Positions 1 to 64,000 of a stretch of DNA of 64,000 bases are shown one piece after another. The translations under genes were made by a program, and so were the position numbers. The notes beneath the pieces are model-generated. The model was not told the origin of the DNA. It did not search any database and saw only the letters and a list, made by a program, of their open reading frames with translations. Origin of the DNA: Cinnamomum chago (taxonomy: Eukaryota; Streptophyta; Magnoliopsida; Laurales; Lauraceae); assembly GCA_038049695.1 (NCBI GenBank), contig CP142457.1, positions 22,086,501 through 22,150,500 of the forward strand. Reading direction: 5' to 3'. Numbering within the stretch: position 1 is the stretch's first letter; every line of letters begins with the position of its first letter.

Positions 1-3000
1 AACCGAAGAGTAGCTCGGAATATCCTAAAAATCGCATCTCATCCCAAAATCCCTTAATATGGATTTAGAGGCGTACGATAAGACAAGGACACCCGAAACC
101 CTTTTTATTTTAAAACTTGATCCCGGATATTTCTAGATGTTGCCCTTTTACACAGAGTCGCAAGAAACACAGTGTGGAGTCAACAATTACCTAGAGCCGC
201 AAAGATTCTGCTTTAGTACAATAGTATCGTACGTCCCGCGCGAAGTTCGGGTTTTCTCCTTTACAACCAGAGAACTCCCCGAAAGTGTTTACCATACCCA
301 AGGTTCGCCCGAAACCCGTTTTAAACCGAAAAGTAGCTCGAAATATCCTAAAAGGTGCATCTCAACCCAGAATACCTTCAAATGGATTTCGAGGCGTGAG
401 ACAAGAGAAGGACACCCGAAACCCCTTCTATAGTAAAACGTGATCCTGGAATTTTCTAGAGGGAGTCTTTAGACCAAGAGTCGCATTAAAACACATAGTA
501 GAGTCAGCCATATTCTCGAGCCGCATAGATTGTGTTTTCGTACTAAAGGACCGTACGACCCGCACGAAGTTCGGGTTTTCGCCTTTACAAACACTGAACT
601 CCCCGAATGTGTTTTCCTTACCCAAGATTCGCCCGAAACCCGTTTTAAACCGAAAAGTAGCTCGAAATATCTTAAAGAGCGCATCTCAACCCAGAATCCC
701 TACAAATGGATTTGGAGCCGTAAGGAAAGACAGAGACACCCGAAACCCCATTTAGAGTAAAACGCAATCCCGGATTTTTCCAAAGGGAGTCTTTGGACCA
801 AGAGTCGCATGAAACACAGTGTTGACTCAACAACTTTCTAGAGCCGCACAGATTATGTTTTCGTTCAAAAGTACCGTACGACCCTCGCATGAAGTTCCGG
901 TTTTCGCCCTAGCAAACACTGAACTCCCCGAAAGTGATTTCCACACCCAAGATTCACCCGAAACCCGTAGTAAACCGAAGAGTAGCTCGGAATATCCTAA
1001 AAATCGCATCTCATCCCAAAATCCCTTAATATGGATTTAGAGGCGTACGATAAGACAAGGACACCCGAAACCCTTTTTATTTTAAAACTTGATCCCGGAT
1101 ATTTCTAGATGTTGCCCTTTTACACAGAGTCGCAAGAAACACAGTGTGGAGTCAACAATTACCTAGAGCCGCAAAGATTCTGCTTTAGTACAATAGTATC
1201 GTACGTCCCGCGCGAAGTTCGGGTTTTCTCCTTTACAACCAGAGAACTCCCCGAAAGTGTTTACCATACCCAAGGTTCGCCCGAAACCCGTTTTAAACCG
1301 AAAAGTAGCTCGAAATATCCTAAAAGGTGCATCTCAACCCAGAATACCTTCAAATGGATTTCGAGGCGTGAGACAAGAGAAGGACACCCGAAACCCCTTC
1401 TATAGTAAAACGTGATCCTGGAATTTTCTAGAGGGAGTCTTTAGACCAAGAGTCGCATTAAAACACATAGTAGAGTCAGCCATATTCTCGAGCCGCATAG
1501 ATTGTGTTTTCGTACTAAAGGACCGTACGACCCGCACGAAGTTCGGGTTTTCGCCTTTACAAACACTGAACTCCCCGAATGTGTTTTCCTTACCCAAGAT
1601 TCGCCCGAAACCCGTTTTAAACCGAAAAGTAGCTCGAAATATCTTAAAGAGCGCATCTCAACCCAGAATCCCTACAAATGGATTTGGAGCCGTAAGGAAA
1701 GACAGAGACACCCGAATCCCCATTTAGAGTAAAACGCAATCCCGAATTTTTCCAAAGGGAGTCTTTGGACCAAGAGTCGCATGAAACACAGTGTTGACTC
1801 AACAACTTTCTAGAGCCGCACAGATTATGTTTTCGTTCAAAAGTACCGTACGACCCTCGCATGAAGTTCCGGTTTTCGCCCTAGCAAACACTGAACTCCT
1901 CGAAAGTGATTTCCACACCCAAGATTCACCCGAAACCCGTAGTAAACCGAAGAGTAGCTCGGAATATCCTAAAAATCGCATCTCATCCCAAAATCCCAAA
2001 ATATGGATTTAGAGACGTACGATAAGACAAGGACACCCGAAAACCTTTTTATTTTAAAACTTGATCCCGGATATTTCTTGATGTTGCCTTTGTACACAGA
2101 GTCGCAAGAAACACAGTGTGGAGTCAACAATTTCCTAGAGCCGCAAAGATTCTGCTTTAGTACAAAAGTATCGTACGTCCCGCGCGAAGTTCGGGTTTTC
2201 TCCATTACTACCAGAGAACTCCCCGAAAGTGTTTACCATACCCAAGGTTCGCCCGAAACCCGTTTTAAATCGAAAAGTATCTCGAAATATCCTAAAAGGT
2301 GCATCTCAACCCAGAATACCTTCAAATGGATTTCGAGGCGTGAGACAAGAGAAGGACACCCGAAACCCCTTCTATAGTAAAACGTGATCCTGGAATTTTC
2401 TAGAGGGAGTCTTTAGACCAAGAGTCGCATTAAAACACAGTGTAGAGTCAGCCATATTCTCGAGCCGCATAGATTGTGTTTTCGTACTAAAGGACCGTAC
2501 GACCCGCACGAAGTTCGGGTTTTCGCCTTTACAAACACTGAACTCCCCGAATGTGTTTTCCTTACCCAAGATTCGCCCGAAACCCGTTTTAAACCGAAAA
2601 GTAGCTCGAAATATCTTAAAGAGCGCATCTCAACCCAGAATCCCTACAAATGGATTTGGAGCCGTAAGGAAAGACAGAGACACCCGAAACCCCATTTAGA
2701 GTAAAACGCAATCCCGGATTTTTCCAAAGGGAGTCTTTGGACCAAGAGTCGCATGAAACACAGTGTTGACTCAACAACTTTCTAGAGCCGCACAAATTAT
2801 GTTTTCGTTCAAAAGTACCGTACGACCCTCGCATGAAGTTCCGGTTTTCGCCCTAGCAAACACTGAACTCCCCGAAAGTGATTTCCACACCCAAGATTCA
2901 CCCGAAACCCGTAGTAAACCGAAGAGTAGCTCGGAATATCCTAAAAATCGCATCTCATCCCAAAATCCCATCATATGGATTTAGAGGCGTACGATAAGAC

Positions 3001-3026
3001 AAGGACACCCGAAACCCTTTTCAGTT

Positions 3027-3349
3027 TAAAACTTGATCCCGGATATTTCTAGATGTTGCCTTTGTACACAGAGTCGCAAGAAACACAGTGTGGAGTCAAC
3101 AATTTCCTAGAGCCGCAAAGATTCTGCTTTAGTACAAAAGTATCGTACGTCCCGCGCGAAGTTCGGGTTTTCTCCTTTACAACCAGAGAACTCCCCGAAA
3201 GTGTTTACCATACCCAAGGTTCGCCCGAAACCCGTTTTAAACCGAAAAGTATCTCGAAATATCCTAAAAGGTGCATCTCAACCCAGAATACCTTCAAATG
3301 GATTTCGAGGCGTGAGACAAGAGAAGGACACCCGAAACCCCTTCTATAG
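3027..3349. repeat. Exemplar satellite monomer A (323 bp)
   Basis: Reference copy of class A. It starts at TAAAACTTGATCCCGG and is marked by ATGTTGCCTTTGTACAC, TCCCGCGCGAAGTTCGGG, TTTACCATACCCAAGG and ending CCCCTTCTATAG. With the next two entries it makes one 972-bp unit (323+324+325). Blocks shared with B and C include CGAAGTTCGGGTTTTC, AACTCCCCGAA, CCCGTTTTAAACCGAAAAG and GGACACCCGAAACC. Confidence 0.9.
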
Positions 3350-3673
3350 TAAAACGTGATCCTGGAATTTTCTAGAGGGAGTCTTTCGACCAAGAGTCGC
3401 ATTAAAACACAGTGTAGAGTCAGCCATATTCTCGAGCCGCATAGATTGTGTTTTCGTACTAAAGGACCGTACGACCCGCACGAAGTTCGGGTTTTCGCCT
3501 TTACAAACACTGAACTCCCCGAATGTGTTTTCCTTACCCAAGATTCGCCCGAAACCCGTTTTAAACCGAAAAGTAGCTCGAAATATCTTAAAGAGCGCAT
3601 CTCAACCCAGAATCCCTTCAAATGGATTTGGAGCCGTAAGGAAAGACAGAGACACCCGAAACCCCATTTAGAG
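3350..3673. repeat. Exemplar satellite monomer B (324 bp)
   Basis: Reference copy of class B. It starts at TAAAACGTGATCCTGG and is marked by AGAGTCGCATTAAAACAC, GACCCGCACGAAGTTCGGG, CCGAATGTGTTTTCC, ATCTTAAAGAGCGCATC and ending CCCCATTTAGAG. It aligns with A and C along its full length but is clearly diverged from both, whereas B copies in different trimers are nearly identical. That contrast defines a higher-order repeat. Confidence 0.9.
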
Positions 3674-3998
3674 TAAAACGCAATCCCGGATTTTTCCAAA
3701 GGGAGTCTTTGGACCAAGAGTCACATGAAACACAGTGTTGACTCAACAACTTTCTAGAGCCGCACATATTATTTTTTCGTTCAAAAGTACCGTACGACCC
3801 TCGCATGAAGTTCCGGTTTTCGCCCTAGCAAACACTGAACTCCTCGAAAGTGATTTCCACACCCAAGATTCACCCGAAACCCGTAGTAAACCGAAGAGTA
3901 GCTCGGAATATCCTAAAAATCGCATCTCATCCCAAAATCCCTTAATATGGATTTAGAGGCGTACGATAAGACAAGGACACCCGAAAACCTTTTTATTT
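3674..3998. repeat. Exemplar satellite monomer C (325 bp)
   Basis: Reference copy of class C. It starts at TAAAACGCAATCCCGG and is marked by GCATGAAACACAGTGTTGAC (GCAT is CACAT in this copy), CCCTCGCATGAAGTTCCGG, CCCTAGCAAACACTGAAC, CCCGTAGTAAACCGAAGAG and CGTACGATAAGACAAGG. Most changes of unit length in the window come from C being joined to a hybrid monomer (see the 648-bp dimers). Confidence 0.9.
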
Positions 3999-6900
3999 TA
4001 AAACTTGATCCCGGATATTTCTAGATGTTGCCTTTGTACACAGAGTCGCAAGAAACACAGTGTGGAGTTAACAATTTCCTAGAGCCGCAAAGATTCTGCT
4101 TTAGTACAAAAGTATCGTACGTCCCGCGCGAAGTTCGGGTTTTCTCCTTTACAACCAGAGAACTCCCCGAAAGTGTTTACCATACCCAAGGTTCGCCCGA
4201 AACCCGTTTTAAACCGAAAAGTAGCTCGAAATATCCTAAAAGGTGCATCTCAACCCAGAATACCTTCAAATGGATTTCGAGGCGTGAGACAAGAGAAGGA
4301 CACCCAAACACCTTCTATAGTAAAACGTGATCCTGGAATTTTCTAGAGGGAGTCTTTGGACCAAGAGTCGCATTAAAACAAAGTGTAGAGTCAGCCATAT
4401 TCTCGAGCCGTATAGATTGTGTTTTCGTACTAAAGGACCGTACGACCCGCACGAAGTACGGGTTTTCGCCTTTACAAACATTGAACTCCCCGAATATGTT
4501 TTCCTTACCCAAGATTCGCCCGAAACCCGTTTTAAACCGAAAAGTAGCTCGGAATATCTTAAAGAGCGCATCTCAACCCAGAATCCCTTCAAATGGATTT
4601 GGAGCCGTAAGGAAAGACAGAGACACCCGAAACCCCATTTAGAGTAAAACGCAATCCCGGATTTTTCCAAAGGGAGTCTTTGGACCAAGAGTCACATGAA
4701 ACACAGTGTTGACTCAACAACTTTCTAGAGCCGCACATATTATTTTTTCGTTCAAAAGTACCGTACGACCCTCGCATGAAGTTCCGGTTTTCGCCCTAGC
4801 AAACACTGAACTCCTCGAAAGTGATTTCCACACCCAAGATTCACCCGAAACCCGTAGTAAACCGAAGAGTAGCTCGGAATATCCTAAAAATCGCATCTCA
4901 TCCCAAAATCCCTTAATATGGATTTAGAGGCGTACGATAAGACAAGGACACCCGAAACCCTTTTTATTTTAAAACTTGATCCCGGATATTTCTAGATGTT
5001 GCCCTTTTACACAGAGTCGCAAGAAACACAGTGTGGAGTCAACAATTACCTAGAGCCGCAAAGATTCTGCTTTAGTACAAAAGTATCGTACGTCCCGCGC
5101 GAAGTTCGGGTTTTCTCCTTTACAACCAGAGAACTCCCCGAAAGTGTTTACCATTCCCAAGGTTCGCCCGAAACCCGTTTTAAACCGAAAAGTAGCTCGA
5201 AATATACTAAAAGTTGCATCTCAACACAGAATACCTTCAAATGGATTTCGAGGCGTGAGACAAGAGAAGGACACCCGAAACCCCTTCTATAGTAAAACGT
5301 GATCCTGGAATTTTCTAGAGGGAGTCTTTGGACCAAGAGTCGCATTAAAACACAGTGTAGAGTCAACCATATTCTTGAGCCGCATAGATTGTGTTTTCGT
5401 ACTAAAAGGACCGTACGACCCGCACGAAGTACGGGTTTTCGCCTTTACAAACACTGAACTCCCCGAATGTGTTTTCCTTACCCAAGGTTCGCCCGAAACC
5501 CGTTTTAAACCGAAAAGAGCTCGAAATATCTTAAAGAGCGCATCTCAACCCAGAATCCCTTCAAATGGATTTGGAGCCGTAAGGAAAGACAGAGACAACC
5601 GAAACCACATTTAGAGTAAGACGCAATCCCGGATTTTTCCGAAGGGAGTCTTTGGACCAAGAGTCGCATGAAACACAGTGTTGACTCAACAACTTTCTAG
5701 AGCCGCACAGATTATGTTTTCGTTCAAAAGTACCGTACGACCCTCGCATGAAGTTCCGGTTTTCGCCCTAGCAAATACTGAACTCCCCGAAAGTGATTTC
5801 CACACCCAAGATTCACCCGAAACCCGTAGTAAACCGAAGAGTAGCTCGGAATATCCTAAAAATCGCATCTCATCCCAAAATCCCTTCATATGGCTTTAGA
5901 GGCGTACGATAAGACAAGGACACCCGAAACCCTTTTTAGTTTAAAACTTGGTCCCGGATATTTCTAGATGTTGCCTTTGTACACAGATTCGCAAGAAACA
6001 CAGTGTGGAGTCAACAATTTCCTAGAGCCGCAAAGATTCTGCTTTAGTACAAAAGTATCGTACGTCCCGCGCGAAGTTCGGGTTTTCTCCTTTACAACCA
6101 GAGAACTCCCCGAAAGTGTTTACCATACCCAAGGTTCGCCCGAAACCCGTTTTAAACCGAAAAGTAGCTCGAAATATCCAAAATGGTGTATCTCAACCCA
6201 GAATACCTTCAAATGGATATCGAGGCGTGAGACAAGAGAAGGACACCCGAAACCCCTTCTATAGTAAAACGTGATCCTGGAATTTTCTAGAGGGAGTCTT
6301 TGGAGCAAGAGTCGCATTAAAACACAGTGTAGTGTCAGCCATATTCTCGAGCCGCATAGATTGTGTTTTCGTACTAAAGGACCGTACGACCCGCACGAAG
6401 TTCAGATTTTCGCCTTTACAAACACTGAACTCCCCGAATGTGTTTTCCTTACCCAAGATTCGCCCGAAACCCGTTTTAAGCCGAAAAGTAGCTCGAAATA
6501 TCATAAAGAGCGCATCTCAACCCAAAATCCCTTCAAATGGATTTGGAGGCGTAAGGAAAGACAGAGACACCCGAAACCCCATTTAGAGTACAACGCAATC
6601 CCGGATTTTTCCAAAGGGACTCTTTGGACCAAGAGTCGCATGAAACACAATGTTGACTCAAAAACTTTCTAGAGCCGCACAGATTATGTTTTCGTTCAAA
6701 AGTGCCGTACGACCCTCGCATGAAGTTCCGGTTTTCGCCCTAGCGAACACTGAACTCCCCGAAAGTGATTTCCACACTCAAGATTCACCCGAAACCCGTA
6801 GTAAACCGAAGAGTAGCTCGGAATATCCTAAAAATCGCATCTCATCCCAAAATCCCTTAATATGGATTTAGAGGCGTACGATAAGACAAGGACACCCGAA

Positions 6901-8550
6901 ACCCTTTTTATTTTAAAACTTGATCCCGGATATTTCTAGATGTTGCCTTTTTACACAGAGTCGCAAGAAACACAGTGTGGAGTCAACAATTTCCTAGAGC
7001 CGCTTAGATTCTACTTTAGTACAAAAGTATCGTACGTCCCGTGTGAAGTTCGGGTTTTCTCCTTTACAACCAGAGAACTCCCCGAAAGTGTTTACCATAC
7101 CCAACGTTCGCCCGAAACCCGTTTTAAACCGAAAAGTAGCTCGAAATATCCTAAAAGGTGCATCTCAACACAGAATACCTTCAAATGGATTTCGAGGCAT
7201 GAGACAAGAGAAGGACACCTGAAACCCCTTCTAGAGTAAAACGTGATCCTGGAATTTTCTAGAGGGAGTCTTTGGACCAAGAGTCGCATTAAAACACAGT
7301 GTAGAGTCAACCATATTCTCGAGCCGCATAGATGGTGTTTTCGTACTAAAGGACCGTACGACCCGTACGAAGTACGGGTTTTCGCCTTTACAAACACTGA
7401 ACTCCCCGAATGTGTTTTCTTTATCCAAGATTCGCCCGAAACCCGTTTTAAACCGAAAAGTAGCTCGAAATATCTTCAAGAGCGCATCTCAACCCAGAAT
7501 CCCTTCAAATGGATTTGGAGCCGTTAGGAAAGACAGAGACACCCGAAACCCCATTTAGAGTAAAACGCAATCCCGGATTTTTCCAAAGGGAGTCTTTGGA
7601 CCAAGAGTCGCATGAAACACAGTGTTGACTCAACAACTTTCTAGAGCCGCACAGAATATGTTTTCGTTCAAAAGTACCGTACGACCCTCGCATGAAGTTC
7701 CGGTTTTCGCCCTAGCAAACACTAAACTCCCCGAAAGTGATTTCCACACTCAAGATTCACCCGAAACCCGTAGTAAACCGAAGAGTAGCTCGGAATATCC
7801 TAAAAATCGCATCTCATCTCAAAATCCCTTCATATGGATTTAGAGGCGTCCGATAAGAAAAGGACACCCGAAACCCTTTTTAGTTTAAAACTTGATCCCG
7901 GATATTTCTAGATGTTGCCTTTGTACACAGAGTCGCAAGAAACACAGTGTGGAGTCAACAATTTCCTAGAGCCGCAAAGATTCTGCTTTAGTACAAAAGT
8001 ATCGTACGTCCCGCGCGAAGTTCGGGTTTTCTCCTTTACAACCAGAGAACTCCCCGAAAGTGTTTACCATACCCAAGGTTCGCCCGAAACCCGTTTTAAA
8101 CCGAAAAGTAGCTCGAAATATCCTAAAAGGTGCATCTCAACACAGAATACCTTCAAATGGATTTCGAGGCGTGAGACAAGAGAAGGACACCTGAAACCCC
8201 TTCTAGAGTAAATCTTGATCCTGGAATTTTCTAGAGGGAGTCTTTGGACCAAGAGTCGCATTAAAACACAGTGTAGAGTCAACCATATTCTCGAGCCACA
8301 TAGATTGTGTTTTCGTACTAAAGGACCGTACGACCCGCACGAAGTTCGGGTTTTCGCCTTTACAAACACTGAACTCCCCGAATGTGTTTTCCTTACCCAA
8401 GATTCGCCCGAAACCCGTTTTAAACCGAAAAGTAGCTCGAAATATCTTAAAGAGCGCATCTCAACCCAGAATCCATTCAAATGGATTTGGAGCCGTAAGA
8501 AAAGACAGAGACACCCGAAACCCCATTTAGAGTAAAACGCAATCCCGGAT

Positions 8551-9096
8551 ATTTGTAATCACAATCAATTGATCATGAATAGATATGCACTACAAGAGAT
8601 ATAACTATATGATCAAAATGCAAATCTATCATGAAAAGGTTGCAATCAAAGGATTTTGAAAACCATGAGATATAACTATAAAAGTTCATGAAGACAAAAT
8701 CAAATGATCACAAAGAAACATTGCATTTTAAAAGATGTGACTATAAAGCAACAAAATGCAAATGTACAAAGACCAACAAATAGATATAACTAAAAAGAGT
8801 AGGTTGGTCTAGGGGTATCAAGGCCTAAGGTTACTCAAATAGTCTACCTTTGAAAATTCACCTAAGGTCTTGAAAATGTGTCCTTGAGAGATCACTTTGA
8901 GGACTCACCAACTCTAGAAGATATAACTTGAAAAAGACTAAGAGTGGTGCAATGAGGCTAGGGAAATATCATTTTCAATCATAGTGGAAATCTTTAAAAA
9001 GATATGCAATAAAACACAACACTAGGGTTCAAATCTAGCAAGGATCAACTCCGGGTTGTTAAGCCCTAAAATGGAGTAACCCTCTCTGATACCACT
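8551..9096 (-). other. Truncated second internal fragment (PBS-proximal 546 bp)
   Basis: Apparently identical to 13905-14450, including the primer binding site, and truncated at the satellite boundary. It begins ATTTGTAATCACAATC directly after satellite CCCGGAT. It lies on the far side of a complete LTR, so it is the start of a second element body in the same orientation, not flanking DNA. Confidence 0.8.
9084..9094 (-). other. Second primer binding site copy
   Basis: Identical to the site at 14438-14448 and likewise two bases outside an LTR end. A primer binding site beyond the second LTR is the key evidence that another internal region begins here. Confidence 0.85.
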
Positions 9097-9987
9097 TGTA
9101 AGTCCATGGGGATCCGAACCCTAGAGGGGGGGTGAATAGGGTGAGCTTCTTTTATGACCAATTTTAACAATTTTAACTTCTTTAAAACAAACTAGTCACA
9201 AGTGATGATTATCAAACAAAATGCGGAAGCTTAAAGAAAACAATCACCACAAAGCAAGCACCATCACACAAGTATTTATAGTGGTTCGGCCTCAATGCCT
9301 ACATCCACTACCGGCTTGTGATCCAACACCCCACCGGATTTCCACTATTTATGCTTTTCAATAGGCTAAGCAATAACCTTTACAATATGCTTTCCAAGGC
9401 TAAGCAATAACCTTACAATGATGTTTTTCAAGGCTTAACATCAACCTATACACTATGCTTTTAAAGGCTAAGCAATAACCTCTTCAACCACAAGGTTGGT
9501 TATCTCTCTAATTTAGTGTCTTTAATACACTCGATGGAGATTCTATTAAGCTCATTACAATGCCTCTTAAATAGGCGGATATGGAAGTGAAATACAAATA
9601 CACACTCACACTATGAATGCAAAGTTGAAAACAAATGAAGTGTGTGTGTGTGGTCCTCAATCATTTTGAAAATGAAAGTTCATAAATGTATGCCTAAGGC
9701 TTTTGAAAGTTTAAGCTCATAAAACATTTATGATTGAGGATGTGATGCAATCACATGTTAAAAGTAACAACTTGTTAATGATATCAAAGTTACACAAGTT
9801 GTATGAAATGGATTAGCTCTAAACATGTGATGCATAGGGATGTCAATCAAATCATCAATGTAGCTCAAAATATAAAAATAGATTTGATTGAAAAGAGGGG
9901 ACAAATCATATGTAATTATAAAGACAACTTGAAAATGATTTACCAATCAAAGTAAGGCAAGTTGTGAAGCATTAAAACAATAATACA

Positions 9988-10583
9988 CATATGATTTGTA
10001 ATGATGTTGGATCCAAAACATAAGATACATTTGAGAGAGATTTTCTTATGATGGAAAAACAACAACCAATGATTCAACAAAGTATATGAATCATGTTACA
10101 TATTTCATTAACATGATCTACTTAGATTTACCAAAGATAAAGTACTACTTTGATGAATCAATGGTGATGTATCCAAAACAATAGATCTATTCAAAATATA
10201 ACACATGCTAAGGATACAACACATCATAGGTTAACATGTTACTAAGATTTACCAATGATAAAACAAAACATGAAAACATATGATTTGTAAAGAAGTTGAA
10301 TCCAAAACATAAATTAGTTTTGAAAGAGATGTTCTTATGATGGAAAACAACAACCAATGATTCAACCAAGTATATGGATCATGTTACATATGATTTACCA
10401 AGTTTCTTTCATTAACATGATCTACTTTGATTTACCAATTCAAGTACTACTTGGATTGAATCATATGATGTTGTATCCAAAACAATAAATCAACTCAAAA
10501 CATAAAATATGTTAAGGACACAACACAAACATAGTTTAACATGCTAGAAATGATTTACCAAAAATAAAACAAAAGCATGCAAA
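9988..10583. repeat. Imperfect tandem duplication inside the LTR (289 + 307 bp)
   Basis: CATATGATTTGTAA starts at 9988 and again at 10277. The copies share blocks such as TTCTTATGATGGAAAA, CAACAACCAATGATTCAAC, TTAACATGATCTACTT and repeated GATTTACCAA. They are clearly diverged, so the duplication is much older than the two LTR copies. The same structure recurs at 15342-15937. Confidence 0.75.
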
Positions 10584-10751
10584 CATATGATTAAGAAAGG
10601 AAGAGCCTACTTGGTGGTTTAACTTCATTAATCCAAGCTTTAGCTTTCCTAATCTTCCCCTTCATCCCTTGGTTCTTTTCCCTTTTGATATGCCTCAATA
10701 CCTCTCAAGGAGGGGCTAAAAATTCCCAACTTTTGGTAAGGGAAAGAACTC

Positions 10752-10924
10752 ATTTTATAGCCAAAAAGTGCCCAACGGCTAGTTCTCGGTCGACCGACAA
10801 GGAGGTCTCGGTCGACCGGGAAGGCACAACGGTCAGATTTCTGACCGTTGGAGGTTTCAGTTCAAAACTGCAGAAATTACCTCCAGTTGTCTCGGTCGAC
10901 CGAGACCTGCCTCTCGGTCGACCG
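10752..10924 (-). promoter_or_regulatory. LTR regulatory cluster: four palindromes, hairpin, two MSA-like sites, TATA box
   Basis: CTCGGTCGACCG occurs at 10785, 10807, 10891 and 10913; its core CGGTCGACCG is a perfect 10-bp palindrome. AACGGTCAG (10828-10836) and CTGACCGTT (10841-10849) form a 9-bp stem with a 4-base loop. Two sites fit the plant mitosis-specific activator consensus YCYAACGGYY: CCCAACGGCT at 10771-10780 (plus) and TCCAACGGTC at 10843-10852 (minus). A TATAAAAT box reads on the minus strand at 10759-10752, so the cluster lies just upstream of it in element sense. The layout suggests a promoter/enhancer, but function is inferred. Confidence 0.55.
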
Positions 10925-11413
10925 GCGACACTGCCGGGACTCCCCCCTTTTTGCAAAAAATGCAACTTTTGCATATATGAAGGTTTTGCTTGGGGGACCT
11001 TTTTGCCTACTAAATCAAGCTTGGAAAACATGTTTTAAAGATTCTAATGGTTTTTAAAACATGACATAAAAAGCCTAAAAAGTTTCAAAACTTTTAAAAC
11101 AAAGGCTTGCTTGATTTCTTGAAAACTCTTTTCAAATGAAATTGCATACACAAATGATTCTTTTTGTGATGAATGTATGCAAAACTCAAACCTAAAATCA
11201 CAAGATGATTTTCCAAATATAATGCACAATGAAATAGGTTTTCAAAAGAGTTTTGGGTTCTAAAACCAATGCATCCAAGTTTAGAACCAAAACATGCATA
11301 TAACACAAACTTTTCCAAATCTAAAAACCAATGCATGTATAAAACTAGATTTCAAGTTTATTTAAAAACCAATGCAAGTGTGTAAATCACATGATGCTAG
11401 AATGATAATGCAT

Positions 11414-11469
11414 CCATCAAATTGCAATCTATAAAAACCCTAACAATCTCCCCCTTTGCAATTTGATGG
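11414..11469. repeat. 14-bp inverted repeat enclosing the PPT/LTR junction
   Basis: CCATCAAATTGCAA (11414-11427, inside the LTR) and TTGCAATTTGATGG (11456-11469, inside the internal region) are perfect reverse complements. The 28-bp spacer contains the LTR terminus and most of the polypurine tract. In minus-strand RNA the tract and the first LTR bases would lie in a loop. A near-complete extra arm, GCCATTAAATTGCAAAGG, lies near 11819. At 16799 only the LTR arm (16768-16781) remains, because satellite follows. Confidence 0.8.
11446..11459 (-). other. Polypurine tract of the minus-strand element
   Basis: Plus-strand ATCTCCCCCTTTGC reads GCAAAGGGGGAGAT on the minus strand and abuts the LTR start TGTTAGGG. 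This is the expected plus-strand DNA primer site and it sets the 3' LTR boundary. Two more CTCCCCCTTTG copies (11677, 11809) lie further inside. Confidence 0.85.
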
Positions 11470-14437
11470 CAAACTCACTCACCACTGAAAATACACACTT
11501 AGTCTTCAGCTCCCCCTCAGCTGGACAAGGCTTGAAATCTTCTTGGATGCTCCTTCTCTTAGCTTGAGCTCTTTTCTTCATTCTTCATGATGCTTGGTGC
11601 TTGATCATTCTTCAATCTTTCTTTCTTTATGGCCAAGCATCTTCTTTAGCTCCAAGCTTTCTTTCTTCTATTAGCTCTCCCCCTTTGACCATGCCTCTTT
11701 CTCCCTTTGGCAAGGTATGCATTCTCTCCCTTTGTAGAAGATCATACACAACTCTCCCCTTTGGAAGCTTGGACATTCTCTTTACCCTTTTGAGAACTTG
11801 CATAATTTCTCCCCCTTTGCCATTAAATTGCAAAGGTACCTACACACATGAAACAAGGAAAATACCATTAGTAGCACCTGTTAACAAATGAAATCGAAAA
11901 TGAAGTACATAACAGGCTATCATGTGAGGTAGTAGTCTCTAAGGGCTCAAAGGCAATCCAAGGGTCAATTTGATCAAAACTAATACTTCCTATGAAGGTT
12001 TACACTCCCCCTCAATCCATTATCTCCTTTTGTCAAACTTTTGACAAAGATTTAACTATTAGGTACAAGAAGAAGATGGTTTAACCAAGTGAGGGTCAAC
12101 TTCAAAGAAAGGATTAGATTCATTTAACTATCAAGCTCATATGATCAAATTGCCAAAAGAAAGCAAGGTCTATGGGAAAAGCCATCATGGATATCAATTG
12201 GAAAGACAAAGAATACCAATTGAGATTTAGGATATGACTATTTAAATCAATCACTCTAAAATGGATTTAAAAATATACCTATTAGGAAAAATCCAAATTA
12301 GAGCTATCCATGATATGGGGTTTACTCAAACATAGCATCAATCAATATTACTTATGAAAATCATATGCTATGTAAGATTTTGAAAATCATTTCATTCAAT
12401 CAATAAATATGACTTATTAAGGTGCATGAAAGAGTGAAATGAAATTCAAACATGAAGCCAACCTCAACTAATAACCAACCAATATTATGAACACATAAAC
12501 ATGGTGGTCATGAGATATACCTATATGAGCAAAGAGAGGTGGCAACAAGAGCATAATGATGCTAATGGTGTGTGACATGGAACAACCATATTACTTATCA
12601 AGTTCAATCCAATGCACACAAGATTTATCACATTCACAAGAAATCAAATCAATCAAACATTATACCAATTGAAACTAATTGAATTTGATAACATGATAAA
12701 GAGCAAGAATGTGACAAAAATCCATCAAGCATCATAAATGCATATTCATCACTAATAAAGATATAACTATAGAGCATAGTGATGAACAAGGTAAATTGCA
12801 ATGCACAAGGATATGACTTTGAAATGCATGCAATTTATAAAGTGACTAAATCATATGAATTCAACATCTAAGTTATCCATCAAACACATAGAATTATGAG
12901 GAATGGATTTCAAAGAGTTTCATATGATCAAGATCACTACTATGAAGTTGAAACATGTATAAAGAATGAAATCACTTTGAAAATATACATGAATCAACAT
13001 CATAACCATCCATAAAAGAATATGACTAAGAAGCATAGAGGATGGATTTGAGTTCTAGTATGGTTTCAACAAATATAATAAATACCACAACCATACTTAG
13101 AACAATTTGACATTTGCATAGAGAGGATCAATCAACACTCAAGATCTAACTCATACCAATCATCAAAAAGAATATAACTATTTAAGCACAAGAAGGTATG
13201 AAGTTAAAGGTATCAATCTATCATGTAACATCTCCACTCTTAGCAAATGTACTAAGCTTACAATGCAATGGACAATGGATATGAGGTCTATACCAAATGA
13301 ACTTAGCACATAAAATCACATATGTACTTAAAAAGCTCAAATACAAGATTTTACTATAAAGCACATAAACACTCATCAATTTGCATTAATGAAAACATAT
13401 ACCAAGATAGGCACAAACATGCAAATCAATGAAACCATATCCAACCATGCAATGTAAGACAACAAAAACAATTTGCATAAAGAATGTCACTAAATGAGCA
13501 AAGATGCAAATTGTTTGTAAAAATTATTTCCTTTCAAATGATACAATCATAATTAGGCACAAGGAAATAAATTCAAGGAAAATGCTTCGATAAATATAAC
13601 TAATAAAGCTTAGAACATTTTCCAAAGTTTTTCAAATCACTTCAATGTATGAAATTCCAACAAAGAATCATTTATAGAATTAAGAGCAAGTGATTTTGAA
13701 AAACAAGAAGTGTACTATTGTAAAGTTTTCAAATTGTAAAAACAATAGACACTTACACATTTTCCATACCAAGAGATATAACTTGAAAATCAATGGAAAA
13801 CTAAAATTTCTTCAAATCATTTGATTTACAAAAAGGATCTAACTATGACAATCATCAAATGATTTTCCAACATCAATTGATCATGAAAAACTAGCTATGA
13901 AAGCATTTGTAATCACAATCAATTGATCATGAATAGATATGCACTACAAGAGATATAACTATATGATCAAAATGCAAATCTATCATGAAAAGGTTGCAAT
14001 CAAAGGATTTTGAAAACCATGAGATATAACTATAAAAGTTCATGAAGACAAAATCAAATGATCACAAAGAAACATTGCATTTTAAAAGATGTGACTATAA
14101 AGCAACAAAATGCAAATGTACAAAGACCAACAAATAGATATAACTAAAAAGAGTAGGTTGGTCTAGGGGTATCAAGGCCTAAGGTTACTCAAATAGTCTA
14201 CCTTTGAAAATTCACCTAAGGTCTTGAAAATGTGTCCTTGAGAGATCACTTTGAGGACTCACCAACTCTAGAAGATATAACTTGAAAAAGACTAAGAGTG
14301 GTGCAATGAGGCTAGGGAAATATCATTTTCAATCATAGTGGAAATCTTTAAAAAGATATGCAATAAAACACAACACTAGGGTTCAAATCTAGCAAGGATC
14401 AACTCCGGGTTGTTAAGCCCTAAAATGGAGTAACCCT

Positions 14438-14448
14438 CTCTGATACCA
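14438..14448 (-). other. Primer binding site (tRNA-Met type)
   Basis: Plus-strand CTCTGATACCA reads TGGTATCAGAG on the minus strand, complementary to the 3' end of initiator tRNA-Met as used by many plant LTR elements. It sits two bases from the LTR end CTTACA. It primes minus-strand DNA synthesis. An identical copy is at 9084-9094. Confidence 0.85.
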
Positions 14449-14626
14449 CTTGTAAGTCCATGGGGATCCGAACCCTAGAGGGGGGGTGAATAGGGTGAGC
14501 TTCTTTTATGACCAATTTTAACAATTTTAACTTCTTTAAAACAAACTAGTCACAAGTGATGATTATCAAACAAAATGCGGAAGCTTAAAGAAAACAATCA
14601 CCACAAAGCAAGCACCATCACACAAG

Positions 14627-14634
14627 TATTTATA
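14627..14634 (-). promoter_or_regulatory. Alternative, proximal TATA box of the 5' LTR
   Basis: Plus-strand TATTTATA reads TATAAATA on the minus strand (context ACTATAAATAC), about 180 bp before the LTR end. This position gives a short R-U5, more usual than the roughly 1.6 kb implied by the TATA box at 16106-16113. The matching copy is at 9273-9280. Sequence alone does not show which box is used. Confidence 0.45.
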
Positions 14635-15341
14635 GTGGTTCGGCCTCAATGCCTACATCCACTACCGGCTTGTGATCCAACACCCCACCGGATTTCCACT
14701 ATTTATGCTTTTCAATAGGCTAAGCAATAACCTTTACAATATGCTTTCCAAGGCTAAGCAATAACCTTACAATGATGTTTTTCAAGGCTTAACATCAACC
14801 TATACACTATGCTTTTAAAGGCTAAGCAATAACCTCTTCAACCACAAGGTTGGTTATCTCTCTAATTTAGTGTCTTTAATACACTCGATGGAGATTCTAT
14901 TAAGCTCATTACAATGCCTCTTAAATAGGCGGATATGGAAGTGAAATACAAATACACACTCACACTATGAATGCAAAGTTGAAAACAAATGAAGTGTGTG
15001 TGTGTGGTCCTCAATCATTTTGAAAATGAAAGTTCATAAATGTATGCCTAAGGCTTTTGAAAGTTTAAGCTCATAAAACATTTATGATTGAGGATGTGAT
15101 GCAATCACATGTTAAAAGTAACAACTTGTTAATGATATCAAAGTTACACAAGTTGTATGAAATGGATTAGCTCTAAACATGTGATGCATAGGGATGTCAA
15201 TCAAATCATCAATGTAGCTCAAAATATAAAAATAGATTTGATTGAAAAGAGGGGACAAATCATATGTAATTATAAAGACAACTTGAAAATGATTTACCAA
15301 TCAAAGTAAGGCAAGTTGTGAAGCATTAAAACAATAATACA

Positions 15342-15937
15342 CATATGATTTGTAATGATGTTGGATCCAAAACATAAGATACATTTGAGAGAGATTTTCT
15401 TATGATGGAAAAACAACAACCAATGATTCAACAAAGTATATGAATCATGTTACATATTTCATTAACATGATCTACTTAGATTTACCAAAGATAAAGTACT
15501 ACTTTGATGAATCAATGGTGATGTATCCAAAACAATAGATCTATTCAAAATATAACACATGCTAAGGATACAACACATCATAGGTTAACATGTTACTAAG
15601 ATTTACCAATGATAAAACAAAACATGAAAACATATGATTTGTAAAGAAGTTGAATCCAAAACATAAATTAGTTTTGAAAGAGATGTTCTTATGATGGAAA
15701 ACAACAACCAATGATTCAACCAAGTATATGGATCATGTTACATATGATTTACCAAGTTTCTTTCATTAACATGATCTACTTTGATTTACCAATTCAAGTA
15801 CTACTTGGATTGAATCATATGATGTTGTATCCAAAACAATAAATCAACTCAAAACATAAAATATGTTAAGGACACAACACAAACATAGTTTAACATGCTA
15901 GAAATGATTTACCAAAAATAAAACAAAAGCATGCAAA
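15342..15937. repeat. Imperfect tandem duplication, 5' LTR copy
   Basis: Counterpart of 9988-10583 at offset 5354, with halves starting at 15342 and 15631. Confidence 0.75.
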
Positions 15938-16105
15938 CATATGATTAAGAAAGGAAGAGCCTACTTGGTGGTTTAACTTCATTAATCCAAGCTTTAGCTT
16001 TCCTAATCTTCCCCTTCATCCCTTGGTTCTTTTCCCTTTTGATATGCCTCAATACCTCTCAAGGAGGGGCTAAAAATTCCCAACTTTTGGTAAGGGAAAG
16101 AACTC

Positions 16106-16278
16106 ATTTTATAGCCAAAAAGTGCCCAACGGCTAGTTCTCGGTCGACCGACAAGGAGGTCTCGGTCGACCGGGAAGGCACAACGGTCAGATTTCTGACC
16201 GTTGGAGGTTTCAGTTCAAAACTGCAGAAATTACCTCCAGTTGTCTCGGTCGACCGAGACCTGCCTCTCGGTCGACCG
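16106..16278 (-). promoter_or_regulatory. Same LTR regulatory cluster, 5' LTR copy
   Basis: Copy in the 5' LTR, the one that would drive transcription. Palindromes start at 16139, 16161, 16245 and 16267. Hairpin arms are at 16182-16190 and 16195-16203. MSA-like sites are at 16125-16134 and 16197-16206, and the TATA box is at 16106-16113. It appears identical to the copy in the other LTR. Confidence 0.55.
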
Positions 16279-18483
16279 GCGACACTGCCGGGACTCCCCC
16301 CTTTTTGCAAAAAATGCAACTTTTGCATATATGAAGGTTTTGCTTGGGGGACCTTTTTGCCTACTAAATCAAGCTTGGAAAACATGTTTTAAAGATTCTA
16401 ATGGTTTTTAAAACATGACATAAAAAGCCTAAAAAGTTTCAAAACTTTTAAAACAAAGGCTTGCTTGATTTCTTGAAAACTCTTTTCAAATGAAATTGCA
16501 TACACAAATGATTCTTTTTGCGATGAATGTATGCAAAACTCAAACCTAAAATCACAAGATGATTTTCCAAATATAATGCACAATGAAATAGGTTTTCAAA
16601 AGAGTTTTGGGTTCTAAAACCAATGCATCCAAGTTTAGAACCAAAACATGCATATAACACAAACTTTTCCAAATCTAAAAACCAATGCATGTATAAAACT
16701 AGATTTCAAGTTTATTTAAAAACCAATGCAAGTGTGTAAATCACATGATGCTAGAATGATAATGCATCCATCAAATTGCAATCTATAAAAACCCTAACAG
16801 AGACAAGAGAAGGACACCCGAAACCCCTTATAGAGTGAAACGTGATCCTGGAATTTTCTAGAGGGAGACTTTGGACCAAGAATCGCATTAAAACACAGTG
16901 TAGAGTCAACCATATTCTCGAGCCGCATAGATTGTGTTTTCGTACTAAAGGACCGTACGACCCGCACGAAGTTCGGGTTTTCGCCTTTACAAACACTGAA
17001 CTCCCCGAATGTGTTTTCCTTACCCAAGATTCGCCCGAAACCCGTTTTAAACCGAAAAGTAGCTCGAAATATCTTAAAGAGCGCATCTCAACCCAGAATC
17101 CCTTCAAATGGATTTGGAGCCGTAAGAAAAGACAGAGACACCCGAAACCCCATTTAGAGTAAAACGCAATCCCGGATTTTTCCAAAGGGAGTCTTTGGAC
17201 CAAGAGTCGCATGAAACACAGTGTTGACTCAACAACTTTCTAGAGCCGCACAGATTATGTTTTCGTTCAAAAGTACCGTACGACCCTCGCATGAAGTTCC
17301 GGTTTTCGCCCTAGCGAACACTGAACTCCCCGAAAGTGATTTCCACACTCCAGATTCACCCGAAACCCGTAGTAAACCGAAGAGTAGCTCGGAATATCCT
17401 AAAAATCGCATCTCATCCCAAAATCCCTTAATATGGATTTAGAGGCGTACGATAAGACAAGGACACCCGAAACCCTTTTTATTTTAAAACTTGATCCCGG
17501 ATATTTCTAGATGTTGCCTTTTTACACAGAGTCGCAAGAAACACAGTGTGGAGTCAACAATTTCCTAGAGCCGCAAAGATTCTGCTTTAGTACAAAAGTA
17601 TCGTACGTCCCGCGCGAAGTTCGGGTTTTCTCCTTTTCCAACCAGAGAACTCCCCGAAAGTGTTTACCATACCCAAGGTTCGCCCGAAACCCGTTTTAAA
17701 CCGAAAAGTAGCTCCAAATATCTTAAAAGGTGCATCTCAACCTAGAATACCTTCAAATGGATTTCGAGGCGTGAGACAAGAGAAGGACACCCGAAACCCC
17801 TTATAGAGTGAAACGTGATTCTGGAATTTTCTAGAGGGAGACTTTGGACCAAGAATCGCATTAAAACACAGTGTAGAGTCAACCATATTCTCGAGCCGCA
17901 TAGATTGTGTTTTCGTACTAAAGGACCGTACGACCCGCACGAAGTTCGGGTGTTCGCCTTTACAAACACTGAACTCCCCGAATGTGTTTTCCTTACCCAA
18001 GATTCGCCCGAAACCCGTTTTAAACCGAAAAGTAGCTCGAAAGATCTTAAAGAGCGCATCTCAACCCAGAATCCCTACAAATGGATTTGGAGCCGTAAGG
18101 AAAGACAGAGACACCCGAAACCCCATTTAGAGTAAAACGCAATCCCGGATTTTTCCAAAGGGAGTCTTTGGACCAAGAGTCGCATGAAACACAGTGTTGA
18201 CAAAACAACTTTCTAGAGTCGCACAGATTATATTTTCGTTCAAAAGTACCGTACGACCCTCGCATGAAGTTCCGGTTTTCGCCCTAGCAAACACTGAACT
18301 CCCCGAAAGTGATTTCCACACTCAAGAATTACCCGAAACCCGTAGTAAACCGAAGAGTAGCTCGGAATATTCTAAAAATCGCATCTCATCCCAAAATCCC
18401 TTAATATGAATTTAGAGGCGTACGATAAGACAAGGACACCCGAAACCCTTTTTATTTTAAAACTTGATCCCGGATATTTCTAG

Positions 18484-19131
18484 ATGTTGCCTTTTTACAA
18501 AGAGTCGCAAGAAACACAGTGTGGAGTCAACAATTTCCTAGAGCCGAAAAGATTATGCTTTAGTACAAAAGTATCGTACGTCTCGCGCGAAGTTCGGGTT
18601 TTCTCCTTTACGACCAGAGAACTCCCCGAAAGTGTTTACCATACCCAACGTTCGCCCGAAACCCGTTTTAAACCGAAAAGTACCTCGAAATATCTTAAAG
18701 AGCTCATCTCAACCCAGAATCCCTTCAAATGGATTTGGAGCCGTAAGGAAAGACAGAGACACCCGAAACCCCATTTAGAGTAAAACGCAATCCCGGAGTT
18801 TTCCAAAGGGAGTCTTTGGACCAAGAGTCGCATGAAACACAGTGTTGAGTAAACAACTTTCTAGAGCCGCACAGATTATGTTTTCGTTCAAAAGTACCGT
18901 AATACCCTCGCACGAAGTTCCGGTTTTCGCCCTAGCAAACACAGAACTCCCCGAAAGTGATTTCCACACTCAAGATTCACCCGAAACCCGTAGTAAACCG
19001 AAGAGTAGCTCGGAATATCCTAAAAATCGCATCTCATCCCAAAATTCCTTAATATGGATTTAGAGGCGGACGATAAGACAAGGACACCCGAAACCCTTTT
19101 TAGTTTAAAACTTGATCCCGGATATTTCTAG
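18484..19131. repeat. 648-bp dimer with A/B hybrid monomer
   Basis: The first monomer is A-type up to CCAACGTTCGCCCG and B-type from ATCTTAAAGAGCTC onward. The switch lies inside a block common to A and B (about 18652-18690). A normal C follows. The simplest origin is a crossover between misaligned A and B that removed one monomer. Related copies are at 23021-23668 and 29502-30149. Confidence 0.85.
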
Positions 19132-22100
19132 ATGTTGCCTTTATACACAGAGTCGCAAGAAACACAGTGTGGAGTCAACAATTTCCTAGAGCCGCAAAGA
19201 TACTGCTTTAGTACAAAAGTATCGTACGTCCCGCGCGAAGTTCGGGTTTTCTCCTTTACAACCAGAGAACTCCCCGAAAGTGTTTACCATACCCAAGGTT
19301 CGCCCGAAACCCGTTTTAAACCGAAAAGTAGCTCGAAATATCCTAAAAGGTGCATCTCAACCCAGAATACCTTAAAATGGATTTCGAGGCGTGAGACAAG
19401 AGAAGGACACCCGAAACCCCTTCTATAGTAAAACGTGATCCTGGAATTTTCTAGAGGGAGTCTTTGGACCAAGAGTCGCATTAAAACACAGTGTAGAGTC
19501 AACATATTCTCGAGCCACATAGATTGTGTTTTTATACTAAAGGGCCGTACGACCCGCACGAAGTACGAGTTTTCGCCTTTACAAACACTGAACTCCCCGA
19601 ATGTGTTTTCCTTACCCAAGATTCGCCCGAAACCCGTTTTAAACCGAAAAGTAGCTCGAAATATCATAAAGAGCGCATCTCAACCCAGAATCCCTTCAAA
19701 TGGATTTGGAGCCGTAAGGAAACACAGAGACCCCCGAAACCCAATTTAGAGTAAAACGCAATCCCGGATTTTTCCAAAGGGAGTCTTTGGACCAAGAGTC
19801 GCATGAAACACAGTGTTGACTCAACAACTTTCTAGAGCCGCACAGATTATGTTTTCGTTCAAAAGTACCGTACGACCCTCGCATGAAGTTCCGGTTTTCG
19901 CCCTAGCAAACACTGAACTCCCCGAAAGTGATTTCCACACCCAAGATTCACCCAAAACCCGTAGTAAACCGAAGAGTAGCTCGGAATATCCTAAAAATCG
20001 CATCTCATCCCAAAATCCCTTCGTATGGATTTAGAGGCGTACGATAAGACAAGGACACCCGAAACCCTTTTTAGTTTAAAACTTGATCCCGGATATTTCT
20101 AGATGTTGCCTTTGTACACAGAGTCGCAAGAAACACAGTGTGGAGTGAATAATTTCCTAGAGCCGCAAAGATTCTGCTTTTGTACAAAAGTATCGTACGT
20201 CCCGCGCGAAGTTCGGGTTTTCTCCTTTACAACCAGAGAACTCCCCGAAAGTGTTTACCATACCCAAGGTTCGCCCGAAACACGTTTTAAACCGAAAAGT
20301 ATCTCGAAATATCCTAAAAGGTGCATCTCAACCCAGAATACCTTCAAATGGATTTCGAGGCGTGAGACAAGAGAAGGACACCCGAAACCCCTTCTATAGT
20401 AAAACGTGATCCTGGAATTTTCTAGAGGGAGTCTTTAGACCAAGAGTCGCATTAAAACACAGTGTAGAGTCAGCCATATTCTCGAGCCGCATAGATTGTG
20501 TTTTCGTACTAAAGGACCGTACGACCCGCACGAAGTTCGGGTTTTCGCCTTTACAAACACTGAACTCCCCGAATGTGTTTTCCTTACCCAAGATTCGCCC
20601 GAAACCCGTTTTAAACCGAAAAGTAGCTCGAAATATCTTAAAGAGCGCATCTCAACCCAGAATCCCTACAAATGGATTTGGAGCCGTAAGGAAAGACAGA
20701 GACACCCGAAACCCCATTTAGAGTAAAACGCAATCCCGGATTTTTCCAAAGGGAGTCTTTGGACCAAGAGTCGCATGAAACACAGTGTTGACTCAACAAC
20801 TTTCTAGAGCCGCACAGATTATGTTTTCGTTCAAAAGTACCGTACGACCCTCGCATGAAGTTCCGGTTTTCGCCCTAGCGAACACTGAACTCCCCGAAAG
20901 TGATTTCCACACTCAAGATTCACCCGAAACCCGTAGTAAACCGAAGAGTAGCTCGGAATATCCTAAAAATCGCATCTCATCCCAAAATCCCTTAATATGG
21001 ATTTAGAGGCGTACGATAAGACAAGGACACCCGAAACCCTTTTTATTTTAAAACTTGATCCCGGATATTTCTAGATGTTGCCTTTTTACACAGAGTCGCA
21101 AGAAACACAGTGTGGAGTCAACAATTTCCTAGAGCCGCAAAGATTCTGCTTTAGTACAAAAGTATCGTACGTCCCGCGCGAAGTTCGGGTTTTCTCCTTT
21201 TACAACCAGAGAACTCCCCGAAAGTGTTTACCATACCCAAGGTTCGCCCGAAACCCGTTTTAAACCGAAAAGTAGCTCGAAATATCTTAAAAGGTGCATC
21301 TCAACCTAGAATACCTTCAAATGGATTTCGAGGAGTGAGACAAGAGAAGGACACCCGAAACCCCTTATAGAGTGAAACGTGATCCTGGAATTTTCTAGAG
21401 GGAGACTTTGGACCAAGAATCGCATTAAAACACAGTGTAGAGTCAACCATATTCTCGAGCCGCATAGATTGTGTTTTCGTACTAAAGGACCGTACGACCC
21501 GCACGAAGTTCGGGTTTTCGCCTTTACAAACACTGAACTCCCCGAATGTGTTTTCCTTACCCAAGATTCGCCCGAAACCCGTTTTAAACCGAAAAGTAGC
21601 TCGAAATATCTTAAAGAGCGCATCTCAACCCAGAATCCCTTCAAATGGATTTGGAGCCGTAAGAAAAGACAGAGACACCCGAAACCCCATTTAGAGTAAA
21701 ACGCAATCCCGGATTTTTCCAAAGGGAGTCTTTGGACCAAGAGTCGCATGAAACACAGTGTTGACTCAACAACTTTCTAGAGCCGCACAGATTATGTTTT
21801 CGTTCAAAAGTACCGTACGACCCTCGCATGAAGTTCCGGTTTTCGCCCTAGCGAACACTGAACTCCCCGAAAGTGATTTCCACACTCCAGATTCACCCGA
21901 AACCCGTAGTAAACCGAAGAGTAGCTCGGAATATCCTAAAAATCGCATCTCATCCCAAAATCCCTTAATATGGATTTAGAGGCGTACGATAAGACAAGGA
22001 CACCCGAAACCCTTTTTATTTTAAAACTTGATCCCGGATATTTCTAGATGTTGCCTTTTTACACAGAGTCGCAAGAAACACAGTGTGGAGTCAACAATTT

Positions 22101-23020
22101 CCTAGAGCCGCAAAGATTCTGCTTTAGTACAAAAGTATCGTACGTCCCGCGCGAAGTTCGGGTTTTCTCCTTTTACAACCAGAGAACTCCCCGAAAGTGT
22201 TTACCATACCCAAGGTTCGCCCGAAACCCGTTTTAAACCGAAAAGTAGCTCGAAATATCTTAAAAGGTGCATCTCAAACTAGAATACCTTCAAATGGATT
22301 TCGAGGCGTGAGACAAGAGAAGGACACCCGAAACCCCTTATAGAGTGAAACGTGATCCTGGAATTTTCTAGAGGGAGACTTTGGACCAAGAATCGCATTA
22401 AAACACAGTGTAGAGTCAACCATATTCTCGAGCCGCATAGATTGTGTTTTCGTACTAAAGGACCGTACGACCCGCACGAAGTTCGGGTTTTCGCCTTTAC
22501 AAACACTGAACTCCCCGAATGTGTTTTCCTTACCCAAGATTCGCCCGAAACCCGTTTTAAACCGAAAAGTAGCTCGAAAGATCTTAAAGAGCGCATCTCA
22601 ACCCAGAATCCCAACAAATGGATTTGGAGCCGTAAGGAAAGACAGAGACACCCGAAACCCCATTTAGAGTAAAACGCAATCCCGGATTTTTCCAAAGGGA
22701 GTCTTTGGACCAAGAGTCGCATGAAACACAGTGTTGACTCAACAACTTTCTAGAGTCGCACAGATTATATTTTCGTTCAAAAGTACCGTACGACCCTCGC
22801 ATGAAGTTCCGGTTTTCGCCCTAGCAAACACTGAACTCCCCGAAAGTGATTTCCACACTCAAGATTCACCCGAAACCCGTAGTAAACCGAAGAGTAGCTC
22901 GGAATATTCTAAAAATCGCATCTCATCCCAAAATCCCTTAATATGAATTTAGAGGCGTACGATAAGACAAGGACACCCGAAACCCTTTTTATTTTAAAAC
23001 TTGATCCCGGATATTTCTAG
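18484..23020. repeat. Super-repeat unit, 14 monomers (4537 bp), array II
   Basis: Unit made of one A/B-hybrid dimer plus four trimers, lasting until the next dimer at 23021. Variants recurring in order with the next unit include the TTTTTACAAAGAGTCG start of the dimer, GTGAATAATTTCC with TTTTGTACAAAAG in a following trimer (20103, 24641), and the extra T in CTCCTTTTACAACC (21075, 22048, 28529). Phase is set on the A-monomer ATG, so the boundaries are arbitrary within the cycle. Confidence 0.75.
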
Positions 23021-23668
23021 ATGTTGCCTTTTTACAAAGAGTCGAAAGAAACACAGTGTGGAGTCAACAATTTCCTAGAGCCGAAAAGATTATGCTTTAG
23101 TACAAAAGTATCGTACGTCTCGCGCGAAGTTCTGGTTTTCTCCTTTACGACCAGAGAACTCCCCGAAAGTGTTTACCATACCCAACGTTCGCCCGAAACC
23201 CGTTTTAAACCGAAAAGTACCTCGAAATATCTTAAAGAGCTCATCTCAACCCAGAATCCCTTCAAATGGATTTGGAGCCGTAAGGAAAGACAGAGACACC
23301 CGAAACCCCATTTAGAGTAAAACGCAATCCCGGAGTTTTCCAAAGGGAGTCTTTGGACCAAGAGTCGCATGAAACACAGTGTTGAGTAAACAACTTTCTA
23401 GAGCCGCACAGATTATGTTTTCCTTCAAAAGTACCGTGATACCCTCGCACGAAGTTCCGATTTTCGCCCTAGCAAACACAGAACTCCCCGAAAGTGATTT
23501 CCACACTCAAGATTCACCCGAAACCCGTAGTAAACCGAAGAGTAGCTCGGAATATCCTAAAAATCGCATCTCATCCCAAAATTCCTTAATATGGATTTAG
23601 AGGCGGACGATAAGAAAAGGACACCAGAAACCCTTTTTAGTTTAAAACTTGATCCCGGATATTTCTAG
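23021..23668. repeat. 648-bp dimer with A/B hybrid monomer (second copy)
   Basis: Same hybrid junction and shared private variants as the 18484 dimer, including GAGCTCATCTC and the C-monomer start GTTGAGTAAACAAC. It is therefore a copy of that recombinant and not a new event. Confidence 0.85.
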
Positions 23669-26600
23669 ATGTTGCCTTTATACACAGAGTCGCAAGAAAC
23701 ACAGTGTGGAGTCAACAATTTCCTAGAGCCGCAAAGATTCTGCTTTAGTACAAAAGTATCGTAAGTCCCGCGCGAAGTTCGGGTTTTCTCCTTTACAACC
23801 AGAGAACTCCCCGAAAGTGTTTACCATACCCAAGGTTCGCCCGAAACCCGTTTTAAACCGAAAAGTAGCTCGAAATATCCTAAAAGGTGCATCTCATCCC
23901 AGAATACCTTCAAATGGATTTCGAGGCGTGAGACAAGAGAAGGACACCCGAAACCCCTTCTATAGTAAAACGTGATCCTGGAATTTTCTAGAGGGAGTCT
24001 TTGGACCAAGAGTCGCATTAAAACACAGTGTAGAGTCAACCATATTCTCGAGCCGCATAGATTGTGTTTTCATACTAAAGGACCGTACGACCCGCACGAA
24101 GTACGGGTTTTCGCCTTTACAAACACTGAACTCCCCGAATGTGTTTTCCTTACCCAAGATTCGCCCGAAACCCGTTTTAAACCGAAAAGTAGCTCGAAAT
24201 ATCTTAAAGAGCGCATCTCAACCAAGAATCCCTTCAAATGGATTTGGAGCCGTAAGGAAAGACAGAGACACCCGAAACCCAATTTAGAGTAAAACACAAT
24301 CCCGGATTTTTCCAAAGGGAGTCTTTGGACCAAGAGTCGCATGAAACACAGTGTTGACTCAACAACTTTCTAGAGCCGCACAGATTATGTTTTCGTTCAA
24401 AAGTACCGTACGACCCTCGCATGAAGTTCCGGTTTTCGCCCTAGCAAACACTGAACTCCCCGAAAGTGATTTCCACACCCAAGATTCACCCAAAACCCGT
24501 AGTAAACCGAAGAGTAGCTCGGAATATCCTAAAAATCGCATCTCATCCCAAAATCCCTTCATATGGATTTAGAGGCGTACGATAAGACGAGGACACCCGA
24601 AACCCTTTTTAGTTTAAAACTTGATCCCGGATATTTCTAGATGTTGCCTTTGTACACAGAGTCGCAAGAAACACAGTGTGGAGTGAATAATTTCCTAGAG
24701 CCGCAAAGATTCTGCTTTTGTACAAAAGTATCGTACGTCCCGCGCGAAGTTCGGGTTTTCTCCTTTACAACCAGAGAACTCCCCGAAAGTGTTTACCATA
24801 CCCAAGGTTCGCCCGAAACCCGTTTTAAACCGAAAAGTATCTCGAAATATCCTAAAAGGTGCATCTCAACCCAGAATACCTTCAAATGGATTTCGAGGCG
24901 TGAGACAAGAGAAGGACACCCGAAACCCCTTCTATAGTAAAACGTGATCCTGGAATTTTCTAGAGGGAGTCTTTAGACCAAGAGTCGCATTAAAACACAG
25001 TGTAGAGTCAGCCATATTCTCGAGCCGCATAGATTGTGTTTTCGTACTAAAGGACCGTACGACCCGCACGAAGTTCGGGTTTTCGCCTTTACAAACACTG
25101 AACTCCCCGAATGTGTTTTCCTTACCCAAGATTCGCCCGAAACCCGTTTTAAACCGAAAAGTAGCTCGAAATATCTTAAAGAGCGCATCTCAACCCAGAA
25201 TCCCTTCAAATGGATTTGGAGCCGTAAGGAAAGACAGAGACACCCGAAACCCCATTTAGAGTAAAATGCAATCCCGGATTTTTCCAAAGGGAATCTTTGG
25301 ACCAAGAGTCGCATGAAACACAGTGTTCACTCAACAACTTTCTAGAGCCGCACAGATTATGTTTTCGTTCAAAAGTACCGTACGACCCTCGCAAGAAGTT
25401 TCGGTTTTCGCCCTAGCGAACACTGAACTCCCCGAAAGTGATTTCCACACCCAAGATTCACCCGAAACCCGTAGTAAACCGAAGAGTAGCTCGGAATATC
25501 GTAAAAATCGCATCTCATCCCAAAATCCCTTCATATGGATTTAGAGGCGTACGATAAGACAAGGACACACGAAACCCTTTTTAGTTTAAAACTTGATCCC
25601 GGATATTTCTAGATGTTGCCTTTGTACACAGAGTCGCAAGAAACACAGTGTGGAGTGAATAATTTCCTAGAGCCGCAAAGATTCTGCTTTAGTACAAAAG
25701 TATCGTACGTCCCGCGCGAAGTTCGGTTTTTCTCCTTTACAACCAGAGAACTCCCCGAAAGTGTTTACCATACCCAAGGTTCGCCCGAAACCCGTTTTAA
25801 ACCGAAAAGTATCTCGAAATATCCTAAAAGGTGCATCTCAACCCAGAATACCTTCAAATGGATTTCGAGGCGTGAGACAAGAGAAGGACACCCGAAACCC
25901 CTTCTATAGTAAAACGTGATCCTGGAATTTTCTAGAGGGAGTCTTTAGACCAAGAGTCGCATTAAAACACAGTGTAGAGTCAGCCATATTCTCGAGCCGC
26001 ATAGATTGTGTTTTCGTACTAAAGGACCGTACGACCCGCACGAAGTTCGGGTTTTCGCCTTTACAAACACTGAACTCCCCGAATGTGTTTTCCTTACCCA
26101 AGATTCGCCCGAAACCCGTTTTAAACCGAAAAGTAGCTCGAAATATCTTAAAGAGCGCATCTCAACCCAGAATCCCTACAAATGGATTTGGAGGCGTAAG
26201 GAAAGACAGAGACACCCGAAACCCCATTTAGAGTACAACGCAATCCCGGATTTTTCCAAAGGGAGTCTTTGGACCAAGAGTCGCATGAAACACAGTGTTG
26301 ACTCAACAACTTTCTAGAGCCGCACAGATTATGTTTTCGTTCAAAAGTACCGTACGACCCTCGCATGAAGTTCCGGTTTTCGCCCTAGCAAACACTGAAC
26401 TCCCCGAAAGTGATTTCCACACTCAAGATTCACCCGAAACCCGTAGTAAACCGAAGAGTAGCTCGGAATATCCTAAAAATCGCATCTCATCCCAAAATCC
26501 CTTAATATGGATTTAGAGGCGTACGATAAGACAAGGACACCCGAAACCCTTTTTATTTTAAAACTTGATCCCGGATATTTCTAGATGTTGCCTTTTTACA

Positions 26601-29501
26601 CAGAGTCGCAAGAAACACAGTGTGGAATCAACAATTTCCTAGAGCCGCAAAGATTCTGCTTTAGTACAAAAGTATCGTACGTCCCGCGTGAAGTTCGGGT
26701 TTTCTCCTTTACAACCAGAGAACTCCCCGAAAGTGTTTACCATACCCAACGTTCGCTAGAAACCCGTTTTAAACCGAAAAGTAGCTCGAAATATCCTAAA
26801 AGTTGCATCTCAACCCAGAATACCTTCAAATGGATTTCGAGGCGTGAGACAAGAGAAGGACACCCGAAACCCCTTCTATAGTAAATCGTGATCCTGGAAT
26901 TTTCTAGAGGGAGTCTTTGGACCAACAGTTGCATTAAAACACAGTGTAGAGTCAACCATATTCTCGAGCCGCATAGATTGTGTTTTCGTACTAAAGGACC
27001 GTACGACCCGCACGAAGTTCGGGTTTTCGCCTTTACAAACACTGAACTCCCCGAATGTGTTTTCCTTACCCAAGATTCGCCCGAAACCCGTTTTAAACCG
27101 AAAAGTAGCTCGAAATATCTTAAAGAGCGCATCTCAACCCAGAATCCCTACAAATGGATTTGGAGCCGTAAGGAAAGACAGAGACACCCGAAACCCCATT
27201 TAGAGTAAAACGCAATCCCGGATTTTTCCAAAGGGAGTCTTTGGACCAAGAGTCGCATGAAACACAGTGTTCACTCAACAACTTTCTAGAGCCGCACAGA
27301 TTATGTTTTCGTTCAAAAGTACCGTACGACCCTCGCATGAAGTTCCGGTTTTCGCCCTAGCAAACACTGAACTCCTCGAAAGTGATTTCCACACCCAAGA
27401 TTCACCCGAAACCCGTAGTAAACCGAAGAGTAGTTCGGAATATCCTAAAAATCGCATCTCATCCCAAAATTCCTTAATATGGATTTAGAGACGTACGATA
27501 AGACAAGGACACCCGAAAACCTTTTTATTTTAAAACTTGATCCCGGATATTTCTAGATGTTGCCTTTGTACACAGAGTCGCAAGAAACACAGTGTGGAGT
27601 TAACAATTTCCTAGAGCCGGAAAGATTCTGCTTTAGTACAGAAGTATCGAACATCCCGCGCGAAGTTCGGGTTTTCTCCTTTACAACCAGAGAACTCCCC
27701 GAAAGTGTTTACTATACCCAAGGTTCGCCCGAAACCCGTTTTAAACCGAAAAGTAGCTCGAAATATCCTAAAAGGTGCATCTCAACACAGAATACCTTCA
27801 AATGGATTTCGAGGCGTGAGACAAGAGAAGGACACCTGAAACCCCTTCTAGAGTAAAACGTGATCCTGGAATTTTCTAGAGGGAGTCTTTGGACCAAGAG
27901 TCGCATTAAAACACAGTGTAGAGTCAACCATATTCTCGAGCCGCATAGATTGTGTTTTCGTACTAAAGGACCGTACGACCCGCACGAAGTTCGGGTTTTC
28001 GCCTTTACAAACACTGAACTCCCCGAATGTGTTTTCCTTACCCAAGATTCGCCCGAAACCCGTTTTAAACCGAAAAGTAGCTCGAAATATCTTAAAGAGC
28101 GCATCTCAACCCAGAATCCCTTCAAATGGATTTGGAGCCGTAAGAAAAGACAGAGACACCCGAAACCCCATTTAGAGTAAAACGCAATCCCGGATTTTTC
28201 CAAAGGGAGTCTTTGGACCAAGAGTCGCATGAAACACAGTGTTGACTCAACAACTTTCTAGAGCCGCACAGATTATGTTTTCGTTCAAAAGTACCGTACG
28301 ACCCTCGCATGAAGTTCCGGTTTTCGCCCTAGCGAACACTGAACTCCCCGAAAGTGATTTCCACACTCAAGATTCACCCGAAACCCATAGTAAACCGAAG
28401 AGTAGCTCGGAATATCCTAAAAATCGCATCTCATCCCAAAATCCCTTAATATGGATTTAGAGGCGTACGATAAGACAAGGACACCCGAAACCCTTTTTAT
28501 TTTAAAACTTGATCCCGGATATTTCTAGATGTTGCCTTTTTACACAGAGTCGCAAGAAACACAGTGTGGAGTCAACAATTTCCTAGAGCCGCAAAGATTC
28601 TGCTTTAGTACAAAAGTATCGTACGTCCCGCGCGAAGTTCGGGTTTTCTCCTTTTACAACCAGAGAACTCCCCGAAAGTGTTTACCATACCCAAGGTTCG
28701 CCCGAAACCCGTTTTAAACCGAAAAGTAGCTCGAAATATCTTAAAAGGTGCATCTCAACCTAGAATACCTTCAAATGGATTTCGAGGCGTGAGACAAGAG
28801 AAGGACACCCGAAACCCCTTATAGAGTGAAACGTGATCCTGGAATTTTCTAGAGGGAGACTTTGGACCAAGAATCGCATTAAAACACAGTGTAGAGTCAA
28901 CCATATTCTCGAGCCGCATAGATTGTGTTTTCGTACTAAAGGACCGTACGACCCGCACGAAGTTCGGGTTTTCGCCTTTACAAACACTGAACTCCCCGAA
29001 TGTGTTTTCCTTACCCAAGATTCGCCCGAAACCCGTTTTAAACCGAAAAGTAGCTCGAAATATCTTAAAGAGCGCATCTCAACCCAGAATCCCTACAAAT
29101 GGATTTGGAGCCGTAAGGAAAGACAGAGACACCCGAAATCCCATTTAGAGTAAAACGCAATCCCGGATTTTTCCAAAGGGAGTCTTTGGACCAAGAGTCG
29201 CATGAAACACAGTGTTGACTCAACAACTTTCTAGAGTCGCACAGATTATATTTTCGTTCAAAAGTACCGTTCGACCCTCGCATGAAGTTCCGGTTTTCGC
29301 CCTAGCAAACACTGAACTCCCCGAAAGTGATTTCCACACTCAAGATTCACCCGAAACCCGTAGTAAACCGAAGAGTAGCTCGGAATATTCTAAAAATCGC
29401 ATCTCATCCCAAAATCCCTTAATATGAATTTAGAGGCGTACGATAAGACAAGGACACCCGAAACCCTCTTTATTTTAAAACTTGATCCCGGATTTTTCTA
29501 G
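23021..29501. repeat. Super-repeat unit, 20 monomers (6481 bp), array II
   Basis: Begins with the same dimer variant as 18484 and holds six trimers before the next dimer at 29502. Relative to the 14-monomer unit it has extra trimers (25613, 26585 and 27557), which suggests unequal exchange or insertion of a block between otherwise matching units. Confidence 0.7.
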
Positions 29502-30149
29502 ATGTTGCCTTTTTATAAAGAGTCGCAGGAAACACAGTGTGGAGTCAACAATTTCCTAGAGCCGAAAAGATTATGCTTTAGTACAAAAGTATCGTACGTC
29601 CCGCGCGAAGTTCGGGTTTTCTCCTTTACGACCAGAGAACTCCCCGAAAGTGTTTACCGTACCCAACGTTCGCCCGAAACCCGTTTTAAACCGAAAATTA
29701 GCTCGAAATATCTTAAAGAGCTCATCTCAACCCAGAATCCCTTCAAATGGATTTGGAGCCGTAAGGAAAGACAGAGACACCCGAAACCCCATTTAGAGTA
29801 AAACGCAATCCCGGAGTTTTCCAAAGGGAGTCTTTGGACCAAGAGTCGCATGAAACACAGTGTTGAGTAAACAACTTTCTAGAGCCGCACAGATTATGTT
29901 TTCGTTCAAAAGTACCGTAATACCCTCGCACGAAGTTCCGGTTTTCGCCCTAGCAAACACAGAACTCCCCGAAAGTGATTTCCACACTCAAGATTCACCC
30001 GAAACCCGTAGTAAACCGAAGAGTAGCTCGGAATATCCTAAAAATCGCATCTCTTCCCAAAATTCCTTAATATGGATTTAGAGGCGGACGATAAGACAAG
30101 GACACCCGAAACCCTTTTTAGTTTAAAACTTGATCCCGGATATTTCTAG
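29502..30149. repeat. 648-bp dimer with A/B hybrid monomer (third copy)
   Basis: Third copy of the A/B recombinant dimer, with slight differences such as TTTTTATAAAGAGTCG at its start and AAAATTAGCTCG in place of AAAAGTACCTCG. Confidence 0.85.
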
Positions 30150-33100
30150 ATGTTGCCTTTATACACAGAGTCGCAAGAAACACAGTGTGGAGTCAACAAT
30201 TTCCTAGAGCCGCAAAGATTCTGCTTTAGTACAAAAGTATCGTACGTCCCGCGCGAAGTTCGGGTTTTCTCCTTTACAACCAGAGAACTCCCCGAAAGTG
30301 TTTACCATACCCAAGGTTCGCCCGAAACCCGTTTTAAACCGAAAAGTAGCTCGAAATATCCTAAAAGGTGCATCTCAACCCAGAATACCTTCAAATGGAT
30401 TTCGAGGCGTGAGACAAGAGAAGGACACCCGAAACCCCTTCTATAGTAAAACGTGATCCTGGAATTTTCTAGAGGGAGTCTTTGGACCAAGAGTCGCATT
30501 AAAACACAGTGTAGAGTCAACCATATTCTCGAGCCGCATAGATTGTGTTTTCATACTAAAGGACCGTACGACCCGCACGAAGTACGGGTTTTCGCCTTTA
30601 CAAACACTGAACTCCCCGAATGTGTTTTCCTTACCCAAGATTCGCCCGAAACCCGTTTTAAACCGAAAAGTAGCTCGAAATATCTTAAAGAGCGCATCTC
30701 AACCCAGAATCCCTTCAAATGGATTTGGAGCCGTAAGGAAAGACAGAGACACCCGAAACCCAATTTAGAGTAAAACGCAATCCCGGATTTTTCCAAAGGG
30801 AGTCTTTGGACCAAGAGTCGCATGAAACACAGTGTTGACTCAACAACTTTCTAGAGCCGCACAGATTATGTTTTCGTTCAAAAGTACTGTACGACCCTCG
30901 CATGAAGTTCCGGTTTTCGCCCTAGCAAACACTGAACTCCCCGAAAGTGATTTCCACACCCAAGATTCACCCAAAACCCGTAGTAAACCGAAGAGTAGCT
31001 CGGAATATCCTAAAAATCGCATCTCATCCCAAAATCCCTTCATATGGATTTAGAGGCGTACGATAAGACAAGGACACCCGAAACCCTTTTTAGTTTAAAA
31101 CTTGATCCCGGATATTTCTAGATGTTGCCTTTGTACACAGAGTCACAAGAAACACAGTGTGGAGTTAACAATTTCCTAGAGCCGCAACGATTCTGCTTTA
31201 GTACAAAAGTATCGTACGTCCCGCGCGAAGTTCGGGTTTTCTCCTTTACAACCAGAGAACTCCCCGAAAGTGTTTACCATACCCAAGGTACGCCCGAAAC
31301 CCGTTTTAAACCGAAAAGTAGCTCGAAATATCCTAAAAGGTGCATCTCAACCCAGAATACCTTCAAATGGATTTCGAGGCGTGAGACAAGAGAAGGACAC
31401 CCGAAACCCCTTCTATAGTAAAACGTGATCCTGGAATTTTCTAGAGGGAGTCTTTGGACCAAGAGTCGCATTAAAACACAGTGTAGAGTCAACCATATTC
31501 TCGAGCCGCATAGATTGTGTCTTCATACTAAAGGACCGTACGACCCGCACGAAGTACGGGTTTTCGCCTTTACAAACACTGAACTCCCCGAATGTGTTTT
31601 CCTTACCCAAGATTCGCCCGAAACCCGTTTTAAACCGAAAAGTAGCTCGAAATATCTTAAAGAGCGCATCTCAACCCAGAATCCCTTCAAATGGATTTGG
31701 AGCCGTAAGGAAAGACAGAGACACCCGAAACCCCATTTAGAGTAAAACGCAATCCCGGATTTTTCCAAAGGGAGTCTTTGGACCAAGAGTCGCATGAAAC
31801 ACAGTGTTGACTCAACAACTTTCTAGAGCCGCACAGATTATGTTTTCGTTCAAAAGTACCGTACGACCCTCGCATGAAGTTCCGGTTTTCGCCCTAGCAA
31901 ACACTGAACTCCCCGAAAGTGATTTCCACACCCAAGATTCACCCAAAACCCGTAGTAAACCGAAGAGTAGCTCGGAATATCCTAAAAATCGCATCTCATC
32001 CCAAAATCCCTTCATATGGATTTAGAGGCGTACGATAAGACAAGGACACCCGAAACCCTTTTTAGTTTAAAACTTGATCCCGGATATTTCTAGATGTTGC
32101 CTTTGTACACAGAGTCGCAAGAAACACAGTGTGGAGTGAATAATTTCCTAGAGCCGCAAAGATTCTGCTTTAGTACAAAAGTATCGTACGTCCCGCGCGA
32201 AGTTCGGTTTTTCTCCTTTACAACCAGAGAACTCCCCGAAAGTGTTTACCATACCCAAGGTTCGCCCGAAACCCGTTTTAAACCGAAAAGTATCTCGAAA
32301 TATCCTAAAAGGTGCATCTCAACCCAGAATACCTTCAAATGGATTTCGAGGCGTGAGACAAGAGAAGGACACCCGAAACCCCTTCTATAGTAAAACGTGA
32401 TCCTGGAATTTTCTAGAGGGAGTCTTTAGACCAAGAGTCGCATTAAAACACAGTGTAGAGTCAGCCATATTCTCGAGCCGCATAGATTGTGTTTTCGTAC
32501 TAAAGGACCGTACGACCCGCACGAAGTTCGGGTTTTCGCCTTTACAAACACTGAACTCCCCGAATGTGTTTTCCTTACCCAAGATTCGCCCGAAACCCGT
32601 TTTAAACCGAAAAGTAGCTCGAAATATCTTAAAGAGCGCATCTCAACCCAGAATCCCTACAAATGGATTTGGAGCCGTAAGGAAAGACAGAGACACCCGA
32701 AACCCCATTTAGAGTAAAACACAATCCCGGATTTTTCCAAAGGGAGTCTTTGGACCAAGAGTCGCATGAAACACAGTGTTGACTCAACAACTTTCTAGAG
32801 CCGCACAGATTATGTTTTCGTTCAAAAGTACCGTACGACCCTCGCATGAAGTTCCGGTTTTCGCCCTAGCAAACACTGAACTCCTCGAAAGTGATTTCCA
32901 CACCCAAGATTCACCCGAAACCCGTAGTAAACCGAAGAGTAGCTCGGAATATCCTAAAAATCGCATCTCATCCCAAAATCCCAAAATATGGATTTAGAGA
33001 CGTACGATAAGGCAAGGACACCCGAAAACCTTTTTATTTTAAAACTTGATCCCGGATATTTCTAGATGTTGCCTTTGTACACAGAGTCGCAAGAAACACA

Positions 33101-35165
33101 GTGTGGAGTTAACAATTTCCTAGAGCCGCAAAGATTCTGCTTTAGTACAAAAGTATCGTACGTCCCGCGCGAAGTTCGGGTTTTCTCCTTTACAACCAGA
33201 GAACTCCCCGAAAGTGTTTACTATACCCAAGGTTCGCCCGAAACCCGTTTTAAACCGAAAAGTAGCTCGAAATATCCTAAAAGGTGCATCTCAACCCAGA
33301 ATACCTTCAAATGGATTTCGAGGCGTGAGACAAGAGAAGGACACCCGAAACCCCTTCTATAGTAAAACGTGATCCTGGAATTTTCTAGAGGGAGTCTTTG
33401 GACCAAGAGTCGCATTAAAACACAGTGTAGAGTCAGCCATATTCTCGAGCCGTATAGATTGTGTTTTCGTACTAAAGGACCGTACGACCCGCACGAAGTA
33501 CGGGGTTTCGCCTTTACAAACACTGAACTCGCCGAATGTGTTTTCCTTACCCAAGATTCGCCCGAAACCCGTTTTAAACCGAAAAGTAGCTCGAAATATC
33601 TTAAATAGCGCATCTCAACCCAGAATCCCTTCAAATGGATTTGGAGCCGTAAGGAAAGACAGAGACACCCGAAACCCAATTTAGAGTAAAACGAAATCCC
33701 GGATTTTTCCAAAGGGAGTCTTCGGACCAAGAGTCGCATGAAACACAGTGTTCACTCAACAACTTTCTAGAGCCGCACAGATTATGTTTTCGTTCAAAAG
33801 TACCGTACGACCCTCGCATGAAGTTCCGGTTTTCGCCCTAGCAAACACTGAACTCCTCGAAAGTGATTTCCACACCCAAGATTCACCCGAAACCCGTAGT
33901 AAACCGAAGAGTAGCTCGGAATATCCTAAAAATCGCATCTCATCCCAAAATCCCAAAATATGGATTTAGAGACGTACGATAAGACAAGGACACCCGAAAA
34001 CCTTTTTATTTTAAAACTTGATCCCGGATATTTCTAGATGTTGCCTTTGTACACAGAGTCGCAAGAAACACAGTGTGGAGTTAACAATTTCCTAGAGCCG
34101 CAAAGATTCTGCTTTAGTACAGAAGTATCGTACGTCCCGCGCGAAGTTCGGGTTTTCTCCTTTACAACCAGAGAACTCCCCGAAAGTGTTTACTATACCC
34201 AAGGTTCGCCCGAAACCCGTTTTAAACCGAAAAGTAGCTCGAAATATCCTAAAAGGTGCATCTCAACCCAGAATACCTTCAAATGGATTTCGAGGCGTGA
34301 GACAAGAGAAGGACACCCGAAACCCCTTCTATAGTAAAACGTGATCCTGGAATTTTCTAGAGGGAGTCTTTGGACCAAGAGTCGCATTAAAACACAGTGT
34401 AGAGTCAGCCATATTCTCGAGCCGCATAGATTGTGTTTTCATACTAAAGGACCGTACGACCCGCACGAAGTACGGGTTTTCGCCTTTACAAACACTGAAC
34501 TCCCCGAATGTGTTTTCCTTACCCAAGATTCGCCCGAAACCCGTTTTAAACCGAAAAGTAGCTCGAAATATCTTAAAGAGCGCATCTCAACCCAGAATCC
34601 CTTCAAATGGATTTGGAGCCGTAAGGAAAGACAGAGACACCCGAAACCCCATTTAGAGTAAAACGCAATCCCGGATTTTTCCAAAGGGAGTCTTTGGACC
34701 AAGAGTCACATGAAACACAGTGTTGACTCAACAACTTTCTAGAGCCGCACAGATTATGTTTTCGTTCAAAAGTACCGTACGACCCTCGCATGAAGTTCCG
34801 GTTTTCGCCCTAGCAAACACTGAACTCCCCGAAAGTGATTTCCACACCCAAGATTCACCCGAAACCCGTAGTAAACCGAAGAGTAGCTCGGAATATCCTG
34901 AAAATCGCATCTCATCCCAAAATCCCTTCATATGGATTTAGAGGCGTACGATAAGACAAGGACACCCGAAACCCTTTTTAGTTTAAAACTTGATCCCGGA
35001 TATTTCTAGATGTTGCCTTTGTACACAGAGTCGCAAGAAACACAGTGTGGAGTGAATAATTTCCTAGAGCCGCAAAGATTCTGCTTTAGTACAAAAGTAT
35101 CGTACGTCCCGCGCGAAGTTCGGTTTTTCTCCTTTACAACCAGAGAACTCCCCGAAAGTGTTTAC

Positions 35166-37133
35166 GTGTATGCCCTAAAGCCCACTGACTGCACTTTCAT
35201 CTCTGTAACTGGATATTTATTGGTTATTTAATGGAATGACATCTTTCTCTAATTACTTGTGTATATGTATGGTTGTATAAGGCCCATTGTTTTCAAGTAA
35301 ATGACTTAGGTGTGCAGTGGCTGCACACAGAAAGGTCTGAGTCATGGATATTGGAAACAACTAATTTGTTCATAACTGAGAGGTGGAGTTGGGCACTTCA
35401 TCTTGGTATAAGTTATAATGAGAAACTCTCCTATGTTTAGGGTGACTTACCTTAGTCACGGGAGGTCTTTCCCGGATTTATCTCATTAGTGCATGTGTCA
35501 TGCATTGAACAGGACCACTTGTAGGTGTGATCTCTAAAATAGTACTATCACAGAGAGAGATCAAATCACCTCTTGCTACTGAGTGACCAGTGCTCTTAAT
35601 CTTGAGCATTTGTGGGTGAACTGACGAAGTCAAGTTCTTGTACTTTAATTCACTATGGGTGAGATCCTGTTCATGGGTCAACAGCTCTGTGTTTTGGGTA
35701 CTCGGGCTTGATTAGTTGGGACGTGCAAATGCAATATGGAATCTATGCCATCGGGAGATGGAATGATCGTCCCCTTAGAATTATCCGATTAATCATCAGA
35801 ATCTAAGATCTTAGTATATGGATGTTCCATATGGATATTGAACTTGTGGGTCGCTCCCTGGATCAAGAGAATGATATCCGGATGATGATTAGGTCAAGGA
35901 TATGAAGTTCTAAGGTTAAGACGTAATCGAGAAGGTAGATAGTACATCGGTTAACCTACTTGATTATGGATGTTACATAGAGGGGCATTGTGGTCATTGT
36001 ACTTGGTAGGTCAAAGACAATCGTCAATTTATGATGAGCTTAATTGAATTTAATATTTGTCCCTGGAGTGCAACCATAACTCTTTAGTGGAATGAGTTAG
36101 GGTTAAAATGATCTTAATGTTGCTATGGGGTTAGCATGGACATTTTGGTCATTTTGGGAGCCAAGGGCAAATATGTCTTTTGGTCCCTCTTCTAGCCACT
36201 TTCCTATTTTGGCATGGTTTCCTAATTAGATGAAATGTGATTGAATTAATTTGTGGAAGAATAATTTTGAGTTTAAATTCTAATAGGCTCCTATGGGCAT
36301 ACATGAATTTAACTCTAGCTAAATTATTGACATGTGGGCCATGGGGTGTTTAGCTACTTTGTGGGCCAGCCATAAGTGGGGTCACATGAGTGAGGTTTCC
36401 AAGTTTGATTAGGCATCTTTACTTGGAAGGCAAGACTCCTCTTTGGGTAAGAATTCCTATCTTTAAGGGTTACTAATTTTAGTATCCTAATTTAGTAAGT
36501 GTTGCACATCTAAGGGGATTAGTTGCTAATTATTATGAAAAGGTTATTCCTATTTGAAATAGGAATGTAATCTCCATATAATTGGTGCACTATCTTGGGC
36601 GTGCAATATAGAGTTGCTAAGAGAGAAGGAAAACCCTTGAGGGGCGTGCATCACCATAGGATTTCCCTTGGCCGTCCAAGAGAAGGTTGCATAGGATTCA
36701 CGCCCAAGCCTTTGAGTTGCTGGTTTTTCTTCTTCCTGGAGAGAGAACATCAGCAGCTTTCTTCTCCACAATTAGTGATTCAGAAATCACTTCTTGGATC
36801 CCATACTTTGATCCCACCATCATTGCCAATCAGATTTGGAAGTGGAATAGGAGAGAAGATCAAAGGAGATAAATCTGCACATTAATTCCTGCACCTGGGT
36901 TGTAGATTGCAGGAGGATTTCAGAACCTTAAAGCTTCTTTTTTCAAAGTTTCAGAGCACACAAATCATCAAGGTAATAGATTACTATCTACTCCTTGATT
37001 TAGGAACATGTTGGTCATGATTTCATGGGTTTACATGCATGATTTAATGGCTGATATCAGACATGGTTTTAAGTTTTTAAAACTCTAATCAGCCATGTTT
37101 ATCTCTTTTAAATCTGATATGCATGCACTTTCA
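35166..37133 (+). repeat. 5' LTR of the Copia element (1968 bp, 5' end truncated)
   Basis: Aligns with the 3' LTR at a constant offset of 7809 and no net indel. About three substitutions were seen by eye: CTAATTACTTG versus CTTATTACTTG near 35258, TGTGGGTGAAC versus TGTGGATGAAC near 35613, and GCATGCACTTT versus GCATGAACTTT near 37125. It ends TTTCA before the primer binding site. Small open frames inside it occur identically in the 3' LTR and are not genes. Confidence 0.92.
36546..36566 (+). promoter_or_regulatory. Inverted repeat next to a TATA-like box in the Copia LTR
   Basis: ATTCCTATTT and AAATAGGAAT flank a single G, giving a perfect 10-bp inverted repeat. CATATAAT follows at about 36575 and could be the TATA box. 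The copy in the 3' LTR is at 44355-44375. Its role as a promoter element is inferred from position only. Confidence 0.4.
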
Positions 37134-37134
37134 A

Positions 37135-37146
37135 TGGTATCAGAGC
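37135..37146 (+). other. Primer binding site of the Copia element
   Basis: TGGTATCAGAGC lies one base after the LTR end and is complementary to initiator tRNA-Met, the usual primer of plant Copia elements. Confidence 0.92.
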
Positions 37147-37310
37147 CTAACCATGTGAGATCATGATCCCATGTTGTGTTTTTTACATTCCTAGAATTAT
37201 TAAGGGCATGGTGGCTGCCTATTAGGAGTGCAGAGTTTTCTTTTATGCTGCTGGAATTGCATGAGTTCTAGTGCAGGAATTTCAAAGTGCAGATTTCTGC
37301 ACATTAGTAG

Positions 37311-37670
37311 TGCAGAAATCTATTCTAGGTTGCTGGAATTGTTTTAGCAGTGTGCAGAAAAAATATTCTGGGCTGATTCAGTGTGCAGAAAAAATTCTGG
37401 GCTACTGGAATTGAAAATCCAGTGTGCAGAACAAAATTCTGGGCTGTTGGATTTGAAAAACAGTGTGCAGAAATCTGTTCTATGATGCTGGAATTGTTTT
37501 AGCAGTGTGCAGAAAAAATATTCTGGGCTGATTCAGTGTGCAGAAAAAATTCTGGGCTACTGGAATTGAAAATCCAGTGTGCAGAACAAAATTCTGGGCT
37601 GTTGGATTTGAAAAACAGTGTGCAGAAATCTGTTCTATGATGCTGGAATTTATTTAGTAGTGTGCAGATT
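37311..37670 (+). repeat. 155-bp tandem repeat in the Copia leader (2 full + 1 partial copy)
   Basis: TGCAGAAATC begins copies at 37311, 37466 and 37621, exactly 155 bp apart. The first two are nearly identical and the third is cut short. Each holds several CAGTGTGCAGAA sub-motifs followed by ATTCTGGGCT, so there is a shorter internal repeat as well. Confidence 0.9.
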
Positions 37671-38640
37671 TTTTCAAGATGATGAATAGTGCTGTTCCAA
37701 GCACAATTGCATGCATTAACCTCTTTGTTTGCAGCCATATATTGCATCCTTGATGGTTCGCATGTTTGTGTGGATTTGGATGTGATTTTATTAGTTGAAA
37801 TATGTACGATTGCGCGGATAGCAATCATAGGAAGTTGTAATTATTTCCTTGTCTTTATTTCAATTAGTCTTGATGTAAGCTTTCTTGAAAAGCATAGGAA
37901 TCTCCAATGTAATTTTGGGTTTTTGTTTTTCATTGAGTTGCTTGTATAAATTTGATTTATTGTAACAAGCAACAAAAGGAAAGTTTCAAGCAAGGAAGGT
38001 TGCAACAAACCGGGTCCCATGGTGATGGAGGCAATGGAGGTTTCCTAGTGCGGGAAGGACTCTTTACCAAGTTTCCTAATTGGAAAAGGATTTGAAGTCT
38101 GAAGAGCAGGGAGCCATCAAGGATTGCTTTCTTTAATTAGCTTTTATATATGGAATGCATGTTTAATGCTTTATATAATTGCTATGTTTATCACCTAGAA
38201 ACATGGCCACCACTAGGTCTTAAAATTGGCATCTTTCTATATTGGATTGGTTTTAATTGGCAAATTGTTTTTAAACGGCTCTTAGACCAGCACCTTCTAT
38301 TTGTCTAAGGTTTAAAATTGGATAGGGTTTAGTTTACCTTGGTACCCTTAGTTTCCATAAGAGGCCAACTTAAAATCCAATATGTTGATACCTTAGTGGG
38401 CCCATAACCCATTGGTCCCAGGATCTTTACTCAATATGTTTTAAAGCAAAGGTTATTTTTTTGAGATGACTTAAGCAATTGAGTCATGAAAATTGTTAAC
38501 CAAGTTTGCTAGATTTAAACAAGGTTTGAGTAACGATCAAAAGTGTTTTTTCAAAACCCTAGTGTTAAATAATCAAGTGGGAGAGGGGTTTGGAAAAACC
38601 CCACGGCCTTCCAATTTCGGTTCATGCTAACTCATTGGAG

Positions 38641-39112
38641 TGTTAGTGGGAGCGGCCATCCCTTCGGTGGAGTTCTTTACTGAAGATCACTTTGATGAAT
38701 TAGTAGGTGAACTAATGTGAATATTCGTAATGAGGTGTTAGTGGGAGCGGCCATCCCTTCGGTGGAGCTCTTTACTAAAGATCACTTCTATAGAATGTCA
38801 ATGAAGCGTTGGTGGGAGCGGCCATCCTTTCGGTGGAGCTCTTTACTAAAGATCACTTCTAGGTTGGATTAAAGTCTCTTCCCTTCGGAAGACTTAAGTC
38901 ATAGACATTCTGGGAACGTTCATAAGAGATGGTAATACACTTGACATAAGACGGTAATAACCTCTCCCTAGGAGTTAGTGTTATTTGTCATATGAGGCCA
39001 AACCAATCAGTGATTGGACCATCACTGGGTATGCGTATTCAGACAGTGATGATCCAAATAAGCAGACCTTAACTCAACGTTACTGTAGGCTCGGCCATCC
39101 CTTCGATGGAGG
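38641..39112 (+). repeat. Spaced leader repeats with core GGCCATCCCTTCG
   Basis: Blocks beginning TGTTAGTGGGAGCGGCCATC occur at 38641 and 38736, with a variant at 38807 (GGTGGGAGCGGCCATCC). Each is followed by CTTTACT(A/G)AAGATCACTT. A fourth, shorter version (TCGGCCATCCCTTCGATGG) lies near 39091. Spacing is about 95, 71 and then roughly 280 bp. Confidence 0.8.
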
Positions 39113-39262
39113 GTCTATGAGGAGGTTGAGACACTGATACATTATTTTAGGGTGAAATAATGTAAAAAGACTTGTGCATGTTTTTCCTTTTATTACAAGC
39201 ACCATATACATGTTACATATATACTGCCTGTCTAATTATAAACCTGTTATATATCCAGAGAG

Positions 39263-41524
39263 ATGGGGAAGGACTCTTTTAGCCCATTGATGAGTATTCT
39301 GCGTGAGAACAAATTGACTGGCCCTAATTACGTAGACTGGAAAAGAAACCTGAACATAGTACTCACCGCTGAGGAGTACAAGTAGGTTCTGTCGGAACCC
39401 TGTCCTTTCATTGATGATTATTCTACAGATGACCAGCTAGAGGCTGAAAAGAAATGGAAAAAGGCTAATAGCATGGCCAAATGTTATATGCTTGCTTCCA
39501 TGTCCAACGTGTTGCAAACGCAGCATGAGCAAATGGACACAGCTGCAGATATCATGTTGTCCTTGTCTGAGATGTTCGCAGACAAAAGCAGGCCAGCTAG
39601 GCAAGCTGCTTTAAGGACAATTATGAATACCAGGATGGCTGAGGGAACACCTGTCAGAGAGCATATGCTCAAGATGATGGATTGTTTCAATGAAGCTGAG
39701 ATCCTTGGGGCTGAGATTGATGCGGGGAGTCAGACTGATATGATTCTAGAAACTCTACCGGAGTCTTTCAACCAGTTCAAGCTCAACTTCAACATGAGCA
39801 AGTTGGACATGACTCTCTCTGAGTTAATGAAAGAACTCCAGGCGGCAGAGGCCATCATGAAGCCTAAAGGCCAAGCTCATTTTTCCCAATCTTCCTCTAA
39901 ACTGAACCCGAAAGGGAAAAAGTTCGAGAAGAAGCAGGGTAAGGGAAAAGGGCAGAAAAAGGGCAATGCTGGTAAGAAGGACAAAGGCACAGGAGAAAAG
40001 CCCAAAGGGAAATGCTTCAAGTGCGGCCTTAAAGGTCACTGGAAGAAAGATTGTCCCAAGCTCCTAGGCTCTGATAAGAAAGGTATATCTCCTTCCTATT
40101 ACATTGAAACCTGTCATGTGGTTGATTCTACTGATTCATGGATAGTAGACTCTGGAGCCACTAATCACATATGCAATTCATTGCAGGGGTTTCAGATAAT
40201 GAAAAGGCTTGAGAAAGGAGAATTTGATCTTAGAGTTGGAAATGGAGCAAAGATATGGGCTGTTGCAGTGGGAGCAGTTACCTTATATTTTCCGCAAAAT
40301 AGGATATTAGTTTTAAATAATGTTATCTATGTTCCGGACATAAGGAAGAATTTAATTTCAGTTTCCAGACTCATTGAATTTAATTATTCAGTTTCTTTCC
40401 ATTCTGGTGTTGATATCGGTAGAGATGGAAATATTATATGTTCCGGTAGAATGCATGATAACTTATTTTATATATATCCTATTGCTCCCTCACTGCACAA
40501 TGTACAACTAGAAAGCTCAGCTTCCCTAAAGAGGAAGGTATCTTCGACCAATGACACTTATCTTTGGCACTTACGTTTGGGTCACATTAACCTAAAACGG
40601 ATTCAGAGGTTGGTGGAGGATGGGCCTTTGAGCTCATTGGATCTCGAACCTTTACCTCAGTATGAATCATGTCTCATGGGAAAGATGACCAAAAGGTCAT
40701 TCTCTGCGAAGGGACTAAGGTCAAAGGAGTTGTTAGAATTGGTTCACACTGATGTGTGTGGTCCTATGAACAAACTAACTAGAGGAGGTTATGAGTATTT
40801 CATCACCTTCACCGATGATTACTCTAGGTATGGATATGTGTACCTAATGCGACGCAAGTCTGAAGCGTTTGATAAGTTCAAACAATTCAAGGCTGAGGCG
40901 GAGCTACAACTAGGGAAACATATCAAAGCTCTTCGATCTGATCGAGGTGGCGAGTACCTCCTGGGTGAGTTCAAGGAGTACCTCACACAACATGGGATTG
41001 TGTCTCAGTTGTCTGCACCGGGTACACCCCAGCAAAATGGTGTAGCGGAGAGAAGAAACCGTACCCTTCTAGATATGGTAAGGTCCATGATGAGTCATGC
41101 AACCCTACCCATATCATTTTGGGGATATGCCCTAGAAGCAGCAGCATACATTTTGAATCTGGTACCTTCTAAATCAGTACCTAGGACACCTCGAGAAATG
41201 TGGACAGGTCGAAAACCTAGTTTAAGACATATCCACATTTGGGGTTGTCCAGCCTATGTACTGAATGACAAAGCTACCAAGCTAGAACCCAGATCAGAAA
41301 TGTGCTACTTCATTGGGTATCCTAAGGGAACGAGAGGTGGCATTTTTTATCATCCAAAGGAGCAAAAGGTGCTTATCAGCACTCATGCTAGATACTTGGA
41401 GGATGATTGCATGATGCGCCAAGAGCTTGGTTGTAAGGAAACCATTGAGGAGATTCTTTCAGAAACTCCTGCAATATCTGTGCCAGATCCTGAGGCTGTA
41501 GAAAATCAAGACATTCCTTTTTAA
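39263..41524 (+). pseudogene. Copia gag-protease-integrase, broken by an early nonsense codon
   Basis: The first in-frame ATG is at 39263. A TAG at 39383-39385 is codon 41, after which the frame stays open to 41524 (about 753 codons in all). Domains in order, numbered from 39263: a gag capsid-like region to about residue 215; a lysine-rich stretch; a CCHC zinc knuckle at 251-264 (C-x2-C-x4-H-x4-C); an aspartic protease DSG at 296-298; an integrase N-terminal region with the two His present, but Tyr at 467 where the family normally has the first Cys; and an integrase core with D497, D560 and E596, the last two separated by 35 residues. Translation could restart at the Met at 39473 but would lose the gag N-terminus. 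The frame ends in a T-run before reverse transcriptase, so no continuous polyprotein is possible. Confidence 0.9.
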
Positions 41525-41534
41525 CACTCCGGAG

Positions 41535-42086
41535 CCTCGTCGTAGTGGGAGAATTTCTAGACCACCAGATAGATACCTAGGAGTGTCTTTTATGACAGAC
41601 TCCGAGGATTTGGTTGAGGATCCTACTAGTTACGATGAAGCAGTAACGGATATAGATGCTGACATGTGGCAGCAAGCAATGAAATCTGAATTGGATTCTC
41701 TGTATTCCAATCAAGTCTGGGAACTTGTGGATGCACCTGAAGGGATCAAACCCATAGGGTGCAAGTGGATCTACAAGAGAAAGAGAGGAGTGGATGGGAA
41801 GGTTGAAACCTTCAAAGCAAGACTGGTGGCGAAAGGGTATACTCAGAAAGAGGGTATCGATTATGAGGAAACCTTTTCACCAGTGGCTATGCTTAAGTCC
41901 ATAAGGATTCTCTTAGCCATTGCATGTCATTATGACTACGAGATATGGCAGATGGATGTCAAGACAGCTTTCCTTAATGGAAGTCTTGACGAATGCATCT
42001 ATATGATGCAACCAGAGGGATTCATTGCTGGTGGCCAAGAGAACATGGTCTGTAAGCTTAAGAAGTCCATTTATGGACTTAAGTAA
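41535..42086 (+). pseudogene. Copia reverse transcriptase, N-terminal part, after a frameshift
   Basis: Pol continues in a different frame (+1 relative to integrase) from about 41535, so a one-base indel lies near the T-run around 41518-41522. The fragment holds the start of the reverse transcriptase fold, with MKSELDSL, the nucleotide-binding region around CKWIYKRKR, and the first catalytic aspartate in MDVKTAFLNG (Asp codon 41955-41957). It ends at a TAA (42084-42086) right after YGLK. The next codons in the same frame continue the conserved domain, so this is a point nonsense mutation and not a natural end. Confidence 0.9.
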
Positions 42087-42835
42087 GCATCTAGGGCATG
42101 GAACATCAAGTTTAATCAGGCAGTCAAATCCTTTGGCTTTGATCAGAACATTGATGAACCATGTGTGTATAAGAAAGGGAGTGGAAACGCAGTTGCATTT
42201 TTAGTCCTGTATGTGGATGACATATTACTCATTGGAAATGATGTTGGCATGATGTCGTCTACAAAGGTTTGGTTATCATCTCAATTTCAGATGAAGGATT
42301 TAGGTGAGGCAAGCTATGTCTTAGGGATCAAGCTTATGCGAGATCGCAAGAACAAGATGTTAGCCTTATCACAATCTTCGTATATTGAGAAGATATTGGT
42401 CAAGTATAACATGCATGACTCCAAGAAGGGCTTGCTACCTTCTAGACATGGAGTACCACTATCTCGGAATCAATGTCCGAAGACACCCGAGGAGATAGAA
42501 AGCATGAGGAGAGTACCATATGCTTCAGCTGTTGGAAGCCTCATGTATGCAATGTTGTGTACTAGACCAGATATCTGCTTTGCCGTTGGCATGGTTAGTA
42601 GATATCAGTCAAACCCTGGACCAATGCACTGGACAACAGTTAAGCATATATTCAAGTATCTTCGGAGAACGAAAGATTATATGCTAACCTACCAAGCAGA
42701 TGATCTAACGCCACAGGCGTATACAGATTCTGATTTCCAGACAGATGTAGATAGCAGAAAGTCTACCTCGGGATACGTCTTTACTCAATCAGGAGGGGCT
42801 ATACCATGGAAGCAGTACATTCTTAGCTGGTAGAG
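42087..42835 (+). pseudogene. Copia reverse transcriptase C-terminal part and truncated RNase H
   Basis: Same frame as the preceding fragment. It carries the catalytic YVDD box (42210-42221) and the connection region, then the start of RNase H with its first acidic motif (YTDSD near 42718-42735) and SRKSTSGYVF. The frame is lost at about 42790-42835 and ends at TAG 42833-42835. The RNase H segment with the remaining catalytic residues is mostly absent, so an internal deletion or rearrangement is likely. Confidence 0.9.
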
Positions 42836-42949
42836 CAGATTGCCTCAGCAGATAACTTAGCTGACCCATTTACTAAGACTCTTACTGAGAAAGTGTTTTC
42901 TTCACATATTGAGTCTATGGGAGTTAGGTTAGGTCGCAGTGATCTTTAG
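42836..42949 (+). pseudogene. C-terminal tail of Copia pol, out of frame
   Basis: A short stretch encoding the typical Copia pol end (ASADNLADPFTK, then SHIESMGVRLG) in a frame different from the RNase H start, ending at TAG 42947-42949. It shows that the true 3' end of pol is present and that the missing RNase H portion was lost internally. Confidence 0.8.
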
Positions 42950-42952
42950 TGC

Positions 42953-42962
42953 AAGTGGGAGA
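42953..42962 (+). other. Polypurine tract of the Copia element
   Basis: AAGTGGGAGA, one base before the 3' LTR start TGTTGGG at 42964. This is the classic plant Copia plus-strand primer and it fixes the LTR boundary. Confidence 0.92.
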
Positions 42963-42963
42963 T

Positions 42964-44942
42964 TGTTGGGATTGGTGTATGCCCTAAAGCCCACTGACTG
43001 CACTTTCATCTCTGTAACTGGATATTTATTGGTTATTTAATGGAATGACATCTTTCTCTTATTACTTGTGTATATGTATGGTTGTATAAGGCCCATTGTT
43101 TTCAAGTAAATGACTTAGGTGTGCAGTGGCTGCACACAGAAAGGTCTGAGTCATGGATATTGGAAACAACTAATTTGTTCATAACTGAGAGGTGGAGTTG
43201 GGCACTTCATCTTGGTATAAGTTATAATGAGAAACTCTCCTATGTTTAGGGTGACTTACCTTAGTCACGGGAGGTCTTTCCCGGATTTATCTCATTAGTG
43301 CATGTGTCATGCATTGAACAGGACCACTTGTAGGTGTGATCTCTAAAATAGTACTATCACAGAGAGAGATCAAATCACCTCTTGCTACTGAGTGACCAGT
43401 GCTCTTAATCTTGAGCATTTGTGGATGAACTGACGAAGTCAAGTTCTTGTACTTTAATTCACTATGGGTGAGATCCTGTTCATGGGTCAACAGCTCTGTG
43501 TTTTGGGTACTCGGGCTTGATTAGTTGGGACGTGCAAATGCAATATGGAATCTATGCCATCGGGAGATGGAATGATCGTCCCCTTAGAATTATCCGATTA
43601 ATCATCAGAATCTAAGATCTTAGTATATGGATGTTCCATATGGATATTGAACTTGTGGGTCGCTCCCTGGATCAAGAGAATGATATCCGGATGATGATTA
43701 GGTCAAGGATATGAAGTTCTAAGGTTAAGACGTAATCGAGAAGGTAGATAGTACATCGGTTAACCTACTTGATTATGGATGTTACATAGAGGGGCATTGT
43801 GGTCATTGTACTTGGTAGGTCAAAGACAATCGTCAATTTATGATGAGCTTAATTGAATTTAATATTTGTCCCTGGAGTGCAACCATAACTCTTTAGTGGA
43901 ATGAGTTAGGGTTAAAATGATCTTAATGTTGCTATGGGGTTAGCATGGACATTTTGGTCATTTTGGGAGCCAAGGGCAAATATGTCTTTTGGTCCCTCTT
44001 CTAGCCACTTTCCTATTTTGGCATGGTTTCCTAATTAGATGAAATGTGATTGAATTAATTTGTGGAAGAATAATTTTGAGTTTAAATTCTAATAGGCTCC
44101 TATGGGCATACATGAATTTAACTCTAGCTAAATTATTGACATGTGGGCCATGGGGTGTTTAGCTACTTTGTGGGCCAGCCATAAGTGGGGTCACATGAGT
44201 GAGGTTTCCAAGTTTGATTAGGCATCTTTACTTGGAAGGCAAGACTCCTCTTTGGGTAAGAATTCCTATCTTTAAGGGTTACTAATTTTAGTATCCTAAT
44301 TTAGTAAGTGTTGCACATCTAAGGGGATTAGTTGCTAATTATTATGAAAAGGTTATTCCTATTTGAAATAGGAATGTAATCTCCATATAATTGGTGCACT
44401 ATCTTGGGCGTGCAATATAGAGTTGCTAAGAGAGAAGGAAAACCCTTGAGGGGCGTGCATCACCATAGGATTTCCCTTGGCCGTCCAAGAGAAGGTTGCA
44501 TAGGATTCACGCCCAAGCCTTTGAGTTGCTGGTTTTTCTTCTTCCTGGAGAGAGAACATCAGCAGCTTTCTTCTCCACAATTAGTGATTCAGAAATCACT
44601 TCTTGGATCCCATACTTTGATCCCACCATCATTGCCAATCAGATTTGGAAGTGGAATAGGAGAGAAGATCAAAGGAGATAAATCTGCACATTAATTCCTG
44701 CACCTGGGTTGTAGATTGCAGGAGGATTTCAGAACCTTAAAGCTTCTTTTTTCAAAGTTTCAGAGCACACAAATCATCAAGGTAATAGATTACTATCTAC
44801 TCCTTGATTTAGGAACATGTTGGTCATGATTTCATGGGTTTACATGCATGATTTAATGGCTGATATCAGACATGGTTTTAAGTTTTTAAAACTCTAATCA
44901 GCCATGTTTATCTCTTTTAAATCTGATATGCATGAACTTTCA
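42964..44942 (+). repeat. 3' LTR of the Copia element (1979 bp)
   Basis: Starts TGTTGGGATTGGTG directly after the polypurine tract and ends AACTTTCA, giving the TG...CA termini of an intact LTR. Satellite resumes with ACCCAAGGTTCG at 44943. This copy shows the full LTR start that is missing from the 5' LTR. Confidence 0.92.
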
Positions 44943-47697
44943 ACCCAAGGTTCGCCCGAAACCCGTTTTAAACCGAAAAGTATATCGAAATATCCTAAAA
45001 GGTGCATCTCAACCCAGAATACCTTCAAATGGATTTCGAGGCGTGAGACAAGAGAAGGACACCCGAAACCCCTTCTATAGTAAAACGTGATCCTGGAATT
45101 TTCTAGAGGGAGTCTTTGGACCAAGAGTCGCATTAAAACACAGTGTAGAGTCAGCCATATTCTCGAGCCGCATAGATTGTGTTTTCGTACTAAAGGACCG
45201 TACGACCCGCACGAAGTTCGGGTTTTCGCCTTTACAAACACTGAACTCCCCGAATGTGTTTTCCTTACCCAAGATTCGCCCGAAACCCGTTTTAAACCGA
45301 AAAGTAGCTCGAAATATCTTAAAGAGCGCATCTCAACCCAGAATCCCTACAAATGGATTTGGAGCCGTAAGGAAAGACAGAGACACCCGAAACCCCATTT
45401 AGAGTAAAACGCAATCCCGGATTTTTCCAAAGGGAGTCTTTGGACCAAGAGTCGCATGAAACACAGTGTTGACTCAACAACTTTCTAGAGCCGCACAGAT
45501 TATGTTTTCGTTCAAAAGTACCGTACGACCCTCGCATGAAGTTCCGGTTTTCGCCCTAGCAAACACTGAACTCCCCGAAAGTGATTTCCACACCCAAGAT
45601 TCACCCAAAACCCGTAGTAAACCGAAGAGTAGCTCGGAATATCCTAAAAATCGCATCTCATCCCAAAATCCCTTCATATGGATTTAGAGGCGTACGATAA
45701 GACAAGGACACCCGAAACCCTTTTTAGTTTAAAACTTGATCCCGGATATTTCTAGATGTTGCCTTTGTACACAGAGTCGCAAGAAACACAGTGTGGAGTT
45801 AACAATTTCCTAGAGCCGCAAAGATTCTGCTTTAGTACAAAAGTATCGTACGTCCCGCGCGAAGTTCGGGTTTTCTCCTTTACAACCAGAGAACTCCCCG
45901 AAAGTGTTTACCATACCCAAGGTTCGCCCGAAACCCGTTTTAAACCGAAAAGTAGCTCGAAATATCCTAAAAGGTGCATCTCAACCCAGAATACCTTCAA
46001 ATGGATTTCGAGGCGTGAGACAAGAGAAGGACACCCGAAACCCCTTCTATAGTAAAACGTGATCCTGGAATTTTCTAGAGGGAGTCTTTGGACCAAGAGT
46101 CGCATTAAAACACAGTGTAGAGTCAACCATATTCTCGAGCCGCATAGATTGTGTTTTCATACTAAAGGACCGTACGACCCGCACGAAGTACGGGTTTTCG
46201 CCTTTACAAACACTGAACTCCCCGAATGTGTTTTCCTTACCCAAGATTCGCCCGAAACCCGTTTTAAACCGAAAAGTAGCTCGAAATATCTTAAAGAGCG
46301 CATCTCAACCCAGAATCCCTTCAAATGGATTTGGAGCCGTAAGGAAAGACAAAGACACCCGAAACCCCATTTAGAGTAAAACGCAATCCCGGATTTTTCC
46401 AAAGGGAGTCTTTGGACCAAGAGTCGCATGAAACACAGTGTTGACTCAACAACTTTCTAGAGCCGCACAGATTATGTTTTCGTTCAAAAGTACCGTACGA
46501 CCCTCGCATGAAGTTCCGGTTTTCGCCCTAGCAAACACTGAACTCCCCGAAAGTGATTTCCACACCCAAGATTCACCCAAAACCCGTAGTAAACCGAAGA
46601 GTAGCTCGGAATATCCTAAAAATCGCATCTCATCCCAAAATCCCTTCATATGGATTTAGAGGCGTACGATAAGACAAGACACCCGAAACCCTTTTTAGTT
46701 TAAAACTTGATCCCGGATATTTCTAGATGTTGCCTTTGTACACAGAGTCGCAAGAAACACAGTGTGGAGTGAATAATTTCCTAGAGCCGCAAAGATTCTG
46801 CTTTAGTACAAAAGTATCGTACGTCCCGCGCGAAGTTCGGTTTTTCTCCTTTACAACCAGAGAACTCCCCGAAAGTGTTTACCATACCCAAGGTTCGCCC
46901 GAAACCCGTTTTAAACCGAAAAGTATCTCGAAATATCCTAAAAGGTGCATCTCAACCCAGAATACCTTCAAATGGATTTCGAGGCGTGAGACAAGAGAAG
47001 GACACCCGAAACCCCTTCTATAGTAAAACGTGATCCTGGAATTTTCTAGAGGGAGTCTTTGGACCAAGAGTCGCATTAAAACACAGTGTAGAGTCAGCCA
47101 TATTCTCGAGCCGCATAGATTGTGTTTTCGTACTAAAGGACCGTACGACCCGCACGAAGTTCGGGTTTTCGCCTTTACAAACACTGAACTCCCCGAATGT
47201 GTTTTCCTTACCCAAGATTCGCCCGAAACCCGTTTTAAACCGAAAAGTAGCTCGAAATATCTTAAAGAGCGCATCTCAACCCAGAATCCCTACAAATGGA
47301 TTTGGAGCCGTAAGGAAAGACAGAGACACCCGAAACCCCATTTAGAGTAAAACGCAATCCCGGATTTTTCCAAAGGGAGTCTTTGGACCAAGAGTCGCAT
47401 GAAACACAGTGTTGACTCAACAACTTTCTAGAGCCGCACAGATTATGTTTTCGTTCAAAAGTACCGTACGACCCTCGCAAGAAGTTCCGGTTTTCGCCCT
47501 AGCAAACACTGAACTCCTCGAAAGTGATTTCCACACCCAAGATTCACCCGAAACCCGTAGTAAACCGAAGAGTAGCTCGGAATATCCTAAAAATCGCATC
47601 TCATCCCAAAATCCCAAATATGGATTTAGAGACGTACGATAAGACAAGGACACCCGAAAACCTTTTTATTTTAAAACTTGATCCCGGATATTTCTAG

Positions 47698-50600
47698 ATG
47701 TTGCCTTTGTACACAGAGTCGCAAGAAACACAGTGTGGAGTTAACAATTTCCTAGAGCCGCAAAGATTCTGCTTTAGTACAAAAGTATCGTACGTCCCGC
47801 GCGAAGTTCGGGTTTTCTCCTTTACAACCAGAGAACTCCCCGAAAGTGTTTACTATACCCAAGGTTCGCCCGAAACCCGTTTTAAACCGAAAAGTAGCTC
47901 GAAATATCCTAAAAGATGCATCTCAACCCAGAATACCTTCAAATGGATTTCGAGGCGTGAGACAAGAGAAGGACACCTGAAACCCCTTCTATAGTAAAAC
48001 GTGATCCTGGAATTTTCTAGAGGGAGTCTTTGGACCAAGAGTCGCATTAAAACACAGTGTAGAGTCAGCCATATTCTCGAGCCGTATAGATTGTGTTTTC
48101 GTACTAAAGGACCGTACGACCCGCACGAAGTACGGGTTTTCGCCTTTACAAACACTGAACTCCCCGAATGTGTTTTCCTTACCCAAGATTCGCCCGAAAC
48201 CCGTTTTAAACCGAAAAGTAGCTCGAAATATCTTAAAGAGCGCATCTCAACCCAGAATCCCTTCAAATGGATTTGGAGCCGTAAGGAAAGACAGAGACAC
48301 CCGAAACCCCATTTAGAGTAAAACGCAATCCCGGATTTTTCCAAAGGGAGTCTTTGGTCCAAGAGTCACATGAAACACAGTGTTGACTCAACAACTTTCT
48401 AGAGCCGCATAGATTATTTTTTCGTTCAAAAGTACCGTACGACCCTCGCATGAAGTTCCGATTTTCGCCCTAGCAAACACTGAACTCCTCGAAAGTGATT
48501 TCCACACCCAAGATTCACCCGAAACCCGTAGTAAACCGAAGAGTAGCTCGGAATATCCTAAAAATCGCATCTCATCCCAAAATCCCTTAATATGGATTTA
48601 GAGGCGTACGATAAGACAAGGACAGCCGAAACCCTTTTTATTTTAAAACTTGATCCCGGATATTTCTAGATGTTGCCCTTTTACACAGAGTCGCAAGAAA
48701 CACAGTGTGGAGTCAACAATTACCTAGAGCCGCAAAGATTCTGCTTCAGTACAAAAGTATCGTACGTCCCGCGCGAAGTTCGGGTTTTCCCCTTTACAAC
48801 CAGAGAACTCCCCGAAAGTGTTTACTATACCCAAGGTTCGCCCGAAACCCGTTTTAAACCGAAAAGTAGCTCGAAATATCCTAAAAGGTGCATCTCAACC
48901 CAGAATACCTTCAAATGGATTTCGAGGCGTGAGACAAGAGAAGGACACCCGAAACCCCTTCTATAGTAAAACGTGATCCTGGAATTTTCTAGAGGGAGTC
49001 TTTGGACCAAGAGTCGCATTAAAACACAGTGTAGAGTCAGCCATATTCTCGAGCCGTATAGATTGTGTTTTCGTACTAAAGGACCGTACGACCCGCACGA
49101 AGTACGGGTTTTCGCCTTTACAAACACTGAACTCCCCGAATGTGTTTTCCTTACCCAAGATTCGCCCGAAACCCGTTTTAAACCGAAAAGTAGCTCGAAA
49201 TATCTTAAAGAGCGCATCTCAACCCAGAATCCCTTCAAATGGATTTGGAGCCGTAAGGAAAGACAGAGACACCCGAAACCCCATTTAGAGTAAAACGCAA
49301 TCCCGGATTTTTCCAAAGGGAGTCTTTGGACCAAGAGTCACATGAAACACAGTGTTGACTCAACAACTTTCTAGAGCCGCACAGATTATGTTTTCGTTCA
49401 AAAGTACCGTACGACCCTCGCATGAAGTTTCGGTTTTCGCCCTAGCAAACACTGAACTCCTCGAAAGTGATTTCCACACCCAAGATTCACCCGAAACCCG
49501 TAGTAAACCGAAGAGTAGCTCGGAATATCCTAAAAATCGCATCTCATCCCAAAATCCCAAAATATGGATTTAGAGACGTACGATAAGACAAGGACACCCG
49601 AAAACCTTTTTATTTTAAAACTTGATCCCGGATATTTCTAGATGCTGCCTTTGTACACAGAGTCGCAAGAAACACAGTGTGGAGTTAACAATTTCCTAGA
49701 GCCGCAAAGATTCTGCTTTAGTACAAAAGTATCGTACGTCCCGCGCGAAGTTCGGGTTTTCTCCTTTACAACCAGAGAACTCCCCGAAAGTGTTTACTAT
49801 ACCCAAGGTTCGCCCGAAACCCGTTTTAAACCGAAAAGCAGCTCGAAATATCCTAAAAGGTGCATCTCAACCCAGAATACCTTCAAATGGATTTCGAGGC
49901 GTGAGACAAGAGAAGGACACCCGAAACCCCTTCTATAGTAAAACGTGATCCTGGAATTTTCTAGAGAGAGTCTTTGGACCAAGAGTCGCATTAAAACACA
50001 GTGTAGTGTCAGCCATATTCTCGAGCCGCATAGATTGTGTTTTCGTACTAAAGGACCGTACGACCCGCACGAAGTTCGGGTTTTCGCCTTTACAAACACT
50101 GAACTCCCCGAATGTGTTTTCCTTACCCAAGATTCACCCGAAACCCGTTTTAAACCGAAAAGTAGCTCGAAATATCTTAAAGAGCGCATCTCAACCCAGA
50201 ATCCCTACAAATGGATTTGGAGGCGTAAGGAAAGACAGAGACACCTGAAACCCCATTTAGAGTACAACGCAATCCCGGATTTTTCCAAAGGGAGTCTTTG
50301 GACCAAGAGTCGCATGAAACACAGTGTTGACTCCACAACTTTCTAGAGCCGCACAGATTATGTTTTCGTTCAAAAGTACCGTACGACCCTCGCATGAAGT
50401 TCCGGTTTTCGCCCTAGCAAACACTGAACTCCCCGAAAGTGATTTCCACACTCAAGATTCACCCGAAACCCGTAGTAAACCGAAGAGTAGCTCGGAATAT
50501 CCTAAAAATCGCATCTCATCCCAAAATCCCTTAATATGGATTTAGAGGCGTACGATAAGACAAGGACACCCGAAACCCTTTTTATTTTAAAACTTGATCC

Positions 50601-51260
50601 CGGATATTTCTAGATGTTGCCTTTGTACACAGAGTCGCAAGAAACACAGTGTGGAGTTAACAATTTCCTAGAGCCGCAAAGATTCTGCTTTAGTACAAAA
50701 GTATCGTACGTCCCGCGCGAAGTTCGGGTTTTCTCCTTTACAACCAGAGAACTCCCCGAAAGTGTTTACCATACCCAAGGTTCGCCCGAAACCCGTTTTA
50801 AACCGAAAAGTAGCTCGAAATATCCTAAAAGGTGCATCTCAACCAAGAATACCTTCAAATGGATTTCGAGGCGTGAGACAAGAGAAGGACACCCGAAACC
50901 CCTTCTACAGTAAAACGTGATCCTGGAATTTTCTAGAGGAGTCTTTGGACCAAGAGTCGCATGAAACACAGTGTTGACTCAACAACTTTCTAGAGCCGCA
51001 CAGATTATGTTTTCGTTCAAAAGTACCGTACGACCCTCGCATGAAGTTCCGGTTTTCGCCCTAGCAAACACTGAACTCCTCGAAAGTGATTTCCACACCC
51101 AAGATTCACCCGAAACCCGTAGTAAACCGAAGAGTAGCTCGGAATATCCTAAAAATCGCATCTCATCCCAAAATCCCAAAATATGGATTTAGAGACGTAC
51201 GATAAGACAAGGACACCCGAAAACCTTTTTATTTTAAAACTTGATCCCGGATATTTCTAG
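47698..51260. repeat. Super-repeat unit 1 of array III (11 monomers, 3563 bp)
   Basis: Four sub-units, here called P (47698), Q (48670), R (49642) and S' (50614, a dimer). Markers: P has TCTTTGGTCCAAGAGTCAC in its C monomer; Q begins ATGTTGCCCTTTTACAC with CAATTACC; R has AAAAGCAGCTCG and GTGTAGTGTCAGCC, with GACTCCACAAC in its C; S' has CTCAACCAAGAATACC and TAGAGGAGTC. All recur in the same order in the next three units. Confidence 0.85.
50614..51260. repeat. 647-bp dimer with B/C hybrid monomer
   Basis: A complete A monomer is followed by a monomer that starts as B (ACGTGATCCTGGAATTTTC) and switches to C (GCATGAAACACAGTG) within the shared 24-bp block at 50939-50962. This breakpoint differs from that of the A/B dimers in array II, so the two dimer types arose independently. 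It carries the one-base deletion TAGAGGAGTC. Confidence 0.85.
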
Positions 51261-54200
51261 ATGTTGCCTTTGTACACAGAGTCGCAAGAAACACAGTGTG
51301 GAGTTATCAATTTCCTAGAGCCGCAAAGATTCTGCTTTAGTACAAAAGTATCGTACGTCCCGCGCGAAGTTCGGGTTTTCTCCTTTACAACCAGAGAACT
51401 CCCCGAAAGTGTTTACTATACCCAAGGTTCGCCCGAAACCCGTTTTAAACCGAAAAGTAGCTCGAAATATCCTAAAAGGTGCATCTCAACCCAGAATACC
51501 TTCAAATGGATTTCGAGGCGTGAGACAAGAGAAGGACACCTGAAACCCCTTCTATAGTAAAACGTGATCCTGGAATTTTCTAGAGGGAGTCTTTGGACCA
51601 AGAGTCGCATTAAAACACAGTGTAGAGTCAGCCATATTCTCGAGCCGTATAGATTGTGTTTTCGTACTAAAGGACCGTACGACCCGCACGAAGTACGGGT
51701 TTTCGCCTTTACAAACACTGAACTCCCCGAATGTGTTTTCCTTACCCAAGATTCGCCCGAAACCCGTTTTAAACCGAAAAGTAGCTCGAAATATCTTAAA
51801 GAGCGCATCTCAACCCAGAATCCCTTCAAATGGATTTGGAGCCGTAAGGAAAGACAGAGACACCCGAAACCCCATTTAGAGTAAAACGCAATCCCGGATT
51901 TTTCCAAAGGGAGTCTTTGGTCCAAGAGTCACATGAAACACAGTGTTGACTCAACAACTTTCTAGAGCCGCATAGATTATTTTTTCGTTCAAAAGTACCG
52001 TACGACCCTCGCATGAAGTTCCGATTTTCGCCCTAGCAAACACTGAACTCCTCGAAAGTGATTTCCACACCCAAGATTCACCCGAAACCCGTAGTAAACC
52101 GAAGAGTAGCTCGGAATATCCTAAAAATCGCATCTCATCCCAAAATCCCTTAATATGGATTTAGAGGCGTACGATAAGACAAGGACAGCCGAAACCCTTT
52201 TTATTTTAAAACTTGATCCCGGATATTTCTAGATGTTGCCCTTTTACACAGAGTCGCAAGAAACACAGTGTGGAGTCAACAATTACCTAGAGCCGCAAAG
52301 ATTCTGCTTTAGTACAAAAGTATCGTACGTCCCGCGCGAAGTTCGGGTTTTCTCCTTTACAACCAGAGAACTCCCCGAAAGTGTTTACTATACCCAAGGT
52401 TCGCCCGAAACCCGTTTTAAACCGAAAAGTAGCTCGAAATATCCTAAAAGGTGCATCTCAACCCAGAATACCTTCAAATGGATTTCGAGGCGTGAGACAA
52501 GAGAAGGACACCCGAAACCCCTTCTATAGTAAAACGTGATCCTGGAATTTTCTAGAGGGAGTCTTTGGACCAAGAGTCGCATTAAAACACAGTGTAGAGT
52601 CAGCCATATTCTCGAGCCGTATAGATTGTGTTTTCGTACTAAAGGACCGTACGACCCGCACGAAGTACGGGTTTTCGCCTTTACAAACACTGAACTCCCC
52701 GAATGTGTTTTCCTTACCCAAGATTCGCCCGAAACCCGTTTTAAACCGAAAAGTAGCTCGAAATATCTTAAAGAGCGCATCTCAACCCAGAATCCCTTCA
52801 AATGGATTTGGAGCCGTAAGGAAAGACAGAGACACCCGAAACCCCATTTAGAGTAAAACGCAATCCCGGATTTTTCCAAAGGGAGTCTTTGGACCAAGAG
52901 TCACATGAAACACAGTGTTGACTCAACAACTTTCTAGAGCCGCACAGATTATGTTTTCGTTCAAAAGTACCGTACGACCCTCGCATGAAGTTTCGGTTTT
53001 CGCCCTAGCAAACACTGAACTCCTCGAAAGTGATTTCCACACCCAAGATTCACCCGAAACCCGTAGTAAACCGAAGAGTAGCTCGGAATATCCTAAAAAT
53101 CGCATCTCATCCCAAAATCCCAAAATATGGATTTAGAGACGTACGATAAGACAAGGACACCCGAAAACCTTTTTATTTTAAAACTTGATCCCGGATATTT
53201 CTAGATGTTGCCTTTGTACACAGAGTCGCAAGAAACACAGTGTGGAGTTAACAATTTCCTAGAGCCGCAAAGATTCTGCTTTAGTACAAAAGTATCGTAC
53301 GTCCCGCGCGAAGTTCGGGTTTTCTCCTTTACAACCAGAGAACTCCCCGAAAGTGTTTACTATACCCAAGGTTCGCCCGAAACCCGTTTTAAACCGAAAA
53401 GCAGCTCGAAATATCCTAAAAGGTGCATCTCAACCCAGAATACCTTCAAATGGATTTCGAGGCGTGAGACAAGAGAAGGACACCCGAAACCCCTTCTATA
53501 GTAAAACGTGATCCTGGAATTTTCTAGAGGGAGTCTTTGGACCAAGAGTCGCATTAAAACACAGTGTAGTGTCAGCCATATTCTCGAGCCGCATAGATTG
53601 TGTTTTCGTACTAAAGGACCGTACGACCCGCACGAAGTTCGGGTTTTCGCCTTTACAAACACTGAACTCCCCGAATGTGTTTTCCTTACCCAAGATTCAC
53701 CCGAAACCCGTTTTAAACCGAAAAGTAGCTCGAAATATCTTAAAGAGCGCATCTCAACCCAGAATCCCTACAAATGGATTTGGAGGCGTAAGGAAAGACA
53801 GAGACACCTGAAACCCCATTTAGAGTACAACGCAATCCCGGATTTTTCCAAAGGGAGTCTTTGGACCAAGAGTCGCATGAAACACAGTGTTGACTCCACA
53901 ACTTTCTAGAGCCGCACAGATTATGTTTTCGTTCAAAAGTACCGTACGACCCTCGCATGAAGTTCCGGTTTTCGCCCTAGCAAACACTGAACTCCCCGAA
54001 AGTGATTTCCACACTCAAGATTCACCCGAAACCCGTAGTAAACCGAAGAGTAGCTCGGAATATCCTAAAAATCGCATCTCATCCCAAAATCCCTTAATAT
54101 GGATTTAGAGGCGTACGATAAGACAAGGACACCCGAAACCCTTTTTATTTTAAAACTTGATCCCGGATATTTCTAGATGTTGCCTTTGTACACAGAGTCG

Positions 54201-55147
54201 CAAGAAACACAGTGTGGAGTTAACAATTTCCTAGAGCCGCAAAGATTCTGCTTTAGTACAAAAGTATCGTACGTCCCGCGCGAAGTTCGGGTTTTCTCCT
54301 TTACAACCAGAGAACTCCCCGAAAGTGTTTACCATACCCAAGGTTCGCCCGAAACCCGTTTTAAACCGAAAAGTAGCTCGAAATATCCTAAAAGGTGCAT
54401 CTCAACCAAGAATACCTTCAAATGGATTTCGAGGCGTGAGACAAGAGAAGGACACCCGAAACCCCTTCTACAGTAAAACGTGATCCTGGAATTTTCTAGA
54501 GGAGTCTTTGGACCAAGAGTCGCATTAAAACACAGTGTAGAGTCAACCATATTCTCGAGCCGCATAGATTGTGTTTTCATACTAAAGGACCGTACGACCC
54601 GCACGAAGTACGGGTTTTCGCCTTTACAAACACTGAACTCCCCGAATGTGTTTTCCTTACCCAAGATTCGCCCGAAACCCGTTTTAAACCGAAAAGTAGC
54701 TCGAAATATCTTAAAGAGCGCATCTCAACCCAGAATCCCTACAAATGGATTTGGAGCCGTAAGGAAAGACAGAGACACCCGAAACCCCATTTAGAGTAAA
54801 ACGCAATCCCGGATTTTTCCAAAGGGAGTCTTTGGACCAAGAGTCGCATGAAACACAGTGTTGACTCAACAACTTTCTAGAGCCGCACAGATTATGTTTT
54901 CGTTCAAAAGTACCGTACGACCCTCGCATGAAGTTCCGGTTTTCGCCCTAGCAAACACTGAACTCCTCGAAAGTGATTTCCACACCCAAGATTCACCCGA
55001 AACCCGTAGTAAACCGAAGAGTAGCTCGGAATATCATAAAAATCGCATCTCATCCCAAAATCCCAAAATATGGATTTAGAGACGTACGATAAGACAAGGA
55101 CACCCGAAAACCTTTTTATTTTAAAACTTGATCCCGGATATTTCTAG
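51261..55147. repeat. Super-repeat unit 2 of array III (12 monomers, 3887 bp)
   Basis: Order P-Q-R-S, with S (54177) a full trimer instead of the dimer S'. The P-Q-R part matches unit 1 except for a few private substitutions, e.g. GGAGTTATCAATTTCC at about 51300 here, GTTTTCCCCTTTAC near 48786 and CTAGAGAGAGTC near 49960 in unit 1. Confidence 0.85.
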
Positions 55148-58100
55148 ATGTTGCCTTTGTACACAGAGTCGCAAGAAACACAGTGTGGAGTTAACAATTT
55201 CCTAGAGCCGCAAAGATTCTGCTTTAGTACAAAAGTATCGTACGTCCCGCGCGAAGTTCGGGTTTTCTCCTTTACAACCAGAGAACTCCCCGAAAGTGTT
55301 TACTATACCCAAGGTTCGCCCGAAACCCGTTTTAAACCGAAAAGTAGCTCGAAATATCCTAAAAGGTGCATCTCAACCCAGAATACCTTCAAATGGATTT
55401 CGAGGCGTGAGAGAAGAGAAGGACACCTGAAACCCCTTCTATAGTAAAACGTGATCCTGGAATTTTCTAGAGGGAGTCTTTGGACCAAGAGTCGCATTAA
55501 AACACAGTGTAGAGTCAGCCATATTCTCGAGCCGTATAGATTGGGTTTTCGTACTAAAGGACCGTACGACCCGCACGAAGTACGGGTTTTCGCCTTTACA
55601 AACACTGAACTCCCCGAATGTGTTTTCCTTACCCAAGATTCGCCCGAAACCCGTTTTAAACCGAAAAGTAGCTCGAAATATCTTAAAGAGCGCATCTCAA
55701 CCCAGAATCCCTTCAAATGGATTTGGAGCCGTAAGGAAAGACAGAGACACCCGAAACCCCATTTAGAGTAAAACGCAATCCCGGATTTTTCCAAAGGGAG
55801 TCTTTGGTCCAAGAGTCACATGAAACACAGTGTTGACTCAACAACTTTCTAGAGCCGCATAGATTATTTTTTCGTTCAAAAGTACCGTACGACCCTCGCA
55901 TGAAGTTCCGATTTTCGCCCTAGCAAACGCTGAACTCCTCGAAAGTGATTTCCACACCCAAGATTCACCCGAAACCCGTAGTAAACCGAAGAGTAGCTCG
56001 GAATATCCTAAAAATCGCATCTCATCCCAAAATCCCTTAATATGGATTTAGAGGCGTACGATAAGACAAGGACAGCCGAAACCCTTTTTATTTTAAAACT
56101 TGATCCCGGATATTTCTAGATGTTGCCCTTTTACACAGAGTCGCAAGAAACACAGTGTGGAGTCAACAATTACCTAGAGCCGCAAAGATTCTGCTTTAGT
56201 ACAAAAGTATCGTACGTCCCGCGCGAAGTTCGGGTTTTCTCCTTTACAACCAGAGAACTCCCCGAAAGTGTTTACTATACCCAAGGTTCGCCCGAAACCC
56301 GTTTTAAACCGAAAAGTAGCTCGAAATATCCTAAAAGGTGCATCTCAACCCAGAATACCTTCAAATGGATTTCGAGGCGTGAGACAAGAGAAGGACACCC
56401 GAAACCCCTTCTATAGTAAAACGTGATCCTGGAATTTTCTAGAGGGAGTCTTTGGACCAAGAGTCGCATTAAAACACAGTGTAGAGTCAGCCATATTCTC
56501 GAGCCGTATAGATTGTGTTTTCGTACTAAAGGACCGTACGACCCGCACGAAGTACGGGTTTTCGCCTTTACAAACACTGAACTCCCCGAATGTGTTTTCC
56601 TTACCCAAGATTCGCCCGAAACCCGTTTTAAACCGAAAAGTAGCTCGAAATATCTTAAAGAGCGCATCTCAACCCAGAATCCCTTCAAATGGATTTGGAG
56701 CCGTAAGGAAAGACAGAGACACCCGAAACCCCATTTAGAGTAAAACGCAATCCCGGATTTTTCCAAAGGGAGTCTTTGGACCAAGAGTCACATGAAACAC
56801 AGTGTTGACTCAACAACTTTCTAGAGCCGCACAGATTATGTTTTCGTTCAAAAGTACCGTACGACCCTCGCATGAAGTTTCGGTTTTCGCCCTAGCAAAC
56901 ACTGAACTCCTCGAAAGTGATTTCCACACCCAAGATTCACCCGAAACCCGTAGTAAACCGAAGAGTAGCTCGGAATATCCTAAAAATCGCATCTCATCCC
57001 AAAATCCCAAAATATGGATTTAGAGACGTACGATAAGACAAGGACACCCGAAAACCTTTTTATTTTAAAACTTGATCCCGGATATTTCTAGATGTTGCCT
57101 TTGTACACAGAGTCGCAAGAAACACAGTGTGGAGTTAACAATTTCCTAGAGCCGCAAAGATTCTGCTTTAGTACAAAAGTATCGTACGTCCCGCGCGAAG
57201 TTCGGGTTTTCTCCTTTACAACCAGAGAACTCCCCGAAAGTGTTTACTATACCCAAGGTTCGCCCGAAACCCGTTTTAAACCGAAAAGCAGCTCGAAATA
57301 TCCTAAAAGGTGCATCTCAACCCAGAATACCTTCAAATGGATTTCGAGGCGTGAGACAAGAGAAGGACACCCGAAACCCCTTCTATAGTAAAACGTGATC
57401 CTGGAATTTTCTAGAGGGAGTCTTTGGACCAAGAGTCGCATTAAAACACAGTGTAGTGTCAGCCATATTCTCGAGCCGCATAGATTGTGTTTTCGTACTA
57501 AAGGACCGTACGACCCGCACGAAGTTCGGGTTTTCGCCTTTACAAACACTGAACTCCCCGAATGTGTTTTCCTTACCCAAGATTCACCCGAAACCCGTTT
57601 TAAACCGAAAAGTAGCTCGAAATATCTTAAAGAGCGCATCTCAACCCAGAATCCCTACAAATGGATTTGGAGGCGTAAGGAAAGACAGAGACACCTGAAA
57701 CCCCATTTAGAGTACAACGCAATCCCGGATTTTTCCAAAGGGAGTCTTTGGACCAAGAGTCGCATGAAACACAGTGTTGACTCCACAACTTTCTAGAGCC
57801 GCACAGATTATGTTTTCGTTCAAAAGTACCGTACGACCCTCGCATGAAGTTCCGGTTTTCGCCCTAGCAAACACTGAACTCCCCGAAAGTGATTTCCACA
57901 CTCAAGATTCACCCGAAACCCGTAGTAAACCGAAGAGTAGCTCGGAATATCCTAAAAATCGCATCTCATCCCAAAATCCCTTAATATGGATTTAGAGGCG
58001 TACGATAAGACAAGGACACCCGAAACCCTTTTTATTTTAAAACTTGATCCCGGATATTTCTAGATGTTGCCTTTGTACACAGAGTCGCAAGAAACACAGT

Positions 58101-59681
58101 GTGGAGTTAACAATTTCCTAGAGCCGCAAAGATTCTGCTTTAGTACAAAAGTATCGTACGTCCCGCGCGAAGTTCGGGTTTTCTCCTTTACAACCAGAGA
58201 ACTCCCCGAAAGTGTTTACCATACCCAAGGTTCGCCCGAAACCCGTTTTAAACCGAAAAGTAGCTCGAAATATCCTAAAAGGTGCATCTCAACCAAGAAT
58301 ACCTTCAAATGGATTTCGAGGCCTGAGACAAGAGAAGGACACCCGAAACCCCTTCTACAGTAAAACGTGATCCTGGAATTTTCTAGAGGAGTCTTTGGAC
58401 CAAGAGTCGCATTAAAACACAGTGTAGAGTCAACCATATTCTCGAGCCGCATAGATTGTGTTTTCATACTAAAGGACCGTACGACCCGCACGAAGTACGG
58501 GTTTTCGCCTTTACAAACACTGAACTCCCCGAATGTGTTTTCCTTACCCAAGATTCGCCCGAAACCCGTTTTAAACCGAAAAGTAGCTCGAAATATCTTA
58601 AAGAGCGCATCTCAACCCAGAATCCCTACAAATGGATTTGGAGCCGTAAGGAAAGACAGAGACACCCGAAACCCCATTTAGAGTAAAACGCAATCCCGGA
58701 TTTTTCCAAAGGGAGTCTTTGGACCAAGAGTCGCATGAAACACAGTGTTGACTCCACAACTTTCTAGAGCCGCACAGATTATGTTTTCGTTCAAAAGTAC
58801 CGTACGACCCTCGCATGAAGTTCCGGTTTTCGCCCTAGCAAACACTGAACTCCCCGAAAGTGATTTCCACACTCAAGATTCACCCGAAACCCGTAGTAAA
58901 CCGAAGAGTAGCTCGGAATATCCTAAAAATCGCATCTCATCCCAAAATCCCTTAATATGGATTTAGAGGCGTACGATAAGACAAGGACACCCGAAACCCT
59001 TTTTATTTTAAAACTTGATCCCGGATATTTCTAGATGTTGCCTTTGTACACAGAGTCGCAAGAAACACAGTGTGGAGTTAACAATTTCCTAGAGCCGCAA
59101 AGATTCTGCTTTAGTACAAAAGTATCGTACGTCCCGCGCGAAGTTCGGGTTTTCTCCTTTACAACCAGAGAACTCCCCGAAAGTGTTTACCATACCCAAG
59201 GTTCGCCCGAAACCCGTTTTAAACCGAAAAGTAGCTCGAAATATCCTAAAAGGTGCATCTCAACCAAGAATACCTTCAAATGGATTTCGAGGCGTGAGAC
59301 AAGAGAAGGACACCCGAAACCCCTTCTACAGTAAAACGTGATCCTGGAATTTTCTAGAGGAGTCTTTGGACCAAGAGTCGCATGAAACACAGTGTTGACT
59401 CAACAACTTTCTAGAGCCGCATAGATTATGTTTTCGTTCAAAAGTACCGTACGACCCTCGCATGAAGTTCCGGTTTTCGCCCTAGCAAACACTGAACTCC
59501 TCGAAAGTGATTTCCACACCCAAGATTCACCCGAAACCCGTAGTAAACCGAAGAGTAGCTCGGAATATCCTAAAAATCGCATCTCATCCCAAAATCCCAA
59601 AATATGGATTTAGAGACGTACGATAAGACAAGGACACCCGAAAACCTTTTTATTTTAAAACTTGATCCCGGATATTTCTAG
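55148..59681. repeat. Super-repeat unit 3 of array III (14 monomers, 4534 bp)
   Basis: Order P-Q-R-S-S'. It holds both a full S-type trimer (58064) and the dimer S' (59035). The S-type trimer carries the C variant GACTCCACAAC that R also has, which points to the exchange that added the extra block. Private changes include GATTGGGTTTTCG near 55540 and GAGGCCTGAGAC near 58320. Confidence 0.85.
59035..59681. repeat. 647-bp dimer with B/C hybrid monomer (second copy)
   Basis: Same B/C junction and same TAGAGGAGTC deletion as the dimer at 50614. It descends from the same recombination event and was spread by block duplication. Confidence 0.85.
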
Positions 59682-62600
59682 ATGTTGCCTTTGTACACAG
59701 AGTCGCAAGAAACACAGTGTGGAGTTAACAATTTCCTAGAGCCGCAAAGATTCTGCTTTAGTACAAAAGTATCGTACGTCCCGCGCGAAGTTCGGGTTTT
59801 CTCCTTTACAACCAGAGAACTCCCCGAAAGTGTTTACTATACCCAAGGTTCGCCCGAAACCCGTTTTAAACCGAAAAGTAGCTCGAAATATCCTAAAAGG
59901 TGCATCTCAACCCAGAATACCTTCAAATGGATTTCGAGGCGTGAGACAAGAGAAGGACACCTGAAACCCCTTCTATAGTAAAACGTGATCCTGGAATTTT
60001 CTAGAGGGAGTCTTTGGACCAAGAGTCGCATTAAAACACAGTGTAGAGTCAGCCATATTCTCGAGCCGTATAGATTGTGTTTTCGTACTAAAGGACCGTA
60101 CGACCCGCACGAAGTACGGGTTTTCGCCTTTACAAACACTGAACTCCCCGAATGTGTTTTCCTTACCCAAGATTCGCCCGAAACCCGTTTTAAACCGAAA
60201 AGTAGCTCGAAATATCTTAAAGAGCGCATCTCAACCCAGAATCCCTTCAAATGGATTTGGAGCCGTAAGGAAAGACAGAGACACCCGAAACCCCATTTAG
60301 AGTAAAACGCAATCCCGGATTTTTCCAAAGGGAGTCTTTGGTCCAAGAGTCACATGAAACACAGTGTTGACTCAACAACTTTCTAGAGCCGCATAGATTA
60401 TTTTTTCGTTCAAAAGTACCGTACGACCCTCGCATGAAGTTCCGATTTTCGCCCTAGCAAACACTGAACTCCTCGAAGGTGATTTCCACACCCAAGATTC
60501 ACCCGAAACCCGTAGTAAACCGAAGAGTAGCTCGGAATATCCTAAAAATCGCATCTCATCCCAAAATCCCTTAATATGGATTTAGAGGCGTACGATAAGA
60601 CAAGGACAGCCGAAACCCTTTTTATTTTAAAACTTGATCCCGGATATTTCTAGATGTTGCCCTTTTACACAGAGTCGCAAGAAACACAGTGTGGAGTCAA
60701 CAATTACCTAGAGCCGCAAAGATTCTGCTTTAGTACAAAAGTATCGTACGTCCCGCGCGAAGTTCGGGTTTTCTCCTTTACAACCAGAGAACTCCCCGAA
60801 AGTGTTTACTATACCCAAGGTTCGCCCGAAACCCGTTTTAAACCGAAAAGTAGCTCGAAATATCCTAAAAGGTGCATCTCAACCCAGAATACCTTCAAAT
60901 GGATTTCGAGGCGTGAGACAAGAGAAGGACACCCGAAACCCCTTCTATAGTAAAACGTGATCCTGGAATTTTCTAGAGGGAGTCTTTGGACCAAGAGTCG
61001 CATTAAAACACAGTGTAGAGTCAGCCATATTCTCGAGCCGTATAGATTGTTTTTTCGTACTAAAGGACCGTACGACCCGCACGAAGTACGGGTTTTCGCC
61101 TTTACAAACACTGAACTCCCCGAATGTGTTTTCCTTACCCAAGATTCGCCCGAAACCCGTTTTAAACCGAAAAGTAGCTCGAAATATCTTAAAGAGCGCA
61201 TCTCAACCCAGAATCCCTTCAAATGGATTTGGAGCCGTAAGGAAAGACAGAGACACCCGAAACCCCATTTAGAGTAAAACGCAATCCCGGATTTTTCCAA
61301 AGGGAGTCTTTGGACCAAGAGTCACATGAAACACAGTGTTGACTCAACAACTTTCTAGAGCCGCACAGATTATGTTTTCGTTCAAAAGTACCGTACGACC
61401 CTCGCATGAAGTTTCGGTTTTCGCCCTAGCAAACACTGAACTCCTCGAAAGTGATTTCCACACCCAAGATTCACCCGAAACCCGTAGTAAACCGAAGAGT
61501 AGCTCGGAATATCCTAAAAATCGCATCTCATCCCAAAATCCCAAAATATGGATTTAGAGACGTACGATAAGACAAGGACACCCGAAAACCTTTTTATTTT
61601 AAAACTTGATCCCGGATATTTCTAGATGTTGCCTTTGTACACAGAGTCGCAAGAAACACAGTGTGGAGTTAACAATTTCCTAGAGCCGCAAAGATTCTGC
61701 TTTAGTACAAAAGTATCGTACGTCCCGCGCGAAGTTCGGGTTTTCTCCTTTACAACCAGAGAACTCCCCGAAAGTGTTTACTATACCCAAGGTTCGCCCG
61801 AAACCCGTTTTAAACCGAAAAGCAGCTCGAAATATCCTAAAAGGTGCATCTCAACCCAGAATACCTTCAAATGGATTTCGAGGCGTGAGACAAGAGAAGG
61901 ACACCCGAAACCCCTTCTATAGTAAAACGTGATCCTGGAATTTTCTAGAGGGAGTCTTTGGACCAAGAGTCGCATTAAAACACAGTGTAGTGTCAGCCAT
62001 ATTCTCGAGCCGCATAGATTGTGTTTTCGTACTAAAGGACCGTACGACCCGCACGAAGTTCGGGTTTTCGCCTTTACAAACACTGAACTCCCCGAATGTG
62101 TTTTCCTTACCCAAGATTCACCCGAAACCCGTTTTAAACCGAAAAGTAGCTCGAAATATCTTAAAGAGCGCATCTCAACCCAGAATCCCTACAAATGGAT
62201 TTGGAGGCGTAAGGAAAGACAGAGACACCTGAAACCCCATTTAGAGTACAACGCAATCCCGGATTTTTCCAAAGGGAGTCTTTGGACCAAGAGTCGCATG
62301 AAACACAGTGTTGACTCCACAACTTTCTAGAGCCGCACAGATTATGTTTTCGTTCAAAAGTACCGTACGACCCTCGCATGAAGTTCCGGTTTTCGCCCTA
62401 GCAAACACTGAACTCCCCGAAAGTGATTTCCACACTCAAGATTCACCCGAAACCCGTAGTAAACCGAAGAGTAGCTCGGAATATCCTAAAAATCGCATCT
62501 CATCCCAAAATCCCTTAATATGGATTTAGAGGCGTACGATAAGACAAGGACACCCGAAACCCTTTTTATTTTAAAACTTGATCCCGGATATTTCTAGATG

Positions 62601-63568
62601 TTGCCTTTGTACACAGAGTCGCAAGAAACACAGTGTGGAGTTAACAATTTCCTAGAGCCGCAAAGATTCTGCTTTAGTACAAAAGTATCGTACGTCCCGC
62701 GCGAAGTTCGGGCTTTCTCCTTTACAACCAGAGAACTCCCCGAAAGTGTTTACCATACCCAAGGTTCGCCCGAAACCCGTTTTAAACCGAAAAGTAGCTC
62801 GAAATATCCTAAAAGGTGCATCTCAACCAAGAATACCTTCAAATGGATTTCGAGGCGTGAGACAAGAGAAGGACACCCGAAACCCCTTCTACAGTAAAAC
62901 GTGATCCTGGAATTTTCTAGAGGAGTCTTTGGACCAAGAGTCGCATTAAAACACAGTGTAGAGTCAACCATATTCTCGAGCCGCATAGATTGTGTTTTCA
63001 TACTAAAGGACCGTACGACCCGCACGAAGTACGGGTTTTCGCCTTTACAAACACTGAACTCCCCGAATGTGTTTTCCTTACCCAAGATTCGCCCGAAACC
63101 CGTTTTAAACCGAAAAGTAGCTCGAAATATCTTAAAGAGCGCATCTCAACCCAGAATCCCTACAAATGGATTTGGAGCCGTAAGGAAAGACAGAGACACC
63201 CGAAACCCCATTTAGAGTAAAATGCAATCCCGGATTTTTCCAAAGGGAGTCTTTGGACCAAGAGTCGCATGAAACACAGTGTTGACTCAACAACTTTCTA
63301 GAGCCGCACAGATTATGTTTTCGTTCAAAAGTACCGTACGACCCTCGCATGAAGTTCCGGTTTTCGCCCTAGCAAACACTGAACTCCCCGAAAGTGATTT
63401 CCACACCCAAGATTCACCCAAAACCCGTAGTAAACCGAAGAGTAGCTCGGAATATCCTAAAAATCGCATCTCATCCCAAAATCCCTTCATATGGATTTAG
63501 AGGCGTACGATAAGACAAGGACACCCGAAACCCTTTTTACTTTAAAACTTGATCCCGGATATTTCTAG
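59682..63568. repeat. Super-repeat unit 4 of array III (12 monomers, 3887 bp)
   Basis: Order P-Q-R-S. After it the array returns at 63569 to a trimer with GTGAATAATTTCC and TTCGGTTTTTCTCC, the variant that also precedes unit 1 at 46727. The P-Q-R-S block is thus bounded on both sides by the same trimer type. Confidence 0.8.
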
Positions 63569-64000
63569 ATGTTGCCTTTGTACACAGAGTCGCAAGAAAC
63601 ACAGTGTGGAGTGAATAATTTCCTAGAGCCGCAAAGATTCTGCTTTAGTACAAAAGTATCGTACGTCCCACGCGAAGTTCGGTTTTTCTCCTTTACAACC
63701 AGAGAACTCCCCGAAAGTGTTTACCATACCCAAGGTTCGCCCGAAACCCGTTTTAAACCGAAAAGTATCTCGAAATATCCTAAAAGGTGCATCTCAACCC
63801 AGAATACCTTCAAATAGATTTCGAGGCGTGAGACAAGAGAAGGACACCCGAAACCCCTTCTATAGTAAAACGTGATCCTGGAATTTTCTAGAGGGAGTCT
63901 TTAGACCAAGAGTCGCATTAAAACACAGTGTAGAGTCAGCCATATTCTCGAGCCGCATAGATTGTGTTTTCGTACTAAAGGACCGTATGACCCGCACGAA

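Follow-up and report, generated by a model that had tools for sequence, protein, structure and literature searches.

Four recently amplified super-repeat blocks in a trimeric 324-bp satellite array of Cinnamomum chago and the exchange steps that may have built them

The window analysed here, a stretch of 64,000 nucleotides from the Cinnamomum chago assembly GCA_038049695.1 (contig CP142457.1, positions 22,086,501 to 22,150,500 of the forward strand), is occupied by a head-to-tail satellite in three stretches that are interrupted by two long terminal repeat (LTR) retrotransposons. The satellite stretches, all on the plus strand, lie at 1–8553, at 16800–35166, where an older and more diverged tier of super-repeats is found, and at 44943–64000, where head-to-tail monomers form mostly A-B-C trimers and the satellite continues past the end of the window. 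The monomer measures about 324 bp, and the 140 full monomers (322–325 bp) belong to three types, A (48), B (44) and C (48), whose usual order A-B-C forms a 972-bp trimeric higher-order repeat (HOR). The plus strand carries all 145 monomer profile hits of the whole window, and mean divergence is 18.6–21.4% between types versus 2.3–3.4% within a type; the single orientation and the divergence pattern are both those of an HOR array. The array is presumably centromeric. CpG dinucleotides are undepleted in all three satellite stretches (observed/expected 1.18–1.20), with values of 0.23 and 0.32 in the two transposons. Sub-repeats inside the monomer were rejected, the best self-match being 16 bp, and a snoRNA match at 48272–48363, which at 24.3 bits stays below the cut-off of 48 (E = 0.29), was taken as a chance match and not as an RNA gene in the monomer.

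The first LTR element (8554–16799) carries LTRs of 2895 bp that differ by 1 mismatch and apparently lies on the minus strand, an orientation read by eye from a purine tract next to an LTR. The one open reading frame tested in this element gave no Pfam match, and a target-site duplication was looked for and none was seen. The phase of the satellite jumps across the element, as though the latter had been involved in a recombination, and the last sites of the B monomer at 8236–8557 turn C-like right at its left edge. The second element (35167–44942), a Ty1/copia element by Pfam, has LTRs of 1969 bp with 3 mismatches and sits inside one A monomer; no target-site duplication was seen around it, and the empty site lacks 3 bp.

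The super-repeats of the second stretch have lags of 4537 and 6481 bp, and their monomers show 0–11 differences each. Part of this older tier is an A/B hybrid monomer followed by a C monomer, located on the plus strand at 18485–18807 with copies at 23022 and 29503. The switch from A to B in the hybrid falls at columns 171–214, which is the longest run of identity between A and B (44 bp in one of the two pairs compared, 40 bp in the other). It seems that homologous exchange was building tiers in this array at that earlier stage too.

The third stretch contains four plus-strand blocks with the common order P-Q-R-(S), which start at 47698, 51261, 55148 and 59682 and follow one another without gaps up to 63568. 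Their lengths of 3563, 3887, 4534 and 3887 bp, equivalent to 11, 12, 14 and 12 monomers, reproduce those given in a preceding sequence-only reading of the locus. Block 1 (47698–51260) consists of the trimers P, Q and R followed by A_S and C6, with one B monomer missing, and block 2 (51261–55147) of P, Q and R followed by A_S, B_S and C6. In block 3 (55148–59681), P, Q and R are followed by A_S, B_S and C_R and then by a further A_S and C6, while block 4 (59682–63568) ends with A_S, B_S and a background-like C monomer. As in cascading, or multi-tier, HORs, the larger tandem unit includes more than one copy of a monomer type. Across the third stretch, 40-mers recur most often at a lag of 8421 bp, the offset of blocks 1 and 2 against blocks 3 and 4; among the 11 variable sites examined in the PQR part, none supports a fourth tier with this arrangement.

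The P, Q and R trimers cluster by type. Copies of the same type show 0–4 differences per 972 bp in all 18 pairs, compared with 16–26 differences in all 48 pairs of different types, and label shuffles were as tight in 4 of 20,000 trials, about 3.5 being expected from relabelling alone. The 26 ABC trimers that lie outside the blocks form 325 pairs, none of which comes as close as 4 differences (minimum 5, mean 25). In a maximum-likelihood tree of the block trimers and 12 of these 26 outside trimers, the support values are 100/98 for P, 99/96 for Q, 100/99 for R and 74/88 for the three full S trimers; the clustering of copies by type that had earlier been proposed as a test is thus borne out on whole trimers for P, Q and R, with weaker support for S. 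A tree restricted to the A and B monomers groups S (99/96), R (100/99) and P (93/84), with Q reaching only 76/0.

The PQR part common to all blocks comprises 2916 bp and contains 11 variable sites, divided 5, 1, 3 and 2 over blocks 1–4. The odd allele is limited to one block at every one of these sites and occurs in none of the 29–32 background monomers per type. The S-region monomers add five private sites and no shared ones, with four of the five odd alleles missing from the background and that in B_S of block 4 present in one of 29 background B monomers. The resulting set of 16 sites (11 PQR and 5 S-region) excludes the base that opens the A_S|C6 junction (column 0), common to blocks 1 and 3, because it is part of that junction. 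Private variation amounts to about 0.09% per block over the PQR part, close to the 0.1% first estimated by eye, and the mean PQR difference between blocks is 0.19%, compared with 2.57% between ABC trimers outside them. The kept order, the exclusively private variants and this low divergence agree with the original proposal of a very recent amplification that copied segments of several kilobases and not single monomers. With assumed substitution rates, the blocks would be about 70–135 thousand years old and the transposons 13–25 (TE1) and 59–109 (TE2) thousand years old, estimates that are rough because of gene conversion.

S had been described as a trimer type that ends each block, a description that fits its A and B monomers, each of one type, and fails for its C monomers, which have three origins. 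A_S begins the S region of every block (five copies, 0–2 differences), and B_S, where present, is nearly invariant (three copies, 0–1 differences). The C monomer after A_S and B_S resembles C6 in block 2, equals the C of R in the first S trimer of block 3 and is background-like in block 4; A_S is followed directly by C6, with no B, in block 1 and at the end of block 3. The S and S' classes are mosaics. The last C monomer of block 4 (63245–63569, plus strand) shows 1 difference from the C monomers at 31770 and 45432 and probably belongs to the right flank; since it matches the surrounding array, the copied domain would end near 63244 and not at 63568.

Every join keeps the monomer register, the monomers within the stretches measuring 322–325 bp, which is consistent with homologous exchange. 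The block region is bordered by two C monomers, one in the left flank (47375–47698, plus strand) and one in the right flank at 63245, which differ by 8 substitutions and by one site deleted in the left one. The junction C equals the left-edge monomer at all 7 of the informative substitutions from column 146 on and the right-edge monomer at column 107, and it likely derives from an exchange between these two bordering monomers. This parentage is likely rather than certain, because several C monomers match equally well: 4 of the 32 C monomers outside the blocks (1757, 32742, 33714 and 47375) equal it at all 7 sites, as do Q's own C monomers within the blocks, and for its 3' part the monomer at 33714 fits better than the left flank (0 versus 1 difference). 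If the bordering C monomers are the parents, the founding exchange took place between column -214 (a position of the B monomer) and C column 145, an interval of about 360 columns that contains the two longest identity runs of this pair (192 and 128 bp); the site separating the two runs varies in block 4 only.

Two further junctions are placed more narrowly. The A_S|C6 junction in block 1, where one B monomer is missing, lies within 26 bp (50938–50963, plus strand), and the loss sits in a 24-bp identity run, a 44-bp run existing elsewhere in the monomer. In the 14-monomer block, a switch from block-2-like to block-1-like sequence occurs within a 69-bp interval (58687–58755, plus strand), which is the third-longest identity run available and not the longest. 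A composite of a block 2 prefix and a block 1 suffix reproduces block 3 with 6 mismatches in 4534 bp.

The blocks are quite probably the newest layer of the array, built by stepwise, in-register homologous exchange of a segment of about 12 monomers. Tandem duplication of this segment (P, Q, R, A_S, B_S and C; 3.9 kb) would have proceeded by in-register exchange, for which its two terminal C monomers are the simplest partners, and four copies would have been reached within a short time. One copy may then have lost a B monomer through exchange at a short B/C identity tract, yielding the 11-mer, and an exchange between a 12-mer and the 11-mer with an offset of one trimer could have generated the 14-mer. 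The founding C pair, the direction, number and order of the steps, and the partners involved (sister chromatids or homologues) are what we infer in this scheme. This route takes 6 mismatches for block 3 and 7 for block 1 from block 2, and others fit nearly as well: derivation of block 2 from block 3 by deletion gives 7 mismatches and of block 1 from block 3 by deletion 9, with a poorer fit of 13 for block 4 from block 3. The five private PQR variants of block 1 are neutral with respect to the 14-mer route, because they are located before the part that block 1 would have given to block 3. The duplications had initially been regarded as inferable from the order and lengths of the blocks; the single-nucleotide variants form a star and give no order of duplication, and the A|C junction common to blocks 1 and 3 ties these two together.

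Because the variants of the four blocks shape a star tree, an origin of all copies in a single step has to be weighed, through rolling-circle synthesis from a 12-mer excised as a circle or through replication repair with repeated template switching, with re-insertion by homology and unequal exchange only trimming the product afterwards. Derived variants common to two blocks number 0 of 11 in the PQR part and 0 of 16 with the S region, inner branches carry at most 24% (11 sites) or 17% (16 sites) of the mutations at the 95% upper bound, and coalescent-like simulations of successive duplications yield zero shared variants in 2.5% and 1.0% of runs, respectively. These figures point only weakly to a short burst, because the null of the simulation is idealised; the sites are also few, and gene conversion is ignored. 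A circle would leave the same sort of junction C, so that this monomer accords with it as well. The unequal block lengths (11, 12, 14 and 12 monomers) would nevertheless require later exchange, and the A_S|C6 junction common to blocks 1 and 3 indicates that there were probably at least two rounds. A single-step origin is considered unlikely. Doubtful, too, is the broader proposal that the four blocks arose in one multi-copy burst in place of stepwise crossing over and that junctions in this array tend to fall where monomer types share identity tracts, the trimer HOR itself thereby steering the site of the next, larger tier.

It is improbable that the arrangement is an artefact in which the assembler duplicated or mis-ordered blocks and the true copy number is lower or higher. 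Blocks 2 and 3 share exact matches of up to 2393 bp, which are difficult for short or noisy reads, but simple repetition of a copy would produce neither the private variants of each block (5, 1, 3 and 2 in the PQR part) nor its own tail, and the older, more diverged super-repeats of the second stretch also speak against it. Selection maintaining a functional 12-mer unit, for instance for kinetochore chromatin, is very improbable: the undepleted CpG content of the satellite relative to the transposons is indirect evidence at best, whereas the block lengths vary, the unit is observed only at this place, and CENP-B box patterns found no match in the third stretch for three of four, the fourth being a bare TTCG whose 159 matches are too short to count.

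Stepwise in-register exchange remains the preferred reading, under which the blocks are a clear and well-resolved case of a known process, the ordinary way in which such arrays grow. The array is young enough for one stretch to show separate duplication steps through their candidate parents, their junctions and their by-products. The junctions can be placed within 26 bp (B loss), 69 bp (14-mer) and, if the bordering C monomers were the parents, about 360 columns (founding junction), and stepwise exchange and a burst are therefore testable against each other on other haplotypes.

Several leads to a related satellite were considered. Five satellite fragments searched in literature texts gave no match, which does not mean that the satellite is unpublished, and a 324-bp satellite was not found in the accessible portions of the literature on Vaccinium, potato and Salicaceae, the occurrences of "324" and "325" displayed for the last falling in a reference list. 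A lead to Atriplex as the source of a 325-bp satellite proved, in the excerpt available, to be a chance match to "3,325 bp", and a trypanosome PCR paper that matched on length terms was not kept. The B-chromosome satellite of Plantago lagopus is described, in the portion available, as 325 bp long and similar to 5S rDNA (PMC6410184); a satellite of this type was rejected here, no 5S rRNA match appearing up to E = 1 in 44943–49700. In hop (Humulus lupulus), the excerpts of one study list the centromere-associated satellites Saaz293 (323 bp) and Saaz40 (324 bp) (PMC12371157, Table 1), report a higher-order array structure on chromosome 2 and state that the higher-order repeats found in most plants are missing from hop centromeres (PMC12371157). 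The likeness to Saaz293 and Saaz40, as far as these excerpts go, is one of monomer length alone (323–324 bp versus 322–325 bp here).

With respect to architecture, parallels are available. The consulted sections of earlier work describe layered expansion for human arrays (PMC12046899) and report HORs for the poplar satellite Palv156 and for Arabidopsis satellites (PMC12046899, PMC13232507). Alpha satellite, Arabidopsis CEN178 and poplar Palv156 are, according to these sections, likewise made of head-to-tail monomers in higher-order copies; the comparison is one of architecture and not of sequence, the present array having 324-bp monomers and a trimer as its basic unit. For human centromeres, multi-tier "cascading" HORs are on record from chromosome 15 (PMC11050224, excerpted text). 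As here, their unit repeats a monomer type, with subfragments and variant copies, according to the same excerpt (PMC11050224); the C. chago blocks differ in that only four copies are in view, each of 11–14 monomers, in a setting of LTR elements.
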